This document shows, piece after piece, positions 1 through 64,000 of a DNA stretch of 64,000 nt. Origin of the DNA: Cliona cf. orientalis (Eukaryota > Porifera > Demospongiae > Clionaida > Clionaidae); NCBI GenBank assembly GCA_963930775.1, contig OZ005699.1, positions 7,399,501 to 7,463,500 on the forward strand, read 5' to 3'. Numbering within the stretch: the first letter of the stretch is position 1; each line of letters begins with the position of its first letter. The notes beneath the pieces were generated by a model. The model saw only the letters and a program-made list of their open reading frames with translations. It made no database searches and had not been told where the DNA came from. Both the position numbers and the translations under genes were made by a program.

Positions 1-612
1 CACAAAATTAATAGAAATCAGACTCAGTTTAACAGTACTCAGGTGTTGCTGTGCATATTATAATTTCTTTGACCTCAATCTGATCAATGTTATCTTCTGA
101 GTGACATAACTGAAGTTTGTATGTATAAAAGAACATCATGCATGCATGCATATGAGAAATTTGACCATAATTATGTGGTTGACTTGGTTTCATGCCTCCT
201 TTCTTTAGATCATTAACCATTTTAATGATAGCATGAGGAAAACTCATTGTCTGAATAATCCAAATTCCTAATAATATTGTAAACAACTTAATTTGCATCA
301 TTATAGTTAATCATGCAGAGGAGTCAGATGCAATTATATACTAGGCTAGACTATAATATAATGATACATTAAGAATTAAGGGTTTAACCAGCCATTATAT
401 ATGAACAATTTACCCTCCTCTGCATTAATTGCAATGGAATCACTCTGCTTACTGGAAAAATAAACGATAATCAGTGAGACTCCAATGAACTTTGTTATGT
501 CCAAATGAAATTCAGATAACTTATTTAATTTATTGGGTTGAAATTCATATGCATGACTGTTTATTTTTCACCGTAATAGCATTCCAATCATATTATTATT
601 ATTATTGTACAT
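1..612. repeat. Terminal direct repeat, copy 1 of 2
   Basis: This stretch is nearly identical to 63,388-64,000 in the same orientation. By eye the two differ by a few substitutions and a 5 bp gap near 260/63,660. It contains the 3' exon of a beta-helix family gene on the minus strand, then AT-rich non-coding DNA with a short palindrome (TGCAGAGGA at 313, TCCTCTGCA at 417). Spacing between copies is about 63.4 kb. It could be a tandem segmental duplication, a dispersed repeat, or an assembly/haplotype artefact. Confidence 0.85.
29..111 (-). pseudogene. Last exon of a beta-helix/7TM family paralogue
   Basis: Read on the minus strand this encodes a C-terminus starting EDNIDQIEV and ending TATPEYC, then TAA. 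The same tail lies in frame 3 at 7,755-7,817 on the plus strand, just after the beta-helix gene, so this is the 3' end of a paralogue in opposite orientation. A plausible acceptor (TCACTCAG) lies directly upstream at about 112. No upstream exon is recognisable in the next 500 bases. It is therefore either a gene entering from outside with a long last intron, or a solo relic. Confidence 0.6.
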
Positions 613-796
613 AATACATTAATTCCTATCATAGTATTATGTTATTGTAATCCAGTTAATTATAGATACTATCTCAAACTTACCAACTTTATGAGGTATA
701 AAGTTGCTTGGATGACACTCATGGGACAAGTGGTACGTACGTGCAACTAAATCTATGCCTGTTGCAAACTGGCTTTGATATAGTTTAGTAGGTATA
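613..796. other. AT-rich intergenic DNA
   Basis: No convincing coding exon, RNA or repeat end is visible here apart from short ATT runs. Confidence 0.5.
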
Positions 797-1377
797 TGAA
801 CACTTGACCATCTCCCCAGTAGCTGCACAGTGTAATGGTGCATGTGGTAAAAGGTCGTCAATAGAATGCGTACACATCGATCGATGCTGGCCCCAGAAAT
901 CATGGAGATGGCGTCAAAGATCGACTCTCAACCTTGATAGCGACAAGTTTCGATGCTTCAATTACAGAGACGAACTCGACAGCACAGTATTCCTTCCGAA
1001 TTTCAGGTTGGTCACGCTGCTGCAGTCGCCGCGCGGGCCAGCCCCTTGTGACAGTGATGCGTGCTATATATAGCGCAAGGCTAGCTTTATTTATCCACGG
1101 CATTACGTAAGCCAAGGAAACACGTGAAGTTCAACCAACAGTATTTCTCAGAGAAAGTAGCGCTCAGCTTGTAATGTATTCGCTGGATACGCGCGTAAGA
1201 TACTCTACATATTTACTGATTTTCAAGTCCCAGAAAGGCTCCAGTGAAGCCCTGGATTTTCTCATAATTACCTCATAGATTACCTAAGAGATTACACCAT
1301 AGGTTTCATCATACATTACACCACAATTACCTCATAACCACAGAAAAGTAAATTTCTACTGGGGAGATAATATAGTG
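797..1377. mobile_element. Non-autonomous TIR element, family A (copy 1)
   Basis: The element is bounded by ATCTCCCCAGTAG at 810-822 and its inverse CTACTGGGGAGAT at 1357-1369. Most of it matches 2,987-4,204, where the second copy carries an extra 0.7 kb insertion. Shared internal landmarks are TCGACAGC, CTAGCTTTATTTATCCACG and CAGAAAAGTAAATTTCTACT. It has no coding capacity. Exact ends are uncertain because both copies share ATGAACACTTGACCA outside the inverted repeat. Confidence 0.6.
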
Positions 1378-1576
1378 CAGTAACCCACGTTATTTTAATA
1401 CCCACTTGTTTTTACTGTGGGCCGCAAAAAAATGAAAAGCTAGCTAGCTAGCTACTTGTAGGTTTTAGATTTTATCCAGTACCTGACAGTGTCATCTATC
1501 AAATAGCCGCAAAAATACCCATAGTATACTCTTGACCAGCTACTGTAACTGCATACATCTAGTATAGCTAGGAACA
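1378..1576. other. Upstream region of the beta-helix gene
   Basis: Non-coding AT-rich DNA with a (TAGC)n tract at 1440-1454. Any promoter of the following gene would be here, but no specific element can be supported. Confidence 0.4.
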
Positions 1577-2399
1577 ATGAGCTATTTATTCAGTTGCTAT
1601 TAATTTTGTTACTGTTCTTCTTGGTGTATGCTGATGCTGCAAACAACCAGGTACACTACTACATCATACCCTCACTGAGTGCACGTGTTGACTGTCCTGG
1701 AAAGCCCTGCCTTACTCTAGAACAGTTTGCTGCTAACTACGTCGGCAATGAAACTAACATATCTCTCTCCTTTCTGCCTGGAAATCACAGTCTTATTAAT
1801 GGCGAGCTCTCTCTGTCTCATGCAGACTACTTCTCAATGACAAAGGTCATAGGAGGCAATGGAACTGTGTTCGTAAAATGTGGCAGGTCAGGAAGGTTCA
1901 ATATCAGTGAGACAATGTTTGCTACAATAAAGGATCTGCACTTTGTTGGCTCTGGCGGTAATAGAGTTAGCCAAGTGGAGCAATTTATAGTTGAAGACAC
2001 CATCTTTGAGGGTGTGGAAGGCAGAGGTACTGCACTAGTGCTGAATGAAGTGACTACATTTCAGTATCGTGAGGTCATAAATTTTCTATACTTTGAAGAT
2101 GCACTGAACATTACCTTAGACTACATATATGTAAATCGAAATCCATTGCTAGCCGTTGGTGGTGCATTGTACACAGCCTTCAGCAACGTTTCAATTGTTA
2201 GCAGCAACTTCACAGACAATAGAGCCGAGATAGGAGGAGCACTCTTTGCTCACAATAGCAGTCTCCATGTTGTTGGAAGTACCTACAGCTACAATAAAGC
2301 TAATTTTGCTGGAGTCATGGTCACATCTGAATCCTCAATCAACATCGATCTCAAAAATAGTAGTTTTTGTGACAATGCAGCCGAATTCATTGGTGGAGC

Positions 2400-2763
2400 A
2401 GTGGCGGATCCAGGGGGGGTGCATGGGGTGCTATTGCACCCCCCTTGGGCTAGACACTGAGTCAGCAATTTATAGCCTATTGCACTGGCATGATGCTGCT
2501 GCCTAGTGAATCTCACTCACTATTAATTATACAAACCATTTTCTGTTGATATCATATCATAACTAGACGAACACAAACGATGATCGACAGTCTTCTCTAC
2601 AAGTATCCATGAACTGTGGCTAAAATTTCAATTTAAAGAGCACCGCCACGCCCGATTGTGGGCGTGGCTCATTAAAAAGGGGGCGTGGTCCAAAAATTTC
2701 GCGCGCTTCGCGCGCATTCTTCTATCTGAGCACCCCCATTCCAGAGATCCTGGATCCGCCCCT
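2400..2763. mobile_element. MITE in beta-helix coding sequence
   Basis: 364 bp with terminal inverted repeats AGTGGCGGATCCAGG (2400-2414) and CCTGGATCCGCCCCT (2749-2763). The flanks GTGGAGC and GTGGAGT form an imperfect 7-8 bp target duplication, which suggests a hAT-like integrase. It contains GC-rich segments (GGGCGTGGCTC, CGCGCGCTTCGCGCGC) and no ORF of its own. It interrupts the beta-helix repeat block between FIGGA and the next repeat. Confidence 0.75.
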
Positions 2764-2986
2764 GTGGAGTGATGATAGCATAATATTATAGAGACTATTT
2801 CAGTATTAGTGGTGCTACTTTTACTAACAATAATGCAGGTGCTAGTAGTGGAGTCATAGCGACACATAGCATCACTAATAGCATTTTCAGTGATAATTCA
2901 GCATTAGAGTATGGTGGAGTGATTGTTGCAGTTACTGATGGTGTCATGTTGTCAGCTTTGAATTCTGATTTGTCATTTAATGAACA

Positions 2987-4204
2987 CTTGACCACTTGCC
3001 CAGTAGCTGCATGCATAATGGTTCATATGGTAAAAGGTCGTCAATATAGTGCGTACACACATTGATACTCAGACTGTCCAACCTACTCAGCATGTCAAAG
3101 TGGGACACCTTTAGTAAATGTCATGTGTGAAGTGGTATGCGTAATATCTTGCACTAGCTAATAATTATTATTTATATAATATCATCTGATTCAAGTATTA
3201 CTGTATCAGTGCCTCCTATCTTTCAGTATAAAATTTAATATTCCCATTTTTCAGTATATTTTTGCATGCATATTCTTAGTACTTTATAAAGAGCTCCATA
3301 CAATATGATGCATGTACTAAGTTTTTAGTATTTTTGATATTCCGTAGTATCAGTATTTAAATTTTATGGTCAGAATCGGATGATTCAGTAAAAATACTGA
3401 CAACTCCGTATACTAGGAGGCACTTCTGTATGAACCATGCAGAAGAAAACTAACACATTTTCTTGGATTTCCTCGCAGAAGGCTGCTCTGATGTTGTGGC
3501 AGAACGTTTAGACGCCTGCTAATTTACATGGAAGGCTTGCGTCGGTACGGGGTCGCCACCTCCCAGTACAATATCGGTTAACGTTTGCCCCGCCTCCTGA
3601 GAGCGAACGCTTGCGCGTGCGTAGTCTCGCAAGCTACACCCTTCAATAGCTTTCTCGTTACCGTATGAATCATAGCTGTGCCTAAAAGCGGGACAAACTG
3701 CGTCCCGAGCAAGGTTAGTGCGGGACGCGGGACAATTTCTCTGAAAGCGGGACTGTCCCGCTCAAAGCGGGACGGTTGGACAGTCTGGATACTGGCGCCT
3801 CAATCACAGAGATGGAGTCTGAGAGTCGACCGCGGCCGACTCTCGTCCTCGATACTGACAATTTTCAATCACAGGAGACGAACTCGACAGCTTCTGAACA
3901 TCAGGTTAGTCGCGGCATGGCACACAGCGTGCGTGCTATATATAGCACAAGGCTAGCTTTATTTATCCACGGGATTACGTCAGCCAAGAGAACGCGTGAA
4001 GTTCGGCCGGCGGTACTTCGCAGAGAAAGTAGCGCTCAGCTTATAATGTATTCGCTGGGTACATGCGTCAGATACTCTACATATGTACCGATTTTCAAGT
4101 ATCAGAAAGGCTCCACGGAGGCCCTGAGTTTTCTGGCAATTACCTCATAGATTACATCATCATTACCTAATAACCGCAGAAAAGTAAATTTCTACTGGGC
4201 AAGT
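2987..4204. mobile_element. Non-autonomous TIR element, family A (copy 2)
   Basis: Inverted ends ACTTGCCCAGTAG (2994-3006) and CTACTGGGCAAGT (4192-4204), flanked by AATGAACA at 2979-2986 and 4205-4212, an apparent 8 bp target duplication. Same family as 797-1377 but interrupted by a second element at 3070-3787. It lies inside the beta-helix coding region: the left flank reads SDLSFNE and the right flank reads NE before the next insertion. Confidence 0.7.
3070..3787. mobile_element. Element nested inside family A copy 2
   Basis: Relative to the copy at 797-1377, this 0.7 kb is extra. Its ends are inverted (ACTGTCCAACC at 3073-3083; GGTTGGACAGT at 3774-3784) and flanked by GATACT on both sides (3064-3069 and 3788-3793), a 6 bp target duplication. 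The interior includes alternating 'gcgggac/gtcccgct' repeats (3681-3775). No coding function seen. Confidence 0.7.
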
Positions 4205-4222
4205 AATGAACAACTCAGAGAC

Positions 4223-4610
4223 TACGTCCAGAGTCCCTCATGAATACGCCGCCATAAATTCGAACTAGGACACATCGACAAACTGCGCATGCTCCGTATA
4301 CGCGTACAATATCGGGGCGCGCGGCTTGAGCCGGTTGACCTTCACCTGCCATGTGCTCGACTGAATAGGGAAATCCCCCCGAGTGCGAGCTCGCCAAAGA
4401 AAGCGAGCCGAGAAAATCGCCATATCTCATCGATAGTCCACGATGTCTTCTACGCTAGGTTCGAATTCTGGGTCCCAACACCCTATCATGTGAGCTAAAC
4501 ATTTTGAAACAGTTTCACAGCAATTACATCATAGGTTTCATCATCATTTCATCATAATTTCATCATAGCGAGAGCGGAATTCTTAGTTTCTAATTGGGAC
4601 TCTGGACGTA
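4223..4610. mobile_element. MITE with TACGTCCAGAGTCCC ends
   Basis: 388 bp with perfect inverted ends TACGTCCAGAGTCCC (4223-4237) and GGGACTCTGGACGTA (4596-4610). Beta-helix coding resumes immediately to the right (NITSSTFTNNSAIRGG). The interior is GC-rich and non-coding. It is the third insertion in the same coding region. Confidence 0.75.
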
Positions 4611-6308
4611 ATATTACCAGCAGTACTTTTACTAACAACAGTGCAATTAGAGGAGGTGTTGCATATGCTGAATCTTCATCATTTAACATTTTTGGCAGCA
4701 GTTTTTATGCTAACAAAGCTATTCAAGGAATAATATTAACCTTTGAATGCTCCATGCATATTAATGATGGTACATTTGAAAATAATTTAGGATCATTCTA
4801 CATTTTCGACAGCCACCTCACGTTTAGTGGCTACACAAGATTAGAGAACTTTACAAAACAATCACTCATAAGCATCCAGTCGACCGTGATCTTCACTGGA
4901 ATAAGCAGTTTGTCGAACAACCGAGCAAGTAGTGGAGCAATATCAGCCACCGAGAGTAAATATGGTGAAACAATAATAGCCAACAACACAGCCACAGCCA
5001 TGAGCAGTGGGGGTGGTATTTCTCTCCGACAAAGTGATCTTGAAGTCAGGGGAAACTGTACCATCTCTGGCAACGCTGCTGTGAGGGGTGGAGGAATCCA
5101 TGCCACTAGTTCAACTATTGCTGTATATGATCCATGGACTCTTCAATTCATCAACAACAGAGCGAAAAATGGGAGTGGACTTTATTTAGAGGACACTGCA
5201 AAATTGTATGTAATAAAACCTACATCGAGTCATCCACTAAAACTTACGTATACATCAAGATGTTCCCATTCTGAAAACCTACTATTCCGAGCTAACCGTG
5301 CCAACTATGGAGGAGCCATATATGTGGGTGACAATACCAATTCTGATGCTTGCTCACCTGATAATGAATGTTTCATCCAAACACTTGCACTTTATCAATA
5401 TTACATAAAAGAAAGAAAAGTAAACGTGCTCTTCTCTGGCAACACTGCAAGTGAGCAAGGAGCTAACATCTTTGGAGGACTACTGGACAGATGCATTCCA
5501 AGTCCATTTGCTGAAGTGTACAAACGGCGCCGATTAGGAGCACCACCATCACACTATAGTGGTATCAGTTACCTTGGAAACATCACCAACATAACAGCAT
5601 TAGGTACCATATCCTCTCTGCCTGTTCGAGTTTGTTTTTGTAAGAGTAATGGTGAGGCAGACTGCAGCTACCAGCCACCAACCATCAACATCAAAAAGGG
5701 AGAAATTTTCACTGTGCCACTTGTTGCAGTGGATCAGGTCAATCATTCTGTAGATGCAAACATCATCAGTTCTCTATCTTCATAAGACGGCGGTTTTAGT
5801 GAAGGACAGCAAACTCAAAGTGTGGGGAGAAACTGTAGCAATGTAACATTCAATGTATTCTCTCCACACGACTCGGAAACAATAAACCTCTTAAATTACC
5901 AATGGTCCTTGTGGAAGCTCCAAGCTCTCCATAGAATATTTGAATATCCAGTTCATTAACTGCACTTGCCCAATTGGTTTTCAGCGAATTGATAGTAATA
6001 CAAGATGTGGATGTGATTGCGACTCAAAACTGTCTCCCCATATAACTAACTGCAGCTCAACAACTGGATCTCTCATAAGAGTTGACACTAATTCGTGGAT
6101 CACTCACATCAATGATACTGACCCACCTGGCTATATCATTCATCTCAACTGCCCTTTTGACTACTGCCGACCTCCAACTGAAAGTATCAGCATGAATCTC
6201 AACCTTCCTGATGGAGCAGACGCAAAGTATGCTTACAATCACAGTGGAGTTTTATGTGGAGGTTGTCAGAAACATCTCAGTCTCTCCCTAGGTAGTTCAC
6301 GTTGCTTA

Positions 6309-6558
6309 GGCCACTGTAACTTAAATACTTGTTTCCCGTCCTCTCCTATGCCTGGATAGCATGCGGGCGGGCGGTCATTATTCATTATTCATTATGTATG
6401 AATATCATTATCTAACCACTAAACCTTGCCCACTTCCTGTGGTTTACAAGGAGCATGACTAGCTGGCTTGCTATAGCAATGCATAATGAATTTTGAGGCG
6501 GCTACAAAATAAGCATGCGGGCGGGTGACGGGAAACAAGGAATCAAGTTACAGTGGCC
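6309..6558. mobile_element. PIF/Harbinger-like MITE, copy 1 (in coding sequence)
   Basis: 250 bp with inverted ends GGCCACTGTAACTT and AAGTTACAGTGGCC, target duplication TTA on both sides, and subterminal GTTTCCCGTCC/GGACGGGAAAC-type and CGGGCGGGCGG blocks. Base for base it reads as identical to 38,232-38,481. GG..CC ends with a TWA target are typical of PIF/Harbinger. It splits the beta-helix gene just before the first membrane helix (SSRCL left, CHSHWPAVLV right). Confidence 0.88.
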
Positions 6559-7870
6559 TTATCTTGTCACAGTCACTGGCCCGCTGTGCTTGTTGTAATT
6601 CTCTTAGCTGCCATTGTAGCAGGAATATTGTTGGTGACTGCACTGTTAGTCATCAACATGACAGTGGCTGTTGGACTGATCAATGGCTTTATCTTTTACG
6701 CTAACATTGTAGCAGCTAATAGTGCCGTCTTCTTTCCATCGTCAGAGCCTAGCTTTCCCACACTGTTAGTAGCTTGGCTTAATCTGGACATAGGAATTGA
6801 TGTCTGTTTCTTTGATGGTCTTGATGCATACACCAAAACTTGGCTTCAACTGCTTTTTCCAATCTACATTATCTCCCTAGTGATTATTGCAATCATCGTC
6901 AGTGAGTACTCCCCTCGATTTGCTAGACTAATTGGAAAGAGAGATCCAGTTGCAACTCTAGCTACACTAATTCTGCTATCTTATGCCAAACTCCTCTCAG
7001 TGACTATCACAGTTTTGTCGTTTGCTGTCCTTGACTATCCTGATGGCTCACGTGAGACTGTATGGCTTCTTGATGCGAATGTGCCATACTTTCAAGGAAA
7101 ACATGTAGCTCTTGTCCTCGTTGCTCTGTTGATTATTCTAGTTGGTACTCCCTACACAATTCTTCTCTTTCTTTGGCAGTGGCTTGTTCGAGCTCCGAAG
7201 TGGAAGGTTTTCAAATGGACAAGGAACACTAAACTCAATGCTTTTATCTCTGTCCATCATGTTCCATACAACAATAAATATCGCTACAGGACTGGCTTGC
7301 TACTGCTTGTGAGGGTGGTCTTGTACATCACTGCTTCAGTGACTGTGTCCGCTGATCCTCAAACTTCACTTTTAATAGCTAACATCTCAGTGGGAAGTCT
7401 CTTTCTCTTAAAAGAGATTACTGGAGCGAGGGTGTACAAAGAATCTTTCTTGAACATTATAGAGACAGGGATCTACTTCAATCTTCTTGCATTGTCTACT
7501 TTTAGCTGGTACCGCTTCAAAATGGACACTGAGAAGCAGACAGCCATTGCCTACACTTCTACCATCATAATCTTCATCCTTCTGGTCGGAGTAATTATCT
7601 ATCACGTGTATTTTCTGGTTAGAAAGGATCATCCCCGGCGGGGAGAGGAGTTGAATGAGCATCTCCTGGCTTCAGTTCAAGCTGTTAAAGTTGAAGTAGC
7701 TAACTCACTCTATCATTGAAATCCCCAAGCCTTGAGCTCAAGTCTCCACCACCAGAAGATAACATTGATCAGATTGAGGTCCAAGAAATTATATGCACGG
7801 CAACACTTGAGTACTGTTAATAAACTGAGTCTGATTTCTATTAATTTGGTGGTATTTCCAACAATCATGA

Positions 7871-8204
7871 ATAACAATACTCGGTAGTAATTGATTATAA
7901 ACTCTTTATTCTTATTTTATCAATGCTTTGTAGTAGCACTTTTAGACTGCTTATTCTCAAGTAGTTATTGTATCAATGCTTTGTAGATTACTTTAGTCCC
8001 CTAATTAAAATAATAATAGCGTTTAGCTACTGGAATTTAATTTGCTACTTTATTCAGTTACTGCTATTAAAATTGTTATTGTGTTACATTTATATAACTT
8101 GAATTACATATCATCATGGCATGCAAACTCAAAATAGAACAATATCATGCATATCTAATCATTATTCCTAGGAAATGTCCATATCCATGCATGTCACACC
8201 CACC
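7871..8204. other. Intergenic AT-rich DNA
   Basis: Contains a short direct repeat of ATCAATGCTTTGTAG (7919 and 7972). No gene seen. Confidence 0.4.
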
Positions 8205-8680
8205 CTGCTGATTGCCATGTTAAGCCTCGGCCCTGAAGCTGAGATGTTTGTATGCACACAGATCTCCAAATACACGAATACAAAGTAAATAAATCTAAAG
8301 CATGCACATAATGATGCATGACACAATAGTATTATTCATGATAAAGCACATAGCTACCACTATATTATTATTATATTATACAGCCAGGACAATTATAATA
8401 ATTTTTGCATGCCATTGGGCAGAAATACACAATTATACTAAATTGGCTCTTGACCAGCGATCCTAGCCAGTTACTAAATCTCTGTCCTAGATTAAGCAGA
8501 GACTTTCCAGTAGTGATTGTCTCTTTGATTGGCTGGGAAACTGCAGATTTGTACTCTTCTTTCGTTAGCTCAGAGTGCAGCTGGGAAATCGAATCCTTGC
8601 CTTTACTGGATCTTCATGATCAGTGGCTTGCGTTTCTTCATCTTCATCTCAGTATCCAGGGAGGACTGCTTGTAGCAGGC
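8205..8680 (-). pseudogene. Duplicated, decayed copy of the last exon at 12,700
   Basis: About 480 bp closely match 12,490-12,900, covering both 3' flank and coding exon. On the minus strand the peptide SELTKEEYKSAVSQPIKE is preserved, but an indel near 8590 breaks the frame (GGATTCGATTTCCCAG for GGATCGCCCAG), and the stop codon has been lost. It is therefore a non-functional segmental duplicate of the end of the 12.7-16 kb gene. Confidence 0.75.
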
Positions 8681-8685
8681 ACAGA

Positions 8686-8741
8686 TGGTCCGGGGGGGAC
8701 CATTCATTCCCGATATGGATGGTCCGGGGGGACCATCAGAT
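8686..8741. repeat. Tandem pair of GGTCC..GGACC hairpins
   Basis: GATGGTCCGGGGGGGACCAT is followed 35 bp later by GATGGTCCGGGGGGACCATC. Each unit is a short self-complementary hairpin. This may be the end of a small transposon. Confidence 0.5.
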
Positions 8742-9001
8742 CAATAATGATGACAAGTTCCCATGCACACAATCATGAATTCAAATAGCTACATAAAACA
8801 CTCAATAATAGTAATAGTATAGAGTATTGTATCATCATCATGTAATAAAACCACTAAAATTAATATCAGAATTATCCAGTGCACAACTACACTTTATTAA
8901 TATTATTGTCCCATAAAATTTAGAATTATGTGTACTATGCATGCATAATGTCTTGTGCATATAGCTTCTTATAGCTACTATATATAGAAGTATTGGTTTA
9001 A

Positions 9002-11134
9002 ACAACTTTCTCTTTAACATCAATATCGTTGTCAACGACTGTATATGGTTGTTCACGATTTCTATATCTGAAACATGGTGATTGACGCACACACTTGACG
9101 GGTTTTTTTTCTACTGTAACAAAACAATTTTCTGTTTCATCATAATAATATGTGGTAGTATATCTTGTATCCGGATCTCTCTGCACCTTTACCTCTACAA
9201 TATCCTTTTCAGTCCAGATGTTCCATGAAATGAACTTCACATTGACAAATGGACTAGCATTTATTTTTATCTCTTTAAGAACTGCATATTCCGTACCCTC
9301 ATATTGGCTGTTCGTTGTCACAATATGTGCCTTGATCATGGTAGTACATAGCTGTGAGCTTACTTTGCGATGTGTCATTGCTTTGAGATGGAATATCATT
9401 CTCCTTACACACTTGATATACTTCAGTTGTTGCAGGTTTATGCCGGGTATCGTGCAGTACTAGATAGAGCTCTTCCTCCACTTCACGAACTACTGCAATT
9501 TGATCATCTCGGATATTAACTGTCACTAGTTTACCCTCATTCCCAAGGCATTTTACAATTCTACGTATAATATCACTTTCAGTGTAATATAGTGGATGGC
9601 CTGACACTTGATTCGTTTGCATTGCTTCTTGGATATTCATTTTTGTAATAATACAAATGTTTCCTAGATACTTCGCAATACGTTCAATATCATTTTTATA
9701 CATTTCTTCATGATAGCAATCTGATTCAGTAATTTCTGAGTTTTCAAATTGGTAATTGAAAGAGTGTACATGTATCCCTGGTTTTTCACGAATATAAATC
9801 TGAAGTTCATCATTGGACAGTACATTCACACATACAAGCTCACCTTTGACTCTCTGGACACAACAACATGTTTTTCGAAAAAAAAATCCAAAATTGATAA
9901 TGGTAAATATAATGAACGCACATATAAAGAAACCGTAGAAACCAAGCCTTAGCTGACTTTCATCTTCACCTACTTTTGCTTTTATGGGATAACAGTCCAA
10001 CAGGTGCTGATTATCAGCGATTAGAAACATTCCAACGGCTATAAAAACTAAACATGACAATAAAAGTTCTATTATTATTGCAATGCTACCTTTACAACGT
10101 CCCTTCTGCTTAGGTGGTATTAAATTTAATTTGCATGAATTTGTCTGGAAACTTGGATGACAATAACCAATCAAAAATATCACCATGATTATTGCTTCAA
10201 TGACTATGAAGGAGAGTAGCATACCTCCATATAAAGACCAGAGTACGTTTATCTCATCTTTTCTGTCACATAGACTGTTCATGTTATCGCATGTATTATC
10301 AGCTTTCTTGAGAACTACTGTAAGCCAGACATCAAAATCTATTACAATCGTCAACAGGTATGTATATGCAACTATCAGGCTATGAGTCTCACTGTTATTA
10401 GGTGAACATAAGTTAAATACTTTATCTTCATGTGCAGTTGGCTTAATATCCTTGAAGTATCTTTTTAGCTTTTTTAATGCAGTTGGAACAATACGATACA
10501 GTAAAACTCCAAATACAGAAAAGCCTAGTGTTAAGGCTCCAGCATTTTTTCCCTCATAGACTTTACTGAAGTTGTCTCCAAGAAAGTAAAGTACACCTCC
10601 AATAATAGTAAAAATTTTGGTAAGTATATCGATCCATTCTGATCCATGACATTGTGGATACACCCAATTGAATTTTAGTATACAGCACTCGCATTGTTTA
10701 TCCCAACATGAACATGAACATGAGCTAAAACTGCATTTTTCTTTGCTACATTGCCGTGTACATTGTATGTAGCCATACGTAAGCGAGATCATTCCAACAA
10801 TAAGATAAACACTCAATGGCCCACCAATTCCAAACCATATAGAAACCCACTTCAGTTTCTCTTCCATTTTTGTAAGATGAAGTATTTCAGTCACAATTCC
10901 ATTCACTAAATCAGCCAGAAGAATCCACAGCAGTAGAATTTCAATTTGGATATGATTAGTTTTTGGTGACGCAGGCCCATGGTGGTGGCTTCCATGCTGT
11001 TTTTAAGAGAAAATCAATATCATAGTACTATGACAATGTAGTTATTATTGTCATTTTGATTATAATATTATAGCTATAGCATGCATGCACCACAGCGTCT
11101 TACAACTTACATCAACATTGGTATTTGGAGACAT
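9002..11134 (-). CDS. Sponge multi-pass membrane protein, two exons, probable 3' frameshift
   Basis: Exon 1 (11,111-11,134) encodes MSPNTNVD and ends at a GTAAGT donor. The intron is 114 bp (AAACAG acceptor), and exon 2 runs down from 10,996 starting HGSHHHGP. The product has about eight hydrophobic helices, for example WILLADLVNGIV, IGGPLSVYLIVGMISL, LLTIVIDFDVWLTVVL and ELLLSCLVFIAVGMFLIA. A Cys-rich loop (CSFSSCSCSCWDKQCECC) follows the second helix, and the C-terminal tail is soluble. I do not recognise the family. The frame stops at 9,299, but another frame (9,002 to about 9,330) continues with a clearly protein-like tail (EYAVLKEIKINASPF). A one-base shift near 9,300-9,330, real or a sequencing error, is likely. 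A degraded paralogue with the same exon 1 lies at 42.7-44.3 kb. Confidence 0.75.
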
Positions 11135-12699
11135 CTTCTTACTTTAACTTAGCTAGCTACTTTTAGTGCTATTATATAGCTAATAGTATATAGAATTCAA
11201 ATAGTCAGAGAGTGAGGGAGTGGATTGGAATGTACACCATGTTATTGATATTATTGCATGCCTGCAATAGGAGCCTATATCAACGTTTCAGGAACTATAT
11301 ATACACATTGTACAATACCTTAATTCTAAACCGGGCCCACTCTTAGATTAGCTATATATGCAGGGACACACTGCTACACAGCAGCTGCTATATAATGTTT
11401 ACTACATGCAATCTCATTAGAAAAAAAGTTATATTTCCTTCAATCTGCGTTGAAGGAAATGTAAAGGAAATTGTACAGTATAGGGCAAAATTTCCTTCAG
11501 TTTCGGAAAAGTATACATGAAATTTTGCCCTACACTGCACATTTCCTAGTATTGGAAATCTGATTTTTAGTCCAGTGGATCTGCCCAAACTGATTTGAGG
11601 GCAAACTGATCGAGTATAACAATCACATAGTATACCTACGCACCCACATGTATAGCAACTGAAACGTAATAACTATAACGTTACGTGACCACTTGATGCA
11701 TATGAATGGACAAATTTTTGGAGAATAATTTGCACACAAAGAAGTGTATAGCTATGTCACCCAGGGGGGTCCATAGGAGAATCTTATCTAATGCAATGGG
11801 CACCCCTAGTGCTCGTACATGTAGCTATAATAATGCTGCCACGTACCTGTGGCACTAGCTCTAGCCATCAGTTCCAACTCATGAAAGATGCATAAACAGT
11901 AAAATTTAGCTACAAATCCGAAGATCTTACACATATATAAGGAAAAACAATCCCAGACTTGAGTTTATACTAGGTCTATATGTACAATGTCATATATGCT
12001 ACTATTATGTAATCTGTAATAAATCACGTGATTCTAGATCTTGTGGCTAGCGAATATCTCTACAGCTTAGCTTGCAAATTCAATATTATTGCCACATGCA
12101 TACAGTACAATGATAACTGTAACAGTCCTTAAGTTTTAGCTAGCTAACTCACACTGGTTTCAGCAGATTGACGGAGGAAGACTCATGATCAGCACCAGTT
12201 CACCACCTGGCCTGGGACCATCCCAACGTTAGTTAGTTAGTTAGTAGGGATATCTCTCCTATCATTACAATTTTAATACTGGTATTATAGTCGAAAGCCA
12301 ATGGCCATATATAGTGGCTAGTTAGTTGGTACACAATTTTGTTGACTCAGGCTGCAACTTAATTTGGTGTTGTATAATTATATAAATTCACGCAAGTTGC
12401 ATAACAATATATAAGTATAATAAATCATAGATCTACAAGGATTCCTATTACTAGTAGGAAATATGATCTCATCATAATGCATGCATAGCTACCAATTACC
12501 ATGTTAAGCCTGGGCCCTGAGATGTTGTATGCACATAGAACTCCAAATACAGTAATCAAAATATGCACACAAAACCACATAAGTATGACAATAATTATTC
12601 CACAAATCAACATGATAATATAGCATATAGCTACCACTGCGTATATATAGCGGACAATAATAAAATGATTTTTGCACAGGCAGAATACCACACTAACTC
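11135..12699. other. Non-coding region between two minus-strand genes
   Basis: It holds an imperfect hairpin at about 11,474-11,538 (CAGTATAGGGCAAAATTT pairs with AAATTTTGCCCTACACTG) and otherwise unassigned AT-rich DNA. 12,490-12,699 is the 3' flank of the next gene and is duplicated at 8.2 kb. Promoter sequences of the 11.1 kb gene should lie just right of 11,134, but none is identifiable. Confidence 0.45.
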
Positions 12700-15600
12700 T
12701 TATTGGCTCTTGACCAGTGATCCTAGCCAGTTACTAAATCTCTGTCCTAGATTAAGCAGAGACTTTCCAGCAGTGATTGTCTCTTTGATTGGCTGGGAAA
12801 CTGCAGATTTGTACTCTTCTTTCGTTAGCTCAGAGTGCAGCTGGGCGATCCTTGCCTTTACTGGATCTTCATGATCAGTGGCCTGCGTTTTCTTCATCTT
12901 TTTTGATAACTTGACTCCATCAGCAATGATAGCTACAGCAACAGTAATATTGAAATATCGATATTAATAATTAGGGGTACCCGGCATTAATTAGCCCTCA
13001 TGATTAATACATTATTGCTAAGCATCATGTTATGATTCCACCGTTGTTCTCAGTAGAAAGAGGGTTGTCCAACGAGAGTCACCACACTCGTTCTACGATC
13101 CTCACTCTACAGAACAATGGTAGAGCCATAGACGTACGTTAGAGCCAGCGCCAAGGGTCGTAGAATGATGGTGGTGACCCTCGTTTGACGACTCTCACCA
13201 CTCTACAGCGTTAGATAAAATTCTAGTGAGGGTCATCAAGCAAGTAGCTATATATATTTTATCCTTAGCTTCTCGGCCACCAATCATACTTACAAACTTT
13301 TTTCTTTATCGTTTCCATTTCAAGGCCGTACATCTTCATGACATTAGTTGGATTCACCACCCCTTCTGCAGATCGACGCAGCCTCCAACTTCGACCTCTG
13401 TGACCTTGCCTGCCAGTGCTAGCTGTACCAGTATCATCTTCATCTTTGGTAATGCGAATCATAACATGGTGACACGCTTCGGATAGATTCTCGGCAAAGA
13501 TGTAGTTGAAGAACTCTTGGCTGAGGTAGGTCATGTAGTAGGGCCGTGTTGACATAATGATGATGAGTATCTCAACATCACGCATCACTCGAGCAACCTC
13601 CTGTAGAAGATTGAGCTACACTCATTCAATTAAACCAAATACTGTGTAAATTATAATCAGCTGGGGCAAACTATTAAGTGCCATGTGGAAGTGTATACCA
13701 AACTAACAATTAGTGATTCTGGATATTGGCTTGATCTCAAAAGTGGCGGCAATAATTATGGTTAATCAATGATGTCCATTCGATTCAGCATCGAGTGTTT
13801 CCTGTTAAATAAAGTTAATGAAGCTTGTTTGAGTTATGAGACTTTGCATACAAGTTTCCATACACTGAGCTGAAATCGAAATGGCAAACCGTATATGGTT
13901 AACTGATTCACTTGATAAAGAGAAGTATTCACTCAGCTAACTCAAGATTGTGTTTCCTGTTAATATCAATCCACTGCCAAGTTACGGCTGCGTTTATGGC
14001 ACCACAGATGCATCATCCAGAATTGTTAATACAATACTGGTATCTATTATTGTACTTTAAGTGTATGCTAACTAAAAGCGAACCTCTCTAAGAACCCGTG
14101 GATAGGAGCGTCCTCCTGCCATCTCTCTGTACTGCATTAGCGGAGCACCTCCAATGTCTGTAACTGTATGTCAATTGAATGGTACGTACAAACAATGAAC
14201 TACATTGTATTGATAAAGATTAGTGTTAACGATTATGCAAAAATTAATAATTATGGTCACCTCTATCTATGTCGGGGGTCTCTATGAATCGGCATATCTG
14301 GTCAGTACAGAGATCAAATACTTGAAGGCCATATGAAAAGTAATCCAGACTTTTCACCTCACCTTGGTTACCTGCCACAAGATAATTTTGTGCAATCATT
14401 TAATACTATTCTATTCATCAAAATTTGACACGCTATTTCTAGCGTACTCACTCAAAACAGCTACTCGAAACGATCGCGCCATCTCTCATAACTTCACCCT
14501 TCATGACCCTTGAAGCAGCAGCTTTTTATGTAGTGCTGTAGTTCTAAAAATAGAACAAGGTTTCTAAAAATAGACTGATTGCGCATGCGCGGTTACAAGC
14601 ATGTAAAAAAGAGTGCGCATACTATGTATCACGATAGTCTGCGCAATAATATTTTACTCTTGCCATTTGACATAACAAAATTTAAATTAATACATGTACG
14701 TTGTAGCATAAAAACTAATAATATGGTTATAACAATCATACAAGCAATAGTTACTGTACAGAGTAACAGCATGTTCCAGGCCCAATTTCAGGGGGCAAAG
14801 ATGATATTGTAGTAGATTTTTAAATGTTCAACTTTATGCACGTCACTGGAGAATACTTCACCAAGTTAGTATATATATCACTTCAGATATAGCCTCATCT
14901 ATAAAAATAAAACTAGTAAAACTTTATAATAATATTAAACGGGCAAGCGCCTACTCCCTGGTAAGTAAGTGCCCAGTTTCCACTTATTCTGGCATATAAG
15001 GTGACCATACACAAATGTCAACATGTACTGCACTTCAAACGATGAATGTAGCAGCTTCTATACAAAGTTAAATCCCGGGTAAGCGCTCACGCAGGTCAAA
15101 ATTGTGATTTATGTTTACCAGGGATACTATGGTACTATACTACTAAGTGGTGCTCAGACGTACAGAGGAACTGTCTCTCTTCAGGGTTGCTACTAGTAGT
15201 TCTCAAGAGCAACTCAAAGCGAGCTGGGATTATTCCTAGTCATCACTGCACCAGACAGAATGTGTCGAGCATGATTTCAGATAGAGAATGTTATTTAGAA
15301 TAATTATTCAGAGGTATAGCAAAGCTGCAATTGAGTGTACACTAAAGACTCACCTTTGAACTTTCTTGGTAACAAAGAAGCTGTTAATGACCAAGTTAGA
15401 GGCTACATTTGACACTTGGATAGCCCTTCCTAAAAAAGATTATAAACCTCTTGAAAACTTGAAATTAGAAATTATACTATTATGCTCTTACTATAGGAAA
15501 GTTTACGACCCATCATGCAGGGTGCATGAATATTGATCATCACAGAATGATGGTCAGAACAGGTCAGACTCTGTGTAAAGGTATTTCATCATGTGGTCTC

Positions 15601-16015
15601 AGTTACTAACTTATATAGGATCGTCTATCACTATACTGATCAACCTCAAAGATTTCATGGTACTCACCTTGGAGGCTTGAGGGCAAAGCACATGATTAGC
15701 ACATCCAACCAAGTAGCTATGAATTATATTACACCTAGGGAGAAAGAGAGAAAGAGAGAAAGAGAGAGAGCTAGAGAGAGAGAGAGAGAGAGACTCTGAA
15801 GGGAAGAAAAAAGTGAGATGCATCACTCTACTAAGACTGTGTGATCTCGTATCCAATATATAAGATCAGATTTAGCTGTCTCGATCACTATTAAGTTGGC
15901 ACTCAGTCAAGTGTTAATTTAATTTTTGGCTACTATTAAAACTAGAGCTCATAGAGCACATACCCCGCGTGCCATTGCAATATCCCCCATGGTCATGCCT
16001 GAGACCTCTATTCTT
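12700..16015 (-). CDS. Unrecognised multi-exon protein (C-terminal part)
   Basis: Four 3' exons join with matching phases. 14,261-14,371 reads NQGEVKSLDYFSYGLQ to PDIDR. 14,084-14,157 reads IGGAPLMQYREMAGG. 13,294-13,600 runs from EVARVMRDVEILIIIM, through RPYYMTYLSQEFF, to KKKV. 12,700-12,932 runs from ADGVKLSKK to LGSLVKSQ and TAA. Donors are GTGACC, GTTCGC and GTAAGT. The last exon is basic and helical, with a possible coiled coil. Two further candidate exons lie upstream: about 15,345-15,435 (RAIQVSNVASNLVINSFFV) and about 15,965-16,013. They join each other in phase, but the connection to 14,371 is missing. The family is not recognised; the middle exon suggests a globular cytosolic domain. 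The start is not found. The last exon is duplicated at 8.2 kb. Confidence 0.6.
15738..15792. repeat. GA-rich microsatellite
   Basis: A run of (GAGA)n and (GAAA)n repeats. The apparent ORFs through it on both strands are low-complexity artefacts. Confidence 0.9.
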
Positions 16016-16024
16016 TGAAGTTTA

Positions 16025-16470
16025 GTCTCTTGCTACTCATGAACTTTTTCGTTCCCTTCTGAGAGCCATGATCACAAATGACATTAATTTTGTGCTAGAA
16101 GTATGCTGTAGAGCAGCTCTAGCATGCACAGTAGACTCCCATGGCAGAGCAGCTCGAGCATACGCAATAGACTTCATGAGGTGCTAGGTGGGCATGTCCG
16201 ATATCGATGAAGGCGTGTCCGACATACTCGCACAATTTCTAGCTTCCTTGGATCTCTTGCTACTCTTGAACTTTTTCGTTCCCTTCTGAGATCCATGATC
16301 ACATATAACATTAATTTGTGCTAGAAGCATGCTGTAGAGCAGCTTGAGCATGCGCAGTAGACTCCCTAGAACTAGTGGAATAGCTCGAACATGCGCAATA
16401 GACTTCATGAAGTACTAGGTGGGCGTGTCCGATGTAGGCGTGTCCGACATACTCGCACGATTTGTAGCTT
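16025..16470. repeat. Tandem duplication of a ~225 bp unit
   Basis: Two head-to-tail copies (about 16,025-16,250 and 16,252-16,470) share CTCTTGCTACT, GAACTTTTTCGTTCCCTTCT, GCTAGAAG.ATGCTGTAGAGC and GGCGTGTCCGACATACTCGC. No coding function. It lies just upstream of the candidate 5' exons of the 12.7-16 kb gene. Confidence 0.75.
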
Positions 16471-16499
16471 CCCTAGGTATTGCCTGGGGTTAAGAATGA

Positions 16500-16680
16500 G
16501 ACAGAAGGTGTTTTTTCGCGGTCTTACACCATTTTATCCCATTTATTGACCCTACTTTTGCTTAAATGTTGAGATTTGCCGATTTTTATGCTGACAGACG
16601 ACAGACGACAGACAACAGACAACAGACAAACCGATTGCTTTACCCCCTGCTGCGCATGCGCGCACGCGGGGTAATTAATT
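16500..16680. repeat. Dispersed repeat with ACAGACGACAGACAAC tract
   Basis: A GACAGAC/ACAGACAACAGAC tract is followed by CCGATTGCTTTACCCC and a GC-rich CGCATGCGCGCACGCGGGG. A shorter relative lies at about 27,570-27,655 (ACAACAGACAAACAGATTGC), so this is a dispersed repeat. Its ends are not defined. Confidence 0.5.
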
Positions 16681-17062
16681 TTGGTACTGCACATGCATAT
16701 ACTCACTTCAATTACCAAGATTCATGATAGCCTCCTGTCTGTGGTTTGTTCAGGAAATGTTCAAATTATACAAGATACATAATAATGTTGACGTAAATAA
16801 TATAATGATATGCGATTGTTATAATGCTGTAGGTGGTACACATGGGGCAACAATGTCATGTGACATACAGAGTCCGGAATTCAGAGGTTGCATGTCCACT
16901 TTGCAGGTGCTGCTATTATAATAATAATATTATTATTACAATATAAGTTGGTGCATAATAATAGATGAAGTGACACTGTCTGTTATGGGAGTGTCCATTA
17001 ATAGAGAATTGATTATTAATAATATGCATTATTAGACTTCAAATGCTAGCAGTATTTTGACT

Positions 17063-17314
17063 TTAGTGTTTGCACAAAGCTTGGTAATTCCCTACAATTT
17101 CAAAAACTTCCACTATAGCACACCATGAGGGTTGTGGCTCTTTGTTGAGCCACACACGGAACATCTCTCGTAAACAAGTCCTACTATCACCATGATCAGC
17201 TTTAATACGACTTAATTCTCCATCGTTAATTTCCAACATTATACCGATATTTTCCCACATCAAATTTAGCATTGGTATAGAATTCCTTCAAGAGATCTTT
17301 TAGCGATGGTGCAC
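17063..17314 (-). pseudogene. Death-domain exon
   Basis: The minus strand encodes a death-domain fold sequence: WENIGIMLEINDGELSRIK, SRTCLREMFRVWL, then PQPSWCAIVEVFEIVGNY and a stop at 17,063. Death domains are six-helix adaptor modules in apoptotic and immune signalling, and sponges have many. Helix 1 (APSLKDLLKEFYTNAKF) is present directly upstream after a CAG acceptor at 17,315, but one base out of frame with the rest (junction near 17,260). So the exon carries a frameshift or a sequencing error. Upstream exons that would reveal partner domains were not found. Confidence 0.65.
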
Positions 17315-17642
17315 CTGCATAATTCACAAGAATCCTATTATGTCATTGTGTATAGAGCACAATAAGAATTCAATGATAATCGTGACAGTTGAGCCTCCGG
17401 ACAAAGGACACTTTGGGAACAGGCCTCTTGTCCTTTGCTCGGAGGTTGTCCCTATCTCGGAGGTTCATGATTTTTCAACCCATTTTGATTGTATTATCCT
17501 TAATAAGTTCAACAAATGCACTGAAATGCATAATAAGAGCAGTAGAGATGATAATCAAGTAGCTAGTTGGTATGTTCTGTTTTCAGTATCAACATAGCAC
17601 TGGCTGATTTTTTTTTTTTTTTTTTTTTTCAAGGCGACCAGA

Positions 17643-18010
17643 ACACTAAGCAGAAAAAAAATTGTTCGAAAACCGCCACATAGTTGAGCTGGATGCATAG
17701 TAGAGCCATACAATGCAAGCAGGCAGCCTATACATCAATTTTGATCAAAGTGGGTAATGGTCGTCACGTTAATGTGCGCGCGTGGCCCCACCCCTCACGT
17801 AGCGCGTGGGCGGAAAACATTGCAAATGCATGGCTTCCTATACAAACATAATATGGGGTAACTTCAAAGGGCCGTAACTATAATTCTAAGGTGTGAATCA
17901 AAATTCCCCAGGGTCAAATCTCTAGTTTCGACCCATTCTGCGTGCCCATGTAAAAATTATCTCCCCAAGTGCTCCCAACCCCCCCAAACATTAATTAATT
18001 ATTTAAATCT
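17643..18010 (+). mobile_element. CACTAAG-family non-autonomous element, copy a
   Basis: It starts ACACTAAGCAGAAAAAAAAT and contains the recurrent body (AGTTGAGCTGGATGC, GGCGGAAAACATTGCAAATG, CCCCAAGTGCTCCCAA). It ends in poly(T) beside a tRNA-bearing element, and its right inverted end is missing. Related copies lie at 19,451, 33,427, 33,816, 41,972 (minus) and 42,490 (minus). Confidence 0.7.
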
Positions 18011-18031
18011 TTTTTTTTTTCAAGCTAAACC

Positions 18032-18665
18032 ACAACCTAAGATAAAAGAATTTTATCAAGCAGTAATTAGTTAACGGTATGTCACCATTTTCTATCATAC
18101 ATGCCTGCTACAATAGGTCAGGTATGTGGTAAGGCAGAAAATCTCAAGTTGCAAATATTGATTACTATAATACTAATGCGTAACATATCTGAGAGTGACT
18201 TGGGGCTTGTATACGTAATCATCCCCTAGTCTAGATCCAACGTAAGGAGCACTGCCCATGGAATGTTGTTGGTGTATGTCAACTGCCTTCCTAGCATCAC
18301 TGGCAGTGGAAAAAAAGATGGAAAAAAATTGGCCCCGGGTGGGATTCGAACCAGTGCACGCATTTGACACTGGTTGGCAGACACTGAGCTTAACCATTGC
18401 ACCATCTGGACAGTAGTCATTTCCTTCATACTTTAGTGGTTAGAAACTACTACGACTCTTATTTCAAAATTGAAAGTGAAAATCAAAAATCTGAGACGAT
18501 TCAATTATTATTTTTGATCCACTCTACATGCTGATATAAAAATTATTGCACAATACCTTTTCCTGTGCTTCGAATGCATTATTTACATTACATTACATTA
18601 CATTACATTACATTACATTAATTACATTACATTACACGCTCACATATTCTTTTATCTTAGGTTGT
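18032..18665 (-). mobile_element. TIR element carrying a tRNA-like sequence, copy 1
   Basis: 634 bp with 20 bp inverted ends ACAACCTAAGATAAAAGAAT and ATTCTTTTATCTTAGGTTGT. A tRNA-like segment lies in the middle on the minus strand, and a (TTACA)n tract lies near one end (18,583-18,637). One further full copy lies at 32,723-33,387, and a third copy is split by the large transposon (20,279-20,610 plus 32,376-32,712). TIR ends point to a DNA-transposon MITE, whereas tRNA-like heads are typical of SINEs. The combination is unusual. Confidence 0.8.
18330..18412 (-). other. tRNA-like segment (pol III A and B boxes)
   Basis: On the minus strand, TGGTGCAATGG fits a pol III A box and GGTTCGAATCCC a B box, with normal tRNA spacing and a CCCGGGGCCA 3' end. 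I do not claim a functional tRNA: no clean anticodon arm could be folded. The same segment occurs at 32,380-32,459 and 33,047-33,125. Confidence 0.7.
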
Positions 18666-18769
18666 AACAAGCTACCGTGCACACTAAGCAGAAAAAAAAA
18701 ACTGCGGCACATAAGTATACGTACCTGCATTGTATAGGTTCACACGAACTTAGGCTTACTTTACATTGA

Positions 18770-19151
18770 TTGGGCTATTCCAGATAATGAGGATACACCC
18801 CTATGGAGGAAGGTTGATTAGTATTGTAGGGTCAAGACTTAGGGTGATTTAATGAAGTATTGAGGGCATTTTTATGGATTTTAATGAGGTATTGTAGGTA
18901 CCATTGTAGATAGTAATGAAGTATTGAGGGGCATGGCAGTGAATAACTAGTATTGATGGAGTAACTAGTCAGGGTATGGAGGAATTACAATTAGTTTTGT
19001 AGGGTGAAATCGAGATTATTGATTAGTTTTATAGGGTAAAATGAGCAACTTGATTAGTTTTGATGGTTACTTTGCACTTCAATTGGTATTTAGGGTAATG
19101 AACATAAATCTCTTCCTCCATAGGGGTGTACGCCTATTATCTGGAATAGCC
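18770..19151. mobile_element. MITE with GGGCTATTCCAGATAAT ends
   Basis: Inverted ends of about 40 bp: GGGCTATTCCAGATAAT..TACACCCCTATGGAGGAAG on the left and the inverse at 19,110-19,151. ATT lies on both sides (possible 3 bp target duplication). The interior is a degenerate tandem array of 'TTAGT.TTGTAGGGT' and 'AATGAAGTATTGAGGG' units. Non-coding. Confidence 0.75.
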
Positions 19152-19373
19152 CATTGTTTACCATGCAGATACATACACTGCAATACTTTATGTACATTTG
19201 GTATATATTACTATGGTAACAACATCTAATGTAACTAAAACCATTCTTCAGTAGAGTAGAGCATCCATAGTCAAGTCATGTTCAAAACAGCTACCCTAGC
19301 CCACAATAATTTAATCAGTGTACAGTGCCTGTACGATTTAGCATTGGTATACCATAGTAACAATACCAAGTAC

Positions 19374-19443
19374 CTTAGATGATTTCCACCCACTCTAACT
19401 GCGCCGCAGGCGCAGTTAGAGCTTGCTGGAAATCATCTAAGGA
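19374..19443. repeat. Compact palindrome
   Basis: CCTTAGATGATTTCCA at the left pairs with TGGAAATCATCTAAGG at the right. The inner stem CTCTAACTGCGCC pairs with GGCGCAGTTAGAG around a 3-base loop. About 70 bp in all; likely a minimal fold-back element or extruding cruciform. Confidence 0.8.
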
Positions 19444-19450
19444 GCTACCA

Positions 19451-20266
19451 TGCACACTAAGCACAAAAAGTTCCACATAATTAGAAACATGCATGTATAT
19501 AATATTCACGCGCTACAGTATAATAATAATATTATTACTGTAAAAAAATTGTCCAGAAACCACCACATAGTTGAGCTGGATGCCCATACAATCGGAAACA
19601 AGGCCGTCTATGCTCCTAATAGAACCGCCTAGAAAACTCAGAGTATATGATCAGTGTTGAGAGGTTCAGTACCAGTGGCCGCTGCAATATGTTACTTCCT
19701 ACTAGTACTCAAGATCATCACAGCACACACACAAGGCTAGGCGAAGAGGTTCAGTACCTGTGGCCCCTGCAACACGTTACTTCGTACTAGTACTCAAGAT
19801 CACCACAGCACACACACAAGGCTAGGGGAAAAGCACAAAACAATTTTAGTTATGTTTCTCAACTAGATGTACTTTCCCACACATCCACAATGTAAAACTA
19901 TAGCTGTATTACCCCACCTACCTCAGCAAAAACGGGAGAGTTACAGTTGTGACTGATTCCTCATCCATTCAGCAAGTCTCTGGATACAATACCAGCTCCA
20001 TGGTAGCCTATGCATGTACTGGACTAGCGATTTTCTAAATAACGCACACCGGGACTCAAAACATTGCAAACACATGGCTTCCCTGTACAAACATATGGGT
20101 AAACTTTAAAGGGCCATAACTTTAATTCTAAGACATGAATCAAAATTCCCCAGGGTCAAATCTCTAGTTTCGACCCATTCTGCGTGCCCATGTAAAAATT
20201 ATCTCCCCAAGTGCTCCCAAACCCCCCATGAATTTTTATTTTATTTTTTTTTCTACTTAGTGCGTA
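19451..20266 (+). mobile_element. CACTAAG-family element, copy c
   Basis: Bounded by CACACTAAGCACAAAAAG at the left and TTTTTTCTACTTAGTGCG at the right (inverted). It contains an internal tandem duplication of about 95 bp (19,655-19,745 and 19,748-19,830; AGGTTCAGTACC..GTGGCC..CACACAAGGCTAG) and the family body. A related long copy is 33,816-34,820. Confidence 0.7.
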
Positions 20267-20278
20267 ACAAGCTAAACC

Positions 20279-20610
20279 ACAACCTAAGATAAAAGAATTT
20301 TATCAACAAGTAATTAGTTAACGGTATGTCACCAGTTCCTATCATATATGTCTGCTACAATAGGTCAGGTATGTGGTAAGGCAGAAAATCTCAACTTGCA
20401 AACATTGATTACTATACCCACTATAACGTCATAATACTAATGCACAGCGTGACATCTGAGATCTGTGTATTTGAGAGTGACTTGGGGCTTGTATATGTAA
20501 TCATCCCCCAGTCTAGATCCAACATACGGAGCATCACCCATGGAATGTTATTTGTGTATGTAGACTGCCTTCCCAGCATCACTGGCAGTGAAAAAAAAGA
20601 TGGAAAAAAA
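20279..20610 (-). mobile_element. Left half of tRNA-bearing TIR element, split by large transposon
   Basis: It starts ACAACCTAAGATAAAAGAAT and matches the first half of 32,723-33,387 up to GATGGAAAAAAA. The rest of the same element (TTGGCCCCGGGTGGG onward) resumes at 32,376 and ends at 32,712. This split defines the insertion site of the 11.8 kb transposon. Confidence 0.85.
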
Positions 20611-20808
20611 TCCCAGCTAGAATAGACTTGCAAGTTCGTGCAAGATTCTTGCATTATGTACAAGATCTTGCACTTTTCTTGCAATTGCAAGGTTTGCACC
20701 ATGCATCTTGCGGAATCTGTGCATATTTCTTGCAAGTGCAAGACACACCTTGCACAAAACTTGCACTTGTATGAATTTCTTGCAGTGTGCAAGGTACTCC
20801 TTGCACAA
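20611..20808. repeat. Left subterminal CTTGCA/TGCAAG array
   Basis: About 200 bp packed with TTGCAAG, CTTGCAC, TGCAAG and CTTGCA in both orientations, many as palindromes (TTGCAATTGCAA, CTTGCAAGTGCAAG). Such arrays bind an element-encoded protein in plant CACTA transposons. Here the BEN protein is the obvious candidate. Confidence 0.85.
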
Positions 20809-20936
20809 TTTACAATTATTCTTATGTTGAGCTATAGCAACAAGTATTAATTTTAACACTAATTCCGTTAATAATTGATAACAATGCACACAATAGATAC
20901 TATACAACATCAGTACGAGATAAATTTGTAGGTTCT

Positions 20937-23900
20937 CTATTCATTCTCTATATCATTTATAGGGAGGGTTAATACTTTCCAGTTATTAGTTGTAAGGTTG
21001 AAGCATTTGTGAATTATGTCAGCTGCAAAAATATAAGTTACTGCTCCTTCATCAAATGTACGGTAGTCATTAAATAGTAATTGTTGACTATCAGCAGTTA
21101 TTACAGAGTCAGATAAACGATGAGGTGGGCCAATAGTCTGTGTAGTGAGAGTTTTTACGACTGCCAATGGACAGACATTAGTGGATACCTGAATAAACTT
21201 CTCAACTATTCCATAGCCCACAGTAGAATCTGTGCTGAACATCACTGTATAGCTATTTCGCTTCTTAACCTTTTTGTACCCACTACTGAAGTACATTTTC
21301 CCATTGATCATGGCTTTATGATGAACAGATACATGGTTAATCGGTTTCCTGAGTGCCTGAAGACCACGGGTGATTAGCAGCTGGTCTATCTGGTGGATCT
21401 CATGGTCACAGAGGATTGATAATTTGGCCATTCCAACTAAATGCACATCTGCTTGAGCTCCTGTCCTAATTATATGTATGCATGTAATGTGGATGCATCA
21501 CCTATTGTCATAGTACTAAGTCTAGAAGAACAAATGTATGTGTATACAATGAATGCAATGCCATATAGGGTAATAAATATCCCCTATAATTAAAGTATGT
21601 CAGTCTCCCCTTTACCTTTGAAATGTGCTTAGATAGGACTTGACTTGAAAAGGACAAGCGGGAGATTCCATCAGAAGCTGTCTTTCTCTGCGGAGCTTGT
21701 TCCCAAGTAAAGCTGCTGTAACAATCTAGTTAATATTGAACACATATACCAGTCAATTAATTATGGATTTATATTGTACATATGGTACAATCTTTATGCA
21801 AATCACTACTTAAGGATGGCATGCAAGCAATGGTGAACATCAAAGGATGCTTGTGGTTTTTTTAGGGAGGCACTCTATTGCTCGTTAGAGATTTCCCTGA
21901 TGGGCACATATACTGGGTGCCAAGAAGTACTTTGATGCTACAGATACATAATTACTGACTAAGAAACAATGGTATATATTACACTACCTGCTTTGAGATT
22001 CCATGTGTAGCATGGGAATACTTTAACAAATTGCCCATTTGTCCTTCAAATGGAAAGGCCGAGTGAGTCCACAGTGGCCCATAACACCTGACATAAAAAG
22101 GGAGATGCACTAGCATGTGAACGTTGATGCCACAATTCTCCAATCCTAAAGGAATAACCGTGGTAAACACACAATCAAATTAAAATGGCATGAATACTAA
22201 CCATAGTACTCTTCCACTAATTTGCAAAATTTCTTTAATAACTTTTCAGCTGTCTCGACATCATCATTTGAAACTTTGCTACCTAACAGCAACCTGATTG
22301 CCTTCACAAGTAGCAGGATATGGACGTAGAGCGCATCCAGTAGTATACCATAGAGGGTCACAGGAATATAGTACAACAGGAAGTACTTCCACTCACTTGC
22401 TGCATTGGAATGAAGTATTATGGCTGAACATAGATACATATAAAGGGGGGGAGGTACAATGTTCAGGCTTAATTACAAGCCCTACATGCATAATTCGGCT
22501 AACCTTTCCAAAACTTTCTGTGCTTCAGGCTACGTGGACCACGAGATATGCAATCCGGCATCTTTATCTGTAACAGGCGTCTATCTACCTCATCTAGTCT
22601 CTTACCAATGTACCTGTATATATGAAGTGTAAGTGGGATTTGAATTTTCCAAAGAGAATGCATATAATAATATTATCTGTAATATTAGTTGAGGGAAAAA
22701 CATTACTGAAGACTCAATCCACATTCCCGCCCACTTCTGGTACAGACATGAGGGTACATATCACTCACAGTCAAAAATTAGCTGAGCACAATGATATAGC
22801 CGTAACTCAATCATGGGTAAGTGCACTGATTGTGGTACGTGGGGCCCATTTAAGGAGGTCAAACACAAGGGAAAAGCTGTTTGTATACAGATCATAGTGG
22901 ATATGGGAAATTGTCCACGACACTTTATAAAAGAATGTTCCACCATCACGTTGAACGATTTCAATCATATTAGTGGTAGGAATTCTATAGGTAACGTGAA
23001 TGTCTTTATCACATTCCAATTTTAAGCAAACTGCCGAATCTTTTAACTTGATCAAATAGAATTCAGAAAAATCTGTGAAGAAACTCTTTGGCTTTCGTCT
23101 TCTGCCACTTTTGAACTTGATGTAAGTTGTTTTTAGCCTCATTTTACTCTTCAATATCACAAACTAACTTTTAGCCTTACTACAGTAACTTCAGCTGAAA
23201 AATGACTAATGCCAAGTGTACACATAATATATAGCATATGAGAGGCACACCAGTGCAGGCAAAAACTTGTACAAGTGAGTCAGACTACACATCAAGGCTA
23301 GTTTATACAAGAACAAGTAACACACAGATAATTAACTAATTAGTGGCCAACAAAAAGTACCACTGTCATGCATGCATATGCAGGCTTAACCTAAACCACA
23401 AAGCTGTAAATGTTGGTTTTATGTAGTCTCCTCTGTCATTGCCTTCTCAAAACATGAAAAATAATTGCTTGCATCAACCCTAGATAAAAAGACATGTTAA
23501 ATTAATTATCACCTATACCATTCTTCCTTATGGTAGGATGAGTTGAACCACAGTTTTGCCATGTTTTTTACAACTCCAATCAGTACGCAGTGCATGTAAT
23601 CCACCGGAACACACTTGACGATATCAAATGAAGGGAGCAAATGAAGAGGGGAGTACCCTTTAACACCAAACATTGCCTGTATATTTGTACCAATAACACA
23701 CCATGTTCATACTTTCTGCTATAGCTAGGCCTCACTTTGCCATTATCCAGAGCATTTTGTGCATCCATCAAATGGTCATCATGATTTCTCATGGTCAACG
23801 AGTGCTGGTATGCATAAGCTCTTGCGTGGCCCCTTCCTACTCTGACCTGTATACACAATAAATTATAATACCCCTGGTGGGGCATGCAGTATTTCCTCTA

Positions 23901-26470
23901 GGACTGAATTCAAACAGGGTGGTTGAGTGTTAACATTACTATCATTGAATAGTATTATGGGATATTACATTGGCCATGAAGAGGGAATAATTTGCTTTAC
24001 AGGCATAATTATGCAATGTGCACTAGGATATAGTCACTGTGTATGCACAATCTACTATGTGTGCATGTGCTGTGTACACTAGTAAAACCACATGTACAGC
24101 TGTACTGTAAACCACTGTTGCAGCTGTCAGCATTTTTGCAAATCAAACAGGGCGGGACGCCCCTTTTTAAGTAGAGTAGCGGAAACACTGGGCATGCATA
24201 TGCATGTACACAATGCTCACTGCATACATGTATGTAAATGGAATGATAGCTACTGTAACATAACTTGTTGGTAGTTGCTTAGCAACCAAAGTTTTTATAG
24301 GCAATTTGCCGGCTATGGGAAGGGGTTGGGTCATCATAAAGTAGGCCAATGATGAACAGAGGTCAACTACCAACAAAATAGTTATCTGCCAGTAATTGGG
24401 GTGCATTCGACCATGAATCTCATGCACCCCAATTACTAGCTGATAACTATTATATACACATGCAAGAAAATTGGTACCCAGGCGTATGTACCAAGGGTCA
24501 ATGAGTTTAATTTCAGTCACCACTTATTACCAAGTACACAACTAATACATGTATATATGATTGACTCACAGAACAACCAGGATGCTTGCAACTTGAGCAA
24601 CCATATTCACCATTGTACTGCATGCAGTTTAGGATTGCAGCCTTGGCTGGTAGGTCAACAACTACGCACAGCAATTGTGCTCTCACAGTATGCTTTCCTT
24701 CCTTCGGAATATCAACCTCCAAACCTGTATATTGACATCACAGTATAAATAAAATTATATATAAACACCTGAATAGCTACCTTCTTCTTCCAAAGTTTTT
24801 AGACGCTTAAAGGTCGGCTCCAAAAAGGAAAATGCAGCAGGCTTAGAAGTTGAGCACCACAACCCAGCCAAGAACATATGATCTTTGCTCCTTCTAATAT
24901 TTGAAATAAGTATATGACATGCAGAGGTTAGCATAATTAAAAATGATGAATATGATTGTAATGACCTACCGTAGAATAGGTGGTAATTCATTCAGGCACA
25001 TCTGGATAGGCCATATTTGCATATTAGAGGATTTGAACTTGGGAGCTCCATCATAATTCAATGTAAAGGATACATTATATATATCAGAGAAAAATTCACA
25101 CCTCTCTTGGTAGACATATCCATCGTAAATATCACACAAATCAACATCATGTGGCCGTTTGAATCGATACTTCAGTAATTCCAGAAAGTTTCCATCTAAT
25201 CCGTGCAGATAAAAATTACAATTACTCAGGTGCATTAAAGACTACGAATGGCAGCTATAAAATTATAGGTGCTCTGAAACGGAAGTCGAACTGCCCACCT
25301 ACATTTTTAAATTCCTTTCAAAACTCGGTCAATCCAATGTCATTGCAAAGGCGTAACCAGGCGATATTTTCGCGCTGTGCTCGCGCAGATTGAGAGGTAA
25401 GATGCGTGACATGAGTGATCGATTGATATTCACAAAGTCAAACGTAGAAAAGATGGCTCACGATCCTGTTGTTGTTGACATCAACATGGCTGGTAGGCAT
25501 CCAGGAGCTGGCCTCATGCTTGCGAACTTTCTCCACTACAATAATACACAACGCGCCGTGTATACGCTTAGCACTTTCATGCTTTGTTCGATTACGTAAT
25601 GACTAAGTCTTCCATTCAGAGCACCTTTAATGCAGGTAACTCTATAAATAAGCTAGGCTAGGAAATAATGTGCTTAATTCTTATAATAAAACCCACCTAT
25701 TAAACTCCTATATTTTGATACAGGGACTTACCCATGAACCTCTCTTTTAACTGTGCATCTATAGCCACTTCAACGAATGTTGCTTCCTTGGCACCTGATG
25801 CTCTACATTCTCTTCGGGTACAACTTCCATCAGGTAATAGCTGGCAACACGTATCACAACAGCGGTGTATTATGGTTTCAGCATCATAAGTGACAAACTC
25901 CTTAAGTACCATGTGTTGTGAAGTAGGTAGAGCATTTGGACTAGAAAGAACACACTGGAAGAGTTTAAGGATGTCTTCGAGGGCTGAATAAGTAAGATTA
26001 TGCTTTTGATACACAGACATCAGTGCCACAGAGAATTCATGACTAGAGAGCTGAGCACCAGGATAAAGCAATCTCCTGACACCTTGCTCAGCCTCTTCAT
26101 GTTCACTATTAGTACTTGAATAGCCATCAAAGTCACTAAACTCATCACTGATTTCAGAAGTGTAATCCTGTAGTTGATCCATCTGATCCGACGTACTACT
26201 GGACAGACTGTCTTCACCACTAGATGCATTACTCATGCATTCACTGATATCACTTGATTGATTGTCAGAGCCAGGTGTTTCAATATCTATGTCCGCATCG
26301 CAGAGGGTTTCTTCTACATTATCATGATGGATATTGTTAGCGGGTGTGTCTGATTCAGTATGGCTTGATCGTTTACGAAAAGCCTTAACATCATATTCGA
26401 CAATCTGCTTTGCTATATTAGCTCTTAGGCGTCGCTTTTGTCGATCGCTCAAGATCTTTCTGGTTGCCAT
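20937..26470 (-). CDS. CACTA/EnSpm-type transposase
   Basis: Exons: 25,732-26,470; 24,970-25,195; 24,781-24,893; 24,570-24,724; 23,736-23,846; 23,513-23,676; 22,504-22,613; 22,202-22,399; 21,988-22,145; 21,616-21,715; 20,937-21,460, about 865 codons. The chosen start is MATRKILSDRQKRRLR; an in-frame ATG at 26,578 lies in repeat DNA. Order: basic N-terminus, acidic Ser-rich linker, then tnp2-like blocks (DIYDGYVYQ, SFTLNYDGAPKFKSS, IWPIQMCLNELPP, MFLAGLWCSTSKP, VVVDLPAKAAILNCMQYNG, CSSCKHPGC, VPVDYMHCVLIGV). A DUF4218-like region follows (INVHMLVHLPFY, YGPLWTHSAFPFEGQMGNLL). Phases match at eight of ten junctions. Both junctions of the 21,616-21,715 exon are out of phase, so that exon is misplaced here or carries indels. 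It would cut and paste the element by its TIRs in the nucleus. Confidence 0.85.
22807..23160 (-). CDS. Unknown 117-residue ORF inside a transposase intron
   Basis: It lies on the same strand as the transposase, in the intron between exons 23,513-23,676 and 22,504-22,613. It starts MILKSKMRLKTTYIKFK, then RRRKPKSFFTDFSEFYLIKL, and ends APRTTISALTHD. The composition is protein-like and mixed, but I recognise no family. The transposase homology joins cleanly across it, so it is not part of the catalytic core. It may be captured DNA, an alternative exon, or chance. Confidence 0.35.
   Translation of the reverse strand: MILKSKMRLKTTYIKFKSGRRRKPKSFFTDFSEFYLIKLKDSAVCLKLECDKDIHVTYRIPTTNMIEIVQRDGGTFFYKVSWTISHIHYDLYTNSFSLVFDLLKWAPRTTISALTHD
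24378..24446. repeat. Hairpin in a transposase intron
   Basis: AGTTATCTGCCAGTAATTGG..GTGCAT pairs with ATGCAC..CCAATTACTAGCTGATAACT around a loop of about 15 bp. Probably a tiny fold-back insertion in the 723 bp intron between exons 24,570 and 23,846. Confidence 0.75.
25196..25731. other. Transposase intron 1
   Basis: A 536 bp intron (GTAAGT donor, GGATTAG acceptor, read on minus). A plus-strand ORF at 25,447-25,599 (MAHDPVVVDINMAGRHPG) is present. I cannot link it to a gene. Confidence 0.5.
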
Positions 26471-26883
26471 GTCCCAGGCCCAATGCTCGAGCTCGTCACC
26501 GGTGCACCATCGATGCATCACATTATGGTCACGTGGATCATGGCCCATGCATGCATGCATGCTTAGTCTCGTCCCCAAGGGTGGGGTCTGGGGACGAGAC
26601 TCCGCCCGCTAGCGCTAGCCGCTCTGATCGTGCGCGAGCGCTGAGCTAGCTGATCTGATTGGTCAAACCAAAATGGTCACGTGATAGGACAGGGCCTGCA
26701 TGCATGCATGCACCAGCGCGCAGTACACAGCTAAGTGGTATTGCGCAACATCGAATTTGAATTTACCACGTGCTCATACATCTTGGCTTGGTGATATCAG
26801 TCGGTTGCAACGTTGAGCGCTGACTGAGGGAGGTGAAAGACCCTGCTAACTCTTCGACTATCACTGGATGTGGCAGTATAACG
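26471..26883. promoter_or_regulatory. Divergent intergenic region of the transposon
   Basis: The transposase start (26,470, minus) and the BEN-gene start (26,884, plus) face away from each other across 413 bp, so both promoters must lie here. It contains GCATGCATGCATGC tracts (26,549 and 26,699) and a perfect hairpin AGTCTCGTCCCC..GGGGACGAGACT at 26,565-26,602. No TATA box or initiator can be assigned. Confidence 0.5.
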
Positions 26884-29800
26884 ATGGAAGACGAGGATGT
26901 CGATGGATTGAGTGCACTACCCGGCTCCACGGTCAAAAGTAAACGACAAATGGAGAAGTCCAAAACACGGATGATCAAAGGTTTAGTATTTACAGCTGCG
27001 TGTGTTTGTGTATTTAGAATCATTCTATACAGTACTGGTACATGTTCTATTAATTAGCACGCCTGTAAAAAAACTGATAATAATTTGCGAGTGCTGATAG
27101 GGCCTGATAATTGAATTATAGTGAAGATGGCGCACACCGGTCTAGGTATAAGGATGCGTGGGTGGGGAAATTTTAATAGAGCAATTCAAGCCGACACTAT
27201 TTTTATTAGAGAGATGTGTTAATTGGGGGGGGGGTTATTTCAGGATTTGAGGGACTGTCATGTAGTGCCCATCAAACTAAACTTTTACAAAAAACTATAG
27301 GGCACATACCCTACGTGCTCTGTAGCCACTGTAGCATAGTATTGCAACACTCTACTGCAATGCTGTTTATGACCTTTTGAGCTTGAGCATGTGCAGGCAC
27401 ATCAGTGGGTGTAGTTGATAAACCAAAGGCATGCTGGACAGAAATGCATGATTAGTAGCGCTAGTAAGCCTTTTTTGAGTGATATGAAGTATCACGGTGC
27501 AAACCATTTTTTTTACCATTGTCTACTGATTGGTTGTGCTTAGAGCACGTACAAATGCCTAGAACACAAGATATGACGATTTTTGTGCTGATGACGACAA
27601 TGACAACAACAGACAAACAGATTGCTTTACCCCTCAATTGCGTGTGCATGCGGGATCATAATGATAGTATATCAATCCTCCCTTCCACTGACTCTACTAT
27701 AGTCATTATGCTTCCATTAGATACTTATTTTCTCATTAACTGGCTGGATGACCCAGAAGGAGACGATCTTTATGATGTTGTAAACTCTAAGTTAGTAGTT
27801 CCACCAGATGATGTTGACATATTGGGAGTCACACCAGGAACAATTTGCAAAGTTGCATATGGTGGTTCTTACTACAAGGCCAAAGTGCTGCAGATAGGTT
27901 GGTATCTATCATATGATATGGTTGTATAATCCAGGTTACTGAGTAGTGTTCATTTTGAACTAGTGAGCCTTAGATATCATCCCAAAAGTCCCTTTCTCCT
28001 AAAATAGTTCTATAAATGCTATATTATTTACCCAGCCCTCTCTTCTCCCCACAAAGGGGATCTACAAGGGGACAAGGCTACCCTGTGCATGTTGTATGGT
28101 TACACGAGTACCATTACTTGTGTGCAAGCCTTAATATCGATATCAAACATATCCGGGCTATAATATATATAGGTTCATGTGCTGAGCTAAAAAAAGCTCA
28201 AAAACAGTATGAAAGAGAAGAGACTGAGGTGTGTGCATGTATGTACTTGTATATGAATGTGTATGATAGTGTTAATTGCAGGCAACCAGTGCTAGTGAAA
28301 ATACTAGTACAAGTTCAGGAATTGCCGCTACCAAGGTACATTTATTCCTATATACAAATACAAATTAAACAAATCCTTTCTAATAATCCTAGCCGAGTGG
28401 TCCATCCACGAGCAAACCTAACAAAAAGATTGCTACGCCTAAATCTAGCAAAAGTCCGAAAAAGAAAGATACAATCAGTATGTACATGCATTGTTTTATA
28501 TGGTCCATAGCAATTTTATTGTGGGTTCAACCAGTAATTACCTGTATGCGACCTAAAATTTCTATAGAGAAAAAGGGATCACCAAAGAAATCTGTATCAC
28601 GATCTAGTCCTCAAAAGCCCCGTAGTCCACGAAAGCCAACTTCAAGTGAGTGGAGGTGTACATAGTAATATACATATATATGTATGATACCAAGAATGTA
28701 TTAGGAAGAGTACATAATTGCGTGGATGAGCAAACTCCTCTATGGTGTCATCCTATATGTGCCAGCCTAACCATAGCTAGCTGTGCTGAACTTATTTCAT
28801 TTACACACTGATCATACACATGTGGTGCAGTGTCTGGTCAGAACTACCCCATCAAGGGACTACCATACAGTATTATTCATAGGCTTGTGGCCATACAGTT
28901 TTCATAAAATCTTGTCATACTTGTACAATATTATATTTGTCTGATACACTACATAAGCACCATGCTAACATCTATGTACTCTTCCTAATATACTCTTGAT
29001 GGTACTGGTACTTATTCCATGTGCATGTGCTAAGTACTCCAGGTGAAAGTGTGTGACTATAATATTTGAGTCTGTTTCTATTTAGTGTTATGTCAATTAG
29101 CTATAGGCTAGGCAGCCATGTCAAGATTTGCATGAGGCACATGATCTTTCCAGAGTGGGTTGAGGTAGCAGGCAGGTTCGTATTTGGAATCTCCTTTTCC
29201 CTCATTGCATGACGTTGAGTCCTAGATACAGCTATGTTTTCTAAACAGAAAAATGCTATATTGAGTGCAATGCAATACGTATCAGATTAAGTATACACAG
29301 CATTTAGTTTACTTCAAATTGAATTTACTAATACAGAAGTATCCAAAACAGCAAGTCCAAGGAAAAAAGGTTGTGGATCAACCAGTACGTTTTGACATGT
29401 ATTCCCAGCTAAAATTCATTTGATGGTACTGAATACACGGCAATATAATAGGACCTATTGATCTCACTGAACACAGTTCTAGTAGTGAGGAACTGTCAGG
29501 TACTGTAATGTAGTAATTCATTTCTACCGTATTTAATTTATTGAGTGAAGTATATTATAGACATTGATAATACTCCTAGAGGTCGTAGACCTAAAGGCAA
29601 AGGTATGTAATTGTACTATAATGGCGGTGAGTGAACCTTTGCATGCAGCGTTCAATTTTGAGGATGTTTGATCTACCTATAATGTTTAATTTTCACTGAT
29701 GCATGCGTTTAGACCCATTATGTGCTCCATACTCGACAGCTATCAAGCGTATTTCATGGGTTTAAGTTTGGCTATTATATTGCAGAAGTTAGACCCAGGT

Positions 29801-31710
29801 ATTTCCCCCAGAACAGAATCCAAACTGGGTGCTAATGATATTCATAGGTTTTAAACTAACTTAAGTTATGGCTTTAAACTTCACCCATTTTGATGTTTAT
29901 CCAATTAGCCCGAAGTCAAACTGGGTGGCCCATCCTGATTCAGGGTATGCTGGGGGAATACTGAAGACCATTAAGACTTTTAACATTTTTGAGAAACATT
30001 TTGCTAATTTTGACAGCACCAGCCTCACTTCGTGTCTTAATGGAATCCAGAGGTTAGTAAATGGGAATTATATAGTATGTGTATAAAGTGTTACGAAATT
30101 TATATAGCTTTACATTCTGCATCAAATCATGCTCAACTTGATGAAAAGTCTACTAGTAAGTTATTGTTGAAAGCATGGAATATAGACCATTCATTACGTA
30201 CTTCCCTTTATTCAAAGGACCGACTCATAGTGATAGTGATGAACTTGAGATTCAGTCAGGTAATAGCTATGTGTAGCTAATCGTACGCGTCCCTCCATGT
30301 ATACTTTCAGTGAGATGCATACAAGTATAGTAATGCACTAACCTACCACCCCTAGTAGGTGGTTTGGTCTTCCACTGACATTAAGTTTACCTGAGCACCC
30401 AGTGGGATGGTTGCCCCTTAGGTTTGGGACTATTACATAAACCCTATGCCTACTGTAACTTTGGGAATTTTTATTATATTTCTCTATAGATGAGGAAAGT
30501 GCTGTGGTCATCAAAAGAGGTGCATGTTTCGGGCTGAGTCCTCCTTGACTGTATATATCTGTATAAAATTATAATAATTATGTTGTCTATACACAGGAAA
30601 GAGACCACATGCCTCCTTGGATGCAGCGAAGAGGCAATGGCAAATGGACATATTTAAAGAGGTACATAGAATATTGATTAACATACCAGTTCCTAGAGTG
30701 ACAAATTAATAATTGTAGCCAACTCCTAAGCGCCAAAAGCAATCAAATGTGAGTTCACTAGTAGTACATACATGTATATGTCCCTAGCATAATAATGTTA
30801 CGATTCTCATGTCAATGTATTTATTCTGCATACATGCATACATGCCGATTAATGTTTGATAATGTATTTGTATATACAGGATGAAAGTGGAAGTGGACTG
30901 GTATGAATTTACTATAATATTATATTGAGTTTAACAACTCTAAAATAACATGCAAACATTTTAGTCAGTGTTTCAGCTTCGTTACATACAAGATCGAGTC
31001 ACCAAGTTGGAGGTTTGTATACCATGGATATAGATGTCTTTGAATCCATGCCTTACCTTGTGCATGCAGGAGAAAACCAAGAGACTGAGTGGAAAGATTA
31101 AGGCGCAAGCCCAAGAAATTACAGAACTAAGACGAAGATCTGTAACACCCTCATCCGAAACCTCTGACGTTTCATTTACCACCCCCAAGCAACTCTCGAC
31201 CAGTGAATCTAGACAGTCGCAATCCACCAGTGATGAGTTGGATATTCCTGGTGATGAGGTAAGCTATTGTTATTAATAACATTGAACTTAATTGCATTTA
31301 TTGTATTTGTATATAGGCTCATGTCCGTGTTTGTGGTTATCCAGTTGACAGACTTAAGCTTCAGACAGCTAAATTACAGAGTTCTGCTTCTAAGTGTGCC
31401 TTAAAGCTACTTCAGTGCTTGTTTTCGTTTGAAGAGTTAGCCCACGGTAACCCCTCTGGTATAACTACGGCCAAGAATGATGCCAGGAAGAATACCATTT
31501 CAAAGTTAGATCCTGTTCGAATGAAGTACATTCAAGGTTTGTCGGAATTATTCAAACATGCAGTATATGTGTTTCAATTTTGCACTATAACTACCTACAG
31601 ATTATGTGGAAAACAAGTGGCCAAACTCATTTGTGGAGCAGAAAATAATGAAAAAGTTAACCCAAAGGTGCACAGACCTCCATGGCGATTATGAGAGGGC
31701 ACGGCAATAA
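26884..31710 (+). CDS. BEN-domain DNA-binding protein of the transposon
   Basis: Exons: 26,884-26,980; 27,703-27,897; 28,173-28,228; 28,282-28,335; 28,393-28,477; 28,568-28,645; 29,337-29,384; 29,452-29,499; 29,561-29,602; 29,786-29,798; 30,186-30,259; 30,490-30,519; 30,597-30,661; 30,719-30,748; 30,880-30,900; 30,965-31,012; 31,070-31,258; 31,317-31,536; 31,601-31,710. All junctions keep phase and sum to 1,503 nt (500 residues). Order: MEDEDVDGLSALPG start; a small SH3/Tudor-like module (FLINWLDDPEGDDLYDVV to ICKVAYGGSYYKAKV); a Lys/Ser/Pro-rich linker with acidic patches (GPIDLTEHSSSSEELS); a short coiled coil (LRYIQDRVTKLEEKTKRLSG); then a C-terminal BEN domain (KLLQCLFSFEELAHGNPSG, RMKYIQDYVENKWPN, KKLTQRCTDLHGD). 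BEN domains bind DNA. An alternative exon exists at 30,108-30,155. Probable role: recognition of the element's subterminal arrays, or chromatin targeting. Confidence 0.82.
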
Positions 31711-32018
31711 CTCATAAACATGGTAACTTCAAACTAAATTTTGTATATTCATCGTAATGGAACTTGACTATAATAATAATATTGTATGTGCTGTGTAATC
31801 TAGAATGCATGTATACTATTCAAAAATCCTTTGATACTTTCACAATTAAATATTTCATGTTATAATGCTTATTATGCATTGATATCCTACATTATAATAT
31901 GCTATAATATGTATGAAGCAAGTGTCTGTGTACTCTACGAATGCAATCTTCACGTAAGTATAATAATATACTATAATTATAGTAACTTTATCTTGCGTAT
32001 ACTGCAGTGTGTAATCTT

Positions 32019-32375
32019 ACACCTTGCAAGGTTCTTGAGTTTCCCCACATTAATCACCTATGTGATCTTGCAAGGTTCTTGCACTACTAGTTGCCCCATG
32101 CGCCTCAATTGCTGGTTTTACCATGCAAGAATCTTGCACTTTTTTGTACCTTGCAACCGCACAGGAAATACTGCAAGAAAGTGAAATTACCTTGCAAGCT
32201 AATCTTGCAAGATTCTTGCACATTTTGCAAGACAAGTGCAAGTGTTATGCAAGAAAGTGGTCATATCCCTTGCATTTGCAAGATTCTTGCAAGATAAGTG
32301 CAAGAATTGGTTGCAAGGCTGTCCAAGCTTGATGCAAGAATCTTGCACAATCTTGCAGTAATGTTCCAGCTGGGA
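32019..32375. repeat. Right subterminal CTTGCA/TGCAAG array
   Basis: About 350 bp with dense CTTGCAAG, TGCAAGAATCTTGCA and TTGCAAG units in both orientations, ending TTCCAGCTGGGA. It mirrors the array at 20,611-20,808 and is longer. Confidence 0.85.
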
Positions 32376-32712
32376 TTGGCCCCGGGTGGGATTCGAACCA
32401 GTGCACGCATTTGACACTGGTTGGCAGACACTGAGCTTAACCATTGCACCATCTGGATAGAAGTCATTTCCTGCATGCTTTAGTGGTCAGAAACTACTAC
32501 GACTCGTATTTCAAAACTGAAAGTGAAAATCAAAAATCTGAGACGATTCAATTATTATTTTTGATCCACTCTACATGCTGATATAAAAATTATTGCACAA
32601 TGTCTTTTCCTGTGCTTCGAATGCATTATTTACATTACATTACATTACATTACATTACATTACATTAATTACATTACATTACACGCTCACATATTCTTTT
32701 ATCTTAGGTTGT
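32376..32712 (-). mobile_element. Right half of split tRNA-bearing TIR element
   Basis: It resumes at TTGGCCCCGGGTGGG and carries the tRNA-like segment (32,380-32,459, minus), the (TTACA)n tract (about 32,631-32,690) and the end ATTCTTTTATCTTAGGTTGT. It is the partner of 20,279-20,610. Confidence 0.85.
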
Positions 32713-32722
32713 AACAAGCTAA

Positions 32723-33387
32723 ACCACAACCTAAGATAAAAGAATTTTATCAACCAGTAATTAGTTAACGGTATGTCACCAGTTCCTATAATATATGTCT
32801 GCTACAATAGGTCAGGTATGTGGCAAGGCAGAAAATCTCAACTTGCAAACATTGATTACTATACCCACTATAACGTCATAATACTAATGCACAACATCTG
32901 TGTATTTGAGAGTGACTTGGGGCTTGTATATGTAATCATCCCCCATTCTAGATCCAACGTAAGGAGCATCACCCATGGAATGTTATTAGTGTATGTAGAC
33001 TGCCTTCCCAGCATCACTGGCAGTGAAAAAAAGATGGAAAAAAAATTGGCCCCGGGTGGGATTTGAACCAGTGCACGCATCTGACACTGGTTGGCAGACA
33101 CTGAGCTTAACCATTGCACCACCTGGACAGTAGTCATTTCCTGCATACTTTAGTGGTCAGAAACTACTACGATTCGTATTTCAAAACTGAAAGTGAAAAT
33201 CAAAAATCTGAGACGATTCAATTATTATTTTTGATCCACTCTACATGCTGATATAAAAATTATTGCACAACACCTTTCCCTGTGCTTCAAATGAATTATT
33301 TACATTACATTACATTACATTACATTACATTACATTACATTAATTACATTACATTACACGCTCATATATTCTTTTATCTTAGGTTGT
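32723..33387 (-). mobile_element. tRNA-bearing TIR element, full copy 2
   Basis: Starts ACAACCTAAGATAAAAGAAT, ends ATTCTTTTATCTTAGGTTGT, with the tRNA-like segment at 33,047-33,125 and (TTACA)n at about 33,299-33,360. It is only 10 bp from the preceding half copy, so the two lie in tandem. It gives the uninterrupted sequence that proves the transposon insertion point. Confidence 0.85.
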
Positions 33388-33426
33388 AACTACTTAGTGG
33401 TATAATTTTGTTCAAGGCGACCAGAA

Positions 33427-33806
33427 CACTAAGCAGAAAAAAAATTGTCCAAAAACCACCACATAGTTGAGCTGGATGCCTAGTAGAGCCATACGATGCA
33501 AGCAGGCAGCCTATACATCAATTTTGACCAAAGTGGGTAATGGTCGTCACGTTGCTGTGCGCGCGCGTGGCCCCGCCCCTCACGTAGCGCGTGGGCGGAA
33601 AACATTGCAAATGCATGGCTTCCTATACAAACATATGGGAGAACTTCAAAGGGCCGTAACTTTATTTCTAAAGCGTGAATCAAAATTCCCCAAGGTCAAA
33701 TCTCTAGTTTCGATCCATTCTGCGTGCCCGTGCAAAAATTATGTCCCCAAGTGCTCCCAATTCCTCCCTGAATTAATTATTTAAAATATTGTTTTTTTTC
33801 TACAAG
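33427..33806 (+). mobile_element. CACTAAG-family element, copy d
   Basis: Starts ACACTAAGCAGAAAAAAAAT and carries the family body including CGCGCGCGTGGCCCCGCCCC. It ends GTTTTTTTTCTACAAGTAAG, a worn version of the inverted end. It is followed directly by another copy. Confidence 0.65.
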
Positions 33807-33815
33807 TAAGCCGAT

Positions 33816-34820
33816 ACACTAAGCAGAAAAAAATAATTGTCCAGAAAACACCTCAAAGTACTGGTGAAATGCATAGCTATAGGAGAGCCATAAATAGAAG
33901 AAAACTAGTAGAGCCCTAGTCTCGCACCCAGCCCCCTTTCACGCATGCGGAGAGAAGGGATCTGGCCAAACGTGTATAGGGCCCGTATCGCCAAGGAATG
34001 TATACCGTCACGTATTCACGGTGTGCGTGAATAAGAAACGCGAATAAATCAACATTCCTTTGGATACCGATGGTTGTTTTGTACGATTGCGCAAGCGCAC
34101 AATGATCATTAATGTGCATTCTGTTCATGCCCGTGCAATCATGTGATTTGATCCGTGTGTCTGATTGGCGCGCACTGTATGTTGCACGGGCAACACGGGC
34201 CCTATACACGTTTGGCCAGACCCCTTCTCTCCGCATGCGTGAAAGGGGGCTGGGCATGAGACAAGTAGAGCCCAGAGTATATGATCAGCGGTATTCATAA
34301 TTGAGGTTCAGTAGCAGTGGCCCCAGCAACACATTACTTCCTACTGGTACTAAGATCACCACAGCACACACACAAGGCTAGGGGAAAAGCACAAAATAAT
34401 TTGTTATATTTCTCAGCTTTCCCACACATTCATGCATGCACAATGTAAAACTCAGTATAGCTGTATTATACCACCTACCTCTCAGTAAAAAAGAGATCTC
34501 TACTGTTGTGGTTGATTCTTCATCCATTCAGCAAGCCTCTGCATATGCTACCAGCTGCATGGTAGCCTATACATGTACTGGCCTAGCGATTTTCTAAATA
34601 ACGCACACCGGGACTCAAAACATTGCAAACGCATGGCTTCCTATACAAACATATGGGATAACTTCAAAGTGCCATAACTTTAATTCTAAGGTGTGAATCA
34701 AAATTTCCCAAGGTCAAATTTCTAATTTCAACCCATTCTGCGTGCCCATATAAAAATTATATCCCCAAGTGCTCTCAACCCCCCTGTGAATTATTTTTCT
34801 ATATTTTTTTCTACTTAGTG
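33816..34820 (+). mobile_element. CACTAAG-family element, copy e (long)
   Basis: Starts ACACTAAGCAGAAAAAAATA and ends TTTTTTTCTACTTAGTGT. It holds a nested element at 33,917-34,263 and a body like 19,451-20,266 (ACACACAAGGCTAGGGGAAA, AACGCACACCGGGACTC). Confidence 0.7.
33917..34263. mobile_element. Nested MITE with long TIRs and 10 bp flanking repeat
   Basis: Inverted ends of about 65 bp: GTCTCGCACCCAGCCCCCTT, then CACGCATGCGGAGAGAAGGG, then CTGGCCAAACGTGTATAGGG, with the inverse at 34,196-34,262. Flanks AGTAGAGCCC at 33,907-33,916 and 34,264-34,273 give a clean 10 bp direct repeat. Non-coding. A solo partial relative (GTCTCGTGCCCAGCCC) is at 63,035. Confidence 0.85.
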
Positions 34821-34839
34821 TATAACTTAGTGTGTAATG

Positions 34840-35202
34840 TTTGTTTCTGAAGTACTGGCTACTCCAAAATCGTTTTCTGGATTCAAGGCTTATTATTATC
34901 GCGCATGCAGCATAATATCGCGACCATCTAGATTGCGACGAAGGCGGGCGTGGCATCGCTAATTTAAGGGCGTGGTTTTCGGATGTCCGCTATTTAGAGG
35001 CATTGAAAAGTCACGTTCAAGGGGAGCTTGGATCTTGTCCGCTGTCCGGAATCGAGAAGCGTCCGCTTCTCGGAGGTTGCTAATGTACTATAACTATGCT
35101 AAATTTAATCGGTAACACGGCACTTGTCCGCTGTAGAGAGGTTGTCCGCTTCTCGGAGGGTCCGTTATCAGAGGCTCGACTGTAATCACCTCATACTAAC
35201 AC
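34840..35202. repeat. Repeat with GTCCGCTTCTCGGAGG motifs
   Basis: Several copies of TGTCCGCT and CCGCTTCTCGGAGG occur (35,055-35,160), plus GGCGTGG tracts. A related motif (GCTCGGAGGTTGTCC) is at 17,437. No gene seen. Confidence 0.5.
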
Positions 35203-35292
35203 GTAGGGTCCGCAATGTGAAATTTTGACCTCCGAATTTCGGATAAATTATAATTGGCGCATCAAGAGCTCATCGATACTTAATCAACTGGA

Positions 35293-37035
35293 CCACTTAA
35301 TAATTCTCATCCACCCATCCAACTCCAGGAGGTTTCTCAGCATCCTTCCTGTCCAGAGGAGGTACTCTGCTCTGAGTCTGAGGTGGGTGATTTATTGGCA
35401 GCTCTGGACCCTTCTAAAGCTAGTGGGCAAGATGGCATATCGGCTAGAATGCTAAAATGCACAGCATACAGTATTGCTCCTTCAATCACTAAGCTCTTCA
35501 ACTTGTCACTAACTACTGGCACCATTCCATCTGTGTGGAAGAAGTCGTTAATTGTTCCCATTCCCAAGAACCAAGAGCTCTCCAACCCATCCAATTATCG
35601 TCCGGTCTCTCTCCTTCCTATCGTCAGTAAGGTTCTTGAACGTCACATCTTCATGATAGTAATGGATCATCTTAAGCTTAATCACCCTCTCTCTGCCTTT
35701 CAGTGGGGTTTTCTGGAGGGAAGGTCAACTGTCACCGCTCTGCTCCACTTAACCGATCAATGATATGGTTCCAGGCACTGGAGTCTGGGCACGATGTATG
35801 TGCAGTATTCTTTGACTTCCGTAAAGCCTTCGACTCGGTACCTCATTTTCCACTGATGACAAAGATTCGTTCACTTGGTCTACCTGAAAGTATAACCCGA
35901 TGGTTGAATAATTACCTGGCTGACAGATTTCAAATGGTTGTCGTCAATGGTTCAGTATCTTCTGAAGCTGCGGTACTGTCGGGTGTTCCGCAGGGCTCTG
36001 TTTTAGGCCCATTGCTGTTTCTTATTTATATTGACGATTTACCCAATGTTGTCCAAGCCTTACTGGGTGATTCTAAAGTAAACCTTTTCGCTGACGATAT
36101 TCTTTTATATCATCTTATCTTGAATCCTGATGACTACATCTTGCTACAGCGGGCAGTGTTGTTGATCGAACAATGGACCAGGTCTGTAGCTAACTTTCTG
36201 TCATTTAATGCAGGAAAGTGCAAGTAGCTACATGACTGTTTCTAGGAAGCAATCCCCATTGGTTCCATCCAACCCCCTGAAGCTATTTGGAACTCCATTG
36301 CAGAAAGTTGACTGTTACAAGTATTTGGGGCTATTATTGACAACGAACTTGAGCTGGTCTGCTCATATCACTTCTATTTGTTCTAAAGCCAAGAAAATTC
36401 TGGGTCTAATCTACAGGAGATTCTATGGCTCAGCAGACCAGACCACTCTCAAGCAACTTTACCTCTCATTAGTCCGTCCACACCTAGAATATGCCTGCCA
36501 GATCTGGGACCCCCATCTTATCAAGGACCAGAAAATGCTGGAGAATGTCGAAAAGTTTGGTTGCAGACTTGCTGCCCATCATTGGGATGCAAGCTATCAA
36601 GAACTACTCGAGTTGTTTGAACTCCAGCCCCTTGAGCAGCGACGACTTCACCTCAAACTGGGATTGATGTTTAAGATCATTCATAATCTCTGTTATTTCC
36701 CAAATGTTCCACCAATCCATGATGATTTGCCAAGTTTAAGAGGTGTTCACTCGCTCTCTTTGGATCCGCCATTTGCTCACACCAATGCATATAAGTACTC
36801 CTTCTTTCCCCACACCATGTCTGCTTGGAACTCCCTAACTAATGAATGTGTCACTTCATCATCATACTCCTCATTTATGAGGCAGCTAAGACTAAGTTAT
36901 ACTTAATTTTATGTATTCATTTTAACTATTAGTTACTTTAGGGTGCACACGAGATTAGTATGCAATTACTATTGTGCATCCATTGCATATTAAGATGCAT
37001 AAAGTGTTATAGAGAAAAAAAAAACAAAAAAAAAA
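35293..37035 (+). pseudogene. 5'-truncated LINE reverse transcriptase
   Basis: The reverse transcriptase starts abruptly (PSCPEEVLCSESEVGDLLAA, 35,320 on) and shows LDPSKASGQDG, NYRPVSLLPIVSKVLE, FFDFRKAFDSVPH, SGVPQGSVLGPLLFLIYIDD and the catalytic FADD in VNLFADDILLYH. The thumb and C-terminal region run to 36,906. There are two frame breaks, near 35,760 (TGA) and near 36,225 (TAG). The endonuclease and ORF1 are missing. The 3' end is an A-rich tail (37,013-37,035). AACTG at both edges may be a short target duplication. A non-LTR element of the Jockey/CR1/L2 group, dead on arrival. Confidence 0.85.
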
Positions 37036-37267
37036 CTGCACCCCAAATCCCCTCTTTACATCTTCCTTTGAGGGAGAATTGCGTGATTTGCCGCCGATCT
37101 GAGAATAAAGTAGGCGTGGTCACGAGACAATACACCACAAATTTGTTCTAATTAAGCGAGCACCTAGCCTAGGTACTAGCGCTACAAATGCGCCCCTATG
37201 AACCAGCAAAGCCCTTCGTTTTCGGTGCTGGCAGGGCTGTTTTCGGTTAAATGGGTGTGGCGTTTCG

Positions 37268-37867
37268 ATCCCTACCACTTGCGTTTTATGGGGTATGGTC
37301 CACATATTGCATGTAGCAGATGAGATGAGATTCGGTGAACCCTTGCCATCTGGCTGGGAGCACTCTAGCTAGTTCTGTCTATTGATAGCGATGTCTAACC
37401 AACATTGAAACCTTAGAAATGCACTTTACTCACATCTCACAGAACTGAAAATTTGTGCAGATCATTTTGGTGAAAGTTTCATCTTCATATCTTCTTTCTG
37501 AGTGAAGTTATGACGCAAAGTTTATAATGAAATCTGGAATTTTATCACGGAACGCCGGGACTCCTATAAAGAATTGACAAGGCCAGTTATGAGACTTCAA
37601 CACATACTTCACATCATAACTCACTCAGAAACAAGATATAAAGATGAAACTTTCACCAAAATGATCTGCAGACATTTTCGGTACTGTGAGATGCAAGAGT
37701 GAAATGCATTTCTAAGGTTTCAATGTTGGTTTGATATCGCTATCAATAGACAGAACTAGAGTGCTCCCAGCCAGATGGCAAGGGTTCACTGAATCTCATT
37801 TCATCCACTACATGCAATGTGTGGACTATATTAGCTATCCCATAAAACGCAAGTGGTAGGGATCGCA
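37268..37867. repeat. 600 bp imperfect palindrome
   Basis: GATCCCTACCACTTGCGTTT at the left pairs with AAACGCAAGTGGTAGGGATC at the right. The arms continue through CTGGCTGGGAGCACTCTAG, AACATTGAAACCTTAGAAATG and GATCATTTTGGTGAAAGTTT to a centre near 37,565. Probably a fold-back element. Confidence 0.8.
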
Positions 37868-37876
37868 AGGCCACAT

Positions 37877-37904
37877 GTACGTACGTACGTACGTACGTAC
37901 CACT
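37877..37904. repeat. (GTAC)n microsatellite
   Basis: A run of ACGTACGTACGTACGTAC between two palindromic elements. Confidence 0.9.
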
Positions 37905-38635
37905 GTAAAAACTAATGGGTTATTTTAACCTGATATGGGTTGTCTCAGTTGCATTGCCTATACTTCTCTCATGAGAGTTGCAACATTGCTGATACAATAA
38001 CTAGCACACCCTCCTCTGCATAATATATTATATCAATGCAAGCAATGTTATTTGTTGCTACAGTCTATGGCATAGCTGTTGTAAGCGTTTACATGGCTTT
38101 TATAGCTACCTAAATGAGTTAAAGTTAGAACAATAATATTGCATAACAACTAATAATAACTCGTTTAGGTAGCTGTAAAAAGCCATGTACGCGCCTACAA
38201 CAGCTATGCCATAGACTGTAGCAACAAATAAGGCCACTGTAACTTAAATACTTGTTTCCCGTCCTCTCCTATGCCTGGATAGCATGCGGGCGGGCGGTCA
38301 TTATTCATTATTCATTATGTATGAATATCATTATCTAACCACTAAACCTTGCCCACTTCCTGTGGTTTACAAGGAGCATGACTAGCTGGCTTGCTATAGC
38401 AATGCATAATGAATTTTGAGGCGGCTACAAAATAAGCATGCGGGCGGGTGACGGGAAACAAGGAATCAAGTTACAGTGGCCTAACATTGTTTACATTGAT
38501 ATAATATTATGCAGAGGAGGGTGTGCTAGTTATTTAATATTATATCAGCAATGTTGCAACTATCATGAGAGAAGTAGGCAATGCAACTGAGACAACCCAT
38601 ATATCAGGTTAAAATAACCCATTAGTTTTTACAGT
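37903..38635. mobile_element. Fold-back element with CACTGTAAAAACT ends
   Basis: Left end CACTGTAAAAACTAATGGGT and right end ACCCATTAGTTTTTACAGTG. Arms of about 170 bp and a second inner stem (TTGTTGCTACAGTCTATGGC with its inverse at 38,205-38,226). The right part is interrupted by the PIF-like MITE at 38,232-38,481. A more worn relative is 39,068-39,605. CACTG ends resemble animal EnSpm non-autonomous elements; this is a suggestion only. Confidence 0.8.
38232..38481. mobile_element. PIF/Harbinger-like MITE, copy 2
   Basis: 250 bp, target duplication TAA, ends GGCCACTGTAACTT and inverse. It reads as identical to 6,309-6,558. Nested in a fold-back element. Confidence 0.9.
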
Positions 38636-39067
38636 GATATATATATATATGCATGCATGCATGCATGCATGCATCCATTAGTAACCGCAATGCCCCCAGA
38701 TCTCTCCATTTCTCACTTACCTACAGATAAAACAGCCCTACCAGCACCAGAAACGAAGGGCTTTGCTGGTACACAGGGGCGCGATTGCAGCGCTAGTACT
38801 TAGGCTAGCTGCTGGGTTAATTAGAATAAATTTGTGTTGCGCCGTCCCATGACCACGCCCACTTTAATCTCGGATCGGTGGCAAATCGTGCAATTCTCCC
38901 CAAAGGAAGCACTAAGGACGGGGATTGGGGTGCGGTTGATTAAGTACCGGTGAGCCCTTGATGCACCGGTTGTGATTTATCCGAAATTCAGAGGTCGAAT
39001 TTTCACTTTGCGGACCCTACTAACAGCTTGCCTCAGCAACTTCAGTGTAGTCACATTTGCATGCGCG

Positions 39068-39605
39068 CCACTGTAAAAATTGAAAGGTTATTTTAACCCA
39101 GTTTGGGTTACCCAGACTGCATACATAAGGCCATGACTTATAATATACTTGTTTCCCGTCCCCTGATTTGCCATCAACCCATGCGGGCGGGCGGATATTT
39201 TTTATTATTGTATTAATAATATTATTATTCTGCTGCTATTAGCTAGCATACAGTTCAGTAACTTCGAGCATGATCTTGCATGCAAGAATCTGACCACACC
39301 CCTAAATCTGCCTTGAATTAGGGGTGTGGCCAATGAAACTGCCAATAATAAGTGAGGATGCGGGTGCTAAAATAGCGTGCGGGCGGGGGACGGGAAACTA
39401 TTATATTATAAGTGATGGCCTAAGGTGCATGGTGATCCTGGAATGCATTTGCAAATGCAGTCTGTAATTGGATCTGGCACCATTGATCATCAGAGGCTAA
39501 GTGCATGGTTTCCATGCATATGGCTGCTTCAAATGCTTGGTGGTCAGTTAAAATTAATGCAACTGGCGTAACCCAACTGGGTTAAAGTAATCCTTCAATT
39601 TTTAC
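39068..39605. mobile_element. Fold-back element, worn copy
   Basis: Left CACTGTAAAAATTGAAAGGT, then TATTTTAACCCAG; right CTGGGTTAAAGTAATCC, then TTCAATTTTTACTTTAACAC. Interrupted by the MITE at 39,129-39,420. Non-coding. Confidence 0.65.
39129..39420. mobile_element. PIF/Harbinger-like MITE, copy 3
   Basis: 292 bp, ends GGCCATGACTTATAATATA and TATATTATAAGTGATGGCC, target duplication TAA, subterminal GTTTCCCGTCCCC and GGGGGACGGGAAAC. Confidence 0.88.
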
Positions 39606-39739
39606 TTTAACACAAATAATTTGTTATATCAGATGCATAGTGTAACCATTGACATTGTGTGATGCATTCTACAATAGGCTTAAGGTTGAGATGTGTACCT
39701 ACCTCCAACCTATATAGCTAAGCAACGACTACATTGAAA

Positions 39740-40070
39740 AAGGGGTGAGTCAGAAAGTCAACAGAAGATGAATATATAGCTATTATTCAACAGGAGGTGG
39801 GCTGTGTCAAAATGGGGTGGGTCAGAAAGTCAACAAAAGATGAATCATGATCCAACAGGAGGTGCCCAGGCCTAGGGCCATGTCAAAAAAAGGGGAGGAT
39901 TAGGAATGTCAACTGGGATCTAACCAGGAAGACATGAATATCAATTAAATCTACTACAGTAACTGTGTATGCACTTTAAATTTTTGACATGGCTCACCTC
40001 CTGTTGGATATTCATTTTTTATTGACTTTCTGCATGACCACCCCTTTTTGACACAGCGCGCGCGTGCATG
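39740..40070. repeat. Direct and inverted repeats of a ~80 bp unit
   Basis: GGGTGAGTCAGAAAGTCAAC and GGGTGGGTCAGAAAGTCAAC begin two tandem units with CAACAGGAGGTG. An inverted match (CACCTCCTGTTGGATATTCA, TTGACTTTCTGCATGACC) lies at 39,995-40,055. Likely the arms of a small element. Confidence 0.6.
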
Positions 40071-40079
40071 CATGCAACC

Positions 40080-40539
40080 ACAAGCGTGTGGCTATCAAAC
40101 AAACGAGCTTTCTCGCTTCTTGAACGCCAGAACATCATACTGGCTAGTAAAGATCTCATGCAGCTAGCTAGCTAGTGTACTAGGTTCGATAGTTCTGTAA
40201 AACGCTTGTCGTCCAAGAACATGACGTATTTTATTATAGTTCGACCATACGTTGTCTATAATATCTATGGTTTGACTTGAGCGCTGTTTGCGAGCCTTAA
40301 TGGATCTATGGTATAAGGTTGGCAACCATTATCACATTGCAGCATTAGTTAGGTGCATGCAGCTTTGTGCTACTTGGGATGCGGTTGTACGCTGTTTATT
40401 ATATATATATATATTATATATATAGTATTATATTATTATACCGCTTGAAAAGTATACAGTGTCATAAATTTAAACATCATTATAATAAATATTATAAGGT
40501 AAATTAGGAGTAGCTACAAAATAACATTGTCCGCTTAAA
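40080..40539. other. Non-coding, 3' side of the protease-like gene
   Basis: AT-rich with (TA)n near 40,402. No gene seen. Confidence 0.4.
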
Positions 40540-41859
40540 CTATAATATAGTCTGATAGTCCAAATCCAGTTCTTCAAGCAATTCTTTACGGAAGAATGGC
40601 GATACTGCATTGCAATGTAGCTGCGACAGGAAGTTATGCCCTTTACGTGGTCTGCCACTCGCTGCTGCATCCGGTTGTTTGACTAGCCCTGACTGAATGC
40701 CATTCACTCTATTGTCAGAATCGTGGAGAATCCATGGTCCACCACTCATCCCAAGTAAAGCATCATTATTCATCTGGATTGTCAAGGGCTCATAGTTGCT
40801 GAGTGTATGGGCTTGAATGAAATTTCCATCGTAAGCAGATATTTTCATGCCACATGATTTTGAAGGGTACCCGATTACCCTCCAACTATCATTTGTGCCA
40901 TAGTCATTTTTTACCACTAGCTGTAGTGGTGACAATGTACGGCTAATGGGCCTGCCCGGCCCGATAATACTTTTCAGTGGATTTGGTATAATAAACACGA
41001 CACATATGTCATTCGCATATTTCTTCAAACAATAAGCTTTAGGAGAAACTCTTTTCATTCTAGGATGGATTAGATACATTTCATCTTTATTTGATGCATC
41101 GGCGTTCGAAGCAGGGACGAAAATATGGTATTTGGTGTTGCGGAACGACCGATCATCAAATACATGCGCCACAGTTAATAATCGTTCTACCGGCTCACCA
41201 TTAGTCTGAGTGGGTTGACCTATGTAGAAGGCAGTAACGTACTTGTCGTGAGCAATTACATCGATATCCTCTCCAGATTTAGGTTTAATTGCACAGTGTA
41301 TTTTTCCTACACTTTGACAAGGAAGGGTTTTGAGATCCAGATCTTTCTGATCGATCCTGGCAGATCGAGAAGCAGCTGGTATTTTACCTTTAGCTGCAGC
41401 TGGTATTTCACTTTTAGCTGCGGCAGGCGCAGCTTGGTCACCTTCCGTACTCGGAGGAGCCTCAGTGGTAGTTTTGCCGTCGCTGTCTTGATCCAGTGAA
41501 GCTCGAGGTTGAGAAGCTAGTGGCATTTCGTCACTGCTACTAGTTGAGTTTGGTATTTCCCTGGGAAGCTCTTCAGCTTGATCAGAGCTGTCGCTACAAA
41601 TAGAATTTTGGTGAGTGAGACCCAGGTCGGTGTTTATACGAGGTTGAGCTTCATGTTGCTTTTTGCCCAGTGCAAGTTTTTCAGTACATGTAAGCATACT
41701 TTCCATTGGATCCCCGGCGTTATTTTCATTTGAGTCAATGCTGTCTTCATCAAACGGAACTGAGTTTTTGATACGTTCAGGAGTCCAGTAATCGATGGCA
41801 CGCTGAAATATTTCGGAGATAGATAAATCTTTTTCGTCATCTGACCAAGTAGACGCCAT
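40540..41859 (-). CDS. Intronless trypsin-fold serine protease-like protein
   Basis: 439 residues in one uninterrupted frame from ATG 41,859 to 40,540. Residues 1-170 are acidic, Ser/Pro/Ala-rich and probably disordered, with a short AAAK(S/G)xIPA repeat at 147-162. Residues 180-430 look like a chymotrypsin-fold domain: candidate His232 in LLTVAHVFDD, Asp284 in YANDICVVFI and Ser372 in LLGMSGGPWILHD, in the right order and spacing. No signal peptide, so it is probably intracellular, more like HtrA/FAM111-type or V8-like folds than secreted trypsins. The specific family is not identified. Lack of introns beside intron-rich neighbours suggests retrocopy, transfer or transposon origin. The region just upstream (41,900-41,965) is a dispersed repeat shared with 57,840-57,905. 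Confidence 0.75.
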   Translation of the reverse strand: MASTWSDDEKDLSISEIFQRAIDYWTPERIKNSVPFDEDSIDSNENNAGDPMESMLTCTEKLALGKKQHEAQPRINTDLGLTHQNSICSDSSDQAEELPREIPNSTSSSDEMPLASQPRASLDQDSDGKTTTEAPPSTEGDQAAPAAAKSEIPAAAKGKIPAASRSARIDQKDLDLKTLPCQSVGKIHCAIKPKSGEDIDVIAHDKYVTAFYIGQPTQTNGEPVERLLTVAHVFDDRSFRNTKYHIFVPASNADASNKDEMYLIHPRMKRVSPKAYCLKKYANDICVVFIIPNPLKSIIGPGRPISRTLSPLQLVVKNDYGTNDSWRVIGYPSKSCGMKISAYDGNFIQAHTLSNYEPLTIQMNNDALLGMSGGPWILHDSDNRVNGIQSGLVKQPDAAASGRPRKGHNFLSQLHCNAVSPFFRKELLEELDLDYQTIL

Positions 41860-41899
41860 AGCAAGTCTGACTCAGTAAAAGTGTCACGGCTGTGTAGAG

Positions 41900-41965
41900 A
41901 ACCAATATAAATGCGATCTAACGCAAATGCGATCTATTAACACTTAGAAAAATTCGACAGGGAAA
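41900..41965 (-). repeat. Fragment shared with the SINE-like repeat at 57.8 kb
   Basis: The inverse of AATTTTTCTAAGTGTT and TTGCGTTAGATC at 57,850-57,890 is found here. It links the protease-gene upstream region to a tRNA-headed repeat. Confidence 0.7.
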
Positions 41966-41971
41966 AATTAT

Positions 41972-42211
41972 ACACTAAGTAGAAAAAAAAAGCAAATTTA
42001 AATAATTAAATACAGGAAGCCATGCATTTGCAATGTTTTCCGCTCACGCGCTACGTGAGGGGCGTGGCCACGCGCGCACAATAACGTGACGATCTTTACC
42101 CACATCTATCAAAATTTAAGTTTAGACTGTCTGCTTGCATTGCATGGGTCTATTATGCATCCAGCTCAACTATGTGGTGGTCAGGACTGTTTTTTTTTTT
42201 CTGCTTAGTGT
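41972..42211 (-). mobile_element. CACTAAG-family element, copy f
   Basis: Left ACACTAAGTAGAAAAAAAAA, right TTTTTTTTCTGCTTAGTGT, inverted. The body is in the opposite orientation to copies a-e (CATTTGCAATGTTTTCCGC, CAGCTCAACTATGTGGTGG). Confidence 0.75.
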
Positions 42212-42240
42212 GTCCGCTTCTTGAAAAAAAAAATAATTAA

Positions 42241-42482
42241 GGCCACACAAACTTGATTGTTAGTTCTCGTCACCGCCCGCATCTGTTTCAACCTACCGCT
42301 TCTGCCTTCATTATTGCCTTGAAACGCCAGCCACACCTCTTTTTTGCTAATTATTTGGGCGGTTCCAGGAAACCACACCCTCAAAATGCCATAATATCGA
42401 ACAATGAATAATGAATGATGACCGCCCGCATAGAAATATAAAAACGGGTGGACGAGAAACTAACAATGTAGTTTGATTGGCC
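42241..42482. mobile_element. PIF/Harbinger-like MITE, copy 4
   Basis: 242 bp, target duplication TAA, ends GGCCACACAAACTTGATTGT and inverse-like GTAGTTTGATTGGCC, subterminal CACCGCCCGC and GACCGCCCGC. Confidence 0.8.
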
Positions 42483-42487
42483 TAATT

Positions 42488-42735
42488 CATGGGGGGGGGT
42501 TGGGAGCACTTGGGGGGATAATTTTTACACACCGGGCACGCAGAATGGGTGGATTTGACACAGGGGAATTTTGATTCACGCCTTAGAATTAAAGATATGG
42601 CCCTTTGAAGTTTTCCCATATTATGTTTGTATAGGAAGCCATGCATTTGCAATGTTTCTACTTGAGGGGCGGGGCCACGCGCGCACATCAACGTGACGAC
42701 CATTACCCACTTTACTCAAAATTGATGTATAGGCT
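42488..42735 (-). mobile_element. CACTAAG-family body fragment, copy g
   Basis: Contains TTGGGAGCACTTGGGG, CCATGCATTTGCAATGTTT and GGCCACGCGCGCAC, the inverse of copy a. It has no intact ends and abuts the membrane-protein pseudogene. Confidence 0.65.
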
Positions 42736-44333
42736 ATAGGTATAGAACTACTGTTAGCCAGACATCAAAATCTATTATTAATAATCGTCAGCAAGTATGT
42801 AAATGCAACTATCAGACTATGAGTCTCACTGCTATTAGGTGAACATAAGTTAAACACTTTATCCTTACGTGTAAAATGGCTCTTCCTTGAAGTACCTTTC
42901 TAGCTTCTTTAACGCAATCGGAACAATAATATTCAGTACAGTAATACTCCAAATATGGAAAACGCTAGTGTTAAGATTCTAGCATTTTTTCTCTCATAGA
43001 CTTTACCAAAATTATCTCCAAGAAAGTAAAGTATGCCTCCATTAATAGTACAAATCTTGGCAAGTATATTGATCCATTCTGATCCATGCAGACAATTATT
43101 TAGTACAGGGCAATTACACGTATACTGTTTACCCCGACATGAACACGACTTCAAGCTGTATTTTTTGAATGAATCACTATTTCTCCATGTAGCTATGTAT
43201 GTAGCCATACATTATAAGGAGATAATTCCGACAGTGAAATAAACAACCAATGGTAAAACAAATCCAACCCATATTTTCCATGTCAGGTTCTCTTCCATTT
43301 TCATATAACGAAGTGTTTCAGTCACAATTCCATTTACTAAATCTGCCAGAGAATCCACAGTAGTAGGATTTCTATTTGGATATGATTAGTTTTTGGTGAG
43401 CCAAACCCATGATGGTGGCTTCCTGGACCATGCTTTTCCTAAAGATAAAGTGTATTAATTGTTACTGTAACAGTACAGCCAGAATAACCATGCATGCATC
43501 ACAATGTCAAAGACTGCCAGCTTAATAAAGAATTCCACAATCATATATGTCATTATAATATTATAATTATTATAACATTAATTATTGATAGAGCTTGAAT
43601 ACTATCAATGACATAATATGCCTATTCTAGTCTATATAGTGCTTGAATTTCTGAACCGAGGTATACATATTAATTATAAGCAACCATTACCATAACAGTA
43701 TACGTAACAGTTATGGTATTATACTGTAGTGTCCTGAGCAAGCGTATATTAATTTTAAATTATTAGGTGGAGCGATAATTATCGATCAGTCTGTATATTA
43801 TAGCTAGAATGTGTGCTTTCGTGCTATACATGATCTCTGTGATTGAGATATCGAATGTAGATTGCATGTGTACGCACTGTATTGATGACCTTTGCCTTAT
43901 TAAGGCAGCTACATGACAATGTATTTGAGGGTAAGAAAGGTGGCCCCTTAGCTCATGCAATTCTGCATCCATGGCACGGACTCTTCAACTATTTGATTTG
44001 TGCATGCACAATGTCATGTGAAAATGTGACCACATCCGTAACGTTCAACCCATGTACAGCTCAGTGGTTTTATTTTTGAAGTGTAGCTATTCAGTGCTAT
44101 AGGTATTAAAAGCTAGGGAGTTATGATTGGCTTAACCAGGACACATACGGTTAATCATGGCTAGTGCATGAGCTGCAATAAATGTATCAAAATTTATTAA
44201 TTTTTTTCTGCTATATGTCCGATTAGATATGACTGTAACCGTTGTTATTTATATGTATTGAATATTATTGTTGAAGTCCTATTATATAATAGCCATCAAC
44301 TTACATGAATGTTGCTATTTGGAGACATCTTTT
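42736..44333 (-). pseudogene. Decayed paralogue of the 9-11 kb membrane protein
   Basis: Exon 1 (about 44,310-44,333) reads MSPNSNIH before GTAAGT, matching MSPNTNVD. Exon 2 begins near 43,440 after an intron of about 0.86 kb. It reads through LHGSEWINILAKICTINGG, ILYFLGDNFGKVYE and LTLAFSIFGVLLY, with several frame breaks and a stop near 42,944. Homology to the intact copy ends near 42,750 at FDVWLTVVL, where a CACTAAG-family fragment begins. The C-terminal half is missing. Confidence 0.8.
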
Positions 44334-45049
44334 TGTCACTTTCAGTGCTAGACATAATTATAATATATTATAGTCACAGAGTGAGGGAGTGAATTGGAAT
44401 TTATAATGGTAGATCTAGATCTACCTGTACACGTTGCTGTTGTCAAATTATAATGTAGCTACCTTAGGTAGAGTCTTTTGCTGTAGGTTGTAGATAATGT
44501 GCTTGACTGATAGAATTATGTCAAAAACACGTTTGCTCTTTTGTGTAGTGTCAGGCTGTAGAGCTAGCTCACAGGAAAAAATAAACCATCAAGTTAGACC
44601 TCCAAACTATATCTCTCGATCTCTGCATGTATTAGTGTAATAAAAATATTCTGAATTATTATAATAGACAAAGTGAAGGCAGTGAGACCAAAATTTAATA
44701 ACTATAGATAGTCTAAGAGCTCTCCTCTAGAGCATGTATCCTGCGGTATGCAATTTTTGACGATCTTTACCTGCACATTATTGGTATGCAGGTTATGCGC
44801 ATGGGCAGAATTAAAGCACACGGGGTGCAATAATATTATTATAGAGTCGGCAATAAAGATATACGCAGTGTCTAGGGTGCCGGCAAATTTATGTACAAAT
44901 TTATATTGCCATATGCAGGAGGGGGCGGGGACTAGGGCTACGTAAGAGTACAGTATTTTATATGGACTTACCGGCACTATAACGCTTAAATTGCGGTGCC
45001 GGTACCGATTCATTAATTGTGACTCTTACATGAAGTATCACCCTAACAG
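44334..45049. other. Non-coding DNA left of the fold-back
   Basis: Mixed AT-rich DNA with a short inverted pair (TACCGGCAC and GGTGCCGGTACC near 44,970-45,006). No gene recognised. 45,009-45,040 (ATTCATTAATTGTGACTC, then TTACATGAAGTAT) recurs directly at 51,819-51,850. Confidence 0.5.
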
Positions 45050-45054
45050 TCTGT

Positions 45055-45200
45055 CTCTATAGCTCGCACATGGTTCAAATTATCGCAGAGACTTTGGATT
45101 TGGTATGTGATCAGCATTACGTAGGGCTACCAGTCAGTGTAAGAATGGTGATCATAGCTCTTTCCATTCCTGAGTCTGAATATATGTTGTGGCTGATATT
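45055..45200 (+). repeat. Dispersed repeat shared with 57.9-58.1 kb
   Basis: GACTTTGGATTTGGTATGTG, GTGATCATAGCTCTTTCCAT and GTGGCTGA occur here and at 57,900-58,110 in the same orientation. Confidence 0.75.
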
Positions 45201-45299
45201 AAGTTTTTCGCTGTGTCTTCATTAAATTTTTCTTATATATTGTAATACTCATCTTCTACTACTGCATAATTATGTTAATCATATTGATATTATTGCAGT

Positions 45300-48200
45300 T
45301 ATGTTACATCAATAACTACAGTCCCATCAATAACTACAGTCTAAATAGTCACTACTGTCAACTACAGTCCCACCAGTCTCCACTGTCACATCAGTAACTA
45401 CAGTCCCATTGGTCACTACTGTCACATCAGTAACTATAGTCTCAATAGTCACTACTGTCAACTACGGTCCCACCATTCTCCACTATCACATCAGTAACTA
45501 CAGTCCCATTGGTCACTATTGTCACATCAGTAACTACAGTCTCAATATAGTCACTACTGTCAACTACAGTCCCACCAGTCTCCACTGTCACATCAGTAAC
45601 TACAGTCCCATTGGTCACTACTGTCAACTACGGTCCCACCAGTCTCCACTGTCACATCAGTAACTACAGTCCCATTGGTCACTATTGTCACATCAGTAAC
45701 TACAGTCTCAATAGTCACTACTGTCAACTACAGTCCCACCAGTCTCCACTGTCACATCAGTAACTACAGTCCCATTGGTCACTACTGTCAACTACGGTCC
45801 CACCAGTCTCCACTGTCACATCAGTAACTACAGTCCCATTGGTCACTATTGTCACATCAGTAACTACAGTCTCAATAGTCACTACTGTCAACTACAGTCC
45901 CACAAGTCTCCACTGTCACATCAGTAACTACAGTCTCATTGGTCATTACTGTCATATTAGTAACTACAGTCCTATCAGTCGCTATTGTCACATCAGTAAC
46001 TACAGTCCCATTGGTCACTACTATCATATTAGTAACTACAGTCCCACCAGTCTCCACTGTCACATCGGTAACTACAGTCCCATTGCATGGTCACTATTGT
46101 CACATCAGTAATTACAGTCTCAATAGTCACTACTGTCAACTACAGTCCCACCAGTCTCCACTGTCACATCAGTAACTACAGTCCCATTGGTCACTACTGC
46201 CACATTAGTAACAACAGTCTCAATAGTCACTACTGTCAACTACGGTCCCACAAGTCTCCACTGTCACATTAGTAACTACAGTCCCATCAGTCACTATTGT
46301 CACATCAGTCACTATTGTCACATCAGTAACTACAGTCCCATCAGTCACCATTGTCACTTCAGTACCTTCAGTCTCAATAGTCACTACTGTCAACTACAGT
46401 CCCACCAGTCTCCACTGTCACATCAGTAACTACAGTCTCAATAGTCACTACTGTCAATTACAGTCCCACCAGTCTCCACTGTCACATTAGTAACTACAGT
46501 CCCACCAGTCTCCACTGTCACATCAGTACCTACAGTCTCAATAGTCACTACTGTCAACTACAGTTCCACCAGTCTACATCAGTAACTACAGTCTCAATAG
46601 TCACTACTGTCAATTACAGTCCCACCAGTCTCCACTGTCACATCAGTAACTACAGTCCCATTGGTCACTATTGTCACATCAGTAACTACAGTCTCAATAG
46701 TCACTACTGTCAACTACAGTCCCACCAGTCTCCACTGTCACATCAGTAACTACAGTCCCATTGGTCACTACTGTCAACTACGGTCCCACCAGTCTCCACT
46801 GTCACATCAGTAACTACAGTCCCATTGGTCACTATTGTCACATCAGTAACTACAGTCTCAATAGTCACTACTGTCAACTACAGTCCCACAAGTCTCCACT
46901 GTCACATCAGTAACTACAGTCTCATTGGTCACTACTGTCATATTAGTAACTACAGTCCTATCAGTCGCTATTGTCACATCAGTAACTACAGTCCCATTGG
47001 TCACTACTATCATATTAGTAACTACAGTCCCACCAGTCTCCACTATCACATCGGTAACTACAGTCCCATTGCATGGTCACTATTGTCACATCAGTAATTA
47101 CAGTCTCAATAGTCACTACTGTCAACTACAGTCCCACCAGTCTCCACTGTCACATCAGTAACTACAGTCCCATTGGTCACTACTGCCACATTAGTAACAA
47201 CAGTCTCAATAGTCACTACTGTCAACTACGGTCCCACAAGTCTCCACTGTCACATTAGTAACTACAGTCCCATCAGTCACTATTGTCACATCAGTCACTA
47301 TTGTCACATCAATAACTACAGTCCCATCAGTCACCATTGTCACATCAGTACCTTCAGTCTCAATAGTCACTACTGTCAACTACAGTCCCACCAGTCTCCA
47401 CTGTCACATCAGTAACTACAGTCTCAATAGTCACTACTGTCAATTACAGTCCCACCAGTCTCCACTGTCACATTAGTAACTACAGTCCCACCAGTCTCCA
47501 CTGTCACATCAGTACCTACAGTCTCAATAGTCACTACTGTCAACTACAGTTCCACCAGTCTACATCAGTAACTACAGTCTCAATAGTCACTACTGTCAAT
47601 TACAGTCCCACCAGTCTCCACTGTCACATTAGTAACTACAGTCCTATTGGTCACTACTGCCACATTAGTAACTACAGTCTCAATAGTCACTACTGTCAAC
47701 TACAGTCCCACCAGTCTCCACTGTCACATCAGTATAACTACAGTCCCATTGGTCACTATTGTCACATCAGTAAATACAGTCTCAATAGTCACTACTGTCA
47801 ACTACAGTCCTACCAGTCTCCACTGTCACATCAGTAACTACAGTCCCATTGGTCACTACTTTCATATTAGTAACTACAGTCTCAATAGTCACTACTGTCA
47901 ACTACAGTCCCACCAGTCTCCACTGTCACATTAGTAACTACAATCCCATCAGTCGCTACTATCACATCAGGCAGTAAGCACAGTCTCAATGACAATAGTC
48001 ACTACTGTCACATCAGTAACTACAGTCCCACCAGTCTCCACTGTCACATTCAAGTTAGTAACTACAGTCCCATTGGTCACTACTGCCACATTAGTAACTA
48101 CAGTCTCAATAGTCACTACTGTCAATTACAGTCCTACCAGTCTCCACTGTCACATCAGTAACTACAGTCCCATTGGTCACTACTTTCATATTAGTATAAC

Positions 48201-48460
48201 TACAGTCTAAATAGTCACTACTGTCAACTATAGTCCCACCAGTCTCCACTGTCATATTAGTAACTACAGTCTCATCAGTCACTATTGTCACATCAGTAAC
48301 TAGATCTATAGACCCATCAAACTCAACTGTCATATCAGTAAATAATATAATCTCATCAGTTACTACTGTCATATCAGTAACTACAGCCCCATCAGTCACT
48401 ATTGTCACACTCGGATATACAGTTGCATTAGTCCCTACTGTCACATCTGTTACAATTATA
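45300..48460 (+). repeat. Tandem array, left arm (100 bp higher-order unit)
   Basis: Degenerate 29-36 bp monomers (TAACTACAGTC.CA...GTCAC, TACTGTCA) are grouped in threes to about 100 bp. A larger block of 986 bp is repeated: 45,839-46,429 and 46,825-47,415 are nearly identical. Open frames through the array are a by-product of the period and base composition. Confidence 0.93.
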
Positions 48461-48578
48461 TAGCATTAGTCTTTAGCTATAGTTTTATCATTCCCTAGCG
48501 GTATTGCCACGAGTACATTACTGGGAGTGTGCAGCACAACCAGTAGTAGTACAAACATTTCTTTCCAGATTTGACATC

Positions 48579-48751
48579 ACAGCCATCCTTTTACGTGGGC
48601 CTGAATATCATTAAAAGGTACTTAGGTTGCAACCACTGAGTTACATTCTGTATAGCTGCAGCTGCAGCTAGTTACTGATAGGACAGTGCAGACACAATAA
48701 TCATGGCTTCATGGTTTTAGTAGTTGTGTGTTAATGATAATATTCTGTGAG
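48579..48751. other. Central spacer of the fold-back
   Basis: Unique sequence with GCTGCAGCTGCAGC at its centre. No coding potential. Confidence 0.6.
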
Positions 48752-48839
48752 GTCAAATCTGGAAAGAGATGATTGTACTACTACTATGTGTGTTGCACAC
48801 TCCTGGTAATGCACTTATAGCTAAGGATACATGTTACAA

Positions 48840-49150
48840 TGGCATAGGAACTAACTGTGCATCTGGGGGTGGAATGGGGATACTAGCCTGAGTAGGAAAT
48901 GCCATGGGTACAATTAAAATGATAATAGAATTGTGTGTCTAGCTTACGCCACATCCACATGGTATGGCAAAGTCATTTAGCTACCATTGTATGAATCTTT
49001 ATGTCGGTAGGCTGCACAATGTCAACGAAAATACATGCAGGCCTAGCTTACGTTGGGGGGCCAGGTCCTCCATTGAATTATTGGGGGGGGGGGGGAAGGA
49101 ACGTACCCCCTCGGTTGCAAATAGTATATAATCCAATGTGTCTTATACCT
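48840..49150. other. Right-arm-only segment
   Basis: About 300 bp absent from the left arm, including a run of 14 Gs at 49,083-49,096. No gene. Confidence 0.5.
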
Positions 49151-51745
49151 CAGTAGTGACTGATGGGACTATAGTTAATGATGTGACGGTGGAGACTAGT
49201 GGGACTGTAGATATGTAGTGACTGTAGTTACTGATGTGACAATAGTGGCTGATGGGACTGTAGGTACTGATGTGACAGTAGTGATTATTAAGACTCTAGT
49301 TACTACTAATGTCACAGTAGTGACTGGTTGGACTGCAGTACAGTTACTGATGTGACAATAGCGACTGATGGGACTGTAGTTACTAATGTGACAGTAGTGA
49401 CCTATGGGACTGCAGTAGCTACTGATGTGACAGTGGAGACTGGTGGGACTGTAGTTGACAGTAGTGACTATTGAAACTGTAGTTACTGATGTGACAATAG
49501 TGACCAATGGGACTGTAGTTACAGATGTGACAGTGGCGACTGGTGGGGCTGTAGTTACTGATGTGACAGTGGAGACTGGTGGAGTTGTAGTTGACAGTAG
49601 TGACTATTGAGACTGTAGTTACTGATGTGACAGTGGTGACTGATGGGAATGTAGTTACTGATGTGACAATAGCGACTGATGGGACTGTATAGTTACTAAT
49701 GTGACAGTAGTGCCGGACCAATGGGACTGTAGTTACTGATGTGACATGTACAGTGGAGACTGGTGGGACTGTAGTTGACAGTAGTGACTATTGAAACTGT
49801 AGTTACTGATGTGACAATAGTGACCAATGGGACTGTAGTTACAGATGTGACAGTGGCGACTGGTGGGGCTGTAGTTACTGATGTGACAGTGGAGACTGGT
49901 GGAGTTGTAGTTGACAGTAGTGACTATTGAGACTGTAGTTACTGATGTGACAGTGGTGACTGATGGGAATGTAGTTACTGATGTGACAATAGCGACTGAT
50001 GGGACTGTATAGTTACTAATGTGACAGTAGTGCCGGACCAATGGGACTGTAGTTACTGATGTGACATGTACAGTGGAGACTGGTGGGACTGTAGTTGACA
50101 GTAGTGACTATTGAGACTGTAGTGTAGTTACTGATGTGACAATAGTGACCAATGGGACTGTAGTTACTGATATGACAGTGGAGACTGGTAGTTGACAGTA
50201 ATGACTATTGAGACTGATGTGACAATAGTGATAAATGGGACTGTAGTTACTGATGTGACAGTGGCGACTGGGGGAACTGTAGTTGACAGTAGTGACTATT
50301 GAGACTGTAGTTACTGATGTGACAATAGTGACCAATGGGACTGTAGTTACTGATGTGACAGTGAAGACTGGTGGGACTGTAGTTGACAGTAATGACTATT
50401 GAGACTGTAGTTACTGATGTGACAATAGTGACCAATGGGACTGTAGTTACTGATGTGCCAGTGGCGACTGGGGGAACTGTAGTTGACAGTAGTGACTATT
50501 GAGACTGTAGTTACTGATGTGACAATAGTGACCAATGGGACTGTAGTTACTGATGTGACAGTGAAGACTGGTGGGACTGTAGTTGACAGTAATGACTATT
50601 GAGACTGTAGTTACTGATGTGACAATAGTGACCAATGGGACTGTACTTACTGATGTGACAGTGGAGACTGGTGGGACTGTAGTTGACAGTAATGACTATT
50701 GAGACTGTAGTTACTGATGTGACAATAGTGATAAATGGGACTGTAGTTACTGATGTGACAGTGGAGACTGGTAGGACCGTAGTTGACAGTAGTGACTATT
50801 GAGACTGTAGTTACTGATGTGACAAATGTCAATAGTGACCAATGGGCCTGTAGTTACTGATGTGACAGTGAAGACTGGTGGGACTGTAGTTGACAGTAAT
50901 GACTATTGAGACTGTAGTTACTGATGTGACAATAGTGACCAATGGGACTGTAGTTACTGATCATGACAGTGGCGACTGGTGGGACTGTAGTTACTGATGT
51001 GACAGAGGAGACTGGTGCGACCGTAGTTGACAGTAGTGACTATTGAGACTATAGTTACTGATGTGATAGTAGTGACCAATGGGACTGTAGTTATTGATGT
51101 GATAGTGGAGACTGGTGGGACTGTAGTTGACAGTAGTGACTATTGAGACTGTAGTTACTGATGTGACAATAGTGACCAAAGGGACTGTAGTTACTGATGT
51201 GACAGTGGCGACTGGTGGGACTGTAGTTACTGATGTGACAGTGGAGACTGGTGGGACTGTAGTTGACAGTAGTGACTATTGAGACTGTAGTTAGGCCATA
51301 TAAAATAACTTACTTGATTCTCATCCCCGCCCGTCCCAATTTTTACAGGCCGCCTCTATGAATTTTATTGCTATCGCGCGTGCGCAGTAGCGACCCTTTA
51401 CCAAATATCTCGAAAATATGCTCCAGATACTGCTCTTTCCAGTGTCCTGATGAGTAAAAAATAAAAATAAAATGCCTCCTCCCGCCCCTATTTTTTGGAA
51501 AAAGGTGGATGAGAATCAAGTAAGTTATTTTATATGGCCTTACTGATGTGACAGAGGAGACTGGTGCGACCGTAGTTGACAGTAGTGACTATATTGAGAC
51601 TATAGTTACTGATGTGATAGTAGTGACCAATGGGACTGTAGTTACTGATGTGATAGTGGAGACTGGTGGGACTGTAGTTGACAGTAGTGACTATTGAGAC
51701 TGTAGTTACTGATGGGACTGTAGTTATTGATGTAACATAATTGCG
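49150..51745 (-). repeat. Tandem array, right arm
   Basis: The inverse of the left array. A regular 100 bp period is clear at 50,247-50,647, and a 314 bp block is duplicated (49,419-49,721 and 49,733-50,041). Interrupted by the MITE at 51,294-51,539. Confidence 0.93.
51294..51539. mobile_element. PIF/Harbinger-like MITE, copy 5
   Basis: 246 bp, ends GGCCATATAAAATAACTTAC and GTAAGTTATTTTATATGGCC, target duplication TTA inside the tandem array, subterminal CCCCGCCCGTCC. Confidence 0.9.
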
Positions 51746-52229
51746 ATAATATTAACAAAATTATGCAGTAAAAGAAGATGAGTAGCTATTACAATACTAT
51801 AAGAAAAATTTAATGATATTCATTAATTATGACTCTTACATGAAGTATTAGCCGACTGTTACATCCCTGCTGACAAAGAAGTATGCAGGACTGCATGCAT
51901 GGATGATGAGGACTTTGAGTTTGTTGAGTATATATATATAGCTAAAAATGCAACTGTTAGCAGCTAACTCCTTATTTATTATCTAGCTAGTATCATAACT
52001 GTTAATAATTATAATAAATTAATTAAAACATGTGATCTTATATTGTTAGCTAGCTATCACACATGAACTATCAGAATCATGTACTGTTGCAGTAGCTAAC
52101 TACTGTTATAGCTAGCTATCTGTATTGACCCCCCGCACCCACTACCCCCCCCCCCCCAAATACTCCGGGTATAGTATTATAATAGGCATGGGGTCAAAGC
52201 AGCTCTCTGTGTACGATAGAATATAATTT

Positions 52230-52690
52230 CAATAATGTCAGCCCAGAGTGTAATCTGTTATTTACTTGGGGAGATTTTACATGAGGTCAAAGTTCACACA
52301 TAAATCCTCACCTGATTATTGTGTTCTCTGATGCTATTATATGGGAAGATTTTACGTGAGGTCAAAGGTCTCTGTGTATGACAGGATCAAATTTCAATAA
52401 TGTCAGCCCAGAGTGTAATCTGTTATGAGATTTTACGTGAGGTCAAAGTTCACACATAAATCCTCACCTGATTATTGTGTTCTCGGATCCTATTATATGG
52501 GAAGATTTTACGTAAGTACTTTGACCTCACGTAAAATCTTCCCATGTATACAATCCATTTAGCAACTGGGCTTTCATTACATGTGCCGTAAAATGTCCCC
52601 ATGATTAAATCAAGGTGCAAGTCACGTAAAATCTTCCCATGATTAACCCAAGGAACAAGTCACGTAAAATCTTCCCATGATATAATCATG
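52230..52690. repeat. Direct and inverted GATTTTACGTGAGGTCAAAG repeats
   Basis: A ~150 bp unit (AATTTCAATAATGTCAGCCC .. TATTATATGGGAAGATTTTA) occurs twice in tandem. It is followed by the inverse motif CGTAAAATCTTCCCATG at 52,528, 52,623 and 52,663. No coding function. It lies directly upstream of the LINE. Confidence 0.75.
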
Positions 52691-52717
52691 GCAATTTCTA
52701 GGATCCAACCACTGTAA

Positions 52718-53623
52718 GTCAATCATCCAATAACACTAGCACAAGTAGCTACAAGTACCACCAGCAATGTACCCACATATGCTGCATCCCTAAAACAAAC
52801 CAACAATCCTGCTACTGCCTCTGCCAATCCTAACCGAGGTTCTGCCTCTAACAAGTATTCATCAATAGACAAAAAATTCAATGTTGTTATGTATGGCCTG
52901 AGCGAGTGTCTCAAAGGCTCTCCAAGACACGAGCGCATATCCTATGACACAGACCTGGCATGCAAGATAATCAAAAGTATATGTCCTGACATTGGTGACT
53001 ACGCTATATGTGACTGCAGCAGGATTGGTTCATACTCCGAGGCCAGAACAAGACCTTTAATTGTTAAATTTGCCCGCTCTTATGATGTTGCCACAGTTCT
53101 CTCAAACAGGTTCAGAATATCCAAATCCGAACACCCCAATGTGTATATCAAACCCTTCATGTCAACCATTGAACGAAAAATTGAGTCTACACTGCTCAAA
53201 GAGAGAAGAACCCTCATAGACAATGGAGTCGAGAGAAGGCTCATCAAAATACGTGGTAATTCTATATACGTAAATGGAACCAAAGTTGGCTCAGCCAATG
53301 AAGACACCTTCATTCGACTCAATCAACACAGTACCCACGGTTTACCGCGTGATTGTACACCAACAGTCAACAACAGTTCTATCACCATGCCAATGTCTAC
53401 AAGTAGCAATCCCAACGGCACCTCAAGCTCCAACGCCATGTCTAACAATACACTGTCTTCAGACAATACCAACACCAATAATGCCATGTTTACAACTACA
53501 AGTGACCCAAACAACATCTCTCTTACAAGTAACACTGCCAATGCCATGTCTACCAGTGACACCCACAACACCAGAGTTGCAGGAACTACGTCTCCCTCAA
53601 CCCTGCTACCCAATCAAGACTGA
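52718..53623 (+). CDS. LINE ORF1 protein
   Basis: Open from 52,718; the first ATG is 52,889, giving 244 residues. The frame upstream is protein-like (SNVPTYAASLKQTNNP), so the true start may have been lost or lie earlier. The N-terminal part resembles the RRM-like nucleic-acid chaperone domain of LINE ORF1 proteins (CDCSRIGSYSEARTRPLIVK, LKERRTLIDNGVERRLIKIR). The C-terminal 90 residues are Asn/Ser/Thr-rich with imperfect NAMS/TSDPN repeats. Likely RNA-binding partner of ORF2. Confidence 0.75.
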   Translation, partial: VNHPITLAQVATSTTSNVPTYAASLKQTNNPATASANPNRGSASNKYSSIDKKFNVVMYGLSECLKGSPRHERISYDTDLACKIIKSICPDIGDYAICDCSRIGSYSEARTRPLIVKFARSYDVATVLSNRFRISKSEHPNVYIKPFMSTIERKIESTLLKERRTLIDNGVERRLIKIRGNSIYVNGTKVGSANEDTFIRLNQHSTHGLPRDCTPTVNNSSITMPMSTSSNPNGTSSSNAMSNNTLSSDNTNTNNAMFTTTSDPNNISLTSNTANAMSTSDTHNTRVAGTTSPSTLLPNQD

Positions 53624-53716
53624 CTAGCACCTTCCAACAACAATTTAAATTCAGATGCAACAATTCTCTACAATCATGATCATGTTACAAATCATCCCAC
53701 AAATCTCACCAACTCC

Positions 53717-56666
53717 ATGATTACCTGCTGTTATCTTAACATTAGAAGTATAGTTAACAAATTATCTCTATTCCAATCTTATGTATACTCCTCCGATTTT
53801 GATGTAATCTGTCTAACCGAGACGTGGCTATCAGAATCTGTATTCGAACAGGAAATTCTCCCTACAAACTACAACATCCACCGTAAAGATAGACCCTCAC
53901 GTGGAGGTGGAGTGTTAATTGCTACAAAAAGCACTATTCCTGTTTCTGTTATCTCATCTGACTCACCTAACAATTCACTTGAAATCTTAACGGTTCGGCT
54001 TAACCTCAGCAAACCTGTTACACTCAGCTGTGTTTACTCTCCTCCCAACCCTAGCGATTCCCTCATGTATGATTTAATCTTGGACCTGACTCAAATCGTC
54101 CAATCCAACCTATCAACATATGTTATTATTATCGGTGACTTTAATCTACCTGACATTAATTGGCACACTCTTTCCTCAACCTCCACACTATCAAATGCCT
54201 TCTGTGACTTTATCTTCGACAACTCATTGTCACAACTAATTGACCAACCTACCCACACCAAAGGCAACATCCTTGATCTTTTACTCTCAAATACAGACGA
54301 ACTGGTGACCAACCTCACCATATCCCCCATCAACAACTGGATATCCTCTGATCATTTTGTTATCGCATTCAGTTTAGCCCAGCAACTCATTCAAACTTCA
54401 CCCACCATCCCCAAATATGTCTATGACTTCCCGAAAGCCAATTTCAGTGCCATACTGTCTTATCTACTCGACTTCGAATACTCACCCTGCTTACGAAGTC
54501 AGGATGTCGAATTCATCTGGCATGAAATAAAGAATTCTATTCACAATGCCATGAACATGTTCATACCAAAGGTCAGGCTTAGGAGACACCAATTCCCCTG
54601 CTGGTATACACCTGAGCTTAGGCATCTTTCAAAATGCCTACGCTCGATCAAGAAAAGGTCCAGTAAACACGCAACACCTCATCTCCAACACAAAATAAAT
54701 CTGAGTACCGCAGCAAGACATTACTTGCCAAATCCAACTATGAATCCCAACTAATCCAATCTTTTGCTGGTTCACACAACTCAAAAATATATGATTACAT
54801 CCGAACCCTATGCAAGAATAGCACCATACCCCCTATTGTTTCTCTTAATAACTCCAATGCGACTTCCGACACTGACAAAGCTGAGCTCTTCAATACCTTC
54901 TTTCACTCAGTCTTCACAGGTAGCTCTTTTTCTCTACCGGACATGAGTACTCTTCCCATGCCACCTTCTTGCTTATGCACTATATCTTTTACAGACTCCG
55001 AAGTATTTGATGCCCTTTCATCACTTGACCCTACGAAATCAAGCGGCTGCGATGGTATTGGCTCCAAACTGATTAAACACTGTGCCATAGCACTCTACTT
55101 ACCACTACACCACCTCTTCTCTGTGAGCCTATCTAAACAATGTATCCCCCATGAATGGAAGTGCCATTCTATTACTCCCATCTTCAAATCTGGTGATAAA
55201 TCCCAAGTCATAAACTACCGACCAATATCTCTTCTGTGTATAGTGTCTAAAGTCTTGGAACACCTTATCTTTATTAAAATAAGTAAGTTCATCACAACTA
55301 ATAATATCTTTTACCATCACCAATTCGGTTTCCGTCAGCATCACTCCACAACCCAGCAATTGCTGATCTTTTTAAGTGACATACTCAGTGCCCTCAACAA
55401 TTGCAGCTGTTCTCAATGTGATATTATCTATCTTGACTTTAAGAAGGCGTTTGACAGTGTACCTCACCAAGAGCTTTTGTTGAAACTGTGGAAGACTGGC
55501 ATCGTGGGAAGTCTGTGGAAATGGTTCAGAGAATACCTAACCAACAGATACCAACATGTAAGCATTATAACAACAGTAAATCCTCCACTCTACCTGCAGT
55601 CTCAGGAGTTCCTCAGGGAAGCATTCTTGGTCCTTTCCTATTTCTCATCTACATCAATGACTTATCCTCCTCAGTGAAACACTCCAAAACTTTCCTGTTT
55701 GCTGATGACACCAAATGTCTTCGGCCAGTTTGCTCCCCTCATGACTGTATCCTCCTCCAATCTGATCTTGATGCACTATCCTTGTGGAGCGCTGACTGGA
55801 AACTAAAGTTCAACGAGACAAAATGTTCTATGTTATCCATCTCTTCCCATGCCTCCTCCAATCACTGTGACACCCAGACGGATTACCTCATCAATGGTCT
55901 ATCTATCGCCCGATGTAACCAACAAAAAGATCTCGGAATATTAATATCATCAGACCTATCCTGGTCTCACCATATCTCAAGAATAACTTCCAGAGCCTAC
56001 AAAATACTATGTCTTCTCCGTCGCACATTTGCTTCATCCAACAACGTCATCACCAAGAAAAAACTTTATATCTCCCTGGTACGATCTCAACTTACCTATG
56101 GATCCCAAGTTTGGAGACCACTCCTTCAAAAAGATATGGACCCAATCGAACATATTCAACGTCGTGCAACGAAATATATACTGAATGATTACACTTCTGA
56201 CTACAGGACCAGATTAATCACACTTAATATTCTACCAATGTCAATGTTGCTTGAGCTCAGTGACCTGTGTTTCTTTGTTAAGTCTTTGAAACTCCATGAG
56301 TCACCCAACCAATCATTCAACATCTCCGACCACGTTTTCTTTAGCCACAACAACACCAGGTCTGGTACTTTTAACAAGCTAGTTCAACCTCCTATTAAAC
56401 ACAATAGAGACAAACAATTCTACTTTTACAGACTACCCCATCTATGGAACTCGCTACCTCCCATTGATCTAAACTTATCATTCATAACCATCAGAAAACA
56501 ATTAATTGACATCTTCTGGAAGTCATTTCTCACCAAATTCAACCCAGATATCAGCTGCTCATACTATTTCGCATGTCCCTGCCCAAGGTGTTTCTCCGTA
56601 CCAAAATCCTGCTTCAACTACATTTTTGTAACTGGCACAAGAGCTGCATCAATTGTACTTTTCTAG
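53717..56666 (+). pseudogene. LINE ORF2: APE endonuclease and reverse transcriptase, frameshifted
   Basis: Frame 1 (53,717 to about 54,710) holds the APE endonuclease: LNIRSIVNKLSLFQ, CLTETWLSE, RGGGVLIA, IIGDFNLPDINW, ISSDHF. Frame 2 (about 54,720-55,580) holds the reverse transcriptase start: LDPTKSSGCDGIGSKLIKH, NYRPISLLCIVSKVLE, QFGFRQHHST, YLDFKKAFDSVPH. Frame 3 (55,575-56,666) has SGVPQGSILGPFLFLIYIND, the catalytic FADD, thumb, and a C-terminal Cys cluster (CSYYFACPCPRCF). The two frameshifts (near 54,710 and 55,580) make it inactive unless they are sequence errors. Otherwise well preserved, hence fairly young. Confidence 0.85.
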
Positions 56667-56834
56667 CCTAGAACGATTTACATTATACTTATTATATTAT
56701 CTCTTTGCTATCTTGTCAGGCTGTTGCAATCATGTAACAGACCTTCAGCTACATGGTAGCTGTAAAGCAGTAATAATAATAATAATAATAATAATAATAT
56801 ACTTTTACATAAACATCTATTTGACCCGCCTCCA

Positions 56835-57690
56835 AAGATACGGATGGGAGGGGCTGGGAGGTCAGGGGATGGGTTACGAATGGTTAACAGGGTTAGTATG
56901 GGAGGGGCTGGGAGGTCTAGGGATGGGTTGCATGCGAATGGTTAGCAGGGTTAGTCTCTAGGGTTTGTGTATACCGTGTTTATTCTAATAGAACGCAAGC
57001 AAAAAAATAATTTCAAATCTGGTTTGCTAGAGTCAAAACAATTCCAGGAAGTGAATTTTCTTGCGTTATGCGTTGTAATAGAACAATAATTTTATTAGCA
57101 TAGCTTTGAGCGACGACGAATAGTGGCTATCGATGGTATCGTACCTGTGCCCCTGGCCCCGATCATCACGAGGGTATAGCCTGAGAAAGGCCTTCTGACA
57201 GCCACGCCGCATGGTTAGCGATGCCACTGAATCGTGCTGATCGCAGCCTGAGGCCCTGGCCGCTGGACTAATTAGTGCAGTTCCAACTAAGGTCAGTCCC
57301 GAGTGTAGTTTAGTACCCTCATGAACGACGAACGACACTTGCGATTTGGTTAACTATAGCTAGCAACGAGTCCGAGAGACAGAGCGAGATAATAAATATT
57401 ATTATAGAGGCTTCCAGAACGGTTTATTACTAAGCAGGTGTGGTTTAACCGTGCAGCACGCGGTTTGAGCATGCTCACCTTAGCACTATTGGGATTCATA
57501 GAAAATAATTACAGACAGTCGCTTCCGTTCTAATAGAATACAAACAATTCCTGGAAATTAATTGAATTTTCTTGCGGTAATTGGATCATGCGTTCTATTA
57601 GCATAAACACGGTACGTGGACTTGAGGGGCTGGGAGGTCTGGGGCTGGGTTGTGAATGGTTAGCAGGGTAGTGTGGGAGGGGCTGGATTA
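56835..57690 (+). repeat. G-rich minisatellite split by a TIR element
   Basis: Units of about 55 bp (GGGAGGGGCTGGGAGGTC, ATGGTTAGCAGGGTTAGT) at 56,845-56,960 resume at 57,605-57,690. G-runs could form quadruplexes. The intervening 650 bp is a separate element. Confidence 0.75.
56966..57615. mobile_element. TIR element in the minisatellite
   Basis: Ends TACCGTGTTTATTCTAATAG and TAGCATAAACACGGTA with AACGCA next to each. A second inner inverted pair includes AACAATTCCAGGAA and ACAATTCCTGGAA. About 650 bp, no convincing gene. Confidence 0.7.
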
Positions 57691-57739
57691 TGTAGCTAGG
57701 ATTTGTCTATAAAAAATAGTTGAAATAATGGCTGCCAGC

Positions 57740-57905
57740 AGCGACAACGGTGCATGGTGGCCCAGTGCTTGGGCTCTTATGTATATGGGACGGAATAGTG
57801 CGGGTTCAAATCTTGCCTTACACTTTAACTTAATTTTTTTCCCTGTCGAATTTTTCTAAGTGTTGGCAGCTTGCATTTGCGTTAGATCACATTTGCATCG
57901 TAACA
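57740..57905 (+). mobile_element. tRNA-derived SINE-like element
   Basis: TGGCCCAGTGCTTGG fits a pol III A box and GGGTTCAAATC a B box about 45 bp later. A tail shared with 41,900-41,965 follows (CCCTGTCGAATTTTTCTAAG). No tRNA function is claimed. Confidence 0.7.
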
Positions 57906-59409
57906 CCGACTTTGGATTTGGTATGTGATCAGGTGTCTGATTATATGTGATGGCTGAATCAGATATAGCTAATTTTATCGCAAAGACTTTGGATTGGTAT
58001 GTGATCAGCATGTGCGTAGAGCTACCAGTTAGCGCAATTGAATGCATGGTGATCATAGCTCTTTCCATTCCTGAGATATATACAGGCATCTGATTATATG
58101 TGGTGGCTGACATTTGATTGCTGACTCTAGCTAGCTATGCAACGGCAAGGGCTTATTATAGACTCCTAAAGGAGAAGAGGGCATGTAACTATAGGCACCT
58201 GCATGGCAAAACTCATATTAAAACTCCTCAATAATTATAAGTCAGACTGTAACTGTTACTATAATTAGTTACAACCATGGACTATCTGATTTGAATTTTG
58301 CTAGGTACACAGGACAGTATTAATTTAATACATATAATATTATGGCAGTTGCATGCCCTCTTCGTCTTTGGGGTCTATAAGTCCTTGACAACACTGTTTT
58401 CTAATTCTCACTTTCTAAAGTAGCTAGTCCCGGAATGGATCATCACTAGCTATTAGCTATACCACAGTAGCTATACTGCTCTAGCTAGTGATAATAAATA
58501 ATGAACAGGGGTGGCCAAGGTATACTGAAGACACAGCCATGCATATAGGCCAACATCTTATCAATAATAGCTAGTTGGTGCCACTTCAATATTACATGGT
58601 AGCAATGCATACTGTTAATAGAGGCTTAGCTATAAAATTGAGATGCTGTTAACAGTTACTATATACTCGGAGAAAGAGTTAGAATAATTTATACTGGAAG
58701 CTTCAGAAACACTTAGATCCAACCAATACAAAGCTACAATGATTTCAATTCTTGCAGTTCCATTAATTTTGATGCACAACATAGCTAGTTAGCTATAGCC
58801 AGCTAGCTGTAATTGTGGGGGATATGCAGGCCACATCCATGCATTTCATGCAGGTACAAGTATAGCTATACAGCTATAGCTACATGTGAACATGCATTGT
58901 TACAGTAGCATAATATACTATCTACTGTCAGTCCTGTTACTGGGCCATCAAAATATTGACCAAGGGCCACATTAATTTTGACCACTAAGTTCCTATAAAC
59001 CACCCACTAACATGCCCCTGGTTTTGAAAACAGTGAATCTTATTGCAGTGGCCTTATGCATGCATGATAACATTAATTTTATGTAACATGCACAGTGAGG
59101 GATAGCTGATACTATCAATATTAATTTTATTAATGATAATAATACTTTATTAGATATAATCCACGCCCTACAAATTGGCCACAAAAAGAAGTATAATCAC
59201 ATACCTATGAATCCACAGCAACTGATTATTGTGATCTTAGATTCTAACCTGATCACCTAAGCTCAGAATGTCCTAGCTCCCAAATTTTGAGTAGCCAAAT
59301 AAACTTATTAGAATGCATATGATAATATTATTATACAACTGACGGTGTTCTTAAGGTTATGATATTGTGCTATATATAGCTATATATTGCTAATCCTTAA
59401 GATAGCTTA
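57906..59409. other. Repeat remnant and unassigned DNA
   Basis: 57,900-58,110 matches 45,055-45,200, with an internal partial duplication (GACTTTGGATT..GGTATGTGATCAG twice). The rest is AT-rich with many TAGCTA motifs. No gene seen. Confidence 0.45.
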
Positions 59410-59846
59410 GGCCACTACAAATTGGATCATAGTTTCCCGTCCACCGCCCGCCTACTTTTTCTATTATTGCACTTATTTTCTATTAAAACGAAAATATTGA
59501 TGACGTAATTGAAAATTTCAATATTATTTACGGTCTGTTCCATGTGCGCTCGAGTTGCAAGCCAAGGTTGTGATGTTGATGGCTCATTCAGTACTTGCTC
59601 ACTGCAGTTCTCGCTCTGCATGATGATCGCTATACTCGTGAGTAGCTTCATTCATAGTTCTAAGACTGTGCTTACCATGTCAGCTGAAGATGGCGAGGTT
59701 AGCTCGAGTCATGTACCCCGGCAGCCATTTGTGGTTTATACCACATCCGGTAATAATGAATAATGAATAATAAAAATGAACCGCCCGCCCGCATGCTACT
59801 GAAGCGACAGCCAGGACGGGAAACAACTATGCAATTTGTAGTGGCC
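59410..59846. mobile_element. PIF/Harbinger-like MITE, copy 6
   Basis: 437 bp, target duplication TTA, ends GGCCACTACAAATTG and CAATTTGTAGTGGCC, subterminal GTTTCCCGTCCACCGCCCGC and ACCGCCCGCCCGC..GGACGGGAAAC. The ORFs inside are not genes. Confidence 0.88.
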
Positions 59847-60612
59847 TTAGCCATAAAAGTAATACTAATAATATTATAATACGTAGCTATTATGGGATGT
59901 GCAATGGTACATATCATATTAGCTGAGAGTCCCACAACATTAACGAAGAAATCTCCTACATGCACCATATTTAGAAATCAACAGAACTCTAGTAATCAAG
60001 ATATCATTGAATTGAAATCCCCCCTTGCTTGCTCTGTGTATATGGGCGTGGCTGATGAATAATTTGCCTGCAGCCTAGGGCTATCCACATTATGCTGGCA
60101 TAGTATTTTTAGGAATAGGGTGGCTCTAGAATATAATTAACCCTCGCCGCAAAGCGTAGGCGGAGGGTTACTGCAATCGTTTGGCGATTTTTGTCCGTCC
60201 GTCCGTCCGTATGGTAAGGGTCGTCTGAGAGAAAGTACGCATCTGAGGATTACCAGGCATCAAGGAAGTTAAGTCCTGCCCAGTGGTATAATAGTATGCA
60301 GCTGTGGTTGCCATTCTGTGCCTTGCTGGTCAGTTGTCAATGCTGTGACAGTGTAAACAGGCAGTGGCTCTCAAGTGCATAATTCAGTCACAGAGGCTTT
60401 CAGTTAATATAGTGACATAGGACATGTGCATTAGTCATACATGCGTGTAGCGGTGAGGGTTCTGCACTCCTGTGCATTCATTATTCTCAGAGAATAATTC
60501 CAGCATAATGGCATGGGATACTTGTTCTACTGAGCATGCTCAGAACTGGTGTGCTGGATGTGGAACAGTACTAGTCTGACAGTGAATTGCATACATGTAT
60601 ATAGGGTATATA
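59847..60612. other. Unassigned DNA with a CCCTCGCCGC..GGCGGAGGG repeat start
   Basis: 60,138-60,210 has AACCCTCGCCGCAAAGCG, GTAGGCGGAGGGTT (hairpin) and a (GTCC)n run, a typical repeat end. No gene seen. Confidence 0.5.
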
Positions 60613-61642
60613 GCTATGGGGTGCCGTTTGTGTCAAAATTCATTATTGGCAGGCATTTAGAAAAGTCTGGGGATTTACGAAACTAGTGGACATTTACATA
60701 AATCACAGTGGAAATTTGACGTAAACCACAGAAGACATTAATCTTAGATGCTACGACTGTGGGGATTTATGAAAGTAGCAGATATTTAGTACGTAAATCT
60801 CACAGGTGTAAATTGGAGTGGATATTTACACAGTTTGTGTCAAAATTCTGTAGTGGCAGACGTTTAGTGATATCACAGGAATTTATTAAAATTGTGGATG
60901 CTCACAAAAAATACAGTGGACATTAAAATCAATAGTTATTAACGTCATCCCTATCATAGGTCGTGTGCCCCATGTAAACACACACGTGCATATGAATATA
61001 AACACTGCACCCGCAAGACTTGGGGCATGCCCACAAGGTTAATTAAAGCTTAATTTTTGTGCCAGTGGTTAAAAGTATTGAAAGAATGCTTTGGTCTATA
61101 ATGTGGACAATTACTGGCCTTTTCTTAAGGAGCCTTTCTAATTACTTGCATGATCATCGGATTCCCTGGCTCTTTCCACTTCTGACCAAAAGTACTCATA
61201 ATACGATTTGCTAATTATATTGCCCAATAATTATTATGGATCTCTGTCAACACACCTTTGCTGGTAGTTAATCCCCATAGCATCTCTAAAAGATTTACAT
61301 AAAATTAATCTCCACTATGAAGCAGTGTTGATACTTTCATAAATTTAATTTAATGTCTTCTGGATTTACATAAATCTCCACTATTATAAATTTTAATGAC
61401 TACTTCTTTCATAAATGTCTTCTATTTGCATAAACCTAGACCTTGGCTGCAATTTACGAAAATTAATGTCCAACACAATTTATGTAAATATCCACTACTT
61501 TCATAAATCCCCACAGTTGTAGCATCTCTAAAATTATTAATGTCTTCTGTGATTCACGTCAAATTTCGATTGTGATTTACGTAAATGTCCACTAATCCCC
61601 AGAGTCTGCCAATAATGAATTTTGACACAAACGGCACCCCAC
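60613..61642. mobile_element. 1 kb fold-back element
   Basis: Left GGGGTGCCGTTTGTGTCAAA and right TTTGACACAAACGGCACCCC. Arms of about 230 bp continue with ATTCATTATTGGCAG, CTGGGGATT, GTGGACATTTACATAAA and CATAAATCCCCACAGTTGTAGC. The centre has further imperfect copies of TTTACATAAATCTCCACTA. Non-coding. Confidence 0.85.
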
Positions 61643-62266
61643 ATAATATTATAGCTAGCTACTGGTGCCACCTTGCAGATCATTAGACTAAGTCAATACT
61701 GTAATAATTTATTAATAGCTATATCCTACGGTGGCCGAGAGAGACACATGCACATGTATTATGCACTATGATTTGACATTTAGTAAGCGATTCGACCGTA
61801 ATACACTGCACCGTGAGCGATTCAACTATTTGCTGGTAAGCGATTCGTTGCTACAATCATTGTAACAGTTCCACATATAGAGTACTGTGTGGTTCATGCA
61901 TCCACGGTGCTACATGTGTCGATCAATGGTATAATAATTACTTGCACTTATGCTAGAATTTCTAACTCAATTCTGTGCATCATATTTATAATAGTTAGTG
62001 ATGTACTTCATTCAGGCCCCCTCTGTAGATAAACCTAAAATCGTCACTGGTAATACACTTGTAAGTATCCTTATGGATCAAACTGTGCCCTTACTCCTCA
62101 GACTCAAATAAAATTCACTCTCAGACTAGTGTCCTTATTGTTCAGTATAATCCAAACAATATCTATAGCCACATTTGGTCATGCCTGTGTTCTATAGTAT
62201 ACAGTATCATATTACGTACAATCATGTCTCTTGATCATTGACTGCTTATAGTGACTATATAACTCC
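61643..62266. other. Upstream region of the GPCR-like ORF
   Basis: No repeat or gene recognised beyond a triple AAGCGATTCG motif (61,786-61,850). Promoter location unknown. Confidence 0.4.
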
Positions 62267-62950
62267 ATGGCTGCAATGGAAGAGAACTGTACTTCACCTT
62301 ACACTTCAACCAAGTATGCGATTGTTGCTGGACTCAGCGCGGCTACTGCATTCATCTCACTGCTGGCTGGCCTCTTTGTTGTATCGCTCATAGTACTCTT
62401 CAAGAAATACCAATTCTTCACGCAGAGGTTGATCCTCTACCTCACTATGTCAGTCATTCTCCACTCAATAATAAACATCTTTCACAGAGTGGACTATGAA
62501 AATGAGAGGTCTCCTTTTTACGTTGGGTTCTGCAAGTTCTCTGGATTTGTTGAGCACTGTACTATATGGATGGAACTAATGGCCACGATATGTATCACAT
62601 TGTACGTGTTTGTGTGGGTTGCGTTTAACAAGCAAACGGACAAATTTGAGTACAGCTATGTCTTCTTTATCTTTGTGTTTCCTTGGCTATTCAATTGGGT
62701 ACCATTCACTGTCGATGCTTTCGGTCGAGCTGGGGCATGGTGTTGGATAAGAAACGAGAATATTTACGCATGCGAAGAGATCATAGCCGGTCAAGTGCTA
62801 CAATTTGTTCTCTGGTACATACCTCTGTACATAATACCAATTTCGATTTTTCTCATTACCAGCTTCCAATTTGGTTATTTCTCGTTTCCGATTTTGAGTT
62901 TTCTCATTACCAACTTCCAATTTGGGTATTTCTCATTTCTACCAGTCTAG
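62267..62950 (+). CDS. GPCR-like membrane protein, truncated after helix 5
   Basis: ATG 62,267 opens 227 residues with five clear helices: IVAGLSAATAFISLLAGLFV, LILYLTMSVILHSIINIF, WMELMATICITLYVFVWV, YVFFIFVFPWLFNWVPFTV and LQFVLWYIPLYIIPISIFLI. A short N-terminus, Cys in loop 1 (GFCKFSG) and CWIRNE before helix 5 recall cAMP-receptor-like / secretin-like 7TM proteins of early animals. After helix 5 a ~50 bp piece is tandemly duplicated (FLITSFQFGYFSF then FLITNFQFGYFSF) and the frame stops. Helices 6-7 are not seen in the next 1 kb. A broken gene, or one whose last exons lie beyond a missed donor. Confidence 0.6.
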   Translation: MAAMEENCTSPYTSTKYAIVAGLSAATAFISLLAGLFVVSLIVLFKKYQFFTQRLILYLTMSVILHSIINIFHRVDYENERSPFYVGFCKFSGFVEHCTIWMELMATICITLYVFVWVAFNKQTDKFEYSYVFFIFVFPWLFNWVPFTVDAFGRAGAWCWIRNENIYACEEIIAGQVLQFVLWYIPLYIIPISIFLITSFQFGYFSFPILSFLITNFQFGYFSFLPV

Positions 62951-63377
62951 TTTACTATTGTAGGCGCCAGTTGTGTGCATACGCCGATGTCCTCTGATCC
63001 ACATGTACATTTGTGCGACATGTAGGCTACATGTTAGTCTCGTGCCCAGCCCTCTTTGTGCAGTATAGTAGTATGGTGGGCGATTTTCAGGGGTGCTAAT
63101 AATTAGAATCGAGAGAGAGAAAGCCCTTGAGCATAATAATATGAGTGTACGGTACACACGCATCTCACGTTTTGTAACAGATTTTTTTGATGGTTTAATA
63201 TCATCAGCAATTATATTAAGCATTGATTCCAGAGTTGAATTAAGGTTATATACGTGGTCCACCCTGGTTCTACGGATTCCAAAGTATACATTACCCCCCC
63301 CCCCCAACAAAATAAAAAGTGGAGTGAGCGCGCTAGGCTTTCCCGGCCTCAGATATCACTATGATGATCACTTAATT
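62951..63377. other. Intergenic DNA
   Basis: Contains a partial GTCTCGTGCCCAGCCC end (63,035, as in the 33.9 kb MITE) and a run of Cs at 63,295-63,304. No gene. Confidence 0.4.
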
Positions 63378-64000
63378 GTTGGAAATATCACAAAATTAAT
63401 AGAAATCAGACTCAGTTTAACAGTACTCAGGTGTTGCTGTGCATATTATAATTTCTTTGACCTCAATCTGATCAATGTTATCTTCTGAGGGACATAACTG
63501 AAGTTTGTATGTATAAAAGAACATCATGCATGCATGCATATGAGAAATTTGACCATAATTATGTGGTTGACTTGGTTTCATGCCTCCTTTCTTTAGATCA
63601 TTAACCATTTTAATGATAGCATGAGGAAAACTCATTGTCTGAATAATCCAAATTCCTAATTGTAAACAACTTAATTTGCATCATTATAGTTAATCATGCA
63701 GAGGAGTCAGATGCAATTATATACTAGGCTAGACTATAATATAATGATACATTAAGAATTAAGGGTTTAACCAGCCATTATATATGAACAATTTACCCTC
63801 CTCTGCATGAATTGCAATGGAATCACTCTGCTTACTGGAAAAATAAATGATAATCAGTGAGACTCCAATGAACTTTGTTATGTCCAAATGAAATTAAGAT
63901 GACTAATTTAATTTATTGGGTTGAAATTCATATGCATGACTGTTTATTTTTCACCGTAATAGCATTCCAATCATATTATTATTATTATTGTACATAATAC
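63378..64000. repeat. Terminal direct repeat, copy 2 of 2
   Basis: 63,388-64,000 matches 1-612. The first bases (TGTTGGAAATA, 63,378) also match the inverse of 7,857-7,870, so homology to the beta-helix gene's 3' flank extends further here. It contains the same minus-strand last exon (63,416-63,498; PSEDNIDQIEVKE to PEYC). Confidence 0.85.

Follow-up and report, generated by a model that had tools for sequence, protein, structure and literature searches.

The element analyzed here occupies positions 20612-32374 (11.8 kb) of the window, that is, of the whole 64,000-nucleotide stretch under study, and has termini of the form CCCAGCT.... The left terminal inverted repeat (TIR), CCCAGCTAGAAT... 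(20612..20654, plus strand), and the right one, minus-strand CCCAGCTGGAAC... (32332..32374), are defined by the complementarity of the inverted arms 20609-20654 and 32332-32377 (83% across 46 nt) and by pattern matches at C11:7420112 and C11:7431874, respectively. An identical 17-nt block, GTGCAAGATTCTTGCAT, is read from the sequence at offset 27-43 from each element end. The surrounding DNA is a host repeat with at least 41 genome matches among those listed, including the window copy and one partial match (40 of 322 candidates scored). An unoccupied copy of this repeat (18328..18329) reads GGA7TTGG, exactly as predicted by a 2-bp AT duplication, and a second empty site (33044..33045) differs by one additional A within the A-run; on this comparison the target-site duplications (TSDs) are AT at 20610..20611 and AT at 32375..32376. 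A preliminary description had set the borders at 20611..32375, correct to one base, and had rightly placed the insertion in a known repeat with intact copies nearby; its shared 15-mer at offset 28-42 stands as an identical block at both ends, now longer by two bases and shifted to the offset given above.

Two genes are predicted within the element, in head-to-head orientation. The tnp2-type transposase gene (20937..26560, minus strand) has 11 exons (26560-25732, 25195-24970, 24893-24781, 24724-24570, 23846-23736, 23676-23513, 22613-22504, 22399-22202, 22145-21988, 21725-21616, and 21465-20937, the last including the stop) and encodes 900 aa. The BEN-domain partner gene (26884..31710, plus strand) has 18 exons (26884-26980, 27721-27897, 28173-28228, 28282-28335, 28393-28477, 28568-28645, 29337-29384, 29452-29499, 29561-29602, 30218-30259, 30490-30519, 30597-30661, 30719-30748, 30880-30900, 30965-31012, 31070-31258, 31317-31536, and 31601-31710) and encodes 479 aa. 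Both spliced models have GT-AG introns and zero internal stops, and the 323 bp between the genes (26561..26883), presumably a bidirectional promoter, contain no CTTGCA site. An apparent frame conflict between transposase exons 9 and 10 is removed by an alternative acceptor (exon 10 start 21725), which also yields the residues expected from relatives. A possible partner exon in a transposase intron (22807-23163) gave nothing over cut-off in a Pfam scan and is excluded from the models.

The first 688 aa of the transposase score 45.3 bits against the Pfam family Transposase_21 (curated cut-off 28.6), and residues D325, D413, and E669, together with the C2C and H3H motifs, align with those of 12 animal and metagenome relatives; a PDB sequence search with the same 688 aa returned no match at E up to 1. 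Animals with matching transposases include Porites, Corticium, Clytia, Misgurnus, and Acanthaster. The partner protein consists of a conserved N-terminal domain encoded by exon 27721..27897 (81, 81, and 57% identical to the window in three other copies), a basic AT-hook-like linker, a helical-looking stretch, and a C-terminal BEN domain (PF10523, residues 398-462). The latter is encoded by two exons in 31317..31710 and scores 27.6 bits in the spliced protein, above the curated cut-off of 23.2. The full-length protein had no PDB match at E up to 1; for a profile of sister-family BEN proteins the best, though weak, match was BEND6 (E 0.053), and BEN proteins made up four of the six PDB chains listed at E up to 10. 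A search of 5.8 billion proteins gave no homologue of the BEN protein among the 8000, and then 25, candidates scored, the 8000 having probably been picked via low-complexity words. Thus the tnp2-like transposase, the divergent BEN protein, and the BEN homology of the 31.3-31.7 kb exons proposed in the preliminary description are all recovered, as is its count of 11 transposase exons, and the 19 exons assigned to the BEN gene become 18 in the predicted model. Judged from its sequence, the element is complete and structurally intact, with both genes open, both ends intact, and a TSD, as for an autonomous element.

Both ends are crowded with the hexamer CTTGCA, in agreement with the earlier mention of CTTGCA arrays. 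The left subterminal array (20627..20805) contains 15 sites and the right one (32023..32357) 26 sites, these being the counts per outer 400-bp stretch, versus 0.18 per 400 bp in the element interior. Arrays at both ends, with 14-26 sites per 400 bp, are found in all four two-ended copies described below. The order of sites is non-random: in the ends of three copies CTTGCAAG occurs 19 times (null expectation 2.0), TGCAAGN3CTTGCA 14 times (1.8), and direct repeats 11 bp apart 13 times (1.9). The position of the arrays, remote from the presumed promoter, favors end recognition over autoregulation. Short palindromes, for instance, ACATGT and CCAATTGG, are described as targets of characterized BEN domains, but a non-palindromic binding site is reported for the BEN domain of NAC2 (PMC7764960).

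The two-ended copies found in the genome are the window element, C10:2207651-2220189, C1:31208938-31221988, and C1:26805801-26824172, and in all four both genes lie head-to-head between the same TIRs, which supports the assignment of the BEN gene to the element. All nine ends found in the family begin with CCCAGCT or CCCAGTT (eight exact pattern matches and one with one mismatch). The 2-bp TSDs of the window, C10, and C1:31.2-Mb copies are AT, AT, and CA; the decayed C1:26.8-Mb copy has no 2-bp or 3-bp flank match. As the C10 and C1:31.2-Mb copies match from TIR to TIR (92-97% per block) and have unlike flanks, they are separate insertions. The case of copies lacking BEN, which would speak against the pairing, was also checked: the sole such family copy found is broken at element position ~1807, with no right end across the 15.6 kb examined. 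One-mismatch TIR matches on C5, C9, and C12 were judged to be chance, because the stretches examined contain at most two CTTGCA sites per 250 bp. Among viral contigs searched for relatives, 37 pattern matches were obtained and none was confirmed.

Between the window element and the C10 and C1:31.2-Mb copies, pS is 0.90-0.93 for BEN (275-285 of the 479 codons being alignable, the conserved ones) and 0.82-0.83 for the first 688 aa of the transposase, with pN of 0.18-0.21 for both. Synonymous sites are therefore saturated and both proteins are conserved, a long co-conservation of the two genes. In the recent pair, C10 and C1:31.2 Mb, the dN/dS of BEN is 0.49, indistinguishable from 1 (bootstrap 0.17-1.5).

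The pairing extends beyond the window family. Comparison of 29 BEN places (25 Pfam hits and four protein hits) with 87 transposase places, none within 20 kb of each other, had suggested that BEN is confined to this family, a conclusion that was reversed by the sequence of a sister element and by searches with its partner protein. The initial absence of proximity was misleading because single BEN exons of two more sister families score 14.9 and 12.7 bits, under the Pfam cut-off of 23.2; the BEN protein of the sister family itself reaches 24.6 bits. With loci clustered by position (8 kb) and the 25 Pfam BEN hits excluded, 24 of 44 BEN-like partner loci have a tnp2 locus within 10 kb, and all 24 pairs are divergent; in one of them, C12:5046330, only the N-terminal domain of the partner is matched. 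A random-shift control, which scored proximity only and with some contigs set to 9 Mb, gave a mean of 0.7 partner loci within 10 kb of tnp2. Pairing tracks transposase kinship, being seen at 20 of 27 loci with at least 33% identity to the window transposase and at 0 of 25 below; the transposase search scored 65 of 386 candidates, so that the 34 loci listed as not matched by the window transposase are partly unscored. No transposase locus lies within 10 kb of the other 20 partner loci, and seven of the 27 close transposase loci have no partner match, the one examined (C1:25.0 Mb) being truncated; many of these unpaired loci may be fragments.

In two further families with delimited ends, a BEN-type gene is likewise head-to-head with tnp2 between CCC termini with 2-bp flanking repeats. 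The termini of the three families are CCCAG, CCCTAT, and CCCTAG, and the repeats at all four insertions of the two other families are TA, CA, TG, and TG; in the two copies of the third family the third flanking bases are also shared (T-TG, TG-C), which makes the TSD of that family less certain. The one non-BEN tnp2 element examined, with one end delimited, has a CACTG-type right end without an array of CTTGCA or any other hexamer, and its second ORF is different and co-directional.

Since the two-gene layout recurs in many diverged relatives in the same genome, the BEN protein probably contributes to the functioning of the transposon and is not a passenger. Plant CACTA elements depend on two proteins, a transposase and an end-coating partner. 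We suggest, with a probability of roughly 60%, that the window element is a two-component transposon of this sort. In this model the tnp2 transposase (DDE, with CMC-type C2C and H3H) would cut and join at the CCC...GGG ends and thereby create the 2-bp duplications. The targets of the BEN protein would be the CTTGCA/TGCAAG palindromes that cluster within the terminal ~200-350 bp on either side; once bound there, it could assemble and pair the ends for the transposase, a task performed in maize Spm by TNPA on behalf of TNPD. We infer that BEN recognizes the ends and is required for transposition; BEN could instead act elsewhere, or array binding could fall to the transposase.

The strongest competitor, possible but clearly less likely, is that BEN acts on the chromatin or transcription of the element, whether as a boundary factor, against silencing, or at the promoter, and that it is the transposase that reads the arrays. 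Several boundary factors or repressors are known among animal BEN proteins (Insv/Elba, in the accounts consulted), and the N-terminal domain, 57-81% conserved, resembles a chromatin-type module by eye. The site-free shared promoter and the restriction of arrays to the ends in all four copies argue against such a role, as does the array-free end of the non-BEN tnp2 element, which is expected if arrays serve BEN. It is improbable that BEN steers target choice towards particular chromatin or repeats: the window insertion sits in a dispersed repeat and the flanking dinucleotides of four insertions in the two other families are TA, CA, TG, and TG, but the C10 and C1:31.2-Mb flanks differ and the TSDs of the window family vary. 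That the co-occurrence stems from one locus recently duplicated a few times is very unlikely, for although near-identical pairs exist (C6:4.6 Mb/C11/C1:24.27 Mb, C6:62 kb/C1:18.45 Mb, C6:4.95/C1:33.29 Mb, and C10/C1:31.2 Mb), 19 loci remain once these are collapsed, the best transposase match is 37-44% identical to that of the window in 16 of the 24 pairs, with four more unmatched, and termini differ among the three families. Least credible of all is a chance-captured host gene or passenger, since, despite 25 Pfam BEN hits that lie more than 20 kb from each of the 87 tnp2 places compared, the partner is retained in every two-ended copy, is conserved at saturated synonymous distance, and keeps the same divergent order across diverged families.

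In the literature searched we found no second component described for the animal branch and no prior description of a BEN-tnp2 transposon; the divergent BEN gene, which regularly accompanies one group of tnp2 transposases in this genome, is thus a concrete candidate that comes with candidate binding sites. Animal chromatin proteins with BEN domains might also have their origin in such genes. A rather speculative and, in our estimate, unlikely extension is that the animal CCC-terminal tnp2 clade reads its ends with BEN and that host BEN chromatin factors (boundary proteins, BANP, NAC1, BENDs) descend, at least partly, from such proteins; if so, their binding of clustered palindromes and joining of distant sites would be a retained transposon habit.

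By its termini, TSD, and Transposase_21 domain the element fits the TRC group, the CCC-terminal relatives of CACTA/EnSpm in animals. It has the Transposase_21 domain with DDE, C2C, and H3-4H of CACTA/EnSpm sensu stricto, but lacks the CACTA/CACTG (CA..TG) termini and 3-bp TSD, so that the preliminary assignment holds for a complete two-gene tnp2 transposon and not for a strict CACTA element. The CCC terminal core of TRC elements is present, with a 2-bp TSD in three of the four two-ended copies. Described TRC elements are SmTRC1 of Schistosoma mansoni, a 9.2-kb Aedes aegypti element with the TIR CCCAGTCAAC, which starts with CCCAG like that of the window, and a Tribolium element (DeMarco et al. 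2006, PMC1636069). They share with the window element a Transposase_21 gene, CCC-start termini, and a 2-bp TSD; their description, as consulted, reports a transposase ORF but mentions no gene as its partner, whereas the window element has a head-to-head BEN gene, an 11-exon transposase, and CTTGCA subterminal arrays.

Plant CACTA/EnSpm elements (maize Spm/En, Tam1, soybean Tgmt*) likewise combine tnp2 with a second protein, DNA-binding there and predicted to be so here, and with short-repeat arrays in the ends, but have CACTA termini and a 3-bp TSD in place of CCC and 2 bp. TNPA is an alternative splice product of a transcription unit shared with the transposase, unlike the separate divergent BEN gene; TNPA and TNP1 bear little mutual resemblance, and the account consulted does not term TNPA a BEN protein (PMC2613891). 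Fungal CMCT transposons with TET/JBP genes (EnSpm, ESTA, Plavaka) also join a CMC-type transposase with C2C and H3-4H to an accessory gene, but there the accessory enzyme is a dioxygenase, the termini are mostly CA..TG, and the TSD is 2-5 bp (Kojima 2025, PMC12730594). Finally, the animal proteins NAC1, Insv/Elba, BEND6, and BANP have a Pfam BEN domain in common with the window protein, where it scores over cut-off, but they are host factors, whereas the BEN protein of the window is encoded within a transposon.

In the window (C11:7399501-7463500), the element (20612-32374; 11,763 bp) is bounded by inverted termini with 46-nt arms, 83% complementary, which begin CCCAGCTAGAAT and CCCAGCTGGAAC, and AT adjoins it on either side. 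It is inserted into a dispersed repeat, for which 41 matches including the window copy were among those listed genome-wide (40 of 322 candidates scored). Copies of this repeat lie at 17814-18674, at 20058-20611 continuing at 32375-32721, and at 32691-33390. The empty copy reads GG-A7-TTGG at 18328/18329, in exact agreement with a 2-bp AT duplication on insertion; the copy at 33044/33045 has one extra A compared with it. The repeat looks like a SINE or a tandem-prone repeat, and a tRNA-like GGTTCGAATCCCACC box was noted by eye on the minus strand of its copies. Elsewhere in the window, two plus-strand regions (52718-56663 and 35284-36903) contain frames resembling non-LTR retrotransposon ORFs, with endonuclease- and reverse-transcriptase-like words seen by eye, and both strands of 46381-50107 contain minisatellite-like repeat frames (SLLSTTVPPVSTVTSVTT...).

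The spliced model of the minus-strand transposase gene joins 11 exons with GT-AG introns into a 900-aa open frame. The preliminary description called this protein tnp2/DUF4218-like. Its first 688 residues match Pfam Transposase_21 with 45.3 bits (cut-off 28.6), and DUF4218 and DUF1258 match under their own cut-offs. The motifs NYDG, DLPAK, CSSC, HMLVH, and FPFEG align with those of 12 relatives as CMC-type transposase motifs, for which C2C and H3-4H definitions are available (PMC12730594). Residues 275-688 have 138 protein matches at E <= 0.001; among the best 120 of these, the named hosts are mostly animals (names include Misgurnus, Porites, Corticium, Clytia, Alosa, Acanthaster, and Ixodes), and none of the 120 has an annotated Pfam BEN domain. 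The partner gene, whose start codon lies 323 bp from that of the transposase in head-to-head orientation, is modeled as 18 exons encoding a 479-aa protein on the plus strand. Its BEN domain, proposed earlier from the sequence, is confirmed by Pfam (27.6 bits, cut-off 23.2). The protein also contains an N-terminal domain; two further features, a basic linker in which RGRRPKGK resembles an AT-hook and a stretch resembling a coiled coil, were called by eye.

In the 216.8 Mb genome searched, the end pattern CCCAGYTRGAAYNNNNNTGCAAG occurs at 69 places with at most two mismatches, eight of them exact, against 16 for the reversed-pattern control. Seven exact matches and one of the four one-mismatch matches delimit four elements: the window element, C10:2207651-2220189, C1:31208938-31221988 (reverse), and the decayed C1:26805801-26824172, which has stops in exons. 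Both genes co-occur between the same TIRs, in the same head-to-head order, in all four two-ended copies found, a check that the preliminary description had proposed. The eighth exact match is the left end of a broken-off copy (C1:25015270), which is 94-96% like the window element to element position ~1807, apart from one insert; neither a right end nor BEN was found within the 15.6 kb examined. The C10 and C1:31.2 Mb copies share 92-97% identical blocks from TIR to TIR, and beyond the TIRs only short repeats match. The target site duplications of the three good copies are AT, CA, and AT; the decayed copy is flanked by AA versus TA.

Only tblastn-aligned codons were used for divergence, so that the pN values are lower estimates. 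Between the window and C10 copies, BEN has pS 0.925 and pN 0.180 (275 codons), and the first 688 residues of the transposase 0.823 and 0.211 (658 codons); for the C1:31.2 Mb copy the values are 0.899 and 0.186 (285 codons) and 0.826 and 0.199 (656 codons). The C-terminal part of the transposase is slightly less conserved (207 codons, pS 0.73-0.74, pN 0.25). Over these codons, synonymous sites are saturated or nearly so, while both proteins are kept, to a similar degree. In the recent C10/C1:31.2 Mb pair, BEN has a dN/dS of 0.49 (bootstrap 0.17-1.5). The main part of the transposase, at 0.55 (0.37-0.86), is the only one confidently below 1; the C-terminal part of the transposase has 0.35 (0.07-1.75).

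Two sister families have the same layout. The CCCTAT family (6.85 kb, on C6 and C11) has copies that are 99.65% identical and lie in unlike flanks, bordered by repeats of TA and of CA. The transposase shares 34% identity with that of the window, and the partner gene, on the opposite strand and head-to-head, has a BEN exon scoring above the cut-off (24.6 bits) and an exon like the N-terminal domain. The CCCTAG family, whose two copies (C6:4947703-4955751 and C1:33.28 Mb) are each flanked by TG repeats, shows the same order, with a BEN exon that by itself scores 14.9 bits, under the cut-off. ATCTTG/CTTGCA or AAGATC/ATCTTG words abound at the ends of both families. Tandem ~91-bp repeats occupy ~6673-7265 of locus L051, within the right part of the sister element.

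When the genome was searched with the partner proteins of the sister families, the hits, pooled with those of earlier searches, gave 86 transposase and 44 partner loci. A transposase locus lies within 10 kb of 24 of the 44, against a mean of 0.67 and a maximum of 5 in 500 rounds of random shifts. All 24 pairs are head-to-head, and 19 remain after collapsing recognizable near-identical copies. The partner is present at 20/27 transposase loci with at least 33% identity to the window transposase, at 0/25 below 33%, and at 4/34 loci unmatched by it, some of which were simply unscored (65 of 386 candidates scored). Other BEN loci of the partner type, among them C1:29621505-29623038, C1:34890581, C10:4647159, C4:5936824, and C19:3771178, lack a transposase locus within 10 kb; solo or domesticated partners are one possibility, elements with a decayed transposase another. 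A dispersed ~0.8-kb repeat with a BEN-like exon was found at C1:16.32, 33.91, and 16.23 Mb and C13:4.96 Mb (L040, ~4574-5384; L041; L042; L043, ~5288-6068). Its copies are 82-95% alike, the exon is ~41-43% like window BEN in the two copies aligned, and the window transposase has no match in these four 10-kb loci; it may represent a further BEN family that is mobile or has been amplified.

The outer 400 bp contain, left/right, 15/26 CTTGCA sites in the window element, 15/20 in C10, 14/22 in C1:31.2 Mb, and 14/17 in C1:26.8 Mb, against 0.18-0.55 per 400 bp in element interiors; the intergenic promoter region between the two window genes has none. At the ends of three copies (C1:31.2 Mb being excluded as too similar to C10), the recurrent spacings are CTTGCAAG (19, null mean 2.0), TGCAAGN3CTTGCA (14, null mean 1.8), and direct sites 11 bp apart (13, null mean 1.9); none of 300 random placements gave a class larger than 10. 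For contrast, a tnp2 element of the low-identity group, with 99.9% alike copies at C6:5326401-5332200 and C2:3997371-4003170, has a CACTG-type right terminus (...CCAGTG) and a different two-ORF layout: an 899-aa transposase frame and, upstream and co-directional, a 427-aa ORF whose start looks basic and coiled-coil-like by eye. Its one delimited end has no hexamer array, the commonest hexamer occurring 6 times per 400 bp versus 15 and 26 at the ends of the window element.

We suggest that the BEN protein would play a TNPA-like role, binding the CTTGCA sites of both ends. This role fits the retention by the element of a protein from a DNA-binding family and the arrays of short palindromic sites at both ends, with none at the promoter. 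It also fits the occurrence of the two traits in CCC-terminal elements and their absence from the single CACTG-type element examined. The main rival is a role of the BEN protein in chromatin or anti-silencing. BEN domains bind palindromes, although NAC2 is reported on a non-palindromic site (PMC7764960). In the library covered by our literature search, judged largely by title and the start of the abstract, no paper was about a transposon-encoded BEN protein.

In maize Spm, subterminal repeats are recognized by TNPA, and both TNPA and TNPD are required; TNPA and Tam1 TNP1 have little similarity, yet a like role is supposed (PMC2613891). Of the proposed complete CACTA/EnSpm-type element, the ends and both genes are upheld, but the strict CACTA termini and 3-bp duplication are both absent. 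Both features that DeMarco et al. (2006; PMC1636069) proposed for the animal TRC elements are found in the window element.
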